From NCBI RefSeq assembly GCF_012035195.1, contig NZ_JAAVJH010000007.1, forward strand, positions 1-64,000: a DNA stretch of 64,000 nucleotides, in the 5' to 3' direction. The DNA comes from Sphingomonas corticis (lineage in GTDB: Bacteria > Pseudomonadota > Alphaproteobacteria > Sphingomonadales > Sphingomonadaceae). Below, one piece after another: positions 1 through 64,000 of this stretch. Each line of letters begins with the position of its first letter. Within the stretch, counting starts at the first letter, position 1. The notes beneath the pieces are model-generated. The model did not search any database and was not told where the DNA came from. It saw only the letters and a program-made list of their open reading frames with translations. The translations under genes were made by a program, and so were the position numbers.

Positions 1-73
1 TCGGGCTACGCCCGCCCTACGCCGCAACCAGCGCGAACGGTGCGACCCCCATACCCGTCACGCTGCTTGACGA

Positions 74-121
74 AGGGGGTCCCTTTTGCACGCCGATAGG
101 GGGTCCTTTTTGGACGCCGAT
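74..121. repeat. Two tandem 24-bp direct repeats, IS21-type end remnant suspected
   Basis: Two head-to-tail 24-bp units (74-97 and 98-121) differ at only two positions. Each runs from an A followed by five G through a T-rich stretch to ACGCCGAT. From memory, short repeats of this wording occur at the ends of IS21-family elements in proteobacteria, so this may be the edge of an insertion sequence lying off the left side. No istA/istB gene is inside the window. The second unit ends on the first base of the integrase start codon, so the repeat may have replaced the native upstream region of that gene. Confidence 0.5.
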
Positions 122-1179
122 TGACAGTGAAGGAGATCGGCGGACGGCTCTACTTCCGCCGCAAGGTCGCGGGGAAGGATTCCTATCACCGCCTGCCCGC
201 GATCGACGATCCGGATTTCGCGGCCGAGTACGCACGGCTCTCCGCCCCTGAGATCGTGAAGCCCGGCCCCGCGCACGGGACACTCGGCTGGCTGGTCGCG
301 AGCTATCGCGCCAGCGCGGAGTGGAAGGCGAAGAGCAGCCGAACCCGCGAGAACCAGGCTCGCTACCTTGATCTGATCGCCGAGAAGGACGGTCACCGCA
401 GCACCTCGGGCGTGCGGCCGGTCCATGTCTACAAGCTGCGCGACCGCCTGCTGGACACGCCGGGCAAGGCCAACGTCTGGTTAAGCGTCTTCGGGTCGCT
501 GATGCGTCATGCGGTCCGCCTGGGCGTGCGCGACGACAATCCCTGCGACAACGTGCCGATCCTGCGGACTGGCGAGCATGAGCCATGGCCGGCCGACCTT
601 CTGCGCGTCTGCTTGGAGGTGGCCACGCCTATGACCCGGCTGGCGATCGTCAGCGCGCTCTGCTCCGGACAGCGCATCGGCGATCTCGTCCGGATGCAGT
701 ACGGCTGGATCTCCGGCGGCATCATGGAATTGGACCAGGAGAAGCGACGCCGCGGCGGGATCGTAAAGCACGTCGCCGTGCCGATGCACCCATTCTGGAC
801 CGAGGAGCTGGCCAAGCTGCCGCGGCGTTCCGTCACGCTGCTCTACGAGCGCAGCGGCGCACCGTTCAAGACGACCGGCGCTCTGCAGGAGCGCCTCCGT
901 GCGCTGATGGACCACGAAGCCGTCCAGCAGGTCTCCGCGGACCTTGTCGCCCGCGAGGTCATCGCGGAGGGCGCGCGGTTCACATTCCACGGGCTGCGGA
1001 AGAACGCCTGCTGCTACCTGCTGGAGCGCGGCTTGAACGACAGCGAGGTGGGGGAGATCCTTGGCATGTCGCCGGAGATGGTCCGTCACTATGGCAAGCG
1101 CGCTCGCGCCCTGATGGTCGCTCGCGGCGCGGCCGACCGTATGACGAGCGGCCAGATTGTCGCGCTCGCTGGCCGCTAA
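121..1179 (+). CDS. Tyrosine-type site-specific integrase
   Basis: Protein of 352 aa with the tyrosine recombinase catalytic residues in order: Arg185 in GQRIGD, a likely Lys208, His290 and Arg293 in the HGLR box, and Tyr324 in VRHYGKRA. Residues about 50-150 form the SAM-like core-binding domain; the N-terminus looks like a short arm-binding region (GRLYFRRK). The start is TTG at 121, with GTG at 127 as an alternative; an in-frame stop at 97-99 bars a longer protein, so a few N-terminal residues may have been lost to the repeat upstream. It is the leftmost gene of an element that ends at a tRNA-Glu fragment at 2847, and presumably catalysed that insertion. Confidence 0.9.
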   Translation: MTVKEIGGRLYFRRKVAGKDSYHRLPAIDDPDFAAEYARLSAPEIVKPGPAHGTLGWLVASYRASAEWKAKSSRTRENQARYLDLIAEKDGHRSTSGVRPVHVYKLRDRLLDTPGKANVWLSVFGSLMRHAVRLGVRDDNPCDNVPILRTGEHEPWPADLLRVCLEVATPMTRLAIVSALCSGQRIGDLVRMQYGWISGGIMELDQEKRRRGGIVKHVAVPMHPFWTEELAKLPRRSVTLLYERSGAPFKTTGALQERLRALMDHEAVQQVSADLVAREVIAEGARFTFHGLRKNACCYLLERGLNDSEVGEILGMSPEMVRHYGKRARALMVARGAADRMTSGQIVALAGR

Positions 1180-1625
1180 GCCGGAACATCGTTTTTGCCG
1201 GCGTGCACGGCAGTAACCTTCATCGCGATCATATCTCTGATCGCTATCGATCCGTCGCTCTCGTCCGTCGGGATACCATGCACGAGCGCGTGCGAGGGAT
1301 CATCGGGCAAGCCCTCGCCGCTCCGGGGATCTTCTTCTAGCCAGAACTTGGCCGCTGTATCAGCAAGCACCGCTCCGATCGAATCTGCGACAATCTGAAG
1401 CAACCTACCCGTGGCGCGAGTAGTCATCCATCTACCGACAACATCCCTTATCGTCGCAAGGTCATCGTCTGGATCGTTTGAGAAAACACCACAACGATTG
1501 ACCGAAAGAGCGCCGTCATCAGCAGGCCGCGGCTTGAACGCACCTCCCGAGACCACGCCCCCTTGGACATGACCTCCACTAGCGTACCGCACGATATCGC
1601 AGCTCGTGTCGACTGCTTCACCCAC
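1176..1625 (-). CDS. Hypothetical protein, third gene of the island operon
   Basis: 149 aa, no signal peptide or membrane span. Readable motifs are AFKPRPADDGALSVNR near residue 30 and a DDPSHALVHG segment near residue 108; I have a vague memory of similar motifs in small proteins encoded on phages and islands, but can assign no function. It lies 7 bp behind the 184-aa gene and its stop overlaps the integrase stop region, so it converges with the integrase. Base composition here is visibly less GC-rich than in the flanking chromosome, which fits acquired DNA. Reading frame and start are plausible but not proven. Confidence 0.6.
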   Translation of the reverse strand: MGEAVDTSCDIVRYASGGHVQGGVVSGGAFKPRPADDGALSVNRCGVFSNDPDDDLATIRDVVGRWMTTRATGRLLQIVADSIGAVLADTAAKFWLEEDPRSGEGLPDDPSHALVHGIPTDESDGSIAIRDMIAMKVTAVHAGKNDVPA

Positions 1626-1632
1626 AATACAA

Positions 1633-2187
1633 TCAGCCTCGAACTAGCTTGCTCACACCGTGCGACACCAGCAATCCCGCGATCTTCGACAACGGAGCAA
1701 CGCCACTGGCACGCGACACCACACCATTGGCTTCGGCAAAGAAGACGAACTGGATCTCCCCGACCGATCGGAAAATAAGTGCAGCTTGCTCGTTATCGCC
1801 CGACCGCCAAATAGCACGCAGATGACCACCATCCGTTAGAACTACGGCAGGCATGATCGTAGCGCTCGTTCTTACAAATCCTCGTAGGATCGCCATCGAA
1901 GCGGCGTTAAACGGAAGATCCTCGTCTTCCGCTAGTTCCTCAAGCTCGGCGCACCGGGCCTCCACCTCTTGCATGAGCTGCTGTCCAAGGTCGTCCTTGA
2001 TGCTGGCAACAGAGTAGCTTTTGGACGAAGACGCGTTAGCTGGAGTGCTCGTCGTCATCGCGCCGACCGCTAGTGCCGCAACGTAGGACCCGAACGATCC
2101 CAAGGTTGCGGTTTCTCGGAAGATTGTAGCGCGACCGTTAGTGCGCACAGCACCCGTGTCGTAGCGAGGCAATGGCGAGAGGTTCAA
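1633..2187 (-). CDS. Hypothetical protein, second gene of the island operon
   Basis: 184 aa, unrecognised. The N-terminal 50 residues are Ser/Thr/Ala-rich with a weakly hydrophobic patch. The middle (residues 60-95) is acidic and probably helical (EARCAELEELAEDEDL). The C-terminal half carries a beta-rich stretch with VVLTDGGHLRAIWR and GEIQFVFF. Its ATG overlaps the stop of the upstream 138-aa gene by 4 bp, implying translational coupling, and the third gene follows after 7 bp. The three therefore look like one functional unit. No toxin, nuclease or defence motif could be recognised. Confidence 0.6.
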   Translation of the reverse strand: MNLSPLPRYDTGAVRTNGRATIFRETATLGSFGSYVAALAVGAMTTSTPANASSSKSYSVASIKDDLGQQLMQEVEARCAELEELAEDEDLPFNAASMAILRGFVRTSATIMPAVVLTDGGHLRAIWRSGDNEQAALIFRSVGEIQFVFFAEANGVVSRASGVAPLSKIAGLLVSHGVSKLVRG

Positions 2188-2600
2188 TTTAGTGTCTCTT
2201 GGCTAGAGTTTTCGAGGATCGTCATAAGATGCCTATGCAGATCTGCATATGCATCAGGTGCCGCATCCTTGATTGCCTGAACCAAGCCCACCGCTAGCTG
2301 ACTGGCTGCGGCTGGAGCAATCCGCAAGGAAATGGTCTCGCGGTATGCGGTCTGATGATCGACGCGTTCTGGCCCGATAACGTTCCCAGCGTTGCTCATG
2401 TACATAGCCGTAAACCGCGGCACGGCAGCGAAGCAGGAGACGGTAAAGTCACGACCGAGGAAGCCAATGATGGACATGTCGACAGTCGCTATGTCCAAGG
2501 CCGGATCGCGTTCAACAACCACCGGCACGGTGCCGTCGGGCTGCGTGTCAGCGCGATCCTCAACCGTTCTGCGGACGCTCATCTCCACCGTATCAGCCAT
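2184..2600 (-). CDS. Hypothetical protein, first gene of the island operon
   Basis: 138 aa, soluble, unrecognised. The central part reads as a compact beta-rich domain (FLGRDFTVSCFAAVPRFTAM) followed by an alanine-rich helix (APAAASQLAVGLVQAIKDAA) and a hydrophilic tail. The start is well supported: GGTAGGAGTG lies just upstream of the ATG on the minus strand. It opens the three-gene operon running toward the integrase, with a 4-bp overlap into the next gene. Function unknown; the link to an integrase marks it as mobile-element cargo. Confidence 0.62.
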   Translation of the reverse strand: MADTVEMSVRRTVEDRADTQPDGTVPVVVERDPALDIATVDMSIIGFLGRDFTVSCFAAVPRFTAMYMSNAGNVIGPERVDHQTAYRETISLRIAPAAASQLAVGLVQAIKDAAPDAYADLHRHLMTILENSSQETLN

Positions 2601-2803
2601 AACACTCCTACCCCCAGGAGGCCCCTATATAGTGCGGATAAGCTCGAAGGATACACCCACAAACGCGGCCTACCCCGTTTCAGGGGCGATCCCGCTCGAA
2701 CAGGGAGCCTAGCTGTACCCCCAGCGTGGCAACCCATTGATATCGCTTCCGCCAGTTTTGCCCGGTCGAAGGGTACGGACCGTTGATTTTACACCAAAAA
2801 TTG

Positions 2804-2847
2804 CCTCCACGGCTGAAACACGGGTTCGATTCCCGTAGGGGTCACCA
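2804..2847 (+). other. tRNA-Glu 3' fragment, probable attachment site remnant
   Basis: The sequence contains a complete T-arm (stem ACGGG/CCCGT at 2820-2824 and 2832-2836, loop TTCGATT), a 3' acceptor strand AGGGGTC (2837-2843), discriminator A and CCA. Upstream CACGGCTG resembles the 3' half of the anticodon arm. Alphaproteobacterial tRNA-Glu has the acceptor pair GACCCCT/AGGGGTC and a CACGGC anticodon stem, so the match is to tRNA-Glu. No 5' acceptor, D-arm or anticodon TTC/CTC precedes it, so it is not an intact gene. Integrases that use the anticodon-loop-to-3'-end of a tRNA leave exactly such a copy at the far end of the element; the intact gene should lie left of the window. Confidence 0.72.
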
Positions 2848-3013
2848 GCCCCGCCCCAAGTGGCGGGATTTGGCGGAAAACCGACGAAATCCAACGCTGC
2901 CTTAGGCGCGCGATGCCGGGAATGGGCCGTGGATCGAGCCACTCGCACAAGCGCGCGAATTCGACGGATGCATGGTTTCGGATACAGCGCGCATCCCCTG
3001 ATCGGTTGTCGAT

Positions 3014-3640
3014 CTAGACTGCGGGGTGTTCATGCGAGCGGTCGAAGGCGCGCTTGTAGGCGTCGCGGCTCGTGGTGCGGGATAGATAGTCGGCTTCGGC
3101 GTCGCCGATGACGAACCCAGCATGGTTCGCGCCCAGGTTGAGCGCGTAGGATACCGAAATGTCGGCGGCTGTGAACCTTTCCCCTGCCATGTAGGGAGCG
3201 CGAGCGAGCTGCCGTCGAACGAGCAGCAGCCGCCGTTCCACGCATTCGCGCGCCCAACGTGCGCCCCAATTGTCGCGTTCTGCCTCTGGCGCGATGAAGC
3301 CGCTCACCAACGGAACCATCATCAAGGTCGCCAGCCCCGCCTCGCCCAGGTGGAGAAATTGCTGGTAGGTCGCGAAGGCTGGATCATCGGTCGAGGGCTG
3401 CATCGGCGTCGGCCCGTAACGACCCATCAGATATTCCATGATCGCAATGGACTCGACCATGGTGACGTCCCCGTCCTGGATTGCGGGCAGGAAGTCGCCG
3501 GGGTTGACGGCGAGCCACTCCGGTTCTCTTCGCGCGGCCAGCATGTCCACGTGCCGCAGGCGGTAGGGGATGCCCATTTCCTCCAGCACCCACGCGGCTC
3601 TGATCGAACGCGAGGTCTGTCCACCCCAAACCGTGATCAT
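3014..3640 (-). CDS. Glutathione S-transferase family protein
   Basis: 208 aa, the usual length for a bacterial GST. Residues 1-80 form the thioredoxin-fold domain (ITVWGGQTSRSIRAAWVLEE, the NPGDFLPAI loop with the cis-proline, and the VESIAIMEYL segment that binds the glutathione gamma-glutamyl moiety). Residues about 90-205 form the all-helical domain, including APYMAGERFTAADI. Conjugation of glutathione to an electrophile is the family reaction; the substrate cannot be told. The start at 3640 is chosen because the GST fold begins there; the frame stays open further upstream, but that part is low-complexity and resembles no domain. Confidence 0.9.
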   Translation of the reverse strand: MITVWGGQTSRSIRAAWVLEEMGIPYRLRHVDMLAARREPEWLAVNPGDFLPAIQDGDVTMVESIAIMEYLMGRYGPTPMQPSTDDPAFATYQQFLHLGEAGLATLMMVPLVSGFIAPEAERDNWGARWARECVERRLLLVRRQLARAPYMAGERFTAADISVSYALNLGANHAGFVIGDAEADYLSRTTSRDAYKRAFDRSHEHPAV

Positions 3641-3695
3641 CTTCCCGAATCTCCGTGAGGGCTGATCTGATCGCACCATGACGTGAACGGCGTCG

Positions 3696-4016
3696 TCATC
3701 CTGCGGACGAGGTCCTCGCTTTACCGTCGATGAGGACAGCCTGCTGCCATCGGCTCGGCGCCTTGTCGGATCGGTGGATGCACCCCGCCCAGCAGCACGG
3801 CCGCTTCTTGCCTTGGAGCAGTTCCTCGCCAGTTCGCGCGATCCGCCGCTGGCGGGTTGCGGCCAACTTGGCGTCCTCGATCCAGCAGATGAATTCGTTG
3901 CGACCAAGCGACGTCAGGCCTTGCCACAGCGCCAGCACGTCGCCGTTCGATCGCAAGGCGGCTTCGAGATCTTCGGAAGCCTCGTGCACGGTACCATGAA
4001 GGAGCGCGTCGGCCAC
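3696..4016 (-). CDS. YdeI/OmpD-associated family protein
   Basis: About 106 aa. The body matches the C-terminal domain of the YdeI/OmpD-associated (bacteriocin-protection-like) family: DLEAALRSNGDVLALWQGL, then EFICWIEDAKLAATRQRRI and a GKKR tail. In this family the WIxxAK...TRxRRI block is the hallmark; the biochemical role is unsettled. The start is a GTG at 4016, with CGGGAGG five bases upstream; a downstream GTG at 3989 is possible but has no ribosome-binding site. The usual N-terminal DUF1801-like portion of longer family members is absent. The 262 bp beyond it up to 4278 contain nothing I can support. Confidence 0.7.
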   Translation of the reverse strand: MADALLHGTVHEASEDLEAALRSNGDVLALWQGLTSLGRNEFICWIEDAKLAATRQRRIARTGEELLQGKKRPCCWAGCIHRSDKAPSRWQQAVLIDGKARTSSAG

Positions 4017-4278
4017 AAGGCCTCCCGATGTACGTGTGGAAGCGGTACCGCCGGCGGGCGGCGCGAAGCTGCCGGCCAGTATGACGTTCCGCGCGTGGGT
4101 TGTCGAATGCAGCTTCCACGACGCTTCGGGAAAACGCCGCTGTCCCTTCAGCGCGCGAAGGTCAGACCATCTTGGTGGAGGAGAGGAAAGCATCACGAAG
4201 CGGCGGTGACGCACAAGAAGGCGCGAACAGGCGAACCAACATTCGCGCGGGATCGAGCCGATCCGGTCGTGCGCGGAG

Positions 4279-4977
4279 CTACGTCATGTCGACGACCGCG
4301 CCCGTCGCGATCACCGCGCCCGTCGGCTTGCCGGTGGGTGAGCCACCTTGCGGTTCGATGGAGATCGCCAGCACCTCGTCCCGACCGGGGAGGCGAGCGT
4401 TCTTCAGCAGCGCAGGGGTGAGCGCCCCCGGGGCCAGCAGCCCGAGCGGACGCGGTACCTTGTCGCTGCCGATACGCCACAGTTCCGCCACGCGATCGGC
4501 AGGGACGACGATCGTGGCCGTCAGCCGGACGGACCCGCTGCGACGATCGACGAGTGCGGCGATGGGCGGCTGGTCGGCCCCCTCGGCGGGAACCAGAACC
4601 GCCACCAGCGGGCGGGCGGGCGGCGGCGCGACCGGGGGGGCGACCTGCGGAGCGGGAAAGGCCACCAGCGCGACCAGGGTCGCCGCGATCGCCCCCGCCG
4701 CGGTGCCGCCGGCGAACCACGGCCAGCGGGGGCGCACCTTCGCGACGGGCGTGCCGGCCGGGCGATGGTCGGCAAGCTCGATCCTGGCGAGCACGTCCGC
4801 CGGCGGCACGACCGCGTCATACCCTGCGATCAGCGCAGCCAGCTTCTCCCGCCACCAGGCGACTTCCATGGCGAAATCGCTGTCGGCCAGCATCCGCTCC
4901 AGGGCCGCCGCGCGATCGCCGCCTTCGAGCAGCCCCAGCGCCAGTTCGGCCGCCTCGATCTGATCGTCAGGCGTCAT
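4279..4977 (-). CDS. Anti-sigma factor, RskA type
   Basis: 232 aa, single-span membrane protein. Residues 1-70 form an acidic cytoplasmic anti-sigma domain (EAAELALGLLEGGDRAAALERML, then AWWREKLAAL). A transmembrane helix lies at about 86-108 after a proline/arginine-rich linker, and the periplasmic C-terminus (about 120-232) matches the RskA domain (LVAVLVPAEG, VAELWRIG, LLAPGAL, AISIEPQGGSPTGKPTGAV). It would hold the adjacent ECF sigma at the membrane until released. It overlaps the sigma gene by 11 bp, the usual coupling for such pairs. Confidence 0.9.
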   Translation of the reverse strand: MTPDDQIEAAELALGLLEGGDRAAALERMLADSDFAMEVAWWREKLAALIAGYDAVVPPADVLARIELADHRPAGTPVAKVRPRWPWFAGGTAAGAIAATLVALVAFPAPQVAPPVAPPPARPLVAVLVPAEGADQPPIAALVDRRSGSVRLTATIVVPADRVAELWRIGSDKVPRPLGLLAPGALTPALLKNARLPGRDEVLAISIEPQGGSPTGKPTGAVIATGAVVDMT

Positions 4978-5569
4978 GTCGCATGCACTTTCGCAGCTCG
5001 AGAAGCGCGCGTCGCACGGTGCTCTTCATCGTCGCGAGCGGCACGCCCTCGCGCTGCGCGACCTCGCTGTAGGTAAGTCCGTCCAGGAATGCGGTGCTGA
5101 TCGCGCGCCGGGGCCGCTCGCCGAGCAGCGTCAGGCAGCGGCGCAGCCGGTCCGCCTCCTCGTCCACGATCATCGCGTCGTCGGCGGCCGGCGCGGGGTC
5201 CGGACGATCGCCATCGAACGCGGCGTCATCTCCGACCGCAGCGGGGGGTGGACGATCGTGCGCGCGCCGCCAGTCGATCGCCCGGTTTCGCGCGATGGTG
5301 GCGAGCCAGGTGATCGGGCTGGACCGCAGCGGATCGAAGCTCGACGCGCGCCGCCACACGATCAGATACACTTCCTGCAGCACATCCTCCGCCGCCTGTC
5401 GCTCGCCGCAGATACGAAGACACACGCCGTAGAGCTTCGCCGAGCTCATGCGGTACACGCGCGCGAAGGCGGACTTGTCCGCCAGCCCGGTGGCGACGAG
5501 CGCGGCGGCCAGCCTCTGCCGGCGCGTCGATGCGTCTTCATCTGCGGCCTGTGGCGATTCTTCGGCCAA
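4967..5569 (-). CDS. ECF-family RNA polymerase sigma factor (SigK-like)
   Basis: 200 aa. Region 2 spans about residues 33-105 (AFARVYRMSSAKLYGVCLRI, EDVLQEVYLIVWRRA, WLATIARNRAIDWRR), a variable acidic linker follows, and region 4 lies at about 142-196 with the helix-turn-helix TYSEVAQREGVPLATMKSTV. The first 30 residues are a hydrophilic extension. It is co-transcribed with an RskA-type anti-sigma and diverges from two ferritin-like genes. An ECF-type promoter (GGAAC, 17 bp, CGTA) faces this gene at 5661-5636, which suggests positive autoregulation. Confidence 0.92.
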   Translation of the reverse strand: MAEESPQAADEDASTRRQRLAAALVATGLADKSAFARVYRMSSAKLYGVCLRICGERQAAEDVLQEVYLIVWRRASSFDPLRSSPITWLATIARNRAIDWRRAHDRPPPAAVGDDAAFDGDRPDPAPAADDAMIVDEEADRLRRCLTLLGERPRRAISTAFLDGLTYSEVAQREGVPLATMKSTVRRALLELRKCMRHDA

Positions 5570-5635
5570 TCCTCGTCCCTTTGGAATTTTTCCCGGTCTG
5601 CGTGCATCCCTGCCGCGTCGGCACTCGTAGCTGAA

Positions 5636-5661
5636 TACGCCCGCATGAATGAAACCGTTCC
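5636..5661 (-). promoter_or_regulatory. ECF sigma promoter upstream of the sigma gene
   Basis: On the minus strand GGAAC (5661-5657) and CGTA (5639-5636) are separated by 17 bp, matching the general ECF -35/-10 pattern. Transcription would begin near 5628, about 60 bp before the sigma ATG. I found no equally good element facing the ferritin-like gene on the plus strand. Confidence 0.5.
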
Positions 5662-5691
5662 GATCCCTCGCGGGCCATTGGGAGGTGCCGA

Positions 5692-6675
5692 GTGACGACG
5701 CAGCAGGATCTGGTCATCGACGCGTTTGACGCGCGGGTCGAGCGACGACACAATCGCAGGGCGCTGTTCACCGCGGCGCTCGGCGCGGCGGCGGTCGGAT
5801 CGGCCTTCGCCTACAGCGATCCCGCGCTGGCGCAGTCGGCGGTGACGGACGCCGACGTCCTCAACTTCGCGCTCAACCTCGAGTATCTGGAGGCGCAATT
5901 CTACCTTTACGCCGTGAACGGCACCGGCCTGGCCGCGTCGCAGACCGCCAGCGGCGGCGGCGCAGCAGGCGGGACAGTGACCGGCGGTGCCCGCGTCGAT
6001 TTCTCCGGCGATCCCATCGTCGGCGCCTATGCGCGGGAGATCGCCGCGGACGAGGCGGCACATGTCGCCTTCCTGCGCACCAATCTCGGCTCGGCGGCAG
6101 TGGCCATGCCGAACATCAACATTTCCGGCGCGTCGGACGGACCGTTCACCGCCGCCGCGCGAGCCGCCGGGGTGGTCGGGCCGACGGGGACGTTCAATCC
6201 CTATGCCTCGCCCAATGATTTCCTGCTCGGCGCCTTCATCTTCGAGGACGTCGGCGTCACCGCCTACAAAGGCGCCGCGCCGCTGCTCAGCAACAAGACC
6301 TTCCTGGAAGCGGCGGCAGGCATTCTCGCCGTGGAGGCGTACCACGCCGCCATCGTTCGCACGACACTGTACGCCAAGGGCGTGCAGGCGCTGGTCGATG
6401 CGACCGAGCTGATCTCCAACGCGCGTGATACGCTGGATGGAAGTCCGGCCGAAGACCGCATCCGCGGTATCGGGCCCGAGGCTGACCAGGGGATCGCGCC
6501 GTCGGGCAGCGGCAACACGCTGACGTCGAACATCGCGCCGCTCAACGTCAACGGCCTCGCGTACAGCCGCACCACGGGACAGGTGCTCAACATCGTCTAC
6601 CTGAACGCGGGCACCACCACGATGGGCGGGTTCTTCCCGAACGGCGTCAACGGAAACATCCGCTCCACGACGTGA
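5692..6675 (+). CDS. Secreted ferritin-like domain protein, copy 1
   Basis: 327 aa. The N-terminus has a Tat-like signal (RRALFTAALGAAAVGSAFA, ending AQS near residue 49). The ferritin-like four-helix domain carries candidate metal ligands in order: Glu64/Glu67 in LEYLEAQFY, Glu116/Glu121 with His124, Glu185, and Glu215 with His218 in EAYH. This belongs to the Ferritin_2/desiccation-related group, exported proteins whose chemistry is poorly known. GTG start at 5692 is set by TTGGGAGG seven bases upstream. It diverges from the ECF sigma operon and is followed by a close paralogue, so the pair is the likely target of that sigma. Confidence 0.85.
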   Translation: MTTQQDLVIDAFDARVERRHNRRALFTAALGAAAVGSAFAYSDPALAQSAVTDADVLNFALNLEYLEAQFYLYAVNGTGLAASQTASGGGAAGGTVTGGARVDFSGDPIVGAYAREIAADEAAHVAFLRTNLGSAAVAMPNINISGASDGPFTAAARAAGVVGPTGTFNPYASPNDFLLGAFIFEDVGVTAYKGAAPLLSNKTFLEAAAGILAVEAYHAAIVRTTLYAKGVQALVDATELISNARDTLDGSPAEDRIRGIGPEADQGIAPSGSGNTLTSNIAPLNVNGLAYSRTTGQVLNIVYLNAGTTTMGGFFPNGVNGNIRSTT

Positions 6676-6731
6676 TCGGGCCGGTCCGGTTCCTCACGCC
6701 CAGCGGCTTTTTCAAATTCAGGACGGTTCCC

Positions 6732-7742
6732 ATGATCGACCATCGCCAAGCTCTCGATATCCTCGCTGCCGCGGACGCGCGGCGCAGCGCCCGACGACAG
6801 TTCCTGAAGGTGGCGGGCGGCGGCACGCTCGCGCTCGGCGGCGCCAGCCTGCTGTCGGGCTGCTTCGATTCCGAAGGCGACGACGCGCCCATGCCCACCC
6901 CCACGCCGACACCCACGCCGGCGGCCGTGACCGACAGCGACATCCTCAACCTGGCGCTCAACCTCGAGTATCTCGAAGCGCAATTCTACCTCTTCGCCGT
7001 GAACGGCACCGGGCTGCCCGCGTCGCAGATCGCCAGCGGCAGCGGAGCCGCCGGGGGCACCGTGACGGGCGGGGCACGGGTCGACTTCACGCGTGACCCG
7101 CTGGTCGGCGCCTACGCCCGCGAGATCGCGGCGGACGAGGCGGCGCACGTCGCGTTCCTGCGCACCGCGCTCGGCTCCGCGGCGGTGGCGATGCCCAACA
7201 TCAACATCTCGGGCGATGCCAACGGTGCGTTCACCGCGGCGGCCCGGGCGGCCGGAGTGATCGGCGCGAACGAGACCTTCAATCCCTATTCGTCGCCGGA
7301 GAACTTCCTGCTCGGCGCGTACATCTTCGAGGACGTCGGCGTCACCGCGTACAAGGGCGCCGCCCCGCTGCTGAGCAGCAAGGTCTTTCTTGAGGCGGCG
7401 GCGGGGATCCTCGCGGCGGAGGCATATCACGCGGGGCTCGTGCGCACCGTCCTGTACGCCAAGGGCTTGACGACCGCGTCGCTCATCACCGCCAGTGGCC
7501 GCATCTCCGATGCCCGCGACGCGCTCGATCAGAACGGCGATTCCGACCAGGGCCTGACCGCGGCGGGCGGCGCCGCGAACATCGTGCCGGCGGACGGCGA
7601 CGCGATCGCCTACAGCCGCAACAGCCGGCAGGTGCACAACATCGTGTACCTGAATGCGACCGGCGCCAACCTGAACGGCGGCGGCTTCTTCCCCAACGGG
7701 ACCAACAATCCCAACCCCACGCTGCGGGTGGGTTTGCCGTGA
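6732..7742 (+). CDS. Ferritin-like domain lipoprotein, copy 2
   Basis: 336 aa and clearly paralogous to the preceding gene throughout the ferritin-like core (LEYLEAQFYLFAVNGTG, EIAADEAAHVAFLRT, YIFEDVGVTAYKGAAPLLS, EAYHAGLVRT). The exported end differs: a Tat-type motif ARRQFLK is followed by a hydrophobic stretch ending LLSGC, so it is probably lipidated, with a Pro/Thr-Pro repeat linker (PTPTPTPTP) before the domain. The start at 6732 is chosen over an upstream in-frame ATG because it begins just before the signal and follows AGGACGG. Fifty-six bp separate it from copy 1, consistent with one transcript. Confidence 0.85.
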   Translation: MIDHRQALDILAAADARRSARRQFLKVAGGGTLALGGASLLSGCFDSEGDDAPMPTPTPTPTPAAVTDSDILNLALNLEYLEAQFYLFAVNGTGLPASQIASGSGAAGGTVTGGARVDFTRDPLVGAYAREIAADEAAHVAFLRTALGSAAVAMPNINISGDANGAFTAAARAAGVIGANETFNPYSSPENFLLGAYIFEDVGVTAYKGAAPLLSSKVFLEAAAGILAAEAYHAGLVRTVLYAKGLTTASLITASGRISDARDALDQNGDSDQGLTAAGGAANIVPADGDAIAYSRNSRQVHNIVYLNATGANLNGGGFFPNGTNNPNPTLRVGLP

Positions 7743-7830
7743 CGATGCCGACGACCGCCAGCCGACCTTGCCTCTCGCCGGCGGGTGCGTTCGACGCGCC
7801 CGCCGCCGTCTCGTCAGAAGGGAATATCGC

Positions 7831-8667
7831 ATGAAGATCATCGCTCTGGCCGCGGGCGTCGCCATCGCCCTCACCACGTTTCCCGCCGCCGCGCAGGAGG
7901 ATGCGGGGTTCAACGGACTCTATGTCGGCGCCGCGGGCGGCTACGACGTGCAGCCCAACGACACCGGCTCCGGCGTGCTGTTCGACCGCAACCTCGACGG
8001 CCGGTACGGCGATGTCGTGCGTACCGGATCGGGCGCGGACGCCTTCTCGCCGGGCTTCTGCAACGGCGCGGCACGCAATCAGCTCAGCCCCGGCGCGGGC
8101 GGGTCGTGCGCGAACGACAAGGACGACTGGGCCTATTACGGGCGGGTCGGCCTCGACGCGCAGCGCGGACGGATCGTCGTCGGCGTCGTCGGCGAGTTCG
8201 GCACGACGAACATCACCGACGCCGTCACCGCCTTCTCCAGCACCCCGGCGAGCTACGTGTTCAATCGCGGGATCGACTGGGAAGCGGGCATCCGCGCGCG
8301 AGCCGGCTTCACGCCCAACGACACGACGCTGTTCTACGGCACCTTCGGTCCCGGTTACGCCCGGATCGACCGGGCCTTCGGATCGACCAACACCACCAAC
8401 ACCTTCACCGGCAGCGGCAAGCGCAACCAGTTCGGCATCCAGGGCGGCGGCGGCGTGGAACAGCGGATCGGGCGCTTCTCCATCGGACTCGAGTACCTGT
8501 ACCACCAATATCGCGACGACGATTACGTCGTGCGCGCCGCCGGGCCGGCGGGCACGCCCTTCACCAATGCCGCCAACGGCGGAAACGCCGCCGGCACCGA
8601 CTTCATCCGCAGCGACGACAAGTTCCGCTGGCATTCGATGCGGGCGACGGTCGGCTTCCGCTTCTGA
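7831..8667 (+). CDS. Outer-membrane beta-barrel protein
   Basis: 278 aa with a clean signal peptide (MKIIALAAGVAIALTTFPAAAQ) and the alternating aromatic pattern of an OmpA-like or porin-like 8-strand barrel: FNGLYVGAAGGYD at the start, DWAYYGRVGLDAQ and GIDWEAGIRARAGF in the middle, and a C-terminal strand ending in Phe (RATVGFRF), the barrel-assembly signal. The start ATG follows AGAAGGGA. It sits 88 bp downstream of the ferritin-like lipoprotein on the same strand and may share its transcript. Two Cys in a long external loop could be disulphide-bonded. No transport function can be assigned. Confidence 0.8.
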   Translation: MKIIALAAGVAIALTTFPAAAQEDAGFNGLYVGAAGGYDVQPNDTGSGVLFDRNLDGRYGDVVRTGSGADAFSPGFCNGAARNQLSPGAGGSCANDKDDWAYYGRVGLDAQRGRIVVGVVGEFGTTNITDAVTAFSSTPASYVFNRGIDWEAGIRARAGFTPNDTTLFYGTFGPGYARIDRAFGSTNTTNTFTGSGKRNQFGIQGGGGVEQRIGRFSIGLEYLYHQYRDDDYVVRAAGPAGTPFTNAANGGNAAGTDFIRSDDKFRWHSMRATVGFRF

Positions 8668-8850
8668 TTGGCCTGTGCCGCTTGCCCGATCCGGTCGCGC
8701 CGGTCGGGCAGGCGGCTCTCGTCGGTCCGGGTTGCAGCATCCTGAAGTCCCGTTGCCATCACGGACCGATCTGGACCCACGCACTCGATCGCATCGCTGG
8801 ACTGCTGGCCCGCCTGACGATCCTGTCGCCGCTCATGCCGCTCAGCGGCG

Positions 8851-10041
8851 GTGATGCACGGGGTGGCGGGCGATCCCTGCTGGCCGACCATGCCCGACGC
8901 ACCCTATACGGAGAAGAACGGCAATTCGGGCGTCCGCGGCGGCGCTCTGTGGTGGCCGGCGGAGACCAACACCTCGATCCGTCCCGGCTGGTTCTACCAC
9001 GCCGACGAGGACGGCCGGGTGAAGAGCCCGCAGCGGCTGATGCGCTTCTTCGACGAGAGCGTCGGGCGCGGCACCAACATGCACCTCAACATTCCGCCCG
9101 ACCGGCGCGGTCGGGTCCATCCCCACGACGTCGAGGTGCTGGCGTCGTTCGGCCACGCTCTCCGCGCGAGCTTCGCGACCGACCTCGCGCAAGGCGCGAT
9201 CGCGCACGCCAGCCACGAGCGCGGACCCGCCTTCGCCGCCGCCAAGGTGCTCGACGGCGACTGGCGCAGCTACTGGTCGACCGACGACGGGGTGAGCACG
9301 CCCGAGCTGATCCTCGACCTGCCGCCGGGCCGGCCGTTCGACCTGATCCGTCTGGAGGAGTATCTTCCGCTCGGCGTCCGCGTCTCCCGCTTCGCGCTCG
9401 ACGTGCAGGAGGACGGCGATGCGTGGCGTCGGATCGCCGAGCACGAATGCATCGGCCAGTCGCGCATCGTGCGGCTGGAACAACCGGTCAGCGCAAGGCG
9501 ACTGCGCCTGACCATCCTCGACGCGCCGGTGCCCCCCGCCATCAGCCGGATCGCGGTGTTCCGCTCGGTTGCACCCCGCGCGGTGGCACGAGTCCGGTCC
9601 AGCGATCCTACCGTCCTGTCCTCCGCCGGATGGCGCATCGTCTCGGCGAGCGCGCCGGGCGCGGAGCAGCTGATCGACGACGATCCCGGTACCAGCTGGG
9701 TCGCCCCCGCCCCGTCGTCCCGCGCCCCCGCCGTCGTCGTGATCGCGCTCGGCGCGCCCGTCCGTCTCGGCGGGCTCAGCATCGTGCCGAGCCGGGCGGT
9801 GATGAGCCGGGCGTCGCCTCCGCGCGGCTTCGTCGCTGAGACCAGCGTCGACGGTGCGACCTGGCAGCCGGCGGCGGGCGGCGTGCTGCCGAACATCGCC
9901 TATGCGCGCTCGGCCCAGCGCTTTCCGATCGCCCCGCCCCGCGAGGCCCGTTACGTCCGCCTCAGCTTCGCCGATCTGGCGGTCCCTGCCGACCGGCTCG
10001 CGCTGGCAGAGGTCGGCTTGTTCTCGAGCTTGGACCGATGA
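8851..10041 (+). pseudogene. 5'-truncated GH29 alpha-L-fucosidase with F5/8C-like modules
   Basis: The reading begins abruptly within the C-terminal part of a GH29 catalytic domain: GVAGDPCWPTMP, WWPAETNTSIRPGWFYH, KSPQRLMRFFDESVGRG and NIPPDRRGRVHPHDV are typical GH29 blocks. Two discoidin-like (F5/8C) modules follow at about residues 115-225 and 250-390. The segment carrying the catalytic Asp nucleophile is missing: an in-frame stop lies at 8815-8817 and an intact outer-membrane gene ends only 184 bp upstream. The GTG at 8851 is simply the first possible start. It is probably a deletion remnant of a fucose-releasing enzyme. Confidence 0.75.
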
Positions 10042-10486
10042 CGGCCGTCCCCGGCGGCAGCGCCGATTTCCGCGCCCCGCCGCGCGGTGTGTAGCGGGAG
10101 CATGCTCTTCCTCGCTCCTCCCCCGCCTGAGATCGTCGCGTCGCCTACCGGACCCCGCCCGCCCGTCGCGGTGCGGCGCAGCCTCGATTCCACCGATCGT
10201 GCGATCGACATCCGCGTCGCCGACCAGAGCTGCCGCGATGCCCGCTTTCCCGTCGTGCCCCGTCGTGCCCCGTCGCCCGATGGAACGTTCCGCGCTCGGA
10301 ACGATGCAAGCGGCCGCGAGCGTCCGCCATCGTCGCTCTTTCGAGCATGTGGCCGGCGGGCAACACCGACCCGGAAACTTCCGGACAATCGACTGAGAAA
10401 CATCGCAAAGCCTTGCAGCCCTCCGGTCTGACGATCAGCATGGATCCATAAATGCGATGCATAGCATCCGAACCACGGGGGATCGT
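10042..10486. other. Intergenic region, 445 bp
   Basis: No coding sequence is supported. The only visible structure is a short run of CCCGTCGTGC-like direct repeats near 10251-10272. The downstream end must contain the promoter of the TonB receptor gene, but no clear -35/-10 pair or operator stood out. Confidence 0.4.
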
Positions 10487-13342
10487 ATGACACGTAGGTG
10501 GCTGGTGACGAGCGTCGGCGTGATGAGCATCGCGACTGCTTTGGCACCGTCTTCGGCGGGGGCACAGGCGGCTCCCGAGCAGGCGCCCGCCGATGTCGCG
10601 GCGGAGACCGGGACGGACATCGTCGTCACCGGCTCGCGCATCCGGCGCGATCCGCTCGACAATCCCTCCCCGGTGGTCACCGTGGACGAAGCGGCGATCG
10701 CCAAGACCGGCCTCTCCTCCATCGCCGACGTGTTGCAGCGCATTCCCGCCTCGTCGGGTGGTCTCAACACCAAATTCAACAATTCCGGCAACCTCGGCAA
10801 TCCGCCCGACGGCGGCGGCGTGGGCGCGGGCTCGGCGGCGATCGACCTGCGGTATCTCGGCGCGAAGCGGACGCTCGTGCTGGTCGACGGGTTGCGCTAC
10901 GTGAACGGTGCCAGCGCCAGCGGCATTCCGGGCACCGTCGACCTGAACTCCATCCCGGACGTGATGATCCAGCGGGTCGAGGTGCTGCAATCGGCGGCGT
11001 CGGCGCTCTACGGGTCGGACGCGATCGGTGGCGTCGTCAACATCATCACCCGGTCCGGCCAGAACGGCTTTCGCGCGTCGGCGCAATACGGCCAGTATCT
11101 GAAGTACGACGACGGTGCGACGCAGAATTATCAGCTCAGCTGGGGCGGCGGCTCCGACGGCGTTCATCTCGACGTCGGCGGCTTCTACACCAAGCAGGAG
11201 TCGGTCCGCGCCAGCAACCGCTCGATCTCGCAATTCCCCAATCCGGGCCAGACGACCTGCGACATCAATCCAAGCCCGTGCAGCAGCTTCACGCCGCTGG
11301 GCCGGTTCCTCGTCAACGGCCAGAACATCACGTTGCGCGCGCCGGTGATCGGTCGCCGCCCGGTGTACGATCCGACCCTGGCAACCGGGGACTTCAAGGC
11401 CTTCACCGCGGCGGACCGCTTCAACTTTGCACCGTTCAACTACTTTCTCACCCCGAACGAGCGCTACGGCGGCTTCGCCAACGCGCGCGCGGAATTCAGC
11501 GACGCGTTCAACGTCCGGGTGAAGGCGGTGTGGAACCACCGCCAGTCGCAGAACCAGGCCGCGTTCCTGCCGCTCGGGATCGGACCGGACGTCGGAAACG
11601 GCAATCTGCTGGACACGATCTCGGTCGACGCCACCAATCCGTTCAATCCGTTCGGCGTCACGCTGGTCCCGGGGCAGAACTACACCGCGATCTTCCGTCG
11701 CCTGATCGAGAACGGGCAGCGGACCTACAGCCAGACCGTGGATACCTGGTCGGTGACCGGCACGATCGACGGCAAGTTCGACCTGTTCGGGCGCAACTGG
11801 TATTACGACGCCAATGCCGTGCTCGCCACCAACGACGCGCACCAGCTGTTCACCGGCAACGTCAACGCGGCGCGGCTGCAACAGGCGCTCGGCCCGGTCA
11901 GCCAGTGCACGGGCGCTTGCGTCCCGTTCAACTTCTTCGGCGGCGTCGGTTCGATCACGCCAGAGATGCTGGGCTTCGTCGCCTTCGACGAACGCTCGCG
12001 CAGTCAGCAGCGGCTGAACGACTACACCGTCAACCTTTCCGGCGAGCTGTTCGACCTGCCCGGTGGCGCGGTGGGCGTCGCCCTCGGTTACGAACACCGG
12101 GACCAGCAGGGCAGCTTCACGCCCGATCCGATCATCCAGGCGGGTTTGGGTGCGGACATCCCCGCGCAGGCGGCACGGGGACGGTTCAACGTCGACGAAT
12201 TCTACGGCGAGCTTCGCCTGCCGCTCATCAGGGACGTACCGTTCCTCAACCTGGTCGAGCTGAACGGCGCCGTGCGTCATTCCGACTTCTCGACCTTCGG
12301 CAGCAACACGACGCTGACCGGTGGCGCGCTGTGGAAGCCGGTGGCCGACCTCCTGCTGCGCGGCCAATATGCCGAGAGCTATCGCGCCGCCTCGATCGGC
12401 GAGCTGTTCGGCGCGCAATCGCGGTTCGACCAGCCGCTGGCCGACCCGTGCAGCAACATCGCCGGTTCGCCCTACCAGGCATCGGCGACGGTGCGCGCGA
12501 ACTGCACCGCCAATGGCGTGCCCGCGAACGGCAGCTATGCCGAGCCGACCGGCCAGCTGCCGGTGCTGACGGGAGGCAACCAGGCGCTGCAGCCGGAAAC
12601 CGCCCGGACGTGGCTGTTCGGCGGTGTCTACAGCCCCGTCTGGGCACGACAGGGCTTCGCCAGCGCGCTCAGCCTGGAAGTGAACTATTACGACATCAAG
12701 GTGGACGGCGCGATCGCCTCGATCCCGGCGGACGTGCTGCTGAACCGCTGCGCGCAGACCGGCGACGCCCTGTCCTGCGCGGCGGTGGTGCGCAGCGGCA
12801 GCGGCTTCGTGTCATCGATCAACGGCGTGCTGCTGAACACCAACGGCATCCGCACCCGCGGCGTCGACGTGACGTTCAACCTGCGCTCGCGCGAGACCGG
12901 CGCGGGCACGTTCGGCCTATCGGTCAGCGGCAACTACCTGCTGAAGTACGAGGAGGAGGTGCCGGCCACCACCGGCACCACCGCCACCGACTACACCGGC
13001 ACCGAGCGCGGTAGCCCGGATCAGGCCTATCCCCACTTCAAGGGGCAGGCGACCCTGGACTGGGATATCGGCCCGGTCGCGGCCGCCTTCACCGGGCGCT
13101 ACATCGACGACGTGATCGAGCAGCAGGGCGGCAACAAGCTCAAGAGCCGCTTCTACGGCGATGTGCAATTGACGTTCCGGCCGACGTGGATCGGCGAGCG
13201 CGTCGGCCTGACGCTGGGCATCAACAACGTGTTCGACACCGATCCGCCGGCTTGCTTCTCGTGCAGCCTGAACAACTACGACCCGACTACCTATGACGTA
13301 CCGGGCCGGTTCGGCTACGCCCGCCTGAGCTACGGTTTCTGA
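10487..13342 (+). CDS. TonB-dependent outer-membrane receptor
   Basis: 951 aa from the chosen start. A signal peptide (RRWLVTSVGVMSIATALAPSSAGAQ) is followed by a TonB-box-like DIVVTGSRI, a plug domain (LDNPSPVVTVDEAAI, DLRYLGAKRTLVLVDG, ALYGSDAIGGVVNIITR) and a 22-strand-type barrel ending RLSYGF. It would import a substrate too large or scarce for porins, powered by TonB-ExbBD. Four paired Cys in loops suggest disulphides. The start at 10487 is preferred over an ATG ten codons upstream because GGGGGA precedes it. No adjacent transporter identifies the ligand. Confidence 0.92.
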   Translation: MTRRWLVTSVGVMSIATALAPSSAGAQAAPEQAPADVAAETGTDIVVTGSRIRRDPLDNPSPVVTVDEAAIAKTGLSSIADVLQRIPASSGGLNTKFNNSGNLGNPPDGGGVGAGSAAIDLRYLGAKRTLVLVDGLRYVNGASASGIPGTVDLNSIPDVMIQRVEVLQSAASALYGSDAIGGVVNIITRSGQNGFRASAQYGQYLKYDDGATQNYQLSWGGGSDGVHLDVGGFYTKQESVRASNRSISQFPNPGQTTCDINPSPCSSFTPLGRFLVNGQNITLRAPVIGRRPVYDPTLATGDFKAFTAADRFNFAPFNYFLTPNERYGGFANARAEFSDAFNVRVKAVWNHRQSQNQAAFLPLGIGPDVGNGNLLDTISVDATNPFNPFGVTLVPGQNYTAIFRRLIENGQRTYSQTVDTWSVTGTIDGKFDLFGRNWYYDANAVLATNDAHQLFTGNVNAARLQQALGPVSQCTGACVPFNFFGGVGSITPEMLGFVAFDERSRSQQRLNDYTVNLSGELFDLPGGAVGVALGYEHRDQQGSFTPDPIIQAGLGADIPAQAARGRFNVDEFYGELRLPLIRDVPFLNLVELNGAVRHSDFSTFGSNTTLTGGALWKPVADLLLRGQYAESYRAASIGELFGAQSRFDQPLADPCSNIAGSPYQASATVRANCTANGVPANGSYAEPTGQLPVLTGGNQALQPETARTWLFGGVYSPVWARQGFASALSLEVNYYDIKVDGAIASIPADVLLNRCAQTGDALSCAAVVRSGSGFVSSINGVLLNTNGIRTRGVDVTFNLRSRETGAGTFGLSVSGNYLLKYEEEVPATTGTTATDYTGTERGSPDQAYPHFKGQATLDWDIGPVAAAFTGRYIDDVIEQQGGNKLKSRFYGDVQLTFRPTWIGERVGLTLGINNVFDTDPPACFSCSLNNYDPTTYDVPGRFGYARLSYGF

Positions 13343-13351
13343 GGCGCCGAG

Positions 13352-13375
13352 CGTCCGGGCGTTCGCGCCCGGACG
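13352..13375 (+). terminator. Hairpin behind the TonB receptor gene
   Basis: A perfect 10-bp stem (13352-13361 with 13366-13375) closes a TTCG tetraloop, ten bases after the receptor stop codon. No U-run follows, so intrinsic termination may be partial, or the hairpin may stabilise the mRNA 3' end. Confidence 0.6.
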
Positions 13376-13800
13376 TCCGCTGTCCCGTCCCGCCGTTGCA
13401 GCGGCCGGAAAACGACGACACCACGACCAAGGGAGTCGACGAGGCTACGGGACTGCGCCTCGGCCGCGTGTCCGGCTCCGCCCGGCAGATCAACATCTTC
13501 ATGTCCCCGCTCCTTTCCCGCAGGTTTCAACGGGCCGAAGACTTCTCACCCAAACCGATTGAAAACATAGGGAGGACGTCACTGCCTCCATGACCCGAAT
13601 CAGCAACGGATCATCAGCATCCAACTCGGTCAATTCATTAACGACGCAAAGCGGATCCTGATGATCGCCAGGAGCTGCCGCTTCTCAAAACAAGCGTTTC
13701 CTTACGATTTACCAACATTCGCCGGCTCTGCCGATTGGCTAGACGGCAAGGATGCGTTAGCGGCCCCCGGCCATTGTGGCGAGCAGCGGGGGGCGCTGAT
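13376..13800. other. Intergenic region, 425 bp
   Basis: No gene is supported. From about 13560 the sequence becomes more AT-rich and presumably contains the promoter of the acyltransferase gene. A 23-codon frame behind GGGAGG near 13590 was considered too weak to report as a gene. Confidence 0.4.
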
Positions 13801-14865
13801 ATGTCGAAGCAACGGGTCGATTGGGTTGACACGGCGAAAGGTGTGTCGATCGTTCTGGTCACCTTTCTCCATGTGGTTCAGTTATCTGAAGCTTCGGGCC
13901 TGCCCGTCTATCGCCTCGTCCGGCTGAACTCGTATCTGTCGCAGATCCGCATGCCGCTGTTCTTCGCTGTCGCCGGCGTGTTCGCGGGCAAGGCGATCGC
14001 GGGCTCGTGGCCCTCCCTTCTCCGAACGAAGGTGGCGCTCTACGCGTGGCTGATCCTGATCTGGTCCATCGTGCGCTGGTCGATGATTACCTTCGTTGTG
14101 AACAATCCCGACAACCCGCTTGAGGGCGGCCAGATCACGGAACTCGCGTACCCGTTCTTCGCGCCGATCACGGGAATCTGGTTTCTCTGGTCTCTGGCCA
14201 TTTTCTTCGTGCTGACGAAGGTGTTGCGCGCCCTTCCGACGATGACTGCGGTCGCAGTCGCGGGAGGCATATCAATCCTCTCGGTGACCTGGCAGTCACT
14301 GGACCGGTCCGCCATCGCGACATTCGTGTTCGACAACATAGCGTACCGCAACTCGATGCTATACTTCGTGTTCTTCGTTGCCGCGGCGTTGATGCCGCAG
14401 TTGATCTTCCGGATCGGCGTTCTGTCGGGAAGGTGGGTGTTGCCAGCCCTGGCTTCCTCCTTCGCGATCCTGGCGATCGCCCGTGCCGCTCCGATACCCA
14501 TCTTCGATGGCACCGCGAGGCTTGCCTCGTCCGTGCTGGGGGTGAGCGGCGTCCTCATCGCGAGCCGGATCGTCACGTCGAACGTCGTTGGACAGGCATT
14601 CAACTATCTGGGGAAGAATACACTGGCGATCTATGTCGCCCAGATCCCCGTCATCTGCATCTTCATGGCGCTCATGCATCCATACGTCGGGCAGGCTGGA
14701 AAGCTGGTGACGGCGGCGGGAACGGTGTTCGTGACCGCCATGGTCGTCTTGCTTACGCTGGGCATACAGGCGCTTGCCAAAGCCGCGGGTGCGGGGTGGA
14801 TGTATCGGTTGCCGAGGAGAGCCGGCGACCGCGACATCGTCGCCACCATGACCAAGGTTGTCTGA
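13801..14865 (+). CDS. Acyltransferase family membrane protein
   Basis: 354 aa with about ten hydrophobic segments, matching the acyltransferase_3 family: the N-terminal VDWVDTAKGVSIVLVTFLHV carries the conserved Asp and His, RMPLFFAVAGVFAG is the second signature, and the C-terminal YLGKNTLAIYVAQIPV is typical. These integral membrane enzymes transfer acyl groups (often acetyl) to surface polysaccharides, lipids or peptides; the acceptor is unknown. Start at 13801 follows a G-run seven bases upstream. Codon usage looks less GC-extreme than in neighbouring genes, hinting at acquisition. Confidence 0.85.
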   Translation: MSKQRVDWVDTAKGVSIVLVTFLHVVQLSEASGLPVYRLVRLNSYLSQIRMPLFFAVAGVFAGKAIAGSWPSLLRTKVALYAWLILIWSIVRWSMITFVVNNPDNPLEGGQITELAYPFFAPITGIWFLWSLAIFFVLTKVLRALPTMTAVAVAGGISILSVTWQSLDRSAIATFVFDNIAYRNSMLYFVFFVAAALMPQLIFRIGVLSGRWVLPALASSFAILAIARAAPIPIFDGTARLASSVLGVSGVLIASRIVTSNVVGQAFNYLGKNTLAIYVAQIPVICIFMALMHPYVGQAGKLVTAAGTVFVTAMVVLLTLGIQALAKAAGAGWMYRLPRRAGDRDIVATMTKVV

Positions 14866-15092
14866 AGCGCCGCGCGGGAAACCTGCTGGCTCCTCTTCCG
14901 GCGTCGACACAAATCGACGCGCCCCTTTCCTCGGGCGAAGACCGGGCGCTGACCGGTGTCGCCGCGCGCCAGCGCGGGTGGGACAGGGGTGAGCGTTGAC
15001 TTGCCGGTCGCACGTTCCCGCACACGCACGTTCGTGTTGATCGCGCTGACCTTTTCGGCTTTTCCCGACGATCACGGTGGGAGGGCGGCGAC

Positions 15093-16676
15093 ATGCATGC
15101 GGCGGCGGGGTTCGAGCTGATCATCGCGATGTTCCTCGTGATCGTGGGGCTGCACTACCTCGCCCGGCGCCTGTCGCTGCCGCCCGCCGCGGCGCTGATC
15201 GTCGGCGGCGGTGCCGTCGCGTTCTTGCCGGGGGCGCCGGGCATCGCGATCGATCCCGAGCTGGTGCTCGTCCTGTTCCTGCCGCCGCTGCTGATGGACG
15301 GCGCGTGGTTCACCGCGATCGCCCCCTTCCGGCGGCAGATGGCCGGCATCCTGTCGCTCGCGGTCGGCGCGGTCTTCTTCACCACCGCGGCGGTCGCCGT
15401 GGTCACGAAGCTGCTGCTGCCCTCGCTGCCCTGGGCCGCGTGCGTCGTCCTTGGCGCGATCCTGTCGCCGCCCGACGCGGTGTCGGCGCGCGCGGTGTTG
15501 CAGCGGGTCAGACTGCCGCGGCGCCTGTCGACGCTGCTGGAGGGCGAGAGCCTGCTGAACGATGCCGCCGGGCTGGTGCTGTTCCGCTTCGCCGTGGCCG
15601 CGGTGCTGACCGGCACCTTCAGCCTGGGGGCGGCGACGGGCACCTTCGTGCTGCTGGTGCTGGGCGGGGTGGCGGTCGGCGCGGCGATCGGCGGAACATG
15701 GGTGGCGCTGCTGCGCCGGCTGGGCGACGACACGCTGATGATCGCGGCGACGATACTCGTCTGCTGGAGCGCCTATATCGCGGGCGAGCTGCTCCACGTC
15801 TCCGGCGTGATCGCGGTGGTGACCGCCGGCCTGATCTGCGGCTGGTACCAGCACGTCGTGTTCAGTGCGAGTGTCCGCATCCGCGCGCTCGCCTTCTGGC
15901 AGGTGCTGGTGTTCCTGCTGGAAGCCGCGGTGTTCACGCTGATCGGGTTGTCGCTGCGCGGGCTGTTCGACCGGATCGGCGACCCCGCGCGCATCGTCGG
16001 CACGATGGCGGTCCCGGTGCTGCTGATCGTCGCGGCGGTGATCGTCGCGCGGTTCGTGTGGATCTTCGGCACCGATGCGATCGTCGCGCTGCTGGGCCGG
16101 GCCGGCTGGACAGCGGCCCGCCCGCTCGGCAGCCGCGCGGCGCTGGTGATGAGCTGGGCCGGGATGCGCGGGGTGGTGACGCTGGCGGTCGCGCTGTCGT
16201 TGCCGGAAGCGATGCCCGCGCGCGACCTGATGCTGGTCACGGCCTTCGCCGTCATCCTCGTCACGGTGCTGGTGCAAGGGACGTCGCTTGGCTGGATCAT
16301 CCGCCGTGCCCGGCCGCGCGAGGACCCGGCCGCGCTGCCGCCGCTCGACCTCTCCGCCGCGGAGCGGGAGATGTTCCGCGCGCAACTCGCCGCGGTGGAG
16401 CGCGAGGCGCATGACGAGCGCGGGGAGCTGGTCCACCCGCAGCTGCTGCGCCGCTACCGCGCGCGCGCCACCGCCGGCGAGACGTTCGAGGGCACCGACG
16501 AGGAACGCCGCGACGCGATCGCGCGCCACTTCGACGTCATCATCGCCGCGGTGCAGGCGGGCCGTGCCGAACTGGTCCGGCTGCACCGCCACGGGCGCAT
16601 CGACGACGCGACGCTCCACGATCTCGAGCACGACCTGGACCTGGAGGAACTGGGCGCCATCGCCGCCAAGGGATGA
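15093..16676 (+). CDS. CPA1-type Na+/H+ (cation/proton) antiporter
   Basis: 527 aa. About twelve membrane segments cover residues 1-410, followed by a 110-residue hydrophilic tail. Family signatures are FLPPLLMDGAWF near residue 65, GAILSPPDAVSARAVLQRV near 125 (with the transport Asp) and LLEGESLLNDAAGLVLFRF near 150, and MSWAGMRGVVTLAVALSLP near 350. It exchanges Na+ or K+ for protons at the inner membrane, serving pH and salt homeostasis. It stands alone between a divergently unrelated acyltransferase and a convergent TonB receptor. The cytoplasmic tail is rich in Arg/Glu and probably regulatory. Confidence 0.92.
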   Translation: MHAAAGFELIIAMFLVIVGLHYLARRLSLPPAAALIVGGGAVAFLPGAPGIAIDPELVLVLFLPPLLMDGAWFTAIAPFRRQMAGILSLAVGAVFFTTAAVAVVTKLLLPSLPWAACVVLGAILSPPDAVSARAVLQRVRLPRRLSTLLEGESLLNDAAGLVLFRFAVAAVLTGTFSLGAATGTFVLLVLGGVAVGAAIGGTWVALLRRLGDDTLMIAATILVCWSAYIAGELLHVSGVIAVVTAGLICGWYQHVVFSASVRIRALAFWQVLVFLLEAAVFTLIGLSLRGLFDRIGDPARIVGTMAVPVLLIVAAVIVARFVWIFGTDAIVALLGRAGWTAARPLGSRAALVMSWAGMRGVVTLAVALSLPEAMPARDLMLVTAFAVILVTVLVQGTSLGWIIRRARPREDPAALPPLDLSAAEREMFRAQLAAVEREAHDERGELVHPQLLRRYRARATAGETFEGTDEERRDAIARHFDVIIAAVQAGRAELVRLHRHGRIDDATLHDLEHDLDLEELGAIAAKG

Positions 16677-16696
16677 CGCTCGCGCGAGGGCGAGCG
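16677..16696. terminator. Hairpin between convergent genes
   Basis: A 7-bp GC stem (16677-16683 with 16690-16696, six-base loop) lies in the 27-bp gap between the convergent antiporter and TonB receptor stops. It has no U-run but could serve both strands. Confidence 0.4.
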
Positions 16697-16703
16697 CTCC
16701 CCC

Positions 16704-19430
16704 TCAGAAGGTGGCGCGGACCCCCAAAGCGTAGCGGGGCCCGTAGGTCTCGTAGGTGATCACCCGCTCCGGAAAGACCGAGTAGGTGAAGGTCTTCTCG
16801 TTGAAGATGTTCAACCCTTGCGCGAACACCGTCACGTTGGGCGTGATCGCGTAGTTGATGCTCGCGTCGGCGATGCCATAGGCGGCGACGTTCACCGGCT
16901 GGCCGCGGTTGCCCTGCGCCGTCTGCTCGTACGCCTCGCGATGGTTGTACGCGATCCGCATCTGCAGCGGCCCCTTCTCGTAGAAGCCGACCACGTTGAA
17001 CGTGTTGCCGTCGTCGCCGACGAAGCTGGCATTGCCCTGCACGCCCAGTCCGTCGAACGGCGCCGGCAGCCCGGTGAAGGTGTACTGACCGCCGATCTCG
17101 ATCCCGCGGATGCGATCGTCGCCGACGTTCTCCGGACGGGTGCGGCGGAAATCGAGGCCCAGGATCTCGATGTTGGTCGTCACCGATTCCGTCAGGTTCT
17201 TCAGGTCCTTCTGGAATGCCGCGACGCTGATGTAGCTTGCCCGGTCGATGTACCAGGTCAGCGCCGCGTCGTAGTTCCAGCCGATCAGCGGCAGCAGCCC
17301 CGGGTTGCCGTCGGTGATCGCGCGCTCGCGCGGGCGCGGGTTGATGTTGCGGATCAGCAGAAGGTCGCTGAGCGTCGCGCGGGTCAGCGTGCGCGCCACC
17401 GCGGCCTGGAAGATCACGTCGTCGACCACGTCGACCTTCAGGTTCGCGCTCGGCAGCCACTCGTCGTAGCGCCCCTTCTCCTCCAGCGCCTGCGGTGCGG
17501 ACAGATTGACGACGGGGTCGAGGCCCGGCCCCGGCTGCGTGATGCTGAGGATTTCCTGACCGAAGCCGGTCGAGGTCACGTCGGTGCGCGTGTAGCGCAG
17601 GCCGACGTTACCCGACCAGTTCCGGGTCCCGAACGTCCCGCCGAAGGACGCCTGCGCGAAGGCGCTGATCGTCTCCTCCCGTGCGGTGCCGCTGTTGCTG
17701 GGCACCAGCACGACGTCCAGCGTGCCGCCGTTCGCCGCCAGCGCCGCGCGCGTCGCGTTGGGATCGCGCGTCGCATTGATCGCGGCATCGGTCAGCAGGT
17801 ACGCGGCGACATCGCCCGCCGAATAGGCCGGGAAGCCGTTGGGGAACATGCCGATGCCCAGGAAATCCTTGGCGTCGGCGGGCCGGCCGAACAGGTCCTG
17901 CGGCACCGGGATGCCGCCGAACACGCTCTGCAAGGCGTCGGGAGTCTTCGTCGAGATGCGGCCCTTCTTGCGGTCCGAATAGTTGAGACCGACGCTGATC
18001 CCGCGCAGGAAATCGGCCGGCGCCTCGTACTTGGCCTGCGTGTTCACCTGGAAGATCTCGTCCTCCACGCTCACGCCCTCGTAGGTGATGTAGCCGAGCC
18101 GCGCGTTCGACGTGTCGAGGAAGTTGCCGAGATTGCTGTAGACCGGCTTGCCGTTGTCGCTCAGGCTGAACTGCGCCGTGGCGGGCGAGTAGCCGACCCC
18201 GGAGAGGTTCGATTCGAACCACGCCTGGTTCCCGCCGGTGTCGTCGGTCGCGCGCGACCACGACACGTCGACGAAGCCGGACAGTCCCTCCGCGGGCCGC
18301 CACTCCAGATTGCCGCCGACCTGATAGGTCTGCGCCAGGCGCGGGCGCACCTGATTGGTGATGAACGGGCCCGACGCGATGCCGGTGTAGCTGGTGATGC
18401 TGTTGTTCTCGTTCACCGTCGCGGCGGTGATGTCGCCGGGGCCGCCGTAGACGAAGAACACCTTGTTGTCGTCGTTGACGTCCAGCTTCGAATACAGGCC
18501 GTCGATCGTCAGCTGCAGCGTGTCCGCCGGCTTCCACTGGAGCGTGGCGAGGCCCGACAGGCGCTTTCGCGACGTGCTGTTGACGCCATATTCGACGTAG
18601 GTCGGCAGCGACACGCCGGTGAATTCGTTGGTGCCGTCGTCGTTCAGGTCGAGGTTCTGGTTGGCTTCCCAGCCGTCGGTGAAGATCCGCCGGCCCGCGA
18701 TCTTGCGGTCGAGATAGGAGAAGGCGGCCAGGACGCCGAACGTATCGTCGGCGAAGGTGGTGCTGAACAGGCCCGACAGCTGCGGCGACACCTTGCCGCG
18801 CAGGTCGTCGTAATTGCCCTGCGCGGAGAGCACGGCGCGCGTCTCGCCGAAATCGAACGGGCGCGCGGTGTACATGTCGACCGTGGCGGCGATCCCGCCC
18901 TCGAACTGCGCGGCGGTCGGCGTCTTCGACACGTCCACGCGGTTGATGAGCTCGGCGGGCAGGATGTCGAACGAGAATTCGCGCCCCTGGTTCTCCGTCG
19001 CGAGGACGCGGCCGTTGTAGAGCGCGGTGCTGAACGCCGGCCCCAGCCCGCGCACCGTGATGAACTGCCCCTCGCCGTTGTCGCGCGAGATGGTGACGCC
19101 GGGGATGCGCTGGATCGCCTCCGCGATGTTCTGGTCGGGCAGCTTGCCGATATCGTCGGCGACGATGGAATCGACGATGTTGGGCGCCTGCCGCTTGATG
19201 TCCGTGGCGCGGCGAAGGCTCTCTCGCAGGCCGGTAACGACGATGTCGGCGCCTGCCTCCTCGTCGAGCGGCGTGCCCGTTTGCGCCGCGGCGGCGTCCG
19301 CGGGCTGATCCTTGATCTGCGCGTCCTCCGGTCCGGCACGACGCTCCTGCGCGCCCGCGGCGCCGGCGCCCGCCGCGACGAATATCGTCGCCAGACCGGT
19401 CATGCAGACCCGAGACCAACCCTTCGCCAT
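16704..19430 (-). CDS. TonB-dependent receptor of the carbohydrate locus
   Basis: 908 aa. Signal peptide to about residue 27 (ending GAAGAQ), TonB-box-like ADIVVTGLRESLRRA, plug domain with DIGKLPDQNIAEAIQRIPG, ITVRGLGPAFSTALYNGR and GGIAATVDMYTARPFDF, and a barrel ending GVRATF. This plug wording is typical of sphingomonad and Caulobacter receptors for oligosaccharides. It is divergent from nothing but faces away from an ABC/LacI operon, and a LacI-type palindrome sits 58 bp upstream of its start, the same motif as in the regulator's own promoter region. It is therefore the likely outer-membrane entry for the sugar handled by genes 19504-27109. Confidence 0.9.
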   Translation of the reverse strand: MAKGWSRVCMTGLATIFVAAGAGAAGAQERRAGPEDAQIKDQPADAAAAQTGTPLDEEAGADIVVTGLRESLRRATDIKRQAPNIVDSIVADDIGKLPDQNIAEAIQRIPGVTISRDNGEGQFITVRGLGPAFSTALYNGRVLATENQGREFSFDILPAELINRVDVSKTPTAAQFEGGIAATVDMYTARPFDFGETRAVLSAQGNYDDLRGKVSPQLSGLFSTTFADDTFGVLAAFSYLDRKIAGRRIFTDGWEANQNLDLNDDGTNEFTGVSLPTYVEYGVNSTSRKRLSGLATLQWKPADTLQLTIDGLYSKLDVNDDNKVFFVYGGPGDITAATVNENNSITSYTGIASGPFITNQVRPRLAQTYQVGGNLEWRPAEGLSGFVDVSWSRATDDTGGNQAWFESNLSGVGYSPATAQFSLSDNGKPVYSNLGNFLDTSNARLGYITYEGVSVEDEIFQVNTQAKYEAPADFLRGISVGLNYSDRKKGRISTKTPDALQSVFGGIPVPQDLFGRPADAKDFLGIGMFPNGFPAYSAGDVAAYLLTDAAINATRDPNATRAALAANGGTLDVVLVPSNSGTAREETISAFAQASFGGTFGTRNWSGNVGLRYTRTDVTSTGFGQEILSITQPGPGLDPVVNLSAPQALEEKGRYDEWLPSANLKVDVVDDVIFQAAVARTLTRATLSDLLLIRNINPRPRERAITDGNPGLLPLIGWNYDAALTWYIDRASYISVAAFQKDLKNLTESVTTNIEILGLDFRRTRPENVGDDRIRGIEIGGQYTFTGLPAPFDGLGVQGNASFVGDDGNTFNVVGFYEKGPLQMRIAYNHREAYEQTAQGNRGQPVNVAAYGIADASINYAITPNVTVFAQGLNIFNEKTFTYSVFPERVITYETYGPRYALGVRATF

Positions 19431-19487
19431 GTCATCCTCTCCCTGCCCGTCGGTCCGCCCGTCTTCTGCGCAGGCGCTTGCGGTGAC

Positions 19488-19501
19488 GTTTAACGATCAA
19501 C
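19488..19501. promoter_or_regulatory. LacI-type operator upstream of the TonB receptor
   Basis: GTTTAACGATCAAC is an imperfect palindrome around a central CG. On the minus strand it contains ATCGTTAAACG, an 11-base identity with the palindrome at 21732-21745 beside the lacI-type gene. The spacing places it upstream of the receptor start at 19430. Confidence 0.5.
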
Positions 19502-19503
19502 CT

Positions 19504-20582
<1,079 letters not shown>

Positions 20583-20586
<4 letters not shown>

Positions 20587-21659
20587 CGTCCGCGCGCGTC
20601 CCTGGCCGGTCCGGTCGTATCGCCGACGACGAACTCGGCCGGGATCACGACCGCGCCCGCGTCGACGTCGCGTGGGCGAAGGAGGATCTCCGCCGCGCGG
20701 CGCCCCTTCTCCCATGCGTTCTGCCGCACGGTGGTGAGCCGCAGCGCGGCGGGCGCGCCGCCCGGCAGCTCGACTCCGTCGAACCCGGTCACGGAAAGCG
20801 CGTCCGGCACCGCGAGGCCCAGCGCACCCGCCCCCGCGATCGCGCCGTGGGCCAGCCGGTCGGAGAAGCAGACCAGCGCGGTCAGATCGGGCCGGCGGTG
20901 CAGCAGCCACCCGGCGGTACGCCGACCGCCGTCCTCGCTGTTCGGCGTCTCGCACACCGGCACCGACGCCCGGGCGATGCCAGCCGCGTCGAGCGCGGCG
21001 CGACACCCCTCGATCCGCTCGTGCACGACATGGCTCTCGTCGGAGAAGTCGTCCGCCAGCGAGCGGACGTCCCCGGCGCCTTCCTCGCGCGGGAAGGTGA
21101 CGATCGCGATGTGACGATGACCGAGCGCGAGCAGATGCGCGACCACGGCCTGCATCGACGCGCGATCGTTGGTAAGCACGCTGGAAAGCGCCGGCGCGTC
21201 GAAGTCGACGACCACGGTCGGCAATTCCCGCGCCAGTGCCTGGCGGATCGTCGGGTGGCTGCGATAGGGCGCGTTGAGGATGAAGCCGTCGACGATCGCG
21301 GCGAGCTGGTCGCGCTGCTGCGGCCGCTTGTTCTGCAACGGGATCAGGACGATGTTCGCGCCCTCGTCCTCGCAGACGGAAGAGATGCCGCGCAGAAACG
21401 CGATATCGTGCGGGTCGGTGAAAGCATAACTCAATGGATCGTTGAACAGCACGCCGATCGCGCCGCAGCGCCCGGTGCGCAGCGACCGTGCCGCCGGGTT
21501 CGGCCCTTCGTAGTTCACCGAGCGCGCGTGCGCGATGATGCGGTCGCGCAGTGCCTTCGACACCTTCGCCGGATTGTTGTAGGCGTTCGACACCGACGTG
21601 TGCGTGACGCCCAGATCGGACGCGATCGACTTCAATGTGGCCCGTTTGGTCCGCGCCAT
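20583..21659 (-). CDS. LacI-family transcriptional regulator
   Basis: 358 aa. The helix-turn-helix occupies residues 9-29 (LKSIASDLGVTHTSVSNAYN) followed by the hinge helix region (KVSKALRDRIIAHARSVNY), and a periplasmic-binding-protein-like effector domain follows (GAIGVLFNDPLSYAF, HRHIAIVTFPREEG, ALVCFSDRLAHGAI, LSVTGFDGVELP). The start ATG is preceded by GGGAGAGGG. It is transcribed with the ABC ATPase and diverges from the lipoprotein/ABC operon. Two matching palindromes, beside this gene and upstream of the TonB receptor, are its probable operators; the inducer should be a sugar. Confidence 0.92.
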
Positions 21660-21731
21660 GGTCCCTCTCCCGCGGTTCGCCCGCCGTCCCGCCCCGCTTA
21701 GCGAGCGCGATTGACACGTACAACCGGCGAT

Positions 21732-21745
21732 GTTTATCGTTAAAC
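21732..21745. promoter_or_regulatory. LacI-type operator in the divergent control region
   Basis: GTTTATCGTTAAAC has 5-bp GTTTA/TAAAC arms around a central CG, the classic LacI-family layout. It lies between the regulator (start 21659, minus) and the lipoprotein (start 21790, plus), so one bound site could control both directions. The 11-mer ATCGTTAAACG recurs at 19487-19497. Confidence 0.6.
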
Positions 21746-21789
21746 GAAGCCGGCGAGAGGCCGGTCTCGGGGAAGGTGAACCGCACGGA

Positions 21790-23064
21790 ATGGTACGTCG
21801 GTACAACACCTTGCTCACAGCCCTGGCCGCCGCCGCGCTGGCCGGCTGCGCCGCCCCGCACGGCGCACGATCGGTGTCGCACGCGCCGCCGGCGGCCGAC
21901 CGCCAGCGCGTCAACCTCGCCCATTTCGATCACCTGTTCGCAGAGGCGGTGGTCGGTGGGGAGCCGGTCGGCGTGCTGCGCATCTACAGCGAGGCGCCCG
22001 ATTATCGCTTCGCGATCGAGCCGAACGAGGGCTATGCCTGCGTCGACGACGTTGCGCGCGGCATGGTGCTGCTGGCGGCGATGCCGACGCTGACGCCGGC
22101 GCGACAGCGGCAGCTGGACCTGATGACGCGCTTCGTCGTCGCCATGCAGGCGGACAATGGCTATTTCCACAATTTCATCTGGCACGACGGGCGCATCAAT
22201 CGCGATTACCGCACCTCGCTCGCCGAGCTGAACTGGTGGTCGCTGCGCGCCTTGTGGGGGCTGGAGGCCGCGTTGCAGAAGCTGCCGCCGGCCTCGGACA
22301 CGGCCCGGCGCGCGCGGCTCGCGGCGGACCGGCTGGTCGCGAACCTGGTGCGCGACCTGCCGCAGCGGACCGGGTCGACGACGGTCGACGGCGTCCCCGT
22401 GCCCGACTGGCTGCCGTTCGGATCGGGTGCGGACGCCGCCTCCACCGCGGTGCTGGGGCTCGCCGCGCATTACCGGCGCACGCGCGAGCCGGGCACGCGG
22501 GCGCTGATCGCGCGGCTGGGCGAAGGCATGGTCGCGATGCGCGCCGGCGACGCGGCGACGTTCCCGCACGGCGCGCATCTCAGTTGGCGCAATCGCTGGC
22601 ACGCGTGGGGCAATGCGCAGGCCTACGCGCTGCTGCGCGCCGGTTCGCTGCTGGACCGCGCGGACTTCACGCGCAGTGCGCTCGCCGAGGTGGACGGCTT
22701 CTATCCGCACCTCCTTCGCACCGGCATGCTGTCGAGCTTCGCGCTGCACCGGGCCGGCGACCGCTGGCTCGCGTCGGATGCCGAGCGCTTTCCGCAGATC
22801 GCCTACGGCCTCAGCCCGATGGTGCTGGCCGCCGGCGAAGCCTATCGCGTGACGGGAGACCATCGCTACCACGCACTGGCCGAACGTCTGTTTGCCTGGT
22901 TCGAGGGGGACAATGCCGCGGCCCGGCCGATGTACGACCCGGCGACCGGACGCGCCTATGACGGGATCGTCGGCGCAGCGAAGATCAACGCGAATTCGGG
23001 CGCGGAATCCACCGTGGAGGCGCTGTTCGCGTCCATGGCGATGCAGGGCCACTCGCTGCCGTGA
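21790..23064 (+). CDS. Lipoprotein with probable alpha/alpha six-hairpin glycosidase fold
   Basis: 424 aa. A lipobox (LAAAALAGC, Cys near residue 20) follows a short hydrophobic signal. The body is a series of helical hairpins with aromatic-rich loops: EGYACVDDVARGMVLL, MQADNGYFHNFIWHDGR, LNWWSLRALWGL, WHAWGNAQAYALLRAG, YGLSPMVLAAGEAYRVTGD and INANSGAESTVEALFA, a pattern seen in alpha/alpha-toroid glycoside hydrolases and lyases. Candidate acids are Asp in CVDD and Glu in SGAEST, but catalysis is not proven. Start at 21790 follows GGGGAAGG. It opens the plus-strand transport operon and overlaps the binding-protein gene by 4 bp. Confidence 0.65.
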   Translation: MVRRYNTLLTALAAAALAGCAAPHGARSVSHAPPAADRQRVNLAHFDHLFAEAVVGGEPVGVLRIYSEAPDYRFAIEPNEGYACVDDVARGMVLLAAMPTLTPARQRQLDLMTRFVVAMQADNGYFHNFIWHDGRINRDYRTSLAELNWWSLRALWGLEAALQKLPPASDTARRARLAADRLVANLVRDLPQRTGSTTVDGVPVPDWLPFGSGADAASTAVLGLAAHYRRTREPGTRALIARLGEGMVAMRAGDAATFPHGAHLSWRNRWHAWGNAQAYALLRAGSLLDRADFTRSALAEVDGFYPHLLRTGMLSSFALHRAGDRWLASDAERFPQIAYGLSPMVLAAGEAYRVTGDHRYHALAERLFAWFEGDNAAARPMYDPATGRAYDGIVGAAKINANSGAESTVEALFASMAMQGHSLP

Positions 23065-24344
23065 CCCGGCGCCGCGACCTGCTTCGCTATGGCGCGGCCG
23101 CGCTGCTCGCGGGCTGCTCGCCGCGTGGGGGCGAGCGACGCGTCGACCGCATCCGCCTGTGGGTCGGTCCGAACGCCGCGGAGGAATCGTTCTGGAAGGT
23201 CGCCGTCGCGCGCTGGAACGAGGCGGGCCGCGGGTTGCCGGTCACCTTCACCACCATCCCCACTGCGGGCAATTCGGAGGACACGGTCCTCTCCGCGCTG
23301 ATCGCGGGAACCGAGCCGGACCTGTCGACCAACATCTTCTCCGGCTTCGCGGTGCAGCTGGCGACGCTCGGGCAGGTCGAGGATCTGGCGGCCATGCCGG
23401 GCTATGACGCGCTGGTCGAACGGCGCCGGATGCGCGCGATCGTGCCCGGCTGGACGCAGGACGGCCGCGTCCATGCCCTGCCGATCTATTCCAGCCCGAC
23501 GCTGCTGTGGTGGCGCGCGGACCTGCTGGAGGCGAACGGGCTGTCCGCGCCGCCGCGGACCTATGACGAGGTGTATGCCTTCTCGCAGCGCTACGGCGGC
23601 GCAAGGGGGCGGTCGCGCTACGGCATGCAGGTGATCGCCGGCCGCGCTTGGCAGGATCGCTGGTTCGACTTCATCTCCTTCTACTATGCCGCGGCGGACG
23701 GCCGTCCGTACCTGGACGGCGGCCACGCGCTCTACGCCAATGCGGCGGGGTTGCAGGTGGCGACGTTCATCGACCGCATGTTCCGTGCGCGCTGGACCGC
23801 GATGGATTTCGATGCGGAGGAACCCCTGGTCTCCGGCCTCGCCGCGGGGGCGGTGCGCGGGCCGTGGGACGTGGAGCGGTTCGCCAACCTCTATCCCGAC
23901 ACGCTGGCGCGGATCGCCGTGGGCCCGATGGTCGCCGCCACGCCCTCGCAGGAGCCGGCCGCCACCTTCTCCGACAGCAAGGGGGTCGTCATCTTCCGCA
24001 ACAGCCGGGTCAAGCGGCAGGCGTTCGACTTTCTCGCCTGGGTCTTGGGCGACGAGGCGATGAACCTGCTGTGGCTGGAGAAGACGGGGCTCTCGCCCGC
24101 CCGCGCCGACCTGCTGGAGAACCCGCGTTTCGCCGGTTACTATCGCACCAGCGCGATCGGACGCGCCTATGCCGAGCATGTCGCGAGCGCGCGCCCGCCC
24201 GCGCTGTCCGAACACACGATCGACGTGCAGAAGATCATGAGCGCGCAACTGATCGAACCGCTGATGACCGGGCAGCGGAGCCCGCGCGCCGCGCTGGCGG
24301 ACGCCGCCGCGCGAACGGACCGGATGCTGGAGGCGCAGGGTTGA
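23061..24344 (+). CDS. ABC transporter extracellular solute-binding lipoprotein
   Basis: 427 aa, family 1 carbohydrate-binding protein. The N-terminus (TRRRDLLRYGAAALLAGC) combines a twin-Arg-like start with a lipobox, so it is probably anchored in the inner-membrane outer leaflet. Domain hallmarks include DRIRLWVGPNAAEESFW, the TEPDLSTNIFSGFAVQL strand, VHALPIYSSPTLLWWR and the late AFDFLAWVLGDEAMNL. It begins with GTG inside the stop region of the preceding gene (4-bp overlap) and its stop overlaps the first permease start, so the three are translated in series. Substrate: a sugar or glycoside, unidentified. Confidence 0.9.
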   Translation: MTRRRDLLRYGAAALLAGCSPRGGERRVDRIRLWVGPNAAEESFWKVAVARWNEAGRGLPVTFTTIPTAGNSEDTVLSALIAGTEPDLSTNIFSGFAVQLATLGQVEDLAAMPGYDALVERRRMRAIVPGWTQDGRVHALPIYSSPTLLWWRADLLEANGLSAPPRTYDEVYAFSQRYGGARGRSRYGMQVIAGRAWQDRWFDFISFYYAAADGRPYLDGGHALYANAAGLQVATFIDRMFRARWTAMDFDAEEPLVSGLAAGAVRGPWDVERFANLYPDTLARIAVGPMVAATPSQEPAATFSDSKGVVIFRNSRVKRQAFDFLAWVLGDEAMNLLWLEKTGLSPARADLLENPRFAGYYRTSAIGRAYAEHVASARPPALSEHTIDVQKIMSAQLIEPLMTGQRSPRAALADAAARTDRMLEAQG

Positions 24345-25234
24345 TGCGGTGGACGGGCAACGGCCGCGGCCTGTCGCGCGAGGCGATCGTCGGACTGGCG
24401 CTCGCCGGCGCCTACCTGCTCTTCACCGCGGTGTTCTGGGCATATCCCTTCTTCTGGCTGGCCAAGCTGTCCGTCACGCAGTGGCGCTTCTTCGACCAGC
24501 CGGTCTTCACCGGCGCGCGCAACCTCGTCCGCACCATGCAGGATCCGCAGTTCCTCGGTTCGTTGTGGAACGTGGTGCGCTTCCTCGCCTTCTACCTGCC
24601 CCTCGCGTTCGGCGGCGCGCTGCTGGTGGCGTTCGGCCTGCAGCAGGTCGGGCGCGGACGCGCGTTCGTGGCGCTGTGCTTCCTCCTGTCCAACGTGTCG
24701 TCGGGTGTCGCGCTGTCGCTCGTCTTCCTCAAGATCTTCAGCTCGACCGGGCCGCTCAACAACGCGCTGGACGCGGCGATCGGCGTGCGCATCCCGTGGA
24801 CCAACCATCCGACGCTGGCGATGCTGGCGATCGCGCTGGTCGTCGCGTGGAAGTTCGTCGGCTATTACGGGCTGATCGTCTATTCGGGACTGCTGACGGT
24901 ACCCAGGGAGTTGTACGATGCGGCGCGGCTGGACCATGCCGGGCCGCTGACGCGGCTGCTCCGTATCACGATGCCGATGCTCAATCCGCAGCTGATGATG
25001 GTGCTGACGTTTGCGATCCTCGTCGCGTTCGGGCTGTTCACCGAACCCTATCTCATCACCGGCGGCGGGCCGGCCGACAGCACCGCCACGCCGCAGATGA
25101 TCATCTACGAGACCGCGTTCCGCCGCCTGCAGCCCAGCCACGCGGCGACGATGAGCATCGTCATCTCGCTGGCGTCGTATGTGCTCGTCGTGCTGGCGCG
25201 GCGATTGTTCGAGAAGAAGGTGGTGATCGCATGA
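24344..25234 (+). CDS. ABC sugar transporter permease, MalF/UgpA-like
   Basis: 296 aa with six membrane segments. The cytoplasmic EAA loop that docks on the ATPase is readable as YDAARLDHAGPLTRLLRITMP near residues 190-210. The length is short for MalF, as in most UgpA-type permeases. Its ATG overlaps the stop of the binding protein gene, and its own stop overlaps the next permease start (ATGA). It forms the inner-membrane channel with the downstream permease and the ATPase at 19504-20586. Confidence 0.9.
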   Translation: MRWTGNGRGLSREAIVGLALAGAYLLFTAVFWAYPFFWLAKLSVTQWRFFDQPVFTGARNLVRTMQDPQFLGSLWNVVRFLAFYLPLAFGGALLVAFGLQQVGRGRAFVALCFLLSNVSSGVALSLVFLKIFSSTGPLNNALDAAIGVRIPWTNHPTLAMLAIALVVAWKFVGYYGLIVYSGLLTVPRELYDAARLDHAGPLTRLLRITMPMLNPQLMMVLTFAILVAFGLFTEPYLITGGGPADSTATPQMIIYETAFRRLQPSHAATMSIVISLASYVLVVLARRLFEKKVVIA

Positions 25235-26082
25235 GGACGCGTCTTTCCGCCCTGCTCCGATCGAAGACGCCCGGTGGATGGGCAGCGACGGTCGCGATCT
25301 ACGCGCTCGCGCTCACCTGGCTCTATCCCTTCGCGTGGATGGTGGCGGCGTCGCTGAAGCCGACGCCACAGATCTACACCACCGCGCTGTTCGCGGGCGA
25401 CTGGACGCTCGACAATTTCCGCTTCCTCTTCGCCACCGCGGACAAGCTGGATCGGCCGTTCCTCCAAGCGCTCGGTATCTCCGCTTTGGTCACGCTGTGC
25501 GTGACGGCGTCGGTGCTCGTCACCTCCGCCTTCATCGCCTTCGCGCTCGCGCGGCTGCGCTTTCCCGGGCGCAAGCTGTTCGGCGACTTCCTGCTGCTGC
25601 AGATGGTCATTCCCACCACCATGTTCATCCTGCCGCTGTTCGTGCTGGTGAAGGAACTGGGACTGCTCAACTCGCTCGCCGCGCTGATCCTGCCGTTCAT
25701 GATGTCGGGGTGGGGCATCTACATGATGTCGCAGTCGTTCCGCGCGATGCCGGAGGAGTATTTCGACGCCGCGCGTCTCGACCGCGCCAGCCTGTGGCAG
25801 ACGGTCGCCCGGGTGGTGATGCCGCTGAACACCTCCATCATCGCGATCGTCGCCCTGTTCACCTTCACCGGCACGTGGGACAATTTCCTGTGGCCGCTGA
25901 TCGCCATATCCGAAGCGGACCGGATGCCGCTGTCCGTACTGCTGGCGACGTTCAGCAAGCAATATGGCGGCTATGCCGGGCCGGTGATGGCGGGCGCGGT
26001 GTTGCAGACGCTGCCGCTCGCACTGCTGTTCCTCGTGTTCCGCCGCCAGTTCCTCCAGGGCATGGCGTTGAGCCTCAAGTGA
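25231..26082 (+). CDS. ABC sugar transporter permease, MalG/UgpE-like
   Basis: 283 aa with six predicted spans. The first follows a short basic N-terminus (VAIYALALTWLYPFAWMVAA). The EAA loop is YFDAARLDRASLWQTVARVV, near residues 180-200, followed by MPLNTSIIAIVALFTFTGTW and the family ending MALSLK. It is the second half of the channel; the 4-bp overlap with the first permease supports equal synthesis. About 50 bp separate it from the DUF1861 gene. Confidence 0.9.
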   Translation: MRTRLSALLRSKTPGGWAATVAIYALALTWLYPFAWMVAASLKPTPQIYTTALFAGDWTLDNFRFLFATADKLDRPFLQALGISALVTLCVTASVLVTSAFIAFALARLRFPGRKLFGDFLLLQMVIPTTMFILPLFVLVKELGLLNSLAALILPFMMSGWGIYMMSQSFRAMPEEYFDAARLDRASLWQTVARVVMPLNTSIIAIVALFTFTGTWDNFLWPLIAISEADRMPLSVLLATFSKQYGGYAGPVMAGAVLQTLPLALLFLVFRRQFLQGMALSLK

Positions 26083-26134
26083 GCCCCGCGATCATTTCAG
26101 GAGATATCCGCTGACCCGCGAGAGCATCATCCGC

Positions 26135-27109
26135 GTGAAGACCATGGCCGACGCCTTCGCCGCAGACGTAATGGCGGAGCCAAAAGCCACGGGCAAGCTT
26201 CGCTTCGCCGGCGTCGGCGACCGCGACGTCTACAACATCTCCGCGCCCTTCCACTCGGCCGGGCGGCGCGTGATCGCGGGACGGGTGGAGCGGCGCGACA
26301 GCGAGGATTCGATCGCCGTCTTCTTCGAGGAGACGGACGGGATCTGGTCCCCCATCCCGGGCGCGCCGCAATTCCGCCTCCAGGACCCGTTCGTCGCGGA
26401 GATCGCGGGGGAACTGGTGTTCGGCGGGGTGGAAGTGGACTTGCGCCCGGCGCAGCCGATCTGGCACACGGTCTTCTACCGCGGCACCGACCTGTTCCAT
26501 CTGCGCCCCTTCTTCGCCGGTCCGGTCGGCATGAAGGACATTCGGCTGTGCGAACTTGCCGACGGTCGCGTCGCGATCTTCACCCGGCCGCGCGGGAGCA
26601 AGGGCGGGCGGGGCACCATCGGCTACACCGAGGTCGAAGCGCTCGACGCCATGACGATCGAGGCGATCGAGGCGGCGCCGATGCTGGACGACATGTTCCA
26701 TCCGCTCGACTGGGGCGGCGCGAACGAAGCGCATCTGCTGGCGTCGGGCGACATCGGGGTGATCGCACACGCCGCCTTCTTCGAGGACGACATCCTCTAC
26801 GGCAAGCGACGCTACTACGCGGTTTCCTTCGTCTACGATCCCGCGGCGCACGCCTGGCGCGATTACCGCATCATCGCCTCTCGCGACCAGTTCCCGCCCG
26901 GTCCGGCCAAGCGCGCCGACCTCGTCGACGTGGTGTTCTCATCGGGGATCGAGCAGGTGGGCAGCGCGACCCGCCTCTTCGCCGGCACCTCTGACGCGGA
27001 GGCGCAATGGGTCCACATCGACTATCCCTTCGACGCGCCGCTGGCGAGGACGAGCCCGGTCGAGGCGATCGTGCCTGCGGAGCAGGTGCCGCACCGGATC
27101 CTGTCCTGA
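26135..27109 (+). CDS. DUF1861 family protein (beta-propeller, glycosidase-like)
   Basis: 324 aa. The sequence matches DUF1861: LRFAGVGDRDVYNISAPFHS, the VIAGRVERRDSEDSIAVFF strand, WHTVFYRGTDLFHL, FFAGPVGMKDIRLCEL, VAIFTRPRGSKGGRGTIGY and LDWGGANEAHLLASGDIGVI. The repeats suggest a five-bladed propeller like GH43/GH130 enzymes, and the family is commonly found in sugar loci, but its reaction is not established to my knowledge. No signal peptide is visible, so it acts in the cytoplasm on the imported sugar. The start is uncertain: GTG at 26135 is used, but CAGGAGATAT lies ideally before a CTG at 26111 in the same frame. Confidence 0.75.
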   Translation: MKTMADAFAADVMAEPKATGKLRFAGVGDRDVYNISAPFHSAGRRVIAGRVERRDSEDSIAVFFEETDGIWSPIPGAPQFRLQDPFVAEIAGELVFGGVEVDLRPAQPIWHTVFYRGTDLFHLRPFFAGPVGMKDIRLCELADGRVAIFTRPRGSKGGRGTIGYTEVEALDAMTIEAIEAAPMLDDMFHPLDWGGANEAHLLASGDIGVIAHAAFFEDDILYGKRRYYAVSFVYDPAAHAWRDYRIIASRDQFPPGPAKRADLVDVVFSSGIEQVGSATRLFAGTSDAEAQWVHIDYPFDAPLARTSPVEAIVPAEQVPHRILS

Positions 27110-27124
27110 TCGACACCGCACGAT

Positions 27125-27150
27125 CCCGTCGACAGGCCGTGTCGACCGGG
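27125..27150. terminator. Hairpin between convergent operons
   Basis: CCCGTCGACA (27125-27134) pairs with TGTCGACCGGG (27140-27150) around a five-base loop, with one bulged base. It lies between the convergent DUF1861 and cytochrome genes and could end transcription from both. Confidence 0.5.
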
Positions 27151-27163
27151 AACGGCGGGGACT

Positions 27164-28333
27164 TCAGTCGGTGGCGGCGATCACCGTCACCTTGCTCCCC
27201 TCGATGATCGAGACGCTCTGCCGCGATCGCGACATCCGGCGCAGGCTGTCGCAGATCCGCATCCGGTACAGGCGACGGCCCTCGTCCTTCAACACCGCCA
27301 CGATCTGCCCCGCCGCCTCCAGGTACACGGCGACGACCAACGCCGCGCGGGGATCGGCGACCCCTTCCCTGCCGATTCCCCTGGCACGCGCGCTCCGCGC
27401 CTCGATATCGCCGGGAACGAACATCCTGACGGTAGGCGCGCCGCCCGCCCCTGCGCCGTGCAGCGGCGAGCGCGCGGGCGCGTAGACGATCGCCGCGGAC
27501 GCGAGCGACGCCGGCGGAAAGGCCGCGCCGCGCAGCAGGATGGTCGCCTTGCCGGACACGTCACCGGGCGCGTTCCCGTCGATCACCGTGGCGGGCTGCC
27601 CCTGCCGCTCGCTCCAGGCGGCGACGGCGCGCACCTGGTCGCCGTCCGCCGGGTCGACCGTGCCGCAATCCACGCCGGCGGACCGCTCGTGCACGGCGAA
27701 GGTAGGGCGAGCCGCGTCCCCGCCCCGCCACGCCAGGTCGAGCAGCGCGTCGCCGCCGGCCTCCGTGGTGAACGCGAGATCGCGGCCGTAGAGACCACCC
27801 GATCGGCGAAGGTTCGCGCCCACCGCGTCCAGCTGCGCCATCAGCGCCCGCTGCGCCGGCTCGTCCAGCCCCGCCCCGGCGGTCACGATCCTGATCGTCA
27901 CCCGGCGAGGCTCGACACCGGCGGTCGGCACCGCCGGAAGCGCGCGCAGATAGTCGGCCAGCGCCGCGATGTCGCGCCGGTCCATGCGGTAGGCCGGCAT
28001 GGCGGCGGACAGGTGCCTGCCGTCCCGGCCGCGCGCTCGGGTCAGCGCTTCCGCCAGCCAGCCCGACGACTTACCGCCAAGGGCCGCTGCCGCCCCCGTC
28101 AGGTCCGGCGCGACGATCGTACCCTCGCTTCCCCCCGCCGCGCCGTCGCCGTGACACGCGCGGCAGGCGCTCGCCGGCCCGACCGGTAGCCAGGCGCCGC
28201 CCATGAAGCGCGTGGCGATCGCGGATCGTCCGGTGCCGAGTTCGTAGATGTCCCGTCCGGCCTCCACCTCCCGCGGCGACGCGGCGCCGAGCAGCGCCGG
28301 CGTCGCCAGGGCGCCCAGCGCCCGCGCGATCAC
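27164..28333 (-). CDS. Exported c-type cytochrome, last gene of the oxidase operon
   Basis: 389 aa. An N-terminal signal (IARALGALATPALLGAAS) is followed by a monohaem cytochrome c domain, about residues 20-130, with the haem site ACRACHGDG and a possible Met ligand in LSAAMPAYRMD. The remaining 240 residues (RVTIRIVTAGAGLDEPAQRALMAQL onward) look like a second periplasmic domain of unknown role, perhaps a binding-protein-like fold. GTG at 28333 overlaps the SCO stop as GTGA. It is the natural electron acceptor or donor for the multicopper oxidase system upstream in the operon. Confidence 0.8.
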   Translation of the reverse strand: MIARALGALATPALLGAASPREVEAGRDIYELGTGRSAIATRFMGGAWLPVGPASACRACHGDGAAGGSEGTIVAPDLTGAAAALGGKSSGWLAEALTRARGRDGRHLSAAMPAYRMDRRDIAALADYLRALPAVPTAGVEPRRVTIRIVTAGAGLDEPAQRALMAQLDAVGANLRRSGGLYGRDLAFTTEAGGDALLDLAWRGGDAARPTFAVHERSAGVDCGTVDPADGDQVRAVAAWSERQGQPATVIDGNAPGDVSGKATILLRGAAFPPASLASAAIVYAPARSPLHGAGAGGAPTVRMFVPGDIEARSARARGIGREGVADPRAALVVAVYLEAAGQIVAVLKDEGRRLYRMRICDSLRRMSRSRQSVSIIEGSKVTVIAATD

Positions 28334-28914
28334 GCGGGGACCAGCCACTTGCGTGCCTCGCCGGCGATCAGGTCCGGGGCCGGCGCGCCGTAGAGACGGC
28401 TCCAGCGGGGTGCGCCGGCGCGGCCGATCGCGATGACCGGCGGATGATCCTCGACGCGGGGAGCCAGGCTGTCGACGCCTTCCTGAAAGCGCTGCGTCTC
28501 GTCCAGTGCGCCGCGCAGGAAGTGCCATCCCCGCCCGGCACGTTGGGCGTCGGCGAAGCGGACCAGGGCCTCGGGCGTATCCGTCAGCGGCGCGATCGAT
28601 ACCGACGTGAAGACCACGCGCGCGTCCATCTCGCGCGCGAGCAGCCGCTGCGCAGCGGACAGCAGCGCGGCCTGCATCGGACAGATGGTGGAGCAGCCGG
28701 TGAACATGAAGTTCAGCACCGTCACGCGATCCCGCATGAAGTCGCGGATCAACAGGCCGCGCCGGCGCGATCGCGCATCGAGAACCGGCATTTCGTGCAG
28801 GCGGATCGGGAACCGCGCCGCCGGAACCGCGGCGCCGGCGATTGCCGATCCGCTCGTCAGCAGGAGCGAAGAGGTGCCCGCGACGAACGCACGTCGATCG
28901 ATCGAAAAGGTCAT
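28330..28914 (-). CDS. SCO1/SenC/PrrC family copper-handling protein
   Basis: 194 aa. A Tat-like or Sec signal (DRRAFVAGTSSLLLTSGSAIAG) precedes a thioredoxin fold with the copper-binding CxxxC motif (Cys74 and Cys78 in GCSTICPM) and a conserved-type His at about 157. SCO proteins deliver copper to, or reduce thiols of, copper sites in exported oxidases. Its place within a multicopper oxidase operon suggests that the oxidase is its client. It overlaps both neighbours by 4 bp. Confidence 0.9.
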   Translation of the reverse strand: MTFSIDRRAFVAGTSSLLLTSGSAIAGAAVPAARFPIRLHEMPVLDARSRRRGLLIRDFMRDRVTVLNFMFTGCSTICPMQAALLSAAQRLLAREMDARVVFTSVSIAPLTDTPEALVRFADAQRAGRGWHFLRGALDETQRFQEGVDSLAPRVEDHPPVIAIGRAGAPRWSRLYGAPAPDLIAGEARKWLVPA

Positions 28915-30680
28915 AGTGCCAGATCCCGAGAGAGTGTGGCGACCGTGCCGTCCGCGGCGATGACCTCGACGAACAAGCGATAGGCCCCCGGTGCCGCGCG
29001 GTCGCGCGTCGCGAGCAGGAAGCCGTCGCCCTGCCTCACCGGATCGAGAAAGCTGCGCCAGCTGCCATCGGCCCGCATCAGCAGCGCACGGGCCGGCACC
29101 GTCGCATCGGAAAGCGTCAGGCGGATGCCGGTCTCGACCAGGCTGACCTGCATCTCCGTGGCGGCCACCGCCGCGACCGGGCGCGCCCTGGCCATCCGAG
29201 GCCGGCCGGTTCCGACAACGAAGCTGCGGCATTGCAGCAGGTCGGGGCTGTCGGTGCGGATCACCGCCCGATACGCGCCCTCGGCGGGTGCGGTGAAGCT
29301 CGCGACATAGCTGCCGCGGGCCTTGGCGGGAACCATGCCGCGTTGACGGATCGCGATGCCGGCGGTCTCGCCGGCACGCAGCGGCACCATCGCCATGGCG
29401 GCCTGGGCGCCGCTCTCCGACACGATATAGGCGCGGCGTTCGCGGCTGCTGGCGACCAGCACGCCGCCTGCCGGTATGCGCACCAGGTGCGGCAGCGGAC
29501 CGGCCACCTGCGGAACGTCCGACGCCATCCCGGCGGCGATCGCGGCGAGGCCGGGCGCGGCGCCGTCCGCGTCGAAGGTCACGCGAGTGACGCCGCCCTG
29601 GCGGCGATGCATGAAGTACAGGAAGGCGTCGCTGAACGTCATCTCGATCACCGGGTCGGGCATGACCATGGACCAGCGGACGCTCGTCGTTCGCGTGTCG
29701 ACGATCGCGATGGTGGTGCCGGCCGCGTCCGCAAGCGCCACCCAGCGGCCCGTCGGGTCGGCCGCGATGCGATCGGCCGCGAAGGCCAGCGGCAACCGGC
29801 GGACGTCGGACGGCTCGTCGAGGTCCGCGGCGTAGAGCGTGCGACCGTCCGCGGCCAGCGCGAACAGGCTGTTGGCAAGGGGTGCGAGCACGGCGGCGCC
29901 GACCGGTCCCGGCAGGCGGAACCCCGGAGCACCGGCCTGCAAACCGCGCCCCTGCCCATCGGCAGACAGCGCGATCAGCCGGTCGTCGCGATCGGCGAGG
30001 ACGGTGACGGCGCCGCTGCCGACCGGCACGGTCGCGGCGATCCGCCCGGCGCCATCGACGGGCACCGCGCGCCCGTCGCGCAATCCCACCCAGAAGCCCT
30101 CTTCCACCGCGGTCAGCGAGTGCGCGGGGGCGGGCAGGGCCACCGGCGTCAGCCGGCGCAGCGCGGCGTCGGCGAGCGTCAGCGCGCCGTCCTGCCCCCC
30201 GATCATCCCCAGCGTGTCGCCGTCGCGCGTAATGGCCCAGGCGCTCGGCAGCGCGCGGATCGCCGTCACCGCGCGCAGGTTGGCACTGGCGAGGTCGAGC
30301 ACCGGATCGACCAGCGCGACGTGGCGGTCGCGAGTCGCCTGGATGATGTCGAATCCGATCAGCGGGATCACCTGATCCGGCAATTGACTGGCGCGACCGA
30401 CGCGCGCGTACCAGTCCTGGCAGCTGGTGCCGTCGTCGGGCACGATCCACGCGGCGATGCCCAGCCCGCCCAGCGCGAAGCCGCTCGCCGGATCGCGCAC
30501 GGAAACGGAGAGGCGGGCCGGCCTGCCCGGTTCGACCCTGCCGGACGTCCTCGGCTCGCCCGCGACCGTCGCCGAGATGAACTGCGCCCCCTCCGCGCGC
30601 TTCTCCTCGGCGATCGTCGGCGCGGCCGCGACCAGCGCGATCAGCGCCAGTCCGGCGAAGCAGACGGCCGGAGCCCGCAT
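28911..30680 (-). CDS. Secreted propeller-like protein of the oxidase operon
   Basis: 589 aa. Signal peptide APAVCFAGLALIALVAAAPTIAEE. Residues about 30-130 form a beta-sandwich-like region (EPGRPARLSVSVRDPASGF, AAWIVPDDG). Residues about 130-430 are repeats of 40-50 residues typical of a beta-propeller (RHVALVDPVLDLASANLRAV, WVGLRDGRAVPVDGAGRI, TLYAADLDEPSDVRRLPLAF, TIAIVDTRTTSVRW). The C-terminal part has further immunoglobulin-like strands (GSYVASFTAPAEGAYRAVIR). I do not recognise the family. Its start overlaps the oxidase stop (ATGA), so the two are translationally coupled; it may be a partner or scaffold. Confidence 0.7.
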   Translation of the reverse strand: MRAPAVCFAGLALIALVAAAPTIAEEKRAEGAQFISATVAGEPRTSGRVEPGRPARLSVSVRDPASGFALGGLGIAAWIVPDDGTSCQDWYARVGRASQLPDQVIPLIGFDIIQATRDRHVALVDPVLDLASANLRAVTAIRALPSAWAITRDGDTLGMIGGQDGALTLADAALRRLTPVALPAPAHSLTAVEEGFWVGLRDGRAVPVDGAGRIAATVPVGSGAVTVLADRDDRLIALSADGQGRGLQAGAPGFRLPGPVGAAVLAPLANSLFALAADGRTLYAADLDEPSDVRRLPLAFAADRIAADPTGRWVALADAAGTTIAIVDTRTTSVRWSMVMPDPVIEMTFSDAFLYFMHRRQGGVTRVTFDADGAAPGLAAIAAGMASDVPQVAGPLPHLVRIPAGGVLVASSRERRAYIVSESGAQAAMAMVPLRAGETAGIAIRQRGMVPAKARGSYVASFTAPAEGAYRAVIRTDSPDLLQCRSFVVGTGRPRMARARPVAAVAATEMQVSLVETGIRLTLSDATVPARALLMRADGSWRSFLDPVRQGDGFLLATRDRAAPGAYRLFVEVIAADGTVATLSRDLAL

Positions 30681-33600
30681 CAGTCCGGCGACGGAGGCGG
30701 GCATAGCCGGTCCGCCGCGGTGGCGTCGCCCGGCGCGCGCGCCACGATCATGCCCCAGGCCCCGCCGCCGACGAACTGCGCCGGGCCGTCCCGCCACAGC
30801 CAGCATCCCTGCTCGACCCGGTCGATCACGGCAGTCACGTCCTTGCGCGGGGCCAGCAGCGCGGAGGCCGGCGAGCCGAACTTGGGAAGGTTGTGATCGA
30901 GGTAGCGGTGGCCGTAGGTGACCAGCGCGCGCTGGCGCGCCCGCCCGCCGGGGTGCACGGCATGGATGACGAGCGTCTCGCCCTCCACGACGGGGATCAG
31001 CGGCGTCTCAACCGCGAGCCCGTCGGGCGCGCCGCGCTTCGGATCCGACCAGATGTCGCGCGGGAACGTCACGGTGTTCAGGTCGACCAGCGCGGCCGCG
31101 CCCGTCTCGGGATGGGGTTTGGCGTCGCGCCAGCTGGTGCCGAGGCGCGCCCAGAAGGGTTCGGTGCGGTAGTTCACCGCGACGTCGCCGCTGTCGTAGC
31201 TGTCGTCGCAGACATGGCAGTCGGCGATCGATGCCTTGCCGCCGCGCTCCTCGGCGGTCAGCGGCCCGCCCGGGGCGGGATGGCGCGCGACCTCGGTCTT
31301 CAGGTTCAGGCCGTCCTGATAGACCAGCACCGCCTCGCGATGGACCTGCCCGTTCGCGCGCGTGACGCGCGCCAGCGTGGGATCGTCGGCGTCCGCCTGC
31401 CAGGTGGCGTCGGACGGCTCGATCACCAGTGCGCCGACCAGCCCCATGGCGGGATGCTTGATCGGATCGGCGAAGGAGGTCAGCGATGCCACCATGCCGC
31501 GCTCCGTGGCGAACGGCGTGAACGCCCGGAACTTCGACGGCGCCGATTTCTTGCGCAGCGTGGCGAAGGTGCCGGCGAACCAGACCTGCGACCGCGCCCT
31601 CCGGTTCGCGACCTCGGTGCCGGCATAACCGGTGTGCAGCACGATGCCCGTGGGCTGCCCGCCCAGGTCGTTGGCCCCGGTCGCCGTGCCCGGCGAGCTG
31701 CGCATGTTGTGCGTCACCAGCTGCGGCACGATCGAGACGTTGGCGGACGCGGCCAGCCGGTCGGCGGCGGTATGGTCCGAAATCTCGCGGTCGCCGGACG
31801 ATGACGGGACGATCGGCGGCAGCACGGCATTGCCGACCTTCGACGAGCGGACGAGCGCGGCCGGCAGATCGTTGCGCAGCTCCACGACGGCGAAATCCCC
31901 GGCGTTCATGCGCAACACCAGCGGCCTCGTCGCGGTGACTGGCGCGGCAGGCTCGCACTTCATCGTGCGCACCAGCTGCTCCATGGCCTGTTCGTTCGGT
32001 GCATCCCCGGGGGTGATCCAGGCTCCGCTGTCGCGGCCGGCGAGAGCGGGATCGGTGACGGCGACGTAGCGCAGCGCGTCGGGATCGCTGATCGCCTCGC
32101 GTCGATTGTAGACGATCGGTCGCTGATCGACGGCGACGCAGAACTTGCGCAGCCGGAACCGGTCCATGCCCGAGCCTTTGCTGAAATCGGGCAGCATCTC
32201 TCCCTGGAGGACCGACCAGGTGCCCAGCGGCGGCACCACGGCGGCGCCGTCGCGGACCGCGACGGGCGGATCGGCAGGGCCGCAGCCGCTCAGGCGCCGG
32301 CCGCGAACCGTGGCCAGCCGACAGCCCACGCGGGACGAACCCTGCGCCGAGGCGGGCGCGTCGAGCCGGCTCTTCCAGTAATCGGCGCCCGCCGGATCCT
32401 GCGCGCCCTTCGCATCGGGATAGGTGCGGATCAGGCCCCAGGCCCCGTTCCACAGCGCATCGACCGTGCCGGCGTCGTACCGGAAGTCCACCGGTTCGCC
32501 GTTGCGATAGGTGCTGGACGACAGGGGCGTGTCGAGGTCCATCTCGAAATGCTCGGAGATGCCGATTTCCTGCGATGCGACCAGCGGGCTGGCCGGATCG
32601 CCGGGCTGGCGACGCCACGACAGCCCGTTGATCTCGAACACGTGCTGGACCTCCTGTGCACCCTGGATCAGGCGGACCAGCGCCTTGTCGCCCACGTAGG
32701 CCTCGAAGATCTCCGTGGAGGGATCGCCATCGGCGTGGTTGCATCGCTGGTCGATCGCGTCGAGGTCGAGGGGGCGGGCGGCCGTGCCGCAGCGGCGGGT
32801 CGATCCCGCGAATACCGGCGCGATCGCGTTGCCGCCGCGGCGATGGACGAAGCTGGAGAAGGCGTAGGCCGGATCCCCGCGCTGGCCGGAATGCTGGGTC
32901 CATCGGCCGCTGTAGTCGCCCAGACGCAGCGGCAGCGGCTCGGTCTTGTAATTGAACAGATAGGGGTCGTGATGATCCACCGAGATCGCCTCGGGCCGCT
33001 GCGGCGCCGCGATCGGGCGCCCGTTGGCGGCGAAGGTGACGCGCTGTCCCGGGGGCGCATGATCGTCGTCGATCGGATGGGCGGGATTGGGGCCGCTGCC
33101 GTCGTAGAGGAGCGCGAAATCGGCAACCGCCAGCGCGAACTCGCGGCGGTCGCCGCGCAGGAACGGCGCGGCGCCGGAACCTGACGGGGTGGAGACGATC
33201 GCCTGGGTACCCACCGCCGCGCCGCTGCCGTCGGCGCCCAGCTTCGCCATCGACGTGCCGTCGGGATTCCGCCAGCGCGACTTCTTCGGCTCGACGATCA
33301 GCGCGCTGTAGAAGCCGTGCTGCTGGATGTTCGACGGGCCGAAGTGATCGTGGGTGAAGACGGTGCCCAGCGTCTGGTCCTTGCCGGACTGGTCGAGACG
33401 GGGATCGGCCCACCACCGCTGGTAGGTGGACTGGTAGCGCGCCTCGGCGTCGGCGGGGACGCCCAGCGTCGTCGGCTGGCCGTCCGCCGCCACCACCGCG
33501 CCGCCGGAGGCGGCGGACGCGTGGATCAGCTCGGCGATGATCTCCGACGCCAGCGTGCCGTCCTCATAGTTGAAGCCGTTCGCCGACCCGTCCGACGAGG

Positions 33601-36232
33601 TCACGTCGAACTTCACCAGGTGGATATGCTGGCCGATGATGTCGGTGGGCGCGGCCACCTGGAACGGGTCCCGCCCGGTCTTCGCGGCCGTGCGATTGGT
33701 GTGGCGGAAGGTGACGCAGTCGCCCGAATGCACGCGGAAGAAGAAGGGGTCCGCCGCCTGCGGCGTGCGGGCGCTGCGCTGCAGGTTCCACTGGAATCGC
33801 GGCAGGTCGGCGTCGAGCACGTTGATGCGCGCCTGCGGATCGTGCCAGCCGTAGCGGTTGACGAGCAGGTTGGTCTCGATCGCGGAGGCGTTGTAGCGGA
33901 CCTGCGGGGCACCGGTGGGACAGGGGTTGCCGAACGGCGCGCCGGGCGCCGCCGGGCGCCCGTTCAGGCGGAATCCGTCGGGCGTGCGGGCCTGCGCGTG
34001 GAAGGCCATCGCCGCCTGTTCCAGCGCGGTGCCCTGCTGCGGCAGCAGCTGGAGCGAGACGCGATCGATCGTGAACGTCAGGTCGCCCTCGTCCAGCCCC
34101 TTGTTCAGCAGGCTTGCGGCGGTGGCGGGGTCGCCCAGCGGCTTGCCGAACGCGCTCCGCTTGCCCTCGCCGGTGAGGTGGCGTGGCAGGCCGCCGTCGC
34201 GCGCCATGTCCAGCGGCGGTTGGGGCGCACGGAAGCCGGGCCTCCCGGGGATGTAGAAGGGGTAGCCGGGCATGCCGTTGGCAGCGTAGCTGGGCCGCGG
34301 GGCCAGCGGCATGTTCGGCAGCGGCACCAGCGCGGGAATCGGCGTGCCCCCGGTCAGCATGCCGTTGGCGTGGCGCTGCCGCGGGGTCGTCCCCGTCACC
34401 GGATCCGTACCGGGCCCCTGCCACTCGGTCATCGCGGTGCCGGGTACGCGGTTCAGGCCGCCGCCGTCGGGCAACAGGCGCGTGCCGTCCTCGAACACGT
34501 CGTGCGTCCGCCATAATCCCCACATGCCCTGCGCGAAGTGCGGGTAGAGGTGGCAGTGGAAGATCGAATCCCCCGGCCCGAGATTGCGGTTGCCGCTCCC
34601 GCCATATTCGATCTGGTAGGTGAAGCTCTGGAATGGGCCGATCGTCTGGCTGTCGAGATAGTTGCTCGCGCTGTTCGCCTCCTGCGACAGCCACTGGTGC
34701 GCGTGCAGGTGGAAGACGTGCGTCTCCTTCGGCCCGGCATGGACGTTGTGGAACTCCACCGGGTCGCCCAGGTAGCTGTGGTACACGTTGCTGGGGTCGT
34801 CCGGATATTGCGGCAGCAGCGCGGGGTCGCCGTTCGCCCAGCTCTGCAGAAAGAACTCCTCATAGGCGCAGTCGACGCAATTGCGCGCCGGGCCGACGCC
34901 GGCGCGGTTGGAGATCATCACCGTGCCCATGCCGCTGGCGCCGTAGTTGATCGCGAAGCCGTCGCGCGCGCCGACGATCTGCTTGTGCCGCGCCTGCGCC
35001 TTGGCCCAGCTGTCGGCGGGATCGGTGCGGTCGAGCGTGGGGCCGTTCAGGATCGCATAATCGGGCGCATGGACCGTCTTCAGTTCGTCGTGGAAGACGA
35101 TCGCGAACTCGCGGTAGGGGCAATGCGCCGGCCGGCGCCATGCCGCCATGGGCGTCTTGCCCACGTCCTTCCCCGCGTCATGCGGAGCGCAATCGGCCGC
35201 CCCGGCCGGGACCGGCGGCGCGACGATCGCGGTCAGATCGGAATGGACGATCCGCCAGCTGCCGTCCCCCTGCCGCTCGTGCATGGCGGCGACGGGGTGG
35301 CCGCCGCGGGTCGCGTCATAGTCCAGCGCACCCGGCGCTGCCCGCCGCTCGCATCCGGTGCCGCTCTCCGGTCCGCCGCGCAGGCAGGCCATGTCCTCGG
35401 CCGATACCTGGCTGCGGTAGACGCGCGCGTCGCGGGGCTCGACGACGATCATGCCGAACAGGCCGTGCGTCAGCGATCCGCCGTCCCCCTCCCCGCCCTG
35501 CACCGCGGCCAGGCTGGAGAAGAAGTGGCTGCCGCGCCGGTCGCCGACATAGCTGTACTCGATCGCCGCACCCGGGGCGACGCCGCGCAGGCCGGTGGCC
35601 GCCGGATCGTCGCCGTTCAGCGTCCGCAGCCCGACGACCGCGATGCCGGCCAGGCGGGTCGCAGGATCGTTGGCGGGGTCCGGCAGCGTGCGCGGATCGA
35701 CCGTCTCCAACTCGGGCGCTTCGCCCGGCTCCGCGGGCTCGGCGACCTTCTGCACCGTCGTCAACGCGGGTGGGACGGCCACGCCGCCGACCGCGCCACG
35801 ATCGAGCGGGCGTGACCGTCCCGGCATCGGCATCAGCAGGTTCTGGAACCGGATGACGAGCCGATCGCCTTCGTTGATGCGCAGCACCAGCGGACGCGGG
35901 CGGTATTGCGGCTTGAGCATGGCCAGACCCGGCCGGCACCGGGCCGCATCCTCGACGCCGCCCGGGCGGCCGGGAGCGCGCGCGCATCCCGCCACGTGAT
36001 CGCGCAGGGCGTAGATCATGCCCCACGGATTGACCGAGCCGAAGCGATTGTAGACCAGCGGCTGATTGATCGCCACCACGTCGGCATGGACCGTCCGCCC
36101 CGCCCCTGCCGGCGACGGCTCCGGCGCGGCCTGTGCCGCGCGGGCCGGCTCCGCACGGGCGTGCCTCGCCGACACCCCCCCGGCGAGGCAGGCGGCCAAT
36201 GCGACGCCCCGCAGGGCGTTGGTGATCCACAT
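30680..36232 (-). CDS. Giant multicopper oxidase (MnxG/McoA-like)
   Basis: 1850 aa, against about 450-550 for a laccase or CopA. A signal peptide (ALRGVALAACLAGGVSARHARA) is followed by a chain of cupredoxin-like domains. Copper motifs are clear: HVFHLHAHQW near residues 503-512 and HCHLYPHFAQGM near 558-569 (trinuclear and type 1 ligands with axial Met), HIHLVKFD near 864 and FTHDHFGPSNIQQHGF near 958. GSHFFSSLAAVQGG and LTHGLFGMIVVEP near 230-260, and a partly degenerate third unit (AFTPFATERGMVASL, MGLVGALVIEP), complete the picture. The size and domain chain recall Pseudomonas manganese oxidases MnxG and McoA. Four overlapping genes downstream supply a propeller protein, SCO and cytochrome c. 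The substrate is inferred, not shown. Confidence 0.85.
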   Translation of the reverse strand: MWITNALRGVALAACLAGGVSARHARAEPARAAQAAPEPSPAGAGRTVHADVVAINQPLVYNRFGSVNPWGMIYALRDHVAGCARAPGRPGGVEDAARCRPGLAMLKPQYRPRPLVLRINEGDRLVIRFQNLLMPMPGRSRPLDRGAVGGVAVPPALTTVQKVAEPAEPGEAPELETVDPRTLPDPANDPATRLAGIAVVGLRTLNGDDPAATGLRGVAPGAAIEYSYVGDRRGSHFFSSLAAVQGGEGDGGSLTHGLFGMIVVEPRDARVYRSQVSAEDMACLRGGPESGTGCERRAAPGALDYDATRGGHPVAAMHERQGDGSWRIVHSDLTAIVAPPVPAGAADCAPHDAGKDVGKTPMAAWRRPAHCPYREFAIVFHDELKTVHAPDYAILNGPTLDRTDPADSWAKAQARHKQIVGARDGFAINYGASGMGTVMISNRAGVGPARNCVDCAYEEFFLQSWANGDPALLPQYPDDPSNVYHSYLGDPVEFHNVHAGPKETHVFHLHAHQWLSQEANSASNYLDSQTIGPFQSFTYQIEYGGSGNRNLGPGDSIFHCHLYPHFAQGMWGLWRTHDVFEDGTRLLPDGGGLNRVPGTAMTEWQGPGTDPVTGTTPRQRHANGMLTGGTPIPALVPLPNMPLAPRPSYAANGMPGYPFYIPGRPGFRAPQPPLDMARDGGLPRHLTGEGKRSAFGKPLGDPATAASLLNKGLDEGDLTFTIDRVSLQLLPQQGTALEQAAMAFHAQARTPDGFRLNGRPAAPGAPFGNPCPTGAPQVRYNASAIETNLLVNRYGWHDPQARINVLDADLPRFQWNLQRSARTPQAADPFFFRVHSGDCVTFRHTNRTAAKTGRDPFQVAAPTDIIGQHIHLVKFDVTSSDGSANGFNYEDGTLASEIIAELIHASAASGGAVVAADGQPTTLGVPADAEARYQSTYQRWWADPRLDQSGKDQTLGTVFTHDHFGPSNIQQHGFYSALIVEPKKSRWRNPDGTSMAKLGADGSGAAVGTQAIVSTPSGSGAAPFLRGDRREFALAVADFALLYDGSGPNPAHPIDDDHAPPGQRVTFAANGRPIAAPQRPEAISVDHHDPYLFNYKTEPLPLRLGDYSGRWTQHSGQRGDPAYAFSSFVHRRGGNAIAPVFAGSTRRCGTAARPLDLDAIDQRCNHADGDPSTEIFEAYVGDKALVRLIQGAQEVQHVFEINGLSWRRQPGDPASPLVASQEIGISEHFEMDLDTPLSSSTYRNGEPVDFRYDAGTVDALWNGAWGLIRTYPDAKGAQDPAGADYWKSRLDAPASAQGSSRVGCRLATVRGRRLSGCGPADPPVAVRDGAAVVPPLGTWSVLQGEMLPDFSKGSGMDRFRLRKFCVAVDQRPIVYNRREAISDPDALRYVAVTDPALAGRDSGAWITPGDAPNEQAMEQLVRTMKCEPAAPVTATRPLVLRMNAGDFAVVELRNDLPAALVRSSKVGNAVLPPIVPSSSGDREISDHTAADRLAASANVSIVPQLVTHNMRSSPGTATGANDLGGQPTGIVLHTGYAGTEVANRRARSQVWFAGTFATLRKKSAPSKFRAFTPFATERGMVASLTSFADPIKHPAMGLVGALVIEPSDATWQADADDPTLARVTRANGQVHREAVLVYQDGLNLKTEVARHPAPGGPLTAEERGGKASIADCHVCDDSYDSGDVAVNYRTEPFWARLGTSWRDAKPHPETGAAALVDLNTVTFPRDIWSDPKRGAPDGLAVETPLIPVVEGETLVIHAVHPGGRARQRALVTYGHRYLDHNLPKFGSPASALLAPRKDVTAVIDRVEQGCWLWRDGPAQFVGGGAWGMIVARAPGDATAADRLCPPPSPD

Positions 36233-36252
36233 CACGGCGTTCGTGCCCCCTG

Positions 36253-36903
36253 TCAGGCGATGATGGAGATGAAGTCGATCGCGAGTCCCGATGGATGCAG
36301 GTCCGTGTCCGGGTGGACCATCGGATCGCCCCTGGCCCGGCGCTGACCGTTGGTGACCACCCATTGCAGCGTCCCGGCGAAACCGGCCGCGAACACGATC
36401 GGCGGATGCGCACGCCAGCGATAGAACCTGCCATGCTCGACCGGTCCCGCGTCCTTCGTCTGCGCAAAGCTGCTCCGTCGCACGATCTCGCCGGTCGGCC
36501 TGACGGCCAGGAACTGCGCGAAGGCGTTGAACGGATTGTTCTGCTGCCCGCGCAGGAAGATATAGTGGAACTGCAACTTGCCACCCGGCGCGATCGCGAC
36601 GTCCGCCCAGTAGAGCCGCGCCCCCTTGTGGCCGTATGTCACGGTGCCGTCGCCGTGATCGCAGGTGAACTGGCTCATGTCGGCGCCGGGAAACGCGCGA
36701 ACGCCGGCGCCATTGTGATGCGGATCGTCGATCAGGCAGAAATAGCCCGAGGTCTGCGGAAGGATTTCGATGCCGGGCTCGACGTTCGTCTTGTCCTGGG
36801 CGCGAAAGCCCCAGTCCATCGACTTAAGGAAGCGCACCCGGCCCTCGCTGCCGAAGCCCTGGGGCAAAGTGCTTTTCGCGAAAGTCTGCACGGCGACGGG
36901 CAT
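36253..36903 (-). CDS. Hypothetical protein upstream of the multicopper oxidase
   Basis: 216 aa, no signal peptide seen and no recognised domain. It is Gly/aromatic-rich with many predicted beta strands (GRVRFLKSMDWGFRAQ, EILPQTSGYFCLIDDPHHNG, GARLYWADVAIAPGGKLQFH). It ends IDFISIIA. The ATG follows GAGGAAAG, and only 20 bp separate it from the oxidase start, so it probably leads the operon. A role in delivery or as a substrate-related factor cannot be judged. Confidence 0.7.
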   Translation of the reverse strand: MPVAVQTFAKSTLPQGFGSEGRVRFLKSMDWGFRAQDKTNVEPGIEILPQTSGYFCLIDDPHHNGAGVRAFPGADMSQFTCDHGDGTVTYGHKGARLYWADVAIAPGGKLQFHYIFLRGQQNNPFNAFAQFLAVRPTGEIVRRSSFAQTKDAGPVEHGRFYRWRAHPPIVFAAGFAGTLQWVVTNGQRRARGDPMVHPDTDLHPSGLAIDFISIIA

Positions 36904-36997
36904 CGTGCTTTCCTCAGAAGGACGAATCAGGTCCGCGATAGATTTCGATCTTGCCAGAAACGACGCACGACATGATCCTGAAAACTCGGGTCCTAGT

Positions 36998-39193
36998 TTA
37001 CCGCATTGGCCACCACGCCTGCATCCTGTACCGGGCAGGCCGGCCCTTCATCGCCGCATCGTCGACCGCTACCACCCACGGGTGGCGATCCCGCGCTCGC
37101 CGCACCGTCACGATCCGCCCGGTGGCGAAGGTCACCGCCACGCCCCCGGTCCGCTCCAGCGTCGCGCGGTCCAGCGTCAGCCAGCGTGCGCGGCAGCGGC
37201 GCGGCAGGCGGCGCTCGCTGACCACCACGTCGGCGCGGCGGCACAGCGGCACCAGCCGCGCCGCGGGGACGAGGAACGCGCTCCTCGTCGCCAGCACTTC
37301 GCGCCCGCCGCGCGCGATGCGGCACAGGTCGCGGTTGCAGCGCGCGGCGGGCAGGTCGGAGAGGAGCGTGGGCGCGGCGTCGTCGCCCTCCACCCGCGCG
37401 CCCCCCGCCTCGCCCAGCGTGTCGCGCACGTAATCGCCCCCGCGGTCGCGCAGCATCGCCACCCGTCCGTCGTCAGTGCGCAGGCCCAGGTGCCGGCCGT
37501 CGCCGGTGACGATCAGGTCCGGCGGCGGCGTCGCGAGCGCCCAGGCCGCGCCGATCGCGAAGGGCAGTGCTCCCCAGCGGCGCCAGCGCGTGCGCCACAG
37601 CGCGAACCACAGCCCGCCCGAAACCATCAGCGCGAAGGCTCCCGCGGGCATCGCGGGCACCGCCGCCACCGCGCCCGGCGCCGCCGCGACGTGGCGGGCG
37701 ATGGCGAGCAGCAGGGCGATCCCCTGCCCCGCCACCCACCAGAGCGGCGCGCCCAGCCCGACCGCATCGAGCGCCAGCGCCGCCGCCTCCGCCGGCATCA
37801 CGACGAAGGTGGTGAGCGGGATCGCGACCAGGTTGGCCAACGCGCCGTACAGGCCGGCACGGTGGAAGTGAAAAGCGGCGATGGGCATCAGCGCCGCCTC
37901 CACGACCAACCCGGTGACGAGCAGGGAGACGAAGCCACGTCCCAGCCGTCGCGGCCATCGCTCCCCACGCGGCGACAGGAAGGCGCGCAGCGGCGCGTGC
38001 TCGTGGAGCGCCACGATCGCCGTCACCGCGGCGAACGACAGCTGGAAGCTCGGCCCCGCCAGCGCTTCCGGCCAGGCCGCAAGCACGATCAGCGCCCCCA
38101 CCGCCACCAGCCGCATCGTGATCGCCTCGCGCCCCAGCGCGATGGCGGCCAGGATCATCAGCGCGGCGACGCAGCTGCGGATCGTCGGCACTTCGGCGCC
38201 CGCCAGCCAGGTGTAGCCGATCGCCGCCAGCGCCGCCGCCGACCCCGCCAGCAGCGGCACCCGCCCGGTCAGCGCGACGCGGACGGACAGCGCCAGCAGG
38301 CGCGACACCACCAGCATCACCAGCGCCACCACCGCGGTGATGTGCAGCCCGCTGACGGACAGGAGGTGGGCCAGTCCGGCCCGGCGCATCGCCTCCGCGT
38401 CGGGCTCGCCGATCGCGCCGGTGCTGCCGGTGGCCAGCGCCGCGGCGATGCCGCCGGCCGATCCGTCGAGCCGCGACTCGATGTGCCGCGTCAGCCGCGC
38501 GCGGGCATCGGCCCGGACCTCGCCCGGCCGGATCACCGCCACCGGTGCGAAGCCGCGCCCGGTCGCGCCCCATTTCTGGAACCAGGCGACGCGCGCGAAA
38601 TCGTAGGCGCCGGGAACCGCGGGGGGCGCCGGCGGCATCAGCCGCGCGCGCAGCCGGATCGTCGCGCCCGGCGACAGCCCGGCGGGCACGTCCGCCGCGG
38701 CCAGGTTCACGCGGATGCGCCGCGGCGCCGGATCGGGCACGGGCGCCTGCCAGCGCAGCGCGACCAGCGTGACGCGCACCAGCGCCCGCGCGGGCAGCGG
38801 CTCCACCGCCGTCGCCTGTCCCTCCACCGCCACGATCGCGGCGCGCGCCAGCACCGGCGCCGCCACCCGATCCGCCCGCCACCAGATCAGCGCGACGCCC
38901 AGCGCCAGCACCGCGGCGCCGACCGCCACCGCGCGCCCCAGCCGTCCGCCGCCCCCGCCCGCCAGCGCCGCGCAGCCGACCGCCCCCGCCGCCAGCATCG
39001 CCGCCGCCCAGTGGCGCGGATCGGGCAGCAGCAGCCACGCCGCGATGCCGCCACCCAGCATCACGGGCAGGAAGAGGAACAGCTGGTCCCGCTCCGCCTC
39101 CAGACGCCGCTCCGCCGCGTCGCGCCAGCGCCCCACCGCGATTTGAAGCGGCCGGATTGCTTTGCTAGGGGCGGGCGCGGCGGAACTGGCCAT
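36998..39193 (-). CDS. comEC: ComEC/Rec2 family DNA-uptake channel protein
   Basis: 731 aa. An N-terminal membrane region with an OB-like soluble domain (residues about 90-230) precedes the Competence domain, whose signature [20 protein letters not shown] is readable near residue 280, and further spans ([17 protein letters not shown]). A C-terminal soluble region ([20 protein letters not shown] onward) is a metallo-beta-lactamase-like remnant in which the usual HxHxDH motif is not visible. In competent bacteria ComEC carries single-stranded DNA across the inner membrane. Start at 39193 is preferred to an ATG at 39232, which would lie inside gltX. Confidence 0.88.
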
Positions 39194-39222
39194 CGTTTCA
39201 CTCAGCCTGGGAGCAAGCGCGC

Positions 39223-40644
39223 GTGAGCGCAACCGAGATCAAGTCCACGTCGGACCAGGCGCCCGTCGTCACCCGCTTCGCGCCCTCGCCCACCGGCTTC
39301 CTGCACCTGGGCGGCGCGCGCACGGCGCTGTTCAACCTGCTCTTCGCGCGTCACCACGGCGGGCGTTTCCTGCTGCGGATCGAGGATACCGACCGCGCCC
39401 GCTCGACCCAGCCCGCGATCGACGCGATCCTCGACGGGATGCGCTGGCTGGGCCTCGACTGGGACGGCGACGCGGTGTTCCAGTTCTCACGCGCCGCGCG
39501 CCACGCCGAGGTGGCGCACCAGATGGTGGCGAGCGGGCACGCCTATCGCTGCTACCTGACCAACGAGGAACTCGCCGCCATGCGCGAGGAGGCGCAGGTG
39601 GCGAAGAAGCCGCTGCGCATTCGCTCAACCTGGCGCGAACGCAGCGACCATTCGGCGGACAAGCCCTATGTCGTCCGGCTGAAGGCGCCGACCGAGGGCG
39701 CGACGACGATTGCCGACCGCGTGCAGGGCGAGGTGACGGTGCAGAACGCCGAGCTCGACGATCTGGTCCTGCTTCGGTCGGACGGCACGCCGACGTACAT
39801 GCTGGCCGTCGTGGTCGACGATCACGACATGGGCGTCACCCACGTCATCCGCGGCGACGACCATCTCAACAACGCCTTCCGCCAGCTGCCGATCTATCGT
39901 GCGAACGGCTGGCCCGAGCCGGTCTACGCGCACATCCCGCTGATCCACGGCGCGGACGGCGCCAAGCTGTCGAAGCGCCACGGGGCGGTCGGCATCGAGG
40001 CATATCGCGACGAGATGGGCATCCTGCCCGAAGCGCTCGGCAACTATCTGCTGCGGCTCGGCTGGGGCCACGGCGACGAGGAGTTCATCGCACGCGAGGA
40101 CGCGGTCCGCTGGTTCGACCTCGACCATGTCGGCAAGTCGCCCAGCCGCTTCGACCTGAAGAAGCTGGAGAACCTCAACGGCCATTACATCCGCGCCGCC
40201 GACGACGCGCGGCTGGCCGATCAGGTCGCCGCGCGGCTGGAACTCGATCACGACGACACGCGTCGCGCGCTGCTGGCGCAGGCCATGCCGGTGCTGAAAG
40301 TGCGTGCCGCGAATCTGAACGACTTGGCCGAGGGCGCGCGTTTCCTGTTCGTGTCCCGCCCGTTGCCGGTGGATGACGATGCGGCCGCGCTGCTCTCCGG
40401 CGACGCGCCCGCGCTGCTCGCCCGCCTCCACGCCGCGCTTGACGCGGTGCACAACTGGGATACGGAGGCTCTCGAAGACGCGGTACGGCAGGTGGCCGAG
40501 GCGGCGGGCGTGAAGCTCGGCCAGGTCGCCCAGCCGCTCCGCGTCGCCCTAACCGGTCGCAGGACGTCGCCCGGCATCTTCGACGTGCTCGTCCTGCTGG
40601 GGCGCGAAGAGAGCCTGGCACGGATTGCCGACCACAGCGCCTGA
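39223..40644 (+). CDS. gltX: Glutamyl-tRNA synthetase
   Basis: 473 aa, normal for the family. The class I nucleotide-binding motif appears as [16 protein letters not shown] (HIGH-equivalent HLGG) at residues 19-34 and the KMSKS-equivalent as KLSKRHG near 245. [21 protein letters not shown] and the C-terminal anticodon-binding helices are all in place. It charges tRNA-Glu (and in organisms with GatCAB possibly tRNA-Gln). GTG start at 39223 is supported by GGGAGCAAG upstream. It is 30 bp from the divergent comEC start and is followed by gltA. Confidence 0.96.
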
Positions 40645-40657
40645 CGGGAGACCACCC

Positions 40658-41941
40658 ATGACCGACAACGCCAATTTCTCGCTGTCCGGCAAGGATTTCC
40701 AATATCCGGTCCTGTCCGGCACCGTCGGGCCGGACGTGGTCGACATCCGCAAGCTGTACGGACAGACGGGCGCGTTCACCTACGATCCCGGCTTCACCTC
40801 CACCGCGTCGTGCCAGTCGAAGCTGACCTACATCGACGGTGACGAGGGCGTGCTGCTGCATCGCGGCTACGCCATCGGCGACCTGGCCGAACATTCCAGC
40901 TTCATGGAGGTCGCGTACCTGCTGCTGAACGGCGAGCTGCCCAGCGCGGACGAGCTGTCCGGTTTTGAGAACACGATCACGCGCCACACCATGCTGCACG
41001 AGCAGCTGGCGACCTTCTACCGCGGGTTCCGCCGCGACGCGCATCCGATGGCGATCATGTGCGGCGTCGTCGGCGCGCTCAGCGCCTTCTACCACGATTC
41101 GACCGACATCCACGACGCGCGCCAGCGCATGATCGCCAGCCACCGGCTGATCGCGAAGATGCCGACCATCGCGGCGATGGCGTACAAGTACAGCGTGGGA
41201 CAGCCGTTCCTCTATCCCGACAATTCGCTGTCCTACACCGGCAACTTCCTGCGCATGACCTTCGGCGTGCCCGCCGAGCCCTACGAGGTGAACCCGGCGG
41301 TCGAGAAGGCGATGGACCGCATCTTCATCCTGCACGCCGATCACGAGCAGAATGCGTCCACCTCCACCGTCCGCCTCGCCGGATCGTCGGGCGCGAACCC
41401 CTTCGCCTGCATCGCGGCGGGCATCGCATGCCTGTGGGGGCCGGCGCACGGCGGCGCCAACGAGGCGGCGCTGAACATGCTGCACGAGATCGGCACGCCG
41501 GAGAAGATCCCGGAATATATCGCGCGCGCCAAGGACAAGAACGACCCGTTCCGCCTGATGGGCTTCGGCCACCGCGTCTACAAGAACTACGATCCGCGCG
41601 CCACGGTGATGCAGAAGACGGTGCGCGAGGTGTTCGAGGCGCTGAACGTGCAGGACCCGGTGTTCGAGACCGCGCTGCGGCTGGAGGAGATCGCGCTGAA
41701 CGACGAGTATTTCGTCGAGAAGAAGCTGTTCCCCAACGTCGATTTCTACTCGGGCGTGATCCTGTCGGCGATCGGCTTCCCCACGTCGATGTTCACCGCG
41801 CTGTTCGCGCTCGCCCGCACCGTCGGATGGGTGGCGCAGTGGAACGAGATGATTACCGACCCGGACCAGAAGATCGGCCGCCCGCGCCAGCTGTACACCG
41901 GCCCGACGCAGCGCGAGTATCTGCCGGTCGGCAGCCGCTGA
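40658..41941 (+). CDS. gltA: Citrate synthase (type II, hexameric-type)
   Basis: 427 aa. It condenses oxaloacetate and acetyl-CoA at the entry to the TCA cycle. Catalytic segments are readable: [20 protein letters not shown] with the first His, [16 protein letters not shown] with the second, [14 protein letters not shown] with the third, and the Asp in [16 protein letters not shown]. The length and N-terminal extension before [18 protein letters not shown] are those of NADH-sensitive gram-negative enzymes. The start at 40658 follows CGGGAG. It lies 13 bp after gltX and may be co-transcribed. Confidence 0.96.
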
Positions 41942-41942
41942 G

Positions 41943-42149
41943 GTGGTCAGGCTCCGACCCGTCCTGCTGGCGGTGGGCGTCGCGCTGACGCTCACCGGCC
42001 TGCTGTGGATCGGGCAGGGCCTGGGCTACGTCCGCTGGCCCGCGTCCAGCTTCATGATCGCTGAGCGGCAATGGGCGGACTACGGCGCGGGGCTGGCGGT
42101 GGCCGGCCTGCTGCTGGTACTGCTCGCACGGCGGATGCGGCGGCGCTGA
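41943..42149 (+). CDS. Small membrane protein, two spans
   Basis: 68 aa, GTG start two bases after the gltA stop. Two hydrophobic segments (PVLLAVGVALTLTGLLWIG and YGAGLAVAGLLLVLLA) flank a short loop containing GQGLGYVRWPASSFM, and the C-terminus is Arg-rich (ARRMRRR), placing both ends in the cytoplasm. Short proteins with this loop occur widely as uncharacterised membrane proteins. Its position suggests translation coupled to gltA. Confidence 0.7.
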   Translation: MVRLRPVLLAVGVALTLTGLLWIGQGLGYVRWPASSFMIAERQWADYGAGLAVAGLLLVLLARRMRRR

Positions 42150-42160
42150 CGTAGAAGGCG

Positions 42161-43507
42161 TCAGGCGAGCGGCAGCGACAGTACGAAGCGCGCGCCCATG
42201 CCTGGCGCGCTGTCCACGGTCAGGTCCCCGTCCATCGCGCGCGCCAGACGCCGCGCGATGTAGAGGCCGAGGCCGCTGCCCCCCGGCTCGGTCACGTCGA
42301 CCCGCTCGAACTTCTCGAAGATGCGCGCCTGGTCCGCCACGGCGATCCCCTTCCCCTGGTCGGCAACGATCAGCACGGCGCGCGCCTCCTCGCGCTGCAG
42401 CGTCAGCCACACCGTCCCGCCGCGCGGAGAATAGCGCACCGCATTGCCGACGAGGTTGACCAGGATCTGTAGGCAGCGGCGGAACTCGCCGATCGCGGGC
42501 AGCGGCTGGTCCAGGCCGCTGCGGTCGATCGTGACGCCCGCGTCGGCGGCGCGGACCGCCAGCAGCCCGGCAGCACGCCGCGCCACGTCGGCGAGGTCCA
42601 CCGCCTCTCGTTCGATGCGGAAATCCGCGCGCTCGATCGCCTCCAGATCGACCAGGTCGTCGACGAGGCCGAGCAGGTGGCGCCCGGCGCTGGAGATATC
42701 GGCGGCATAGTCGGCGTAATGCGGCTCCAGCGGGCCGTCCGCGCCGGCGTGGATGCTGTCGGCGTGGGCGACGATCCGGCCCAGCGGTCCGCGCAGGATC
42801 CGCTCCAGCCGCGCGTTGAAGGTCGGAGTCGCCGCCGCCGGTGCCGCCTCGGCGGACGCTCGCGGCGCGGCGAAGGTGCCGCCGGCGAACCCGGCGAAGC
42901 GGCCGGCGGCGTCCAGCCGTGCGTGCCCCGCCAGCATCACCGGCGCCCCGGTCGCCGGGATGCTAGCCGGCTGCGCGTCGAAGTCGGCCGCCTCCGCCAT
43001 GGCGTCGACCAGCGGCAGCCCGCCCTGGGGCGAGGTGGCCAGCGCGAACAGCCGCGTCACCGGCTGCCCCAGCGCGTCCGCGGGCGTCACCCCCGCCAGC
43101 AGCGCGCCGGCGGTGTCGATCCGGACGATGCGCAGGTCCGCATCGGTCTCCCACGTCCAGTCCGCGCCAGGCGGGGGCGGCACGCGGGCCGGCACGGCGG
43201 TGGCGACGGGCGCGCGCCACGCGGGACGCTCGCGCAGCAGGGACACGGACAGCGTCACGTCGCCGCGGTCGGGCGTGGCGGCGATCCAGCAGTCGAGGTC
43301 GGCCTCGCCGTCGGCGATCGTCGTCGCGCGGCCGATCCCGATGTCCAGCCGCCGCGCCAGCCGGGCGATCGCGGCGAGCTGCGGCACCGCCAGCGCGCGG
43401 CCGGTGGCGCCGCCCGCCCGCTCGTTGATCGCCGCCAGCAGCGGGTCGGCCGCCAGCAGGCGGTCCTCGCGATCCACGCGCAGGTCCAGCGGCGCGACCT
43501 CGCTCAC
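42161..43507 (-). CDS. Histidine-kinase-like protein lacking the phospho-acceptor His
   Basis: 448 aa, soluble. The C-terminal 110 residues are a normal HATPase domain: N-box LQILVNLVGNAVRYSPRGG, G1 VADQGKGIAV, F-box IFEKFERVD, G2 GGSGLGLYIARRL. A PAS-like region lies at about 140-225 (DWTWETDADLRIVRIDTAG). In the dimerisation helix the H-box HELRxPL is replaced by RILRGPL near residue 235, so the His is an Arg. The protein may act as an ATP-binding regulator rather than a kinase. GTG start overlaps the DUF2336 stop as GTGA. Confidence 0.85.
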   Translation of the reverse strand: MSEVAPLDLRVDREDRLLAADPLLAAINERAGGATGRALAVPQLAAIARLARRLDIGIGRATTIADGEADLDCWIAATPDRGDVTLSVSLLRERPAWRAPVATAVPARVPPPPGADWTWETDADLRIVRIDTAGALLAGVTPADALGQPVTRLFALATSPQGGLPLVDAMAEAADFDAQPASIPATGAPVMLAGHARLDAAGRFAGFAGGTFAAPRASAEAAPAAATPTFNARLERILRGPLGRIVAHADSIHAGADGPLEPHYADYAADISSAGRHLLGLVDDLVDLEAIERADFRIEREAVDLADVARRAAGLLAVRAADAGVTIDRSGLDQPLPAIGEFRRCLQILVNLVGNAVRYSPRGGTVWLTLQREEARAVLIVADQGKGIAVADQARIFEKFERVDVTEPGGSGLGLYIARRLARAMDGDLTVDSAPGMGARFVLSLPLA

Positions 43508-44538
43508 GCCGCGCGCCCCAGCGCCCGCACGGCGGCGCGGAACGGCGCGGGCAGCGCCATCGTCGCCAGCGCCCGTCGTGCAGCCTGCGCGGTCATCGCC
43601 TCGCATCGATCGAGCGCGCCCGGCAGACGCTCCACGTCGCGCGCCATGTCCGCCTCGCCCAGCATCCAGCCTACGCGCGCGATGGTGGGGCGCGTGAAGC
43701 CCAGCGCACGCAGCGCGTAGCAGAGCCGGTCGCCCTCGGCGTCCAGCACCAGCGCGCGCGCTTCTCCCGCGTCCAGCGACAGGCCATGGGCGAGCAGCGC
43801 CACGAACAGATGGGTTCGCCCCTCCGCCAGCACGTCGGGAAGCAGGTGCGGCAGGTCCGCCGGCGCGGCGTCGATCGCCGCGGCCAGCGCCGCCGCCGCC
43901 TCGACCACGTCCGGCGTCTCCTCGCGCGCGGCGATGCTGCGCTCGGCCGCCTCGGCGAGCGCGCGGTCGGTGGCCGCGTCGGCCGGCAACCGCTCGCGCA
44001 GCGCCGCCGCCACCCACCAGATCGTGCGGCGGTGGAGGGCCGGCGGCAGGTCGCCGTCGCCCTGCGCGCGCGCATTCTCCGCGATCAGCCAGGCCAGCGT
44101 CGCCGCGCGGACCTTGCGGTCGTCGGATCGCGACAACCGCTGGATCAGGTCGACGCTCGTGCCCGGAGCCCGCTGCGCCACCAACGCCGCGTCGATCGCG
44201 GCGAGCCGCGCCTGCGCCACCGCCTCCTCGATCAGGGGCGGATCGCGCAGCAGCCCGCTGGCGGTCAATCGCTCCGCCACGGACAGGTTCGACGCGGCGC
44301 CCGCCGCCTCGCCCAGCAGGTGCCGCAGGTCGCGCTCCAGCCGCGCCACCGCCGCCTCGATCACCGCCAGCGCGGCGACGCGCGTCTGCTCGTGCAGGCG
44401 GTCGCGCGGGTCCAGGAACAGGTCCGTCATGGCCGCGGCCGCGCGCGCCGCCTGCCGCCGGTCGTCCGCCGCCGCCCATGTCTCGGGCGACGCCGGGCCG
44501 CGATCGGGCTCGGGCGGGAAGAGGCGATCCTCTGACAT
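43504..44538 (-). CDS. DUF2336 family protein
   Basis: 344 aa, all-helical, Ala/Arg/Leu-rich. The pattern of helices (LLRDPPLIEEAVAQARLAAI, LIQRLSRSDDRKVRAATLAW, YALRALGFTRPTIARVGWML) matches the DUF2336 group, found in alphaproteobacteria, often HEAT-like. Function is unknown; the tight overlap with the degenerate kinase gene suggests a protein pair. ATG at 44538 gives a hydrophilic N-terminus. The Arg/Ala richness makes other frames open, but this frame has consistent helices and the stop/start overlap. Confidence 0.75.
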   Translation of the reverse strand: MSEDRLFPPEPDRGPASPETWAAADDRRQAARAAAAMTDLFLDPRDRLHEQTRVAALAVIEAAVARLERDLRHLLGEAAGAASNLSVAERLTASGLLRDPPLIEEAVAQARLAAIDAALVAQRAPGTSVDLIQRLSRSDDRKVRAATLAWLIAENARAQGDGDLPPALHRRTIWWVAAALRERLPADAATDRALAEAAERSIAAREETPDVVEAAAALAAAIDAAPADLPHLLPDVLAEGRTHLFVALLAHGLSLDAGEARALVLDAEGDRLCYALRALGFTRPTIARVGWMLGEADMARDVERLPGALDRCEAMTAQAARRALATMALPAPFRAAVRALGRAA

Positions 44539-44574
44539 CCTCTCCCCCGTAGCGGCGGCTTCGTTAAGGCGGCG

Positions 44575-45768
44575 CTAAGCCTGCCGCCGCAGCGCCTCCA
44601 CCGCGGCGCCCAGCGTCACGGCGGCGTAGGCGGCGGTGGCCGCGAGGCCCAGCCGCGGCAACCCGACCAGTGCGGCGAGCGACAGCAGCAGCAGGTAGGC
44701 GGGGCCGCCGCCCCACCACGCCCGCCGCCGCGTCGCCACCGCCGCGCGCTCGCCGATGCCCCCGGCGACCACCGTGGCGATGGCCAGCAACCCGCCGGTC
44801 AGCTCCCCCGTCGCGCCGTCGGACACGTGGCCCAGCACCAACACCGCCAGCGCAGGGAGCACCAGCGCGGCGATGCGCCCGGCGCGCTTCGCGTCGGGTT
44901 CGTCGCGGAACAGCGCCAGCGCGCCGCCGATCTCGATCGTCAGCACCCCGGCCATCGTCGCCAGCAGCCCGCTCGCGGTCCAGCCCGCCAGCGTGGCGAG
45001 GAGGCCCGCGACCGCCAGCGCGCCGCCCCCGCCCATCAGCGTCCCGGTTCCGATGCCGCGCCGGGCGACCGCGGGGATGGCGAGCCTGGCGAGCGGGCGC
45101 AGCACGATGCGGTCGAACCAGCCGGGCCGCAGCGCCATCGACGCGGCCAGCACCGCGCGCCCGCGCGCCTCCAGCGCGGCCCCCTGGCGCTCGACGCCGT
45201 GGCCCCGCTCCACCTCGCGCATCGACAGCGGCACGTGGCGCGCACCCGCGGCTTCCGCGGCGCGCAGCAGCGTCGATTGCAGGTCGTAGTCGGCGGGCAT
45301 CGCGGCGGCCTCCGCCACGCGGCGCGCCTCGATCCGCGCGACGCCGGCCCAGGCACTGCCGCCGCCCACCTGCTCGAACGCCGGGTCGGCGCCGTCGCGC
45401 GGCACCACCAGCAGCGCGTCGCCGCCCTCTCCCGCACCCACGCCCGCCATCACCTCGACGATGCTGCCGGTGGTGACCAGGCCGTCGGCGATCATCACGA
45501 CGCGCGCCAGCGGGTGCAGCTTGGCCTCCGCCTCGCGCGCGGAACGGACCGTATCCACCGCCACGCCGCGCTTGCCGATCCGCGCGATGGCACCGATCAG
45601 CTCGGGCGTCAGCCGCTGGACGACGACGACGATCTGCGCCGCGTCACACGCGATCAGCAGCCGCGCCTGATATTCGATCAGCGTCGCCGCGGCGAACGGC
45701 AGCGTCGCCGCCAGCGTCCCCGCGCGGTCCTCGGCCTCGTGCGTCGCGAAGATCAGCCCTGCCAGCAT
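44575..45768 (-). CDS. Nucleotidyltransferase-like membrane protein
   Basis: 397 aa. Residues 1-200 resemble a nucleotide-diphospho-sugar transferase fold (LAGLIFATHEAEDRAGTLA, LPFAAATLIEYQARLLIA, VVMIADGLVTTGSIVEVM, DYDLQSTLLRAAEAAG), without the usual GGxSxRMG signature. Residues 205-397 carry six or so hydrophobic segments (LMGGGGALAVAGLLATLAG, SGLLATMAGVLTIEIGGALA, GPAYLLLLSLAALVGLP). The combination is unusual. The role is unknown; it might modify a membrane lipid or polymer. It ends 36 bp before the DUF2336 start on the same strand. Confidence 0.6.
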   Translation of the reverse strand: MLAGLIFATHEAEDRAGTLAATLPFAAATLIEYQARLLIACDAAQIVVVVQRLTPELIGAIARIGKRGVAVDTVRSAREAEAKLHPLARVVMIADGLVTTGSIVEVMAGVGAGEGGDALLVVPRDGADPAFEQVGGGSAWAGVARIEARRVAEAAAMPADYDLQSTLLRAAEAAGARHVPLSMREVERGHGVERQGAALEARGRAVLAASMALRPGWFDRIVLRPLARLAIPAVARRGIGTGTLMGGGGALAVAGLLATLAGWTASGLLATMAGVLTIEIGGALALFRDEPDAKRAGRIAALVLPALAVLVLGHVSDGATGELTGGLLAIATVVAGGIGERAAVATRRRAWWGGGPAYLLLLSLAALVGLPRLGLAATAAYAAVTLGAAVEALRRQA

Positions 45769-45777
45769 GGCGCGCGG

Positions 45778-48015
45778 TTAGTTTCTCGCCGCGGCGCCCG
45801 CAACCGCTCCCTCGCGCTTCACGTGACGCTCGAGGAAGTCGAGGATCGTGCGCCACAGGTGGACGCTGACGCCCGGCCCGCCGACACGGTGGGTCTGCCC
45901 GGGATAGAGCATCATCTCGAATGGCACGCCCTGCCGCTGCATCGCCGCCGCCATCTTCGTCGTGTTGTCGAGGAAGACGTTGTCGTCGGCCATGCCGTGG
46001 ATGACGAGCAGCGGGTCGGCGATCTTCGCGGCGTCGACGATCGTGCCCGACGCGTCATAGGCATCCGCCACCTGCCGCGGGTCGCCCATGTAGCGTTCGG
46101 TGTAATGCGTGTCGTACAGCCGCCAGTCGGTGACGGGCGCGCCGGCGACGGCCGCGGCGTACACGCCGGGCGTCTTCTCCAGCATCTTGAGCGACAGATA
46201 GCCGCCGTAGGACCAGCCGTAGGTCGCCACCCTTCGCGCGTCGACGAACGGCAGCGACTTCAGGTATTGCGCCCCGGCCTGCTGGTCCGCCACCTCGACG
46301 GTTCCCATGGCGTGCCAAATCTGGTCCTCGAATGCCTTTCCGCGATTGTACGACCCGCGATTGTCGATGCGGAAGTAGATCCAGCCCTGCTGCACCAGAT
46401 ACTGCGCCAGCGCGCCCTGCCAGCCGCGCGTCACCATCTGCCCGGTGCCGGGGCCGCCGTAATGTTCGAAGAAGACGGGGTAACGCTTCCCCGGCTCGCG
46501 CACGGGCGAGATCATCTCCCAATACAGCGTCGTCCCGTCCTTCGCCTTCAGCGTGCCGAACTCGGGCGAGCGATGCGCGGCGAGATACGGCGCATAAGGG
46601 TGCGCGCCCGTCACCGCATTCTCGTTGATCCAGGCGACGCGCTTTCCGCTCGCGTCGGCCAGGTAGGTCTGCGCCGGCTGCGCGGAATTGGAGCGGGTGA
46701 CGATGAAGCGCGTGCCCGTGCCGTCGCCCACCGCATTGTTCCACCAGCCGCGCTCCGTCAGCCGCGTCGTCGCGCCGGTCTTCAGGTCGACGGCGTAGAG
46801 ATGCTGTTCCAGCACGTCGTCCTTGTTGCCGGTGACGAAGACGCGCCCGCCGGGCTCGTCCACCGCGACCAGGCCCTGCACCACCCACGGCCCCTTGGTC
46901 AGCTGGCTCCACGTGCCCGCCTTCCACCGCCACAGGTGCCCGAAGCCGTCGCGTTCCGACCGCCACAAGAAGCTGCCGTCCGCCATCCAGCGATAGGCGT
47001 CGGTCAGGTTGATCCAGCTCTTCGCGCCCGCCTTCTCCGTGAAGAGCAAGGTGGCCTTGCCGGTGGCAGGGTCGACGCGCAGCATGTCCAGCCGCGTCTG
47101 CGCGCGGTTCTGCCGCTGTACCAGCAGCGCGGAGCCGTCCGGCAGCCAGTCGACACGCGCGAGATAGATGTCCGTGTCCTGGCCAAGATCCACCTTCACC
47201 GGCTCGCGCCCGTCGAGCCCGGCGACATAGAGCGCGATCCGCACGTTGGGCGTGCCCGCCGCGGGATAGCGCTGCTCGTAGATCTTCGTGCCCGCGTCGC
47301 CGATGGCGGCGCGCACCGACACCTGCACGGGCGCCTCGTCGAAGCGCGCGACGGCGACGCGGGTCTCGTCGGGCGACCACCAATAGCCGGTGCGACGATC
47401 CATTTCCTCCTGCGCGACGAACTCGGCCTCGCCCCAGTGGACGGTGCCGCCACCGTCCCGCGACAGCGCGCGCGGGGCGCCACCGGCCAGCGGCTGGACG
47501 AACAGGTTCTGGTCGCGCACGAAGCTGACGAAGCGGCCGCGCGGGCTGATCGCCGGGTTCAGCGCGTCCTTGGTCCCCTCGATCCGCCGCGCGCCGCCGT
47601 CGCGCTGCGCCAGGTAGAGGTCGCCGTCGATCGGCACCAGCAGGGTGCGTCCGTCCGGCGACCAGTCGTAGGTGAGGATCCCGGTCTTGCCGGTCAGCGA
47701 GCGGTCGCGCTCGCGCTGCATCTTCTCCGCTTCGGACAGCGCGGCGCCGCTGCCGACCTTCTTCGAATCGACCAGCATCCGCGACTGGCCCGTGCGCGTG
47801 TCGAGCGCCCACAGGTCGAACCGCTCCTTCTCGTCCGTTCGGGGGCGGACCGAGGTCAGCAAGGTGCCGTCGGGCGACAGCCGCAGCGCCTGCGGCTGCG
47901 GTCCGGCGAGGTCGGGGCTGGCGAAGACGCGCTCCAGCGTCAGCGGCGCGCGATCAGCCGCCACGGCCGGCACGTTCACGATCGCCGCCGCCATCACCAC
48001 CGCCACTCGCCACAT
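45778..48015 (-). CDS. S9 family dipeptidyl-peptidase (DPP-IV type)
   Basis: 745 aa. Signal peptide VVMAAAIVNVPAVAA, then an eight-bladed propeller (about residues 30-480, including the HWGEAEFVAQEEMDRRTGYWWS double-Glu region that binds the substrate N-terminus) and an alpha/beta-hydrolase domain with nucleophile GWSYGGY, Asp in HGMADDNVF and His in GQTHRVGG. It cleaves Xaa-Pro or Xaa-Ala dipeptides from peptide N-termini in the periplasm. The start at 48015 follows GGGGAGAG; the frame continues upstream but without a signal. Confidence 0.93.
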   Translation of the reverse strand: MWRVAVVMAAAIVNVPAVAADRAPLTLERVFASPDLAGPQPQALRLSPDGTLLTSVRPRTDEKERFDLWALDTRTGQSRMLVDSKKVGSGAALSEAEKMQRERDRSLTGKTGILTYDWSPDGRTLLVPIDGDLYLAQRDGGARRIEGTKDALNPAISPRGRFVSFVRDQNLFVQPLAGGAPRALSRDGGGTVHWGEAEFVAQEEMDRRTGYWWSPDETRVAVARFDEAPVQVSVRAAIGDAGTKIYEQRYPAAGTPNVRIALYVAGLDGREPVKVDLGQDTDIYLARVDWLPDGSALLVQRQNRAQTRLDMLRVDPATGKATLLFTEKAGAKSWINLTDAYRWMADGSFLWRSERDGFGHLWRWKAGTWSQLTKGPWVVQGLVAVDEPGGRVFVTGNKDDVLEQHLYAVDLKTGATTRLTERGWWNNAVGDGTGTRFIVTRSNSAQPAQTYLADASGKRVAWINENAVTGAHPYAPYLAAHRSPEFGTLKAKDGTTLYWEMISPVREPGKRYPVFFEHYGGPGTGQMVTRGWQGALAQYLVQQGWIYFRIDNRGSYNRGKAFEDQIWHAMGTVEVADQQAGAQYLKSLPFVDARRVATYGWSYGGYLSLKMLEKTPGVYAAAVAGAPVTDWRLYDTHYTERYMGDPRQVADAYDASGTIVDAAKIADPLLVIHGMADDNVFLDNTTKMAAAMQRQGVPFEMMLYPGQTHRVGGPGVSVHLWRTILDFLERHVKREGAVAGAAARN

Positions 48016-48155
48016 GAAACTCTCCCCGCTGGTGCGCGGCTTATCGGCAGATGCACGGGCGAGGTAAAGGGCCACGCGCGCCCACTCGCCGCATACGCGA
48101 AAGGGCGCGGACGGCATCCCGTCCGCGCCCCCTGGCATTGCCCAAGCCGGATCGC

Positions 48156-48548
48156 TTACTCGGCCGCGGCGACATCCTTCGCCGACCGCGTGTCGCGGCG
48201 CTCGGCGATGCGCGCCGACTTGCCGGTGCGGCCGCGCAGGTAGTACAGCTTCGCGCGACGCACCGCGCCCTTGCGGACCACGGTGATCGACTCGATGTTG
48301 GGCGAGTAGAGCGGGAAGACGCGCTCCACGCCCTCGCCGAAGCTGATCTTGCGGACGGTGAACGAGGAGCCCATGCCCTTGTTCGCGCGGGCGATGCACA
48401 CGCCCTCGTAATTCTGCACGCGGGTACGCTCGCCCTCGACCACCTTCACGCCGACCTTCAGCGTGTCGCCGGGGCGGAACTCCGGAATGGCGCGGGCGCC
48501 GGTCAGCTTGGCGATCTGCTCGGCCTCGAGCTGCTGGATGATGTTCAC
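48156..48548 (-). CDS. rplS: 50S ribosomal protein L19
   Basis: 130 aa. Core motifs are [57 protein letters not shown] and [16 protein letters not shown]19 lies at the 30S-50S interface. The C-terminal tail ([16 protein letters not shown]) is a short alphaproteobacterial-type extension. It follows trmD without a gap, the usual arrangement. Because a vapBC pair lies immediately upstream of trmD, its transcription may now depend on the toxin-antitoxin promoter or an internal one. Confidence 0.97.
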
Positions 48549-49280
48549 TTACGAACGTCCTTCTTCGTCGCTGCGCGCCAGAGGGCGACCGACCCGAGCG
48601 CCGACGTGGCGCTCCCAAAGGTCCGGCCGCCGTAGCCGTGTATCGTCCTCCGCCCGTCGTTTCCGCCAGGCGGCGACCTTCGCATGATCCCCCGATCGCA
48701 GCACGTCAGGGATCGTGCGCCCTTCCCATTCATTAGGTCGGGTATAATGCGGATATTCGAGGAGGCCGCTCTCGAAGCTCTCCTCGTCCCCGCTGGAAGC
48801 GGCGCCCATTACGCCGGGAAGCAGCCGAACGCAAGCGTCCAGCAGCACCAGCGCCGCCATCTCTCCGCCGGAGAGGACGTAGTCGCCGATCGCGACTTCC
48901 TCGATCGCGCGCGCCTCGAACAACCGCTCGTCGAACCCCTCGAACCGGCCGCACAGGACGATCGCGCCCGGCCCGGCGGCGAGGTCGCGCACGCGCCGCT
49001 GCGTCAGCGGGCGCCCCCGCGGTGTCATCGCCAACACCGGCCGCCCGTCCGCGATGGCATCCAGCGCGCGCGCGACCACGTCGGCGCGCAGCACCATCCC
49101 CGCCCCGCCCCCCGCAGGCGTATCGTCGACGGTGCGGTGGCGGTCGGTGGCCGAATCGCGGATGTTGATCGCGTCGAGGGTCCACTTCGCTTCCGCCAGG
49201 GCGCGGCCGGCCAGGCTGTGGCCGAGCGGACCGGGAAACATGTCGGGGTAGAGCGTGAGGATGGTGGCGCGGAAGGTCAT
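48549..49280 (-). CDS. trmD: tRNA (guanine37-N1)-methyltransferase
   Basis: 243 aa. SPOUT-class enzyme making m1G37, which prevents frameshifting. Family blocks are [49 protein letters not shown], the trefoil-knot loop [19 protein letters not shown] and [19 protein letters not shown]. The start overlaps the stop of vapC by 4 bp (ATGA), instead of following rimM as in most bacteria, so translation of this essential gene appears coupled to a toxin gene. Confidence 0.97.
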
Positions 49281-49651
49281 GCCATCCAGTTCTCGACGCG
49301 GAGGTCCGGAATGTCGGCGAAGTGGCGTGAGTTGTCGGTGACGACCACAAGATCGTGCGACAGCGCATGCGCCGCGATCAGGCGATCGTAACTCGCACGG
49401 CGGAACGGCAGCGTCGTATAGGCGAGCGCCGCCTTGTAGTCGAACGCCAGTACGGGGACCTCTTCCAGGAAGGACGCCAGCTGCTCCATGGCCGGCGGCT
49501 TCTCCCGAGCGGAACCGTAGGCCACTTCCGCGATGGCGACCGCGCTGGTCACGATCTCATCCTCGTCGCACCGGGCGGCCCGCGCGACGACGCCCGGATG
49601 AGTGTTCATCACCAGCGCGATGATGATGTTGCTGTCCAGCAGGTACTTCAT
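49277..49651 (-). CDS. vapC: VapC-type PIN-domain ribonuclease toxin
   Basis: 124 aa. The PIN-domain acidic residues are present: Asp6 (MKYLLDSN), Glu42 (VAIAEVAYG), Asp89 ([10 protein letters not shown]) and Asp106 ([10 protein letters not shown]). These proteins cut specific RNAs, often tRNAs, unless bound by VapB. Its ATG overlaps the vapB stop by 4 bp, and its stop overlaps the trmD start by 4 bp, so it is translationally embedded between antitoxin and trmD. Confidence 0.93.
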
Positions 49652-50004
49652 TCGGCGTCTTGTTCCGACCAGCGCAACGGACGGTCATCGAAGGAGCGAT
49701 CGTCATCCGCGATCGGCTGAAGGCTCGTGGCGGAACCGCACACCTTGGCCACGTTGAACTTGCGCTTCGGACGCTCCACCGGTTCCAGCGTCAGCATGTG
49801 GCCATCCTCGACGTCCAGCTCCATTTCCATGCCAGCACGCAGATCGAGCCCCGCGGGTAATCGCACCGCGAGCGAGTTGCCGGATTTGAAGACCTTCACG
49901 CGATAGTGCTTCCGGTCCCGTACCCGCAACCAGGGCATCGATCCGACCACACGATCCCATCCTGCCTTGCGCCGGTGTTCATCGCTACGATCAGGGATGT
50001 CCAT
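49648..50004 (-). CDS. vapB: VapB-type antitoxin, AbrB/SpoVT DNA-binding domain
   Basis: 118 aa. A swapped-hairpin AbrB domain spans about residues 35-75 (RVKVFKSGNSLAVRLPAGL, GMEMELDVEDGHMLTLEPV). An N-terminal 34-residue extension (RSDEHRRKAGWDRV) is unusual for VapB, and the C-terminal 40 residues should wrap the toxin. The start at 50004 follows GGAGG. A perfect pair of GTATATAC boxes lies 11 bp upstream, the probable autoregulatory site. Confidence 0.88.
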   Translation of the reverse strand: MDIPDRSDEHRRKAGWDRVVGSMPWLRVRDRKHYRVKVFKSGNSLAVRLPAGLDLRAGMEMELDVEDGHMLTLEPVERPKRKFNVAKVCGSATSLQPIADDDRSFDDRPLRWSEQDAE

Positions 50005-50014
50005 CCGAACCTCC

Positions 50015-50035
50015 GTATATACGGGCGGTATATAC
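50015..50035. promoter_or_regulatory. Probable VapB operator
   Basis: Two identical 8-bp palindromes GTATATAC (50015-50022, 50028-50035) are separated by GGGCG in the vapB/thioredoxin-reductase divergent region. AbrB-type antitoxins bind such AT-rich inverted repeats at their own promoter. The boxes also overlap likely -10 elements (TATATAC). Confidence 0.6.
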
Positions 50036-50091
50036 ATGATGAGCAGGGATCCCTCAAGGGAACGCCGCCGGCCCCATCGTGTTGCGCGCCC

Positions 50092-51003
50092 ATGGAAACC
50101 GACGACTGCATCATCATCGGCGCGGGGCCGGCGGGGTTGACCGCGGCGATCTATCTCGCGCGCTTCCACCTCTCGATCCGGCTGTTCGACTGCGGCTCCA
50201 GCCGCGCCGCGACGATCCCGTGCACGCACAACCATGCCGGGTACCCGGACGGCATCGCCGGTAAGGACCTGCTCGCGCTGATGCTGGCGCAGGCGGAACG
50301 CTACGGCGCGCGGCGCGAGGCGGTGGAGGTCACCGCCCTGGCGCGCGACGGCGACGACTTCGGCGTGCGCACCGATCATGGCGAGTGGCGCGCGCGCACC
50401 GTCCTGCTCGCCACCGGCGTCGTGAACCACCGGCCCGACATGGACGCCGCGCTGCACGACCGCGCACTGGCCGCCGGGCTGCTGCGCTATTGCCCCATCT
50501 GCGACGGCTATGAAGTGACCGACAAGCGCGTCGGCGTCGTCGGCACGGGCGATCACGGCATGCGCGAGGCGCTGTTCCTGCGCGGCTACACGCGCGACGT
50601 GACGCTGGTCTCCCCCGCCGCGGTCCACGACCTCGACGACGCCTGCGCACGCGCGCTCGATGCCGCCGGGATCGCGCGCGTCGAGGGGCCGTGCGGCGGC
50701 TTCGCGATCGAGGATGGCCGGCTGGCGCTGGATACCGCGGCGGGGCGGATGGCGTTCGACAGCGTCTACCCCGCGCTGGGCTCGCGCATCCGCTCCGAGC
50801 TCGCCGTCGCCGCCGGCGCGCGGGCGACGGCGGAAGGCTGCCTGGAGGTGGACGACCACCAGCGGACGTCTATACCGGGGCTGTTCGCGGCGGGGGACGT
50901 GGTGAAGGGGCTCGATCAGATCAGCCATGCGATGGGCGAGGCCGGCGTCGCCGCCACCACCATCCGCAACACGCTCGCCGACCGCGCACCGCTGCGGCGG
51001 TGA
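50092..51003 (+). CDS. Thioredoxin-reductase-like FAD/NAD(P) oxidoreductase
   Basis: 303 aa. FAD-binding IIIGAGPAGLTAAIYLARF at residues 8-27, redox centre CPICDGYEV with Cys134 and Cys137, NAD(P)-binding GVVGTGDHGMREAL, and the terminal FAD motif GLFAAGDVVKGLDQISHAMG. It is slightly shorter than TrxB (about 320 aa), and such proteins include thioredoxin- and alkyl-hydroperoxide-related reductases. The substrate is uncertain. Start at 50092 is the first Met before the FAD motif. It overlaps the potassium-channel gene by 4 bp. Confidence 0.88.
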   Translation: METDDCIIIGAGPAGLTAAIYLARFHLSIRLFDCGSSRAATIPCTHNHAGYPDGIAGKDLLALMLAQAERYGARREAVEVTALARDGDDFGVRTDHGEWRARTVLLATGVVNHRPDMDAALHDRALAAGLLRYCPICDGYEVTDKRVGVVGTGDHGMREALFLRGYTRDVTLVSPAAVHDLDDACARALDAAGIARVEGPCGGFAIEDGRLALDTAAGRMAFDSVYPALGSRIRSELAVAAGARATAEGCLEVDDHQRTSIPGLFAAGDVVKGLDQISHAMGEAGVAATTIRNTLADRAPLRR

Positions 51004-52046
51004 GGCGCACGCGCCCTCGCCGCCGCGCGGCCCGCGCCGGCGATCGGCTGCGGCTGCACCGGCGGGCGGGCATCCCGGTGTGGGTGGCGCTGCTGTGGCG
51101 CGCCGTGCTGGTCTTCGTCCTGATCGGCATCGCGCTGGCGGTGCATTGGTTCGACCGCGATGGCCTGCGCGACAATGTCGATGGCCATATCAGCTTCGTC
51201 GACGTGCTGTACTTCACCATGATCACGGTGACGACGGTCGGCTACGGCGACATCATCCCGGTGACGCCGCAGGCGCGGCTGTTCGACACCTTCGTCGTCA
51301 CGCCGATCCGGCTGTTCGTGTGGCTGATCTTCCTCGGCACCGCGTACGATTTCCTGCTGAAGCGCATTTGGGAGAAGTGGCGCATGTCTCTGATCCAGGA
51401 CCGGCTGCAAGACCACGTGGTCGTCGCCGGGTTCGGCCGCAGCGGCGCGGGCGCGGTGAAGGAGCTGATCCGTCGCGGCGCGGACCCCGCCTGCATCGTC
51501 GCGATCGACCTGAACGAGGACGACCTGCGCGAGGCGGAGGAGCTGGGCGTGGCGGTCCTCGCGGCCGACGCCACGCGCGACGCCACGCTGGAGGCGGTGA
51601 AGGCGCCGCGGGCGCGTGCCATCATCGTCGCGGCCGGTCGCGACGACACGTCGATCCTGATCGTGCTGACGGCGCGCCGCATGGCTCCGCACGTGCCGAT
51701 CAGCGTCAGCATCCGATCGCACGACAACGAGCCGCTGGCGCACCAGGCGGGCGCCGACACCGTCATCAATCCGACCAGCTTCGCCGGGCTGCTGCTGGCG
51801 GGATCGACCCATGGTCCGGCGATCGCCGACTATCTCGCCGACCTGGCCGCCGCCAGCGGCCGGGTGGCGCTGCGCGAGCGGGAGGTGACGCCGGACGAGG
51901 TGGGTCGGCCGCTGTCCGGCATCGCCACCGGCAAGGGCCTGCGCGTGCAGCGCGGCGACCACGTCTACGGGTTCTGGGATGACGAGGCGGAGCGCCTCGC
52001 GCCCGGCGACCGGGTGGTGGAGGTGGTGCGCGGCCAGCCGGACTGA
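51000..52046 (+). CDS. Potassium channel with RCK (TrkA-N) domain
   Basis: 348 aa. Two membrane helices (VALLWRAVLVFVLIGIALAV and LFVWLIFLGTAYDFLL) flank a pore loop with the selectivity filter TTVGYGD near residue 78. The cytoplasmic half is a TrkA-N/RCK Rossmann domain (VVVAGFGRSGAGAVKEL) and a TrkA-C-like end (VTPDEVGRPLSGIATGKGL). It would form a tetrameric, ligand-gated K+ channel. GTG start overlaps the reductase stop. An Arg-rich N-terminus precedes the first helix. Alone with a reductase, it may sense redox or NAD(H), but that is inference. Confidence 0.88.
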   Translation: MRRTRPRRRAARAGDRLRLHRRAGIPVWVALLWRAVLVFVLIGIALAVHWFDRDGLRDNVDGHISFVDVLYFTMITVTTVGYGDIIPVTPQARLFDTFVVTPIRLFVWLIFLGTAYDFLLKRIWEKWRMSLIQDRLQDHVVVAGFGRSGAGAVKELIRRGADPACIVAIDLNEDDLREAEELGVAVLAADATRDATLEAVKAPRARAIIVAAGRDDTSILIVLTARRMAPHVPISVSIRSHDNEPLAHQAGADTVINPTSFAGLLLAGSTHGPAIADYLADLAAASGRVALREREVTPDEVGRPLSGIATGKGLRVQRGDHVYGFWDDEAERLAPGDRVVEVVRGQPD

Positions 52047-52075
52047 CCGCCCCATCCATCACTCCCCGACGCCCG

Positions 52076-52552
52076 TCACTCTTCGACGAACGCCGCCTCC
52101 ACGGTCAGCCGCCCGTCGCCCCAGTCCGGCACCGCGTGCATGGGCACCATCACGCGCTTGCCCGCCCGTCCATCGACCGGAGCGCGCTCGATCTCGACCA
52201 CATCGCCGGCGCCGAAGTTCTCGACCGCGACAACGGTGCCGACCGCCTCGCCCGTCGTACTGACGGCGGCGAGGCCGATCAGGTCGGCATGGTAATATTC
52301 GCCCTCGTCGAGGGGGGGCAGCGCCTCGCGCGGTACCCACAGCAGGGTGCCGCGCAGGCCCTCCGCCGCGGACCGGTCGCGCACTTCGGCGAGGCGCGCG
52401 ATCGTGCCGTCGCGCAGGCCGGCGAGCGTCAGCGCCCCGCCGTTGAGCACGCGGTGCGCGCCCAAGTCGTCGGCGAACACCTTCAGCCGCACCTCGCCGC
52501 CGACGCCGTGCGCGCCGGTCACCGCGGCGAGCACCGCGGCGCCGGCCGGCAC
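52076..52552 (-). CDS. rimM: 16S rRNA processing protein RimM
   Basis: 158 aa from GTG at 52552. The RimM domain begins VLAAVTGAHGVGGEVRLKVF, with GTLLWVPREALPPLDEGEYYHADLIGL and a PRC-barrel-like end (GTVVAVENFGAGDVVEIE, MVPMHAVPDWGDGRLTVEAAF). It aids 30S maturation with S19. A longer frame reaches an ATG at 52669, but the extra residues are Pro/Thr-rich and overlap the acidic small gene, whose TGA lies one base from the GTG. Coupling to that gene is the likelier arrangement. Confidence 0.9.
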   Translation of the reverse strand: MPAGAAVLAAVTGAHGVGGEVRLKVFADDLGAHRVLNGGALTLAGLRDGTIARLAEVRDRSAAEGLRGTLLWVPREALPPLDEGEYYHADLIGLAAVSTTGEAVGTVVAVENFGAGDVVEIERAPVDGRAGKRVMVPMHAVPDWGDGRLTVEAAFVEE

Positions 52553-52553
52553 G

Positions 52554-52712
52554 TCAGGCGTCGGGCGAGCCCGGTCCGCCGGCGGGGGCGTCGTCGCTCC
52601 CTTCGGCGGGTTCCTGGGTCGAGACCCCGCGGTTGTCGGCGGGGGGCTGGGTGGCGTCCTCGTCGTCATCGGGTGCGGTGCGGGGATCGGGATCAGGTAC
52701 CATGGCGGTCAT
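52554..52712 (-). CDS. Small acidic protein between rpsP and rimM
   Basis: 52 aa, Asp/Pro/Gly-rich and disordered-looking (MTAMVPDPDPRTAPDDDEDA and a tail EPAEGSDDAPAGGPGSPDA). AAGGAG lies seven bases before its ATG, a stronger ribosome site than rimM has. Its TGA is one base from the rimM GTG. This suggests a small translated gene coupled to rimM rather than an accident of frame, though low complexity makes frame preference hard to judge. Confidence 0.5.
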   Translation of the reverse strand: MTAMVPDPDPRTAPDDDEDATQPPADNRGVSTQEPAEGSDDAPAGGPGSPDA

Positions 52713-52765
52713 CGTGCGCTCCTTCACGTAAGCGAAGGGCAACGCACGATGGCCGCTCCGGTGCC

Positions 52766-53182
52766 TTACTCCGCGGTCTCGGTCGCGGGAGCCTCGGCCT
52801 CGGCTGCCGGCGCGTTCGCCGCCTCGGCCTCGGCCTCCTGCTGCGCCTTCAGCTTCTCGGCACGCTCCTCGGCGCGCTCCTTGGCCTTCTCGCCCGGCTC
52901 GGCCTTCTGCGGGTTGTTGCGCGCGGCGCGCTCCTTCACCCCGGCCTTGTCGAGGAAGCGGGCGACGCGATCCGTCGGCTGCGCACCCACGCTCAGCCAG
53001 TGCGACGCGCGCTCCGAATCCAGCACCACGCGCTTCTCGTCTTCCTTGCCCAGCAGCGGGTTGTAGCTGCCGATCCGCTCGATGAACTTGCCGTCGCGGG
53101 GGGAACGCGCGTCGGCGACGACGATGCGGTAATAGGGACGCTTCTTCGAGCCGCCACGCGACAGGCGAATGCTGAGTGCCAT
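52766..53182 (-). CDS. rpsP: 30S ribosomal protein S16
   Basis: 138 aa. The S16 core is residues 1-80 ([48 protein letters not shown]). A long low-complexity C-terminal tail ([20 protein letters not shown] onward) is alanine/glutamate rich, as in other alphaproteobacterial S16 proteins. It starts at 53182 within the family's usual first residues MALSIRL. It follows ffh, with paired repeat palindromes in between. Confidence 0.96.
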
Positions 53183-53205
53183 GGGTAACTTCCTTGCCTT
53201 CAATC

Positions 53206-53300
53206 CGTCGCCCCTGCGGAGGCAGGGGCCCATCTCTGCTTCAACGATCGGCGCCGCCCGTGGATGGGAGACATGGGCCCCTGCCTCCGCAGGGGCGACG
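53206..53300. repeat. Perfect 28-bp inverted repeat between ffh and rpsP
   Basis: Arms at 53206-53233 and 53273-53300 are perfect reverse complements, separated by 39 bp. Each arm also contains its own hairpin (CCCCTGC/GCAGGGG around GGAG). The right arm abuts the ffh stop at 53302. This resembles a pair of REP units in inverted order (BIME-like), able to form one large or two small hairpins in the ffh-rpsP transcript. Confidence 0.8.
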
Positions 53301-53301
53301 A

Positions 53302-54822
53302 TCACTTCTTGAACTTGAACCCCGGCGGACCGGGCAGGCCCGGCATCCCGCCGGGCAATCCCGGCATCCCGCCCAGGGAGCCGCCCGGCGCCGCCTTGCC
53401 CAGCATGTCGCCCAGTTCCGGCCCGCCCAGCGCGTTGCCGAGCCCGGCCATGCCGCCGCCCTTGCCCAGCATCGCCATCATGCCCTTCAACCCGCCCATC
53501 TTCTTGATCTTCTTCATGGCGGTGGACATTTCGAGGTGCATCTTCATCAGCTTGTTCACGTCCTGCACGGTCGTGCCGCTGCCCTTGGCGATGCGGATCT
53601 TGCGCTTGGCGTTGATGAGCTCAGGCTTGGCGCGCTCCTTGGGCGTCATCGACGTAATCATGGCGTCCATGCGCAGCAGGATCTTCTCGTCCACCGCGCC
53701 CGACGCCATCGCCGCCTGCGCCTTCTTCATGCCCGGGATCATGCCGGCGAGCGCGCCCAGCCCGCCCATGCGGCGCATCTGCCCCAGCTGCGCGCGCAGG
53801 TCGTTCATGTCGAACTTCCCCTGCGCCAGGCGGGAGGCCATGCGCTCGGCATCCTCCTGCTGGATCGCCTCGGCCGCCTTCTCCACCAGGCTGACGACGT
53901 CGCCCATGCCCAGGATGCGGCCGGCGACGCGGCTCGGCTGAAACGCCTCCAGCGCGTCCAGCTTCTCGCCGACGCCCGCGAACTTGATCGGCTTGCCGGT
54001 GACGGCGCGCATCGACAGCGCGGCACCGCCGCGTGCGTCGCCGTCCATCCGCGTCAGCACGACGCCGGTCAGCGGCACCTGTTCGGAGAAATTGGTGGCG
54101 ACGTTGACCGCGTCCTGCCCGGTCAGCGCGTCGACGACCAGCAGGATCTCCTGCGGCCGCGCCACGTCGGCCACGGCGCGCATCTCGTCCATCAGCGCGC
54201 TGTCGACGTGCAGCCGGCCCGCGGTGTCGAGCATCAGCACGTCGAAGCCCTGCAGCTTCGCGGCCTGCACTGCGCGCCGCGCGATATCGACCGGCTGCTG
54301 GCCGGCGACGATCGGCAGCGTCGCGACCTCCACCTGGGTGCCCAGCGTCGCCAGCTGCTCCTGCGCGGCCGGGCGATTGACGTCGAGCGAGGCCATCAGC
54401 ACGCGGCGCGGCTTCTCGCCGGTCATGCCGCCGCCCTTGGACAGGCGGCGTGCGATCTTCGCGGTGGTCGTCGTCTTGCCCGAGCCCTGTAGGCCGACCA
54501 TCATCACGATCGCGGGCGGCGCCACGTCCAGCTGGAGCGTCGCGCCCTCGGCATCGTCGCCGCCCAGCATCTCGACCAGCGCGTCGTTGACGATCTTGAC
54601 GACCTGCTGCCCGGGCGTGACCGAGCGCAGGACGTTCTGCCCGATCGCCTTCTCCGTCGCCTTCTCGACGAAGTCGCGCGCGACCGGCAGCGCGACGTCG
54701 GCCTCCAGCAGTGCGACGCGCACCTCGCGCATCGCCTGGCGCACGTCCGCCTCGGTCAGCGCGCCACGGCCACGCAACCGGTCGAACACACCGCCAAGAC
54801 GATCGCTCAGGCTATCGAACAT
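53302..54822 (-). CDS. ffh: Signal recognition particle GTPase Ffh
   Basis: 506 aa. N domain, then G domain with [15 protein letters not shown] (P-loop), [21 protein letters not shown] and [10 protein letters not shown], and an M domain with the methionine-rich stretches [20 protein letters not shown] and [20 protein letters not shown]. The C-terminus adds a Gly/Pro/Met/Leu-rich tail with repeats of [12 protein letters not shown] that probably is flexible. The start at 54822 gives [16 protein letters not shown], normal for the family; the 33 codons open upstream are not Ffh-like. Confidence 0.97.
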
Positions 54823-54975
54823 CCACAATCCTTCCCATCCGCCGCCGAACGCAAGAAACGCCGGCGGGCGAAACCTCGCCGGCCAGCGTGCACCACATGG
54901 GCGCTTGTCACATGCGTTCAACGGAGGAACGTCGGCGGTCGGTTAGCGGATCAGGCGCAATTGGGCAAGTGTGGG

Positions 54976-55215
54976 TTCACCCGAAGGCGCGAAGCCGCGA
55001 AGAAGAAGTGTTGTTCACGCGGAGGCGCGGAGACGCGGAGACGCGGAGGGGGTAGCGCTCGCGGGATCGTCTCGCGTCAGCGAGACAGAATCGTGTCGGC
55101 ACGGCGTCATGGAGCCGCCGATGGCGGCTCGGGACATCACCGCGAGCGCGAATCTCCGCGTCTCCGCGCCTCCGCGTGAACCGCAACCCGTTCGCGTCTT
55201 CGCGGCTTCGCGTGC
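54976..55215. repeat. Extended imperfect inverted repeat in the ffh/DUF924 gap
   Basis: In a 395-bp stretch without genes (54823-55217), a 26-bp segment at 55014-55039 is the exact reverse complement of 55155-55180. The similarity continues outward in both directions to about 54976 and 55215 through GAAGGCGCGAAG-type sequence. Thus two composite elements stand in inverted orientation, separated by about 115 bp. No coding sequence is seen between them. Confidence 0.75.
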
Positions 55216-55217
55216 AC

Positions 55218-55790
55218 CTACCAGCCCCCACCCGCATCGAGGTACGCCCGCTCCTCCGCCGTTGTCTCCCGCCCCAGCGCCGCGTTGCGCGACGGAAAGC
55301 GGCCGAAGCGCGCGAACACCTCGGCATGATCCACGGCGAACTTGCGGTTCTCCTCCTCGCCCAGCGCGGTGAACAGTTCCACGCTGCGCCGCTGCGACTC
55401 GGCATCCTCGCCATGCATCATGGGCATGTAGAGGAACACGCGCTCCTCGTTGGTCAGCCCCGCGTCCCACCCCTTCGCCAGCGCCTCCGCGGTCAGCCGC
55501 CGCGCCAGCGGGTCGGCCGCGAACGCCGCCGCCTGCCCGCGGAACAAGTTGCGCGAGAACTGGTCGAGCAGGATGATCGCGGCCAGCAGCGTGCGCGGAT
55601 CGTCACGCCAGCCCGCGGCGCCGGTCGCGGCCACGCGGTCGCGCAGCGCGGCGAAGCGCTCGCCGATCTCGCGATCCAGCGCCGCGTCCTTCGCGAACCG
55701 CTGCTCCGTCGACAGGGCGAACCAGAAGTCCAGCACCTCACCCGCGGCGGAGTCGACTTCGCCCTCTGTCGTAACTAGATCGCCCGCCAT
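55218..55790 (-). CDS. DUF924 family protein
   Basis: 190 aa. The family's all-helical pattern is clear: EVLDFWFAL near residue 20, RFAKDAALDREIGERF, LLAAIILLDQFSRNLFRGQA and EERVFLYMPMMHGEDAESQ. Function is not known; the fold resembles tetratricopeptide-like helices. GGGGAAG precedes the ATG. Its start codon overlaps that of mtaB on the opposite strand: the shared tetranucleotide CATG at 55788-55791 serves both. There is therefore no intergenic space between the two divergent genes. Confidence 0.9.
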   Translation of the reverse strand: MAGDLVTTEGEVDSAAGEVLDFWFALSTEQRFAKDAALDREIGERFAALRDRVAATGAAGWRDDPRTLLAAIILLDQFSRNLFRGQAAAFAADPLARRLTAEALAKGWDAGLTNEERVFLYMPMMHGEDAESQRRSVELFTALGEEENRKFAVDHAEVFARFGRFPSRNAALGRETTAEERAYLDAGGGW

Positions 55791-57048
55791 GCCGTCGCTT
55801 CCCCAGCCCGAGGTGGTCACCCTCGGCTGCCGCCTCAACATCGCCGAGAGCGAAACGATCCGCGCGCTCGCCGCGGGGCGCGACGTGGCGGTGGTGAACG
55901 GCTGCGGGGTCACCAACCGCGCGGTGAAGGACACGCGCGCCGCCATCCGCCGGCTGCGTCGCGCGCGGCCTGCGGCGGAGCTGATCGTCACCGGCTGCGC
56001 GTCCGACATGGATCGCGCCGCCTTCGCCGCGATGCCCGAGGTGGACCGGATCGTCCCCAATGCGGCGAAGCTGCTGCCGTCGAGCTGGGGCCGCCCCGGC
56101 AACATGGCGCAGCCGCGCGCGCATACCCGCGGCTTCGTGGCGGTGCAGACCGGGTGCGACCATGCCTGCACCTTTTGCGCCATCCCCGCCGGGCGCGGTG
56201 CGAGCCGGTCGGAGCCGATCGCGCAGGCGGTGCCGCGCATCGCGGCGCTGGTGGAGGCGGGCGCGCGCGAGGTGGTGTTGAGCGGGGTCGACCTGACAAG
56301 CTTTCGCGACGGTGACGCGCCGCTCGCCGCGCTGGTGGAGGCGCTGTTGGCGCAGGTGCCCGCGCTGGAGCGGCTGCGCCTGTCATCGATCGATCCGGCC
56401 GAGGTCGACGATCGTTTGTTCGCGCTGCTGACGCAGGAGCCGCGCGTGATGCCGCACGTCCACCTCTCGCTCCAGGCGGGGGACGACCTGATCCTGAAGC
56501 GAATGAAACGCCGCCACTCGCGCGCCGATGCGGTGCGGCTGGTCGCGCGGCTGAAGGCGGCGCGAGCGGACATCGCCATCGGCGCGGACCTGATCGCGGG
56601 CTTTCCGACCGAAAGCGAGGCGATGTTCGCCGAGACGCTGGCCGCGGTGGACACGTGCGACATCGTCCACGCCCACGTCTTTCCCTATTCCCCGCGCGCC
56701 GGCACCCCCGCCGCCCGGATGCCGCAGGTCGCGCCGCTGGTGGCGAAGGAGCGGGCCGAGCGGCTGCGGGACGCATCGGCCCGTCGCAAGGCGGCGTGGC
56801 TGGTGGGGCTGGTCGGCACGCGGCAGGCGGTGCTGATCGAGAAGCCCGGCGACCGCGGCCACGCGCCGGGGTTCGCGGAGGTGCGCTTCGACCGCGAGCC
56901 TTTTCCCGTCGTTCGCCCTGAGCGCCATCGAAGCCCGGGCGCCCCGGCTGCCCTTCGACTGCGCTCAGGGCGAGCGGAGGTCGGGGAGCTGATGACGCTC
57001 CACATCACCGCCGCCACCGACACCCATCTCATCGGACACGCATCATGA
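55789..57048 (+). CDS. mtaB: tRNA t6A37 methylthiotransferase MtaB
   Basis: 419 aa, radical-SAM methylthiotransferase. The N-terminal UPF0004 cluster Cys are Cys14 (LGCRLN), Cys39 (VNGCGVTN) and Cys70 (VTGCAS); the radical-SAM CxxxCxxC is Cys123/127/130 (GCDHACTFCAIP). LSGVDLTSF and HLSLQAGDDLILKRMKRRHS follow. It converts t6A37 to ms2t6A37 in tRNAs. The C-terminal TRAM-like region is odd: residues about 374-396 are encoded by a palindromic dispersed repeat. Start codon overlaps the divergent DUF924 start. It ends in a 4-bp overlap with ftsY. Confidence 0.93.
   Translation: MPSLPQPEVVTLGCRLNIAESETIRALAAGRDVAVVNGCGVTNRAVKDTRAAIRRLRRARPAAELIVTGCASDMDRAAFAAMPEVDRIVPNAAKLLPSSWGRPGNMAQPRAHTRGFVAVQTGCDHACTFCAIPAGRGASRSEPIAQAVPRIAALVEAGAREVVLSGVDLTSFRDGDAPLAALVEALLAQVPALERLRLSSIDPAEVDDRLFALLTQEPRVMPHVHLSLQAGDDLILKRMKRRHSRADAVRLVARLKAARADIAIGADLIAGFPTESEAMFAETLAAVDTCDIVHAHVFPYSPRAGTPAARMPQVAPLVAKERAERLRDASARRKAAWLVGLVGTRQAVLIEKPGDRGHAPGFAEVRFDREPFPVVRPERHRSPGAPAALRLRSGRAEVGELMTLHITAATDTHLIGHAS
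56910..56976. repeat. REP-like palindrome inside the mtaB coding sequence
   Basis: A 24-base arm at 56910-56933 pairs with 56953-56976 with three mismatches. The right arm closely matches the intergenic element at 62675-62700 (both include GCTCAGGGCGA and GGAGGTCGG follows). Reading frame is kept across it, so the element is translated. Confidence 0.75.
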
Positions 57049-57974
57049 GCAACAGCTGGCACGAGAAGCTGCTCGGCGGCTTCCGCCGCACCTCCGACCG
57101 CCTGGTCGGCAACCTCGCCGGGCTGGGCGGCGCGCGGCTCGACGAGGGCACGCTGGACGAGATCGAGGAGGCGCTGATCGCGTCGGACCTGGGGCCGGAG
57201 ACCGCCGGCCGCGTCCGCCATCGCCTGTCCGAGGGCACGTTCGAGCGCGACATGGAGGAGCTGGGCATCCGCCTGGTCGTCGCCGAGGAAGTGGAGTCGG
57301 TGCTGGCGCAGGTCGCGCGGCCGATCGAGATCGACGCCTTTCCGCGCCCGCAGGTGATCCTGGTCATCGGCGTCAACGGATCGGGCAAGACCACGACCAT
57401 CGCCAAGCTGGCGCACCTGTTCCTCGAACAGGATTACGCCGTCATGCTGGCCGCCGGCGACACCTTCCGCGCCGCCGCGATCGGCCAGCTGAAGACCTGG
57501 GCGGAGCGGATCGGCGTGCCCATCGTCACCGGGCCGGAGGGCGGCGACGCGGCGGGCATCGTCTGGGATGCGGTGAAGCAGGCGACCGCGATCGGCACGG
57601 ACGTGCTGATCGTCGACACCGCCGGACGATTGCAGAACAAGCGCGAGTTGATGGACGAACTGGCGAAGATCCGCCGCGTGCTCGGCCGGCTGAACCCCGC
57701 CGCGCCGCACGACGTGCTGCTGGTGCTGGATGCCACCACGGGGCAGAACGCGCTGTCGCAGATCGAGGTGTTCAAGGAGGTGGCAGGCGTCACCGGCCTC
57801 GTCATGACCAAGCTGGACGGCACGGCGCGCGGCGGCGTGCTGGTCGCGGCGGCGGAACGCTACGCACTGCCGATCCACGCGATCGGCGTCGGCGAGCAGA
57901 TGGGCGACCTGCGCCCCTTCGATGCGCGCGAGGTCAGCCGGATCATCGCCGGCGTGGATACGGAGCGGAAGTAG
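57045..57974 (+). CDS. ftsY: SRP receptor GTPase FtsY
   Basis: 309 aa. NG domains only: N-domain helices (HEKLLGGFRRTSDRLVGNLA, DEIEEALIASDLG), P-loop GVNGSGKTTTIAKLA, DTFRAAAIGQLKTWAER, VLIVDTAGRLQNKREL and TKLDGTARGGV, with the closing GVGEQMGDLRPFDAREV. The acidic A domain of the E. coli protein is absent, as in many alphaproteobacteria. It docks SRP-ribosome complexes at the membrane. Start overlaps the mtaB stop by 4 bp. Confidence 0.97.
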   Translation: MSNSWHEKLLGGFRRTSDRLVGNLAGLGGARLDEGTLDEIEEALIASDLGPETAGRVRHRLSEGTFERDMEELGIRLVVAEEVESVLAQVARPIEIDAFPRPQVILVIGVNGSGKTTTIAKLAHLFLEQDYAVMLAAGDTFRAAAIGQLKTWAERIGVPIVTGPEGGDAAGIVWDAVKQATAIGTDVLIVDTAGRLQNKRELMDELAKIRRVLGRLNPAAPHDVLLVLDATTGQNALSQIEVFKEVAGVTGLVMTKLDGTARGGVLVAAAERYALPIHAIGVGEQMGDLRPFDAREVSRIIAGVDTERK

Positions 57975-58053
57975 GGCGCTGCCGTCCACCCCGGCGCCCA
58001 CGGAGGTCCAGTTGCGGGAGCTTGCCGCATCTCGCGCTGACACCGATACTGGA

Positions 58054-58069
58054 CCCGGCGTGCGCCGGG
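58054..58069. repeat. GC-rich palindrome between ftsY and yciB
   Basis: A perfect 7-bp inverted repeat (CCCGGCG/CGCCGGG, two-base centre) in the 126-bp gap resembles the core of dispersed sphingomonad palindromes and could act as an ftsY transcript end. No U-run follows. Confidence 0.4.
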
Positions 58070-58100
58070 ATGGAAGAACAATGCTTGAGAACGATCGCGC

Positions 58101-58802
58101 ATGACGACCACCACCAAACACGACGGCCGCACCCGCGCCCTGGTCGACTACGGCCCGCTGGCGCTGTTCTTCGCCGTCAATTTCCTGCTGCCGGCGGAGA
58201 TGGCGCGCCGGATCGTCGATGCCCTCACCTCCACCCTGTCGGGCATGGGTCGGCTGGAGGCGCTGCTGATGGCGCGGGTGATCGTCGCCACCGCCGTTTT
58301 CGTCCTGGCGAGCGGCGTGGCGATCGTCGTCGCCCGCGCGAAGCTGGATCGCGTGCCGCCGATGCTGCTGATCTCTGCCGGGCTGGTGATCGTCTTCGGC
58401 GGGCTGACCATGTATTTCCGCGATCCCCGCTTCATCCAGATGAAGCCGACGATCGTCTACGTGCTGATGTCCGCCACGCTCGCCTTCGGCCTGGCGACCG
58501 GGCGCCCGCTGCTGGAGCAGCTGCTTGGCACGGTCTATCCGGGGCTGTCCCCTGCCGGCTGGTGCAAGCTGACGGTGAACTGGGCCGCGTTCTTCGCGAT
58601 CATGGCGGTGTTGAACGAGGCGGTGTGGCGCGGCGGGGCGGCGGCGTTCGGCGAGACGAAGGGCTGGGATCTGTGGGCGATCTACAAGGTATGGGTGGTC
58701 ATCCCCGCCACCTTTCTCTTCGCCGTCGCGAACGTGCCGATGCTGATGCGGCATGGACTGAAGCTGGGTGACGACACGCCGCAGGTGCCGCCGGAGGGGT
58801 GA
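58101..58802 (+). CDS. yciB: Inner-membrane spanning protein YciB/IspZ (septation protein A)
   Basis: 233 aa with five to six hydrophobic segments. The family signature FRDPRFIQMKPTIVY (residues about 110-124) and the following NWAAFFAIMAVLNEAVWR are readable, with VDYGPLALFFAVNF at the start. YciB-type proteins affect cell-envelope synthesis and division. ATG at 58101 overlaps no neighbour. Its stop lies six bases from that of the convergent small gene. Confidence 0.92.
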   Translation: MTTTTKHDGRTRALVDYGPLALFFAVNFLLPAEMARRIVDALTSTLSGMGRLEALLMARVIVATAVFVLASGVAIVVARAKLDRVPPMLLISAGLVIVFGGLTMYFRDPRFIQMKPTIVYVLMSATLAFGLATGRPLLEQLLGTVYPGLSPAGWCKLTVNWAAFFAIMAVLNEAVWRGGAAAFGETKGWDLWAIYKVWVVIPATFLFAVANVPMLMRHGLKLGDDTPQVPPEG

Positions 58803-58808
58803 TCCCCC

Positions 58809-58976
58809 TCAGTCCTCCCGACGTTCTTCCCCGTTGTCCTTCGCGGACCCGTCCTTCTCCTGCACCCCGGCGAGGATGTTGCCCGAGCCCGTGGCATCGC
58901 CGCCACCCTGCGCACCGCCAACCGTGTTGTCGGTATCGGCTGGCGGCCCATCCGCCTTGTTGCTGTCGTCGGCCAC
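58809..58976 (-). CDS. Small hydrophilic Gly/Asp-rich protein
   Basis: 55 aa from GTG at 58976, preceded by GAGGAG six to eleven bases upstream, an excellent ribosome site. The composition is Gly, Asp, Asn and Ala rich with no Cys (NKADGPPADTDNTVGG, DGSAKDNGEE), so probably disordered. It is monocistronic between yciB and sodB, with convergent yciB. Function unknown; low complexity lowers confidence. Confidence 0.5.
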   Translation of the reverse strand: MADDSNKADGPPADTDNTVGGAQGGGDATGSGNILAGVQEKDGSAKDNGEERRED

Positions 58977-59086
58977 GCTCTTTCTCCTCGATCCGGGTTC
59001 AAGCGACGACAACGAGCGGCGCGCCATGCCGGGCGCAAGAAAATGGGGCCCGGTCTCCCAGGCCCCTCTCGCATCGGTCGGTCGGG

Positions 59087-59692
59087 TCAGGCCGCGTCGA
59101 AGCGGCGGCCGGCCTCGTCCCAGTTCACCACGTCCCACCACGCCTTCAGATAGCCGGGGCGGTCGTTCTTGTACGTCAGGTAATAGGCGTGTTCCCACAC
59201 GTCGTTGCCCAGGATCGGCGTGCCCTTGTCCTTGGCGTCGTCCATCAGCGGATTGTCCTGGTTGGGCGTCGACGTCACCTTCAACGCGCCCGACGCATCC
59301 TTGATGACCCACGCCCAGCCCGAGCCGAACTGGCTCGCGCCCTTGGTGTTGAAATCCTCCTTCAGCTTGTCGAGCCCGCCATAGGCGTCGATCGCCTCCT
59401 TCAGGGCGCCGGACGGCTGGGTGGACCCCTTCGGCCCCATGATCTTCCAGAAGAAATCGTGGTTCCAATAGCCGCCGCCGTTGTTGCGGACGAGCGCAGG
59501 AAGCGAGGAGATCTGACCGAGGATCTCCTCGATCGACTTGCCCTCCAGCTTCGGATCGGCGGCGACGCCCTCGTTCAGCTTGGCGGTGTAGGCGGCGTGA
59601 TGCTTGTCGTGGTGGAAGGTCATCGTCTCCTTGGAGATGACCGGCTCCAGCGCGTCGTAATCGTAAGGCAGCGGGGGCAGTTCGAACGCCAT
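59087..59692 (-). CDS. sodB: Superoxide dismutase, Fe/Mn family (probably Fe)
   Basis: 201 aa. Metal ligands are the first His in ETMTFHHDKHHAAY, the second in GGGYWNHDFFW, and Asp and His in NDVWEHAYYLTYKNDRPGYL. The GAL...GSGWAWVI core is conserved. The wording is closer to cytoplasmic Fe-dependent SodB than to SodA, but Mn use cannot be excluded. No signal peptide. It stands as a single gene, separated by 110 bp from the small Gly-rich gene and by 96 bp from pspF. Confidence 0.95.
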   Translation of the reverse strand: MAFELPPLPYDYDALEPVISKETMTFHHDKHHAAYTAKLNEGVAADPKLEGKSIEEILGQISSLPALVRNNGGGYWNHDFFWKIMGPKGSTQPSGALKEAIDAYGGLDKLKEDFNTKGASQFGSGWAWVIKDASGALKVTSTPNQDNPLMDDAKDKGTPILGNDVWEHAYYLTYKNDRPGYLKAWWDVVNWDEAGRRFDAA

Positions 59693-59788
59693 GGGATCCT
59701 CCGTTTTCGGGTTGATCGAGGTAACGCCGACCGCGCGTAATCGCTCCCGCCTCGTTACGCCACCGTTCCCGTCACGCCCCCGCTCCGG

Positions 59789-60841
<1,053 letters not shown>

Positions 60842-60942
60842 CGCCAATATCTGGCGCCATCCGCCAACCGATGGCAAGCGTTTATTCTTGTAATCGTACG
60901 CTCCGGGCCAAAAACCCCAGCTTTTCCGCCATTCTTCGAAAT

Positions 60943-60958
60943 TGGCACGCCGGCTGCA
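60943..60958 (+). promoter_or_regulatory. Sigma54 (-24/-12) promoter of the psp operon
   Basis: TGGCAC (60943-60948), five bases, then CTGCA (60954-60958): GG and GC at the correct 10-bp spacing, one base off the TTGCA consensus. Transcription should start near 60970, 43 bp before the 44-codon gene. Upstream activating sequences for PspF were not resolved. Confidence 0.75.
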
Positions 60959-61012
60959 AAGTCCTCGGCAACACCGCCAGACGGTGACCACAGGATCGAA
61001 CGGAGACACGCC

Positions 61013-61147
61013 ATGACCACCACCTTCACCAGCAAGATCGCCGCCGTCGCCCTCACCCTGCTCGCCAGCGCCACGCTGCTGCTCGGCACGGTCGGCCCGG
61101 CGACGCAGCTGGCCGATCGCACCCCCGCGGTTCAGGCGATCGCCTGA
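61013..61147 (+). CDS. 44-residue exported or membrane peptide, first gene after the sigma54 promoter
   Basis: 44 aa: a basic start (TTTFTSK), a hydrophobic helix IAAVALTLLASATLLLGTV and a short polar end. GGAG precedes the ATG by eight bases. The helix followed by a short tail resembles a signal peptide with a small secreted piece, or a single-span membrane peptide. It lies 43 bp after the predicted transcription start and 88 bp before pspA, so it must be co-induced with the phage-shock response. I do not recognise it. Confidence 0.7.
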   Translation: MTTTFTSKIAAVALTLLASATLLLGTVGPATQLADRTPAVQAIA

Positions 61148-61235
61148 TCCGCGAGCGACGGGGTGGGGGATCGACCCCTCCCCCGCCCCGTCGTAGAACG
61201 ATAGAAAGGGCCCGCTTTTGGAGAGTTTCACGCAG

Positions 61236-61898
61236 ATGGGCATTTTCTCCCGCACCCGCGACATCGTCGCCGCCAACATGGCCGAACTGCTCGACAAGGC
61301 GGACGACCCGGCGAAGACCGTGCGCATCATCATCATGGAAATGGAGGAGACGCTGGTCGAAGTCCGCGCCTCCGCCGCGCGGACGATCGCGGACCAGAAG
61401 GAAATGCGTCGCCACATCGCCAAGCTGGCCGAGCTGGAAGCGAGCTGGACGGAGAAGGCGGAGCTCGCCCTCTCCAAGGACCGCGAGGACCTGGCCAAGG
61501 CCGCGCTGATCGAGCGGGGCAAGGCCGCCGAGATGGGCACGCAGTTGCGCGAGGAAGTGGCGGTTCTGGACGACGCGCTGCGCGGGTCCGAGGAGGATAT
61601 CGCCAAGCTGCAGAACAAGCTGCGCGAGGCCCGCGCGAAGCAGAACGCCATCGCCACGCGGATGGAGAGCGCGAACACCAAGGCCCGCCTGCGCGAGATG
61701 TGGAACGGCCCGCGCACCCACGACGCCTTCAGCCGGTTCGAGGCCCTGGAGCGCCGCGCCGACGAGGCGGAAGGCCGCGCCGAGGCGATGGGTCTCGCGC
61801 CGAAGAGTCTGGAGGACGAATTCAACGAGCTGCGCTCCGCCGACAAGATCGATGCCGAGCTGGAAGCGCTGCGCGCGCGCATGAAGAAGGATCAGTGA
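61236..61898 (+). CDS. pspA: Phage-shock protein PspA
   Basis: 220 aa, almost entirely coiled-coil. The N-terminal amphipathic helix MGIFSRTRDIVAANMAELLDKADDP is interrupted only by the usual length; PspA binds stressed membranes and inhibits PspF. ATG at 61236 matches the E. coli start (MGIFSRF); a TTG six codons upstream is possible but unlikely. GGAGAG lies upstream. It ends three bases before pspB. Confidence 0.96.
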   Translation: MGIFSRTRDIVAANMAELLDKADDPAKTVRIIIMEMEETLVEVRASAARTIADQKEMRRHIAKLAELEASWTEKAELALSKDREDLAKAALIERGKAAEMGTQLREEVAVLDDALRGSEEDIAKLQNKLREARAKQNAIATRMESANTKARLREMWNGPRTHDAFSRFEALERRADEAEGRAEAMGLAPKSLEDEFNELRSADKIDAELEALRARMKKDQ

Positions 61899-61900
61899 GC

Positions 61901-62221
61901 ATGGAGGATGTTTTCGTACCGCTGATCGCCATCGTCTCCATCTTCATCGGCTTGCCGTGGCTGATCTTCCACTACGTCACCAAGTGGAAGACCGCACCGA
62001 AGATGACCAGCGAGGACGAGCGGCTGCTGGACGAGATGTACAATCTGGCCCGCCGGCTGGAGGAGCGGGTGAACACGGTGGAGCGCATCGTCGCCGCCGA
62101 CAATCCCGACTTCCGCCCCGGCATCGCCGACTACCGGCAGCAGCCCGACTATCGTCTCGAAGATCCGCAGGGCGCGCGGCGCCCCTACCTCGACCGCCCG
62201 CTTTCCGACAGGAGGAACTGA
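61901..62221 (+). CDS. pspB: Phage-shock protein PspB
   Basis: 106 aa. One membrane helix (FVPLIAIVSIFIGLPWLIFHYV), a basic patch KWKTAPKMTSEDERLL and a coiled-coil LLDEMYNLARRLEERVNTVERIVAADNPDFRPG. PspB senses stress with PspC and helps release PspA. The C-terminal 30 residues (YRQQPDYRLEDPQ onward) are an extension absent in E. coli. Its stop overlaps the pspC start by 1 bp. Confidence 0.92.
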   Translation: MEDVFVPLIAIVSIFIGLPWLIFHYVTKWKTAPKMTSEDERLLDEMYNLARRLEERVNTVERIVAADNPDFRPGIADYRQQPDYRLEDPQGARRPYLDRPLSDRRN

Positions 62222-62601
62222 TGTCCGGCAGCCGTACCAAGTTCTACCTCGACAAGCAGAACGCCAAGTGGAAGGGCGTCTGCGCCGGAATCGCCGACTA
62301 TACCGGGATCGAAGTCATCTGGGTTCGCATCGCGATGATCCTGCTGACGCTGGCCGGCGGGTTCCCGTGGACGCTGGTCGCCTATGCGCTGATCGCCTGG
62401 ATGGCGGAAGCCAAGCCGATCGACCTGTACCAGGACCGCGAGGACCAGAAGTTCTGGCAGGGCGTGCGCTCCAACCCGACGCGCTCCACCGCCGAGGTGC
62501 GCAGCAAGTTCCGCGAGCTGGACCGTCGCCTCGCCGACATCGAGCTGCACTATACGAGCCGCAACACCGCGCTCGCCAACGAGATCGAGAGCCTGCGCTG
62601 A
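62221..62601 (+). CDS. pspC: Phage-shock protein PspC
   Basis: 126 aa. The PspC domain is residues about 5-65: FYLDKQNAKWKGVCAGIADY, TGIEVIWVRIAMILLTLAGG and FPWTLVAYALIAWMAEA, with one or two membrane segments. A cytoplasmic helical extension follows (RSKFRELDRRLADIELHYTS, ending NEIESLR). GGAGG precedes the ATG. The ending resembles that of the downstream small proteins. Confidence 0.93.
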   Translation: MSGSRTKFYLDKQNAKWKGVCAGIADYTGIEVIWVRIAMILLTLAGGFPWTLVAYALIAWMAEAKPIDLYQDREDQKFWQGVRSNPTRSTAEVRSKFRELDRRLADIELHYTSRNTALANEIESLR

Positions 62602-62634
62602 GCGGCGCAGTCGGTCGGAACGCAAGCACCATGC

Positions 62635-62700
62635 TCCGTTCGGGCCGAGCGAAGTCGAAGCCTAAGCACCTGCCCTTCGACTTCGCTCAGGGCGAACGGA
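62635..62700. repeat. REP-like palindrome between pspC and the next psp gene
   Basis: Arms 62635-62660 and 62675-62700 pair over 26 bases with about three mismatches, in the 123-bp gap. The right arm matches the element within mtaB (56953-56980). It may attenuate or stabilise the long psp transcript between pspC and the downstream genes. Confidence 0.7.
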
Positions 62701-62724
62701 GGTCGGAAGAAAGGGTCACTACCG

Positions 62725-63015
62725 ATGCACGGTCCCAATTTCGTGATCGCGATCATCGCCATCTGCATGACCGCATGGATCATCAACAACTTCATCCGCG
62801 CCCGGCACGGCTATCCGATCAGCGACGATTGGGGCCGCAACCTGAAGAAGGACGATGCGGAGCACGACCGCCACGTCCGGCTGCTGTCCAGCGAGAACGA
62901 GCGGCTGTCCGGCCAGGTCAGCCGCCTGGAGGAGCGGATCGCGGTGCTGGAGCGGATCGCCACCGATCCCGCCACGCGCACTGCCCGAGAGATCGACGCG
63001 CTGCGCGATCGCTGA
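62725..63015 (+). CDS. PspB-like small membrane/coiled-coil protein 1
   Basis: 96 aa. Membrane helix FVIAIIAICMTAWIINNFI, then RARHGYPISDDWGRNL and a coiled-coil LLSSENERLSGQVSRLEERI with the shared ending AVLERIATD and EIDALRDR. The first part of this ending also occurs in PspB (NTVERIVAAD). AAAGGG precedes the ATG. It is the first of at least four such genes in a row after pspC, all on the same strand. It is not PspD by sequence. Confidence 0.8.
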   Translation: MHGPNFVIAIIAICMTAWIINNFIRARHGYPISDDWGRNLKKDDAEHDRHVRLLSSENERLSGQVSRLEERIAVLERIATDPATRTAREIDALRDR

Positions 63016-63041
63016 CGAAAAGAAAAAAGGGGAGCAACGAC

Positions 63042-63368
63042 ATGGAACCCGGCGTCTTCGAACTTCTCCGCTTCATCCTGCCGATCGCCGCGCTGATCGT
63101 GGCGATGGGCGTGGGCGGATCGGTGTTCAGCACCTGGCTGCGCATCCGCAACGGCTACCCGCTGGAGAACAGCTGGGGCAAGGCGATCCACCCGCAGCGC
63201 AACGAGGAGCAGGCGCAGCGCATCACGCTGCTGAGCCAGGAGAATGCGCAGCTCCGCGCGGAGCTCGGCTCGGTCAAGGACCGGCTGCAGAACGTGGAGC
63301 GGATCGTCACCGACGGCTCGTTGCGCCTCAGCCACGAGATCGACGCGTTGCGCGGCCCGGCGAACTGA
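63042..63368 (+). CDS. PspB-like small membrane/coiled-coil protein 2
   Basis: 108 aa. Membrane helix FILPIAALIVAMGVGGSVF, then WLRIRNGYPLENSWGKAI, a GYP...WG motif shared with the previous protein, and a coiled-coil ITLLSQENAQLRAELGSVKD ending NVERIVTDGSLRLSHEIDALRG. GGGGAG precedes the ATG. It begins 26 bp after the previous gene. Confidence 0.8.
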   Translation: MEPGVFELLRFILPIAALIVAMGVGGSVFSTWLRIRNGYPLENSWGKAIHPQRNEEQAQRITLLSQENAQLRAELGSVKDRLQNVERIVTDGSLRLSHEIDALRGPAN

Positions 63369-63380
63369 GGAGCACCAACG

Positions 63381-63677
63381 ATGGAAAAGTCCACCTTCCT
63401 GCTGTTCTTCATGATCGTCGTGGGCCTGCCGGTGATCCTCGGCGTCGGCGGCGACATGTTCAAGCGCTGGCTCAAGCACAAGGAACGGATGGCCGAGGCC
63501 CTGAACGCCCAGACGGCGGAGAAGGCGGCGCAATATGCCGCGCATACCGAGCGGCTGGAGCAGCGGGTGCGCGTGCTGGAGCGGATCGCGACCGACAAGG
63601 GCGTGGCGCTGGCGGACGAGATCGAGAGCCTGCGCACCCTCCCCGCGGATAACGCGGCCACCCGGCCGCTCAACTGA
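63381..63677 (+). CDS. PspB-like small membrane/coiled-coil protein 3
   Basis: 98 aa. Membrane helix FLLFFMIVVGLPVILGVGG, a basic segment MFKRWLKHKERMAEAL, then a coiled-coil with the shared ending RVRVLERIATDKG and DEIESLR, the same EIESLR as in PspC. GAGGAG precedes the ATG. It starts 12 bp after the previous gene. The GYP motif of the first two is missing. Confidence 0.8.
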   Translation: MEKSTFLLFFMIVVGLPVILGVGGDMFKRWLKHKERMAEALNAQTAEKAAQYAAHTERLEQRVRVLERIATDKGVALADEIESLRTLPADNAATRPLN

Positions 63678-63700
63678 CGCCTTCGACAGGAGTAATCGAC

Positions 63701-63958
63701 GTGCCGTGGTCCGTAGCCTTCATGGTGGTCATGATCGTGATGATCGTCACGATCGGGCGGGTAAGCCGCGAGAAGCATCGCGCGATCGGGCGCGCCGGCC
63801 ATCCGCCCCAACCCGTCTTCGGCGCCGACAACCCGGCGCAGGGCGAGGAGATCAAGCAGCTGCGCGAGCGCATCCAGGTGCTCGAGCGCGTCATCACCGA
63901 CCAACACGGCGGCAGCGCCGATCTGGAACGCCAGATCGAGCGGCTGCGCGACCGCTGA
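63701..63958 (+). CDS. PspB-like small membrane/coiled-coil protein 4
   Basis: 85 aa, GTG start behind CAGGAG. Membrane helix AFMVVMIVMIVTIGRV, a basic and proline-containing linker (SREKHRAIGRAGHPPQPVF) and a coiled-coil EEIKQLRERIQVLERVITD ending RQIERLRDR. It is the shortest copy, with the same LERxxTD element. It starts 23 bp after the previous gene, and another gene begins 23 bp later. Confidence 0.78.
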   Translation: MPWSVAFMVVMIVMIVTIGRVSREKHRAIGRAGHPPQPVFGADNPAQGEEIKQLRERIQVLERVITDQHGGSADLERQIERLRDR

Positions 63959-63981
63959 CCCCGACGACAGGAGGCGATCCG

Positions 63982-64000
63982 ATGTCCGATCCGAACGTCT
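63982..64000 (+). CDS. Start of a further psp-operon gene, cut by the window
   Basis: Only MSDPNV is visible. AGGAGG lies six bases before the ATG at 63982, so a translated gene is very likely. Its product cannot be told from this piece. Confidence 0.6.

Follow-up and report, generated by a model that had tools for sequence, protein, structure and literature searches.

The 64,000-nucleotide stretch of DNA analyzed in this work (the window), which is part of a genome of 4.16 Mb, carries on its minus strand five genes that are arranged head to tail and encode a leader protein, a giant multicopper oxidase (MCO), a beta-propeller protein, an SCO protein and a cytochrome c (Table 1). We consider it rather probable that these genes form a metal-oxidase operon of the mnxG type, lying on a separate branch, whose exported MCO oxidizes Mn(II), and then Mn(III), outside the cytoplasm. 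All five reading frames were confirmed at the coordinates listed and their start codons were checked. The stop codon of the leader gene lies 20 nt before the start of the MCO gene and the genes that follow overlap by 1 bp (MCO/propeller), 4 bp (propeller/SCO) and 4 bp (SCO/cytochrome c); both these overlaps and the length of the oxidase had been given correctly in the preliminary description of this DNA. Third-position GC ranges from 0.84 to 0.90 across the five genes. The operon is not a product of chance, since approximately 100 other loci share the MCO family with its copper ligands and much of the order of the genes.

Table 1. Coordinates of the operon genes and of the copper-site regions of the giant MCO within the window.
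Feature	Positions	Strand	Characteristics
Leader gene	36253–36903	−	216 aa, uncharacterized; predicted all-beta jelly roll, MAM/carbohydrate-binding-module-like
Giant MCO	30680–36232	−	1850 aa, ATG start; MnxG homolog; N-terminal signal peptide by eye
MCO copper motifs C and D (residues 505–570)	34523–34720	−	putative T1 copper and half of trinuclear site
MCO copper motifs A and B (H869xH871, H961xH963)	33344–33628	−	putative other half of trinuclear site
MCO second C/D-like stretch (E1194, H1197, E1227, H1228)	32549–32653	−	conserved; full copper ligand set absent
Beta-propeller protein (YNCE/lactonase/cytochrome-D1-like family)	28911–30680	−	589 aa; signal peptide by eye
SCO1/SenC copper protein	28330–28914	−	194 aa; C75, C79, H158; twin-arginine-like N-terminus by eye
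Monoheme cytochrome c	27164–28333	−	GTG start; C57xxC60H61, M112; C-terminal region, where the family matches periplasmic binding proteins

An ORF of 818 aa on the plus strand (36770–39226) was considered as a neighboring gene and rejected; it has no Pfam match, its translation is rich in Arg, His and Gln, and comEC sits on the opposite strand. No sigma-54 site of the kind present in the P. putida mnxG promoters was seen between comEC and the leader gene, and within the window a sigma-54 pattern allowing up to two mismatches was matched 56 times versus 62.6 expected by chance.

In Pfam searches the MCO contains a single Cu-oxidase_2 stretch, and the NCBIfam model for MnxG (NF041487) matches it in five stretches with 668.3 bits (E 2e-200). 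The equivalog cut-off of this model is 3100 bits, and by this score the window MCO is not a member of the MnxG equivalog; the MnxG-like sequences G1407 (2183) and G1151 (2414), which served as proxies, are also below the cut-off. A search of the PDB sequences identified the Bacillus MnxG (9bxa) as by far the best match (E 1.8e-80), followed by two small laccases (3e-7). An AlphaFold model of the MCO core (residues 80–1278), constructed with 74 relatives, had a pLDDT of 84.2 and a pTM of 0.89. With this model 9bxa again ranked first in Foldseek (E 3.2e-58), and in VIA-align it had a Z score of 21.0 (3.1 Å over 739 residues, 35% identity), the next row reaching only Z 12.9; ceruloplasmin also matches the model (Z 12.7). 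As modeled over residues 80–1278, the window MCO thus has the fold and copper centre of MnxG and belongs among the giant MCOs of the broad MnxG/MofA-like kind. Kinship with MnxG and a metal-oxidase operon had earlier been suggested on account of size, with structure prediction proposed as a check; the NF041487, PDB and fold matches make this the best reading.

The conservation of the copper ligands was read in an alignment of 100 relatives, the window MCO included. The residues H505, H508, H510, H559, C560, H561, H565, H869, H871, H961, and H963 are identical in all 100 of them and M570 is retained in 99; the counterpart of the window H565 in the 9bxa chain is position 340, which is mutated in that entry (H340A). 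We take the cluster at residues 505–570 to represent motifs C and D of the MCO motif code and that at residues 869–963 to represent motifs A and B. The two clusters noticed earlier are thus present, but their interpretation as two separate copper sites is rejected, because each holds only part of the motifs that an MCO centre requires and together they form the halves of a single T1-plus-trinuclear centre. The alignment and the model support a T1 copper site in which H505, C560, H565, and M570 of one cupredoxin domain would be the ligands, and a trinuclear cluster to which H508, H510, H559, and H561 would contribute together with H869, H871, H961, and H963 of the next copper domain. These assignments pertain to the part of the protein that precedes its C-terminal third (1279–1850) and was covered by the core model and the position-wise ligand search. 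The second C/D-like stretch is situated in the place that another C/D pair would occupy, and its residues E1194, H1197, and E1227 (98 of the 100 sequences each) and H1228 (83 of 100) are also conserved; that they bind the substrate metal is a speculation.

The genes that follow the MCO on the same strand have the order of the mnxG operon of P. putida GB-1, which is listed in Table 4 of PMC11409713 as mnxG, a YVTN beta-propeller, SCO1/SenC, SCO1/SenC, an amino-acid ABC binding protein with a cytochrome c domain, and SurA. A beta-propeller lactonase-family protein and an SCO family protein are also named at Pseudomonas mnxG in the legend to Fig. 2 of PMC8218464. Hence, the propeller, which the preliminary description had held to be unfamiliar in the MnxG system, is a published component of the Pseudomonas operon, as are SCO and the cytochrome c. 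The window differs from the GB-1 operon in having one SCO gene rather than two (one SCO match in window positions 20001–46000), in the absence of SurA after the cytochrome, where the next gene is DUF1861 on the plus strand, in the extra leader gene upstream, and in the score of only 668 bits of its MCO against the MnxG model. According to PMC11930936 and PMC5906577, gene deletion identifies both MnxG and McoA of P. putida as Mn oxidases; the genes listed for the GB-1 mcoA operon in PMC11409713 include an SCO but not a propeller.

Among the partner proteins, C75, C79, and H158 of SCO are invariant in all 15 aligned rows, and the CxxCH motif and downstream Met of the cytochrome c in all 16. When searched alone in Pfam, the window cytochrome c shows only its heme domain; the profile of its family finds binding proteins of the branched-chain type (4n0q, E 9.7e-18) and Peripla_BP_6 is found in 8 of the 16 family members. 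The window propeller has no Pfam match of its own at 0.01, and its assignment rests on the family profile, which matches the YVTN-type surface-layer protein 1l0q (E 6.6e-57) as well as YncE and NirF; the Pfam families YNCE and Lactonase are matched by 12 and 9, respectively, of the 23 members.

The Bacillus sp. PL-12 MnxG (9bxa) resembles the window MCO in its fold and in the alignment of its copper motifs, but that structure contains 1217 residues versus 1850. The junctions within the window operon leave no room for small genes resembling MnxE/F. As a stand-in for the Bacillus type we used a homolog from a Priestia plasmid. Ahead of the MCO on the Priestia megaterium plasmid are two short genes for hypothetical proteins of 95 and 107 aa (L132, 3880–4524), at the place where MnxE/MnxF would be expected.

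The distribution of this gene order was examined in 99 loci from a genome-collection scan, a plasmid search and genome searches, from which two duplicates had been removed; 80 of the loci entering this set were the best of 584 confirmed ones. A propeller match was present somewhere in 74 of the 99 loci; of the 85 loci in which the sequence extends 2.5 kb or more downstream, 60 have it immediately after the MCO on the same strand. Where 6 kb or more was available downstream (71 loci), the full order of MCO, propeller, SCO, and cytochrome c was observed in 38 loci, whose record titles point to Pseudomonadota, Nitrospira, acidobacterial, myxobacterial and planctomycete (Jettenia) sources. As the profiles were trained on mostly the same loci, these counts indicate recurrence and are not independent tests. 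Two giant MCO genes occur in tandem in Sorangium cellulosum So0157-2 and Methylobacter luteus (L075 and L071). Among relatives of the window genome the giant MCO family is uncommon: the MnxG model at E 1e-20 had matches in 3 of 397 genomes of the family and 3 of 398 of the phylum, and the window MCO used as a query in 2 of 385 genomes of the class, the window genome being included in each case.

Phylogenetic trees were constructed using FastTree (100 rows) and IQ-TREE (32 rows). FastTree put the distant sequence L018 close to the outgroup and flagged its branch as long, and this sequence was omitted from the IQ-TREE analysis. In both trees the window MCO grouped with those of Sphingobium xenophagum (78% identity) and G189, a genome of the same family, with support of 100 (FastTree) and 100/100 (IQ-TREE). 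The next to branch were Competibacteraceae and Novosphingobium, together with a Sphingomonas MAG in the FastTree analysis, followed by the rest of the leader-bearing branch. The MCOs of Leptothrix, Sphaerotilus, and Rubrivivax, which are 38–39% identical to the window MCO, fell on the same side of the trees, the support for this side being 85 for 35 rows by FastTree and 91/72 for 20 rows by IQ-TREE; without row L056, the side containing Leptothrix was supported by 100 and 100/100, respectively. The highest-scoring MnxG-like sequences (G1151, G1407, and G1266; such proxies are 29–30% identical to the window MCO) fell on the opposite side, and the Priestia homolog is 25.5% identical. The window MCO therefore lies on a branch separate from those of the compared sequences that most resemble MnxG, a placement that is based upon proxies, as neither the MnxG nor the McoA of P. 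putida itself, nor any established MofA, is among the sequences compared. No Pseudomonas MnxG or McoA was found among 30 plasmid records or the best 80 of the 584 loci; when 94 genomes were searched for OprF no clear Pseudomonas centre emerged, and only MnxG-like proxies were obtained from 350 genomes.

At three of the four Leptothrix, Sphaerotilus, and Rubrivivax loci the giant MCO is also adjoined by propeller, SCO, and cytochrome genes; unlike in the window, these genes are oriented away from the MCO, and a leader was not detected at these loci. Two giant MCOs of L. discophora (L051 and L053), either of which may be MofA, branch on the side of the window MCO in both trees; a near relative of an L. 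discophora giant MCO is present in Sphaerotilus mobilis (L111). The mofB gene (mip/FKBP-type) of the L. discophora MofA operon has no counterpart by Pfam among the five operon proteins or their neighbors DUF1861 and comEC, whereas a cytochrome c, a candidate counterpart of mofC, is present. In PMC13386937, Sphaerotilus is described as not known to oxidize Mn and as having mostly moxA and rarely mofA. According to PMC11412304, MofA may act on Fe, and in iron-rich Leptothrix mats mofA ranks with the most highly expressed genes.

The closest named relative of the operon is on the 263-kb plasmid pSH1 of S. xenophagum (NZ_CP076558.1), where all five genes occur in the same order, whereas the window operon is located beside comEC-gltX-gltA; S. 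xenophagum PH3-15, which has this operon, was isolated from thermal water. The pSH1 copies are annotated as hypothetical proteins (oxidase, propeller, and leader), an SCO family protein and a c-type cytochrome. Two genomes of the same genus also have comEC-gltX-gltA, but tblastn searches of 19 kb around it in these genomes did not detect the leader, MCO, or cytochrome, nor the DUF1861 and ABC genes of the window. The 10 same-genus genomes listed contained no match to the MnxG model at E 1e-20. This absence and the plasmid location of the nearest named relative fit a gain of the operon by transfer. Convergent to the oxidase operon, window positions 21730–27109 hold an ABC transporter with a solute-binding protein and the DUF1861 gene, a block which may have arrived together with it.

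The leader protein had been described as unfamiliar from the MnxG system, and the mnxG operon as published in PMC11409713 indeed lists no such gene. It has no match in Pfam, where five of its relatives gave one sub-threshold match, and the best of its PDB sequence matches was not significant (E 0.21). Its structure model is all-beta (pLDDT 84.3), and the best VIA-align matches to it are the MAM domains of meprin (Z 13.2), reelin, and carbohydrate-binding modules such as the porphyran CBM 8xmz (Z 12.5); this predicted jelly-roll fold, common to CBMs and MAM domains, shows no function. Homologs of the leader were found in 17 of the 99 loci, in each case directly upstream of the MCO and in the same direction, and all 17 fall in one 29-row clade of the FastTree tree, which includes sphingomonads, Nitrosomonas, Nitrospira, Methylomonas, Meiothermus, and others. 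It was not found in the other 12 rows of this clade, two of which (L057 and L074) have their upstream flank cut off. Among 352 genomes of the window's family, only the window genome and G189 have the leader, both with this operon; in G034, a third family genome with a distant MCO, it was absent from the stretch read. No signal peptide was seen by eye on the leader, which argues against its simple export. A literature search, in which titles were surveyed in part, found no account of a jelly-roll subunit of this kind with an MnxG-like MCO.

In records titled Nitrosomonas europaea, Nitrospira (two), and Meiothermus granaticius (L050, L042, L052, and L080), the leader and giant MCO occur with no propeller, SCO, or cytochrome match in the available flanks. 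Plasmids of Paracoccus, Shinella, and Roseivivax have in the leader's place, directly upstream of the giant MCO, a divergent gene for a peptidase annotated as serine, S8, trypsin-like or C1 (L016, 7770–8672; L019, 3659–6599; L020, 3854–6730; L023, 4095–6698), and the MCOs there are longer (2347–2422 aa).

Oxidation of Mn by the window MCO is supported by the match to the MnxG model, the sequence and fold matches to 9bxa, the conserved ligands, and an operon order like that of GB-1 mnxG. Electrons from the metal would enter at the T1 copper and pass to the trinuclear cluster, where O2 would be reduced to water; SCO may load copper or keep it reduced, the cytochrome c/binding-protein fusion and the propeller may serve in assembly, docking, or electron transfer, and the jelly-roll leader could either dock the enzyme to extracellular polysaccharide or be an accessory subunit. 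This reading is weakened by the score far below the cut-off, the low identity to the nearest MnxG-like sequences, the lack of a P. putida-like sigma-54 site upstream, and the placement on the Leptothrix side, with the Sphaerotilus case (PMC13386937) and the suggested Fe role of MofA (PMC11412304). The last observations, along with the match of ceruloplasmin to the core model and the expression of mofA in iron mats, could instead indicate a giant ferroxidase or cuprous oxidase, for which any oxidation of Mn would be incidental. However, the fold is much nearer to Bacillus MnxG than to ceruloplasmin and the operon parts are those given for P. putida mnxG, and we regard such an enzyme as unlikely.

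It is still less probable that the operon acts upon an organic or nitrogenous substrate selected by the cytochrome c, propeller, and leader, with the MCO only passing electrons to O2. The periplasmic-binding-protein region of the cytochrome c family, the carbohydrate-binding-like fold predicted for the leader, and the leader-bearing homologs in records named as nitrifiers and methanotrophs are consistent with this, but a similar cytochrome/binding-protein fusion and propeller are listed for the P. putida mnxG operon, whose MCO oxidizes Mn. The absence of the genes from the same-genus genomes could also mean that the operon is part of an acquired island that is silent or decaying, without present function. 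We consider this very improbable, in view of the five open and closely packed frames, the intact copper, heme, and SCO ligands, and the existence of two other genomes that share the gene order and have MCOs 76–78% identical to that of the window.

Operons of this kind, including the propeller, SCO, and cytochrome neighbors of mnxG, are already known; what is new in comparison with the published mnxG operons, as judged from sequences, appears to be the leader-bearing branch with its conserved jelly-roll partner. We put forward tentatively the possibility that this branch represents a distinct metal-oxidase machine, in which the leader would be a dedicated, hitherto undescribed subunit that attaches the enzyme to mineral or polysaccharide; the natural substrate of this machine may not be the one used by Pseudomonas MnxG. 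Bacterial Mn oxidation drives the cycles of carbon and trace metals, and to our knowledge the giant MCO oxidases tested so far are from a few genera. The conserved unit of five genes, which occurs both on a Sphingobium plasmid and in the window genome, taken to be sphingomonad-like from its nearest MCO relatives, provides a tractable place to ask what the roles of the propeller, the cytochrome/binding-protein fusion, and the jelly-roll partner are, and whether the MofA-side branch oxidizes Mn or Fe.
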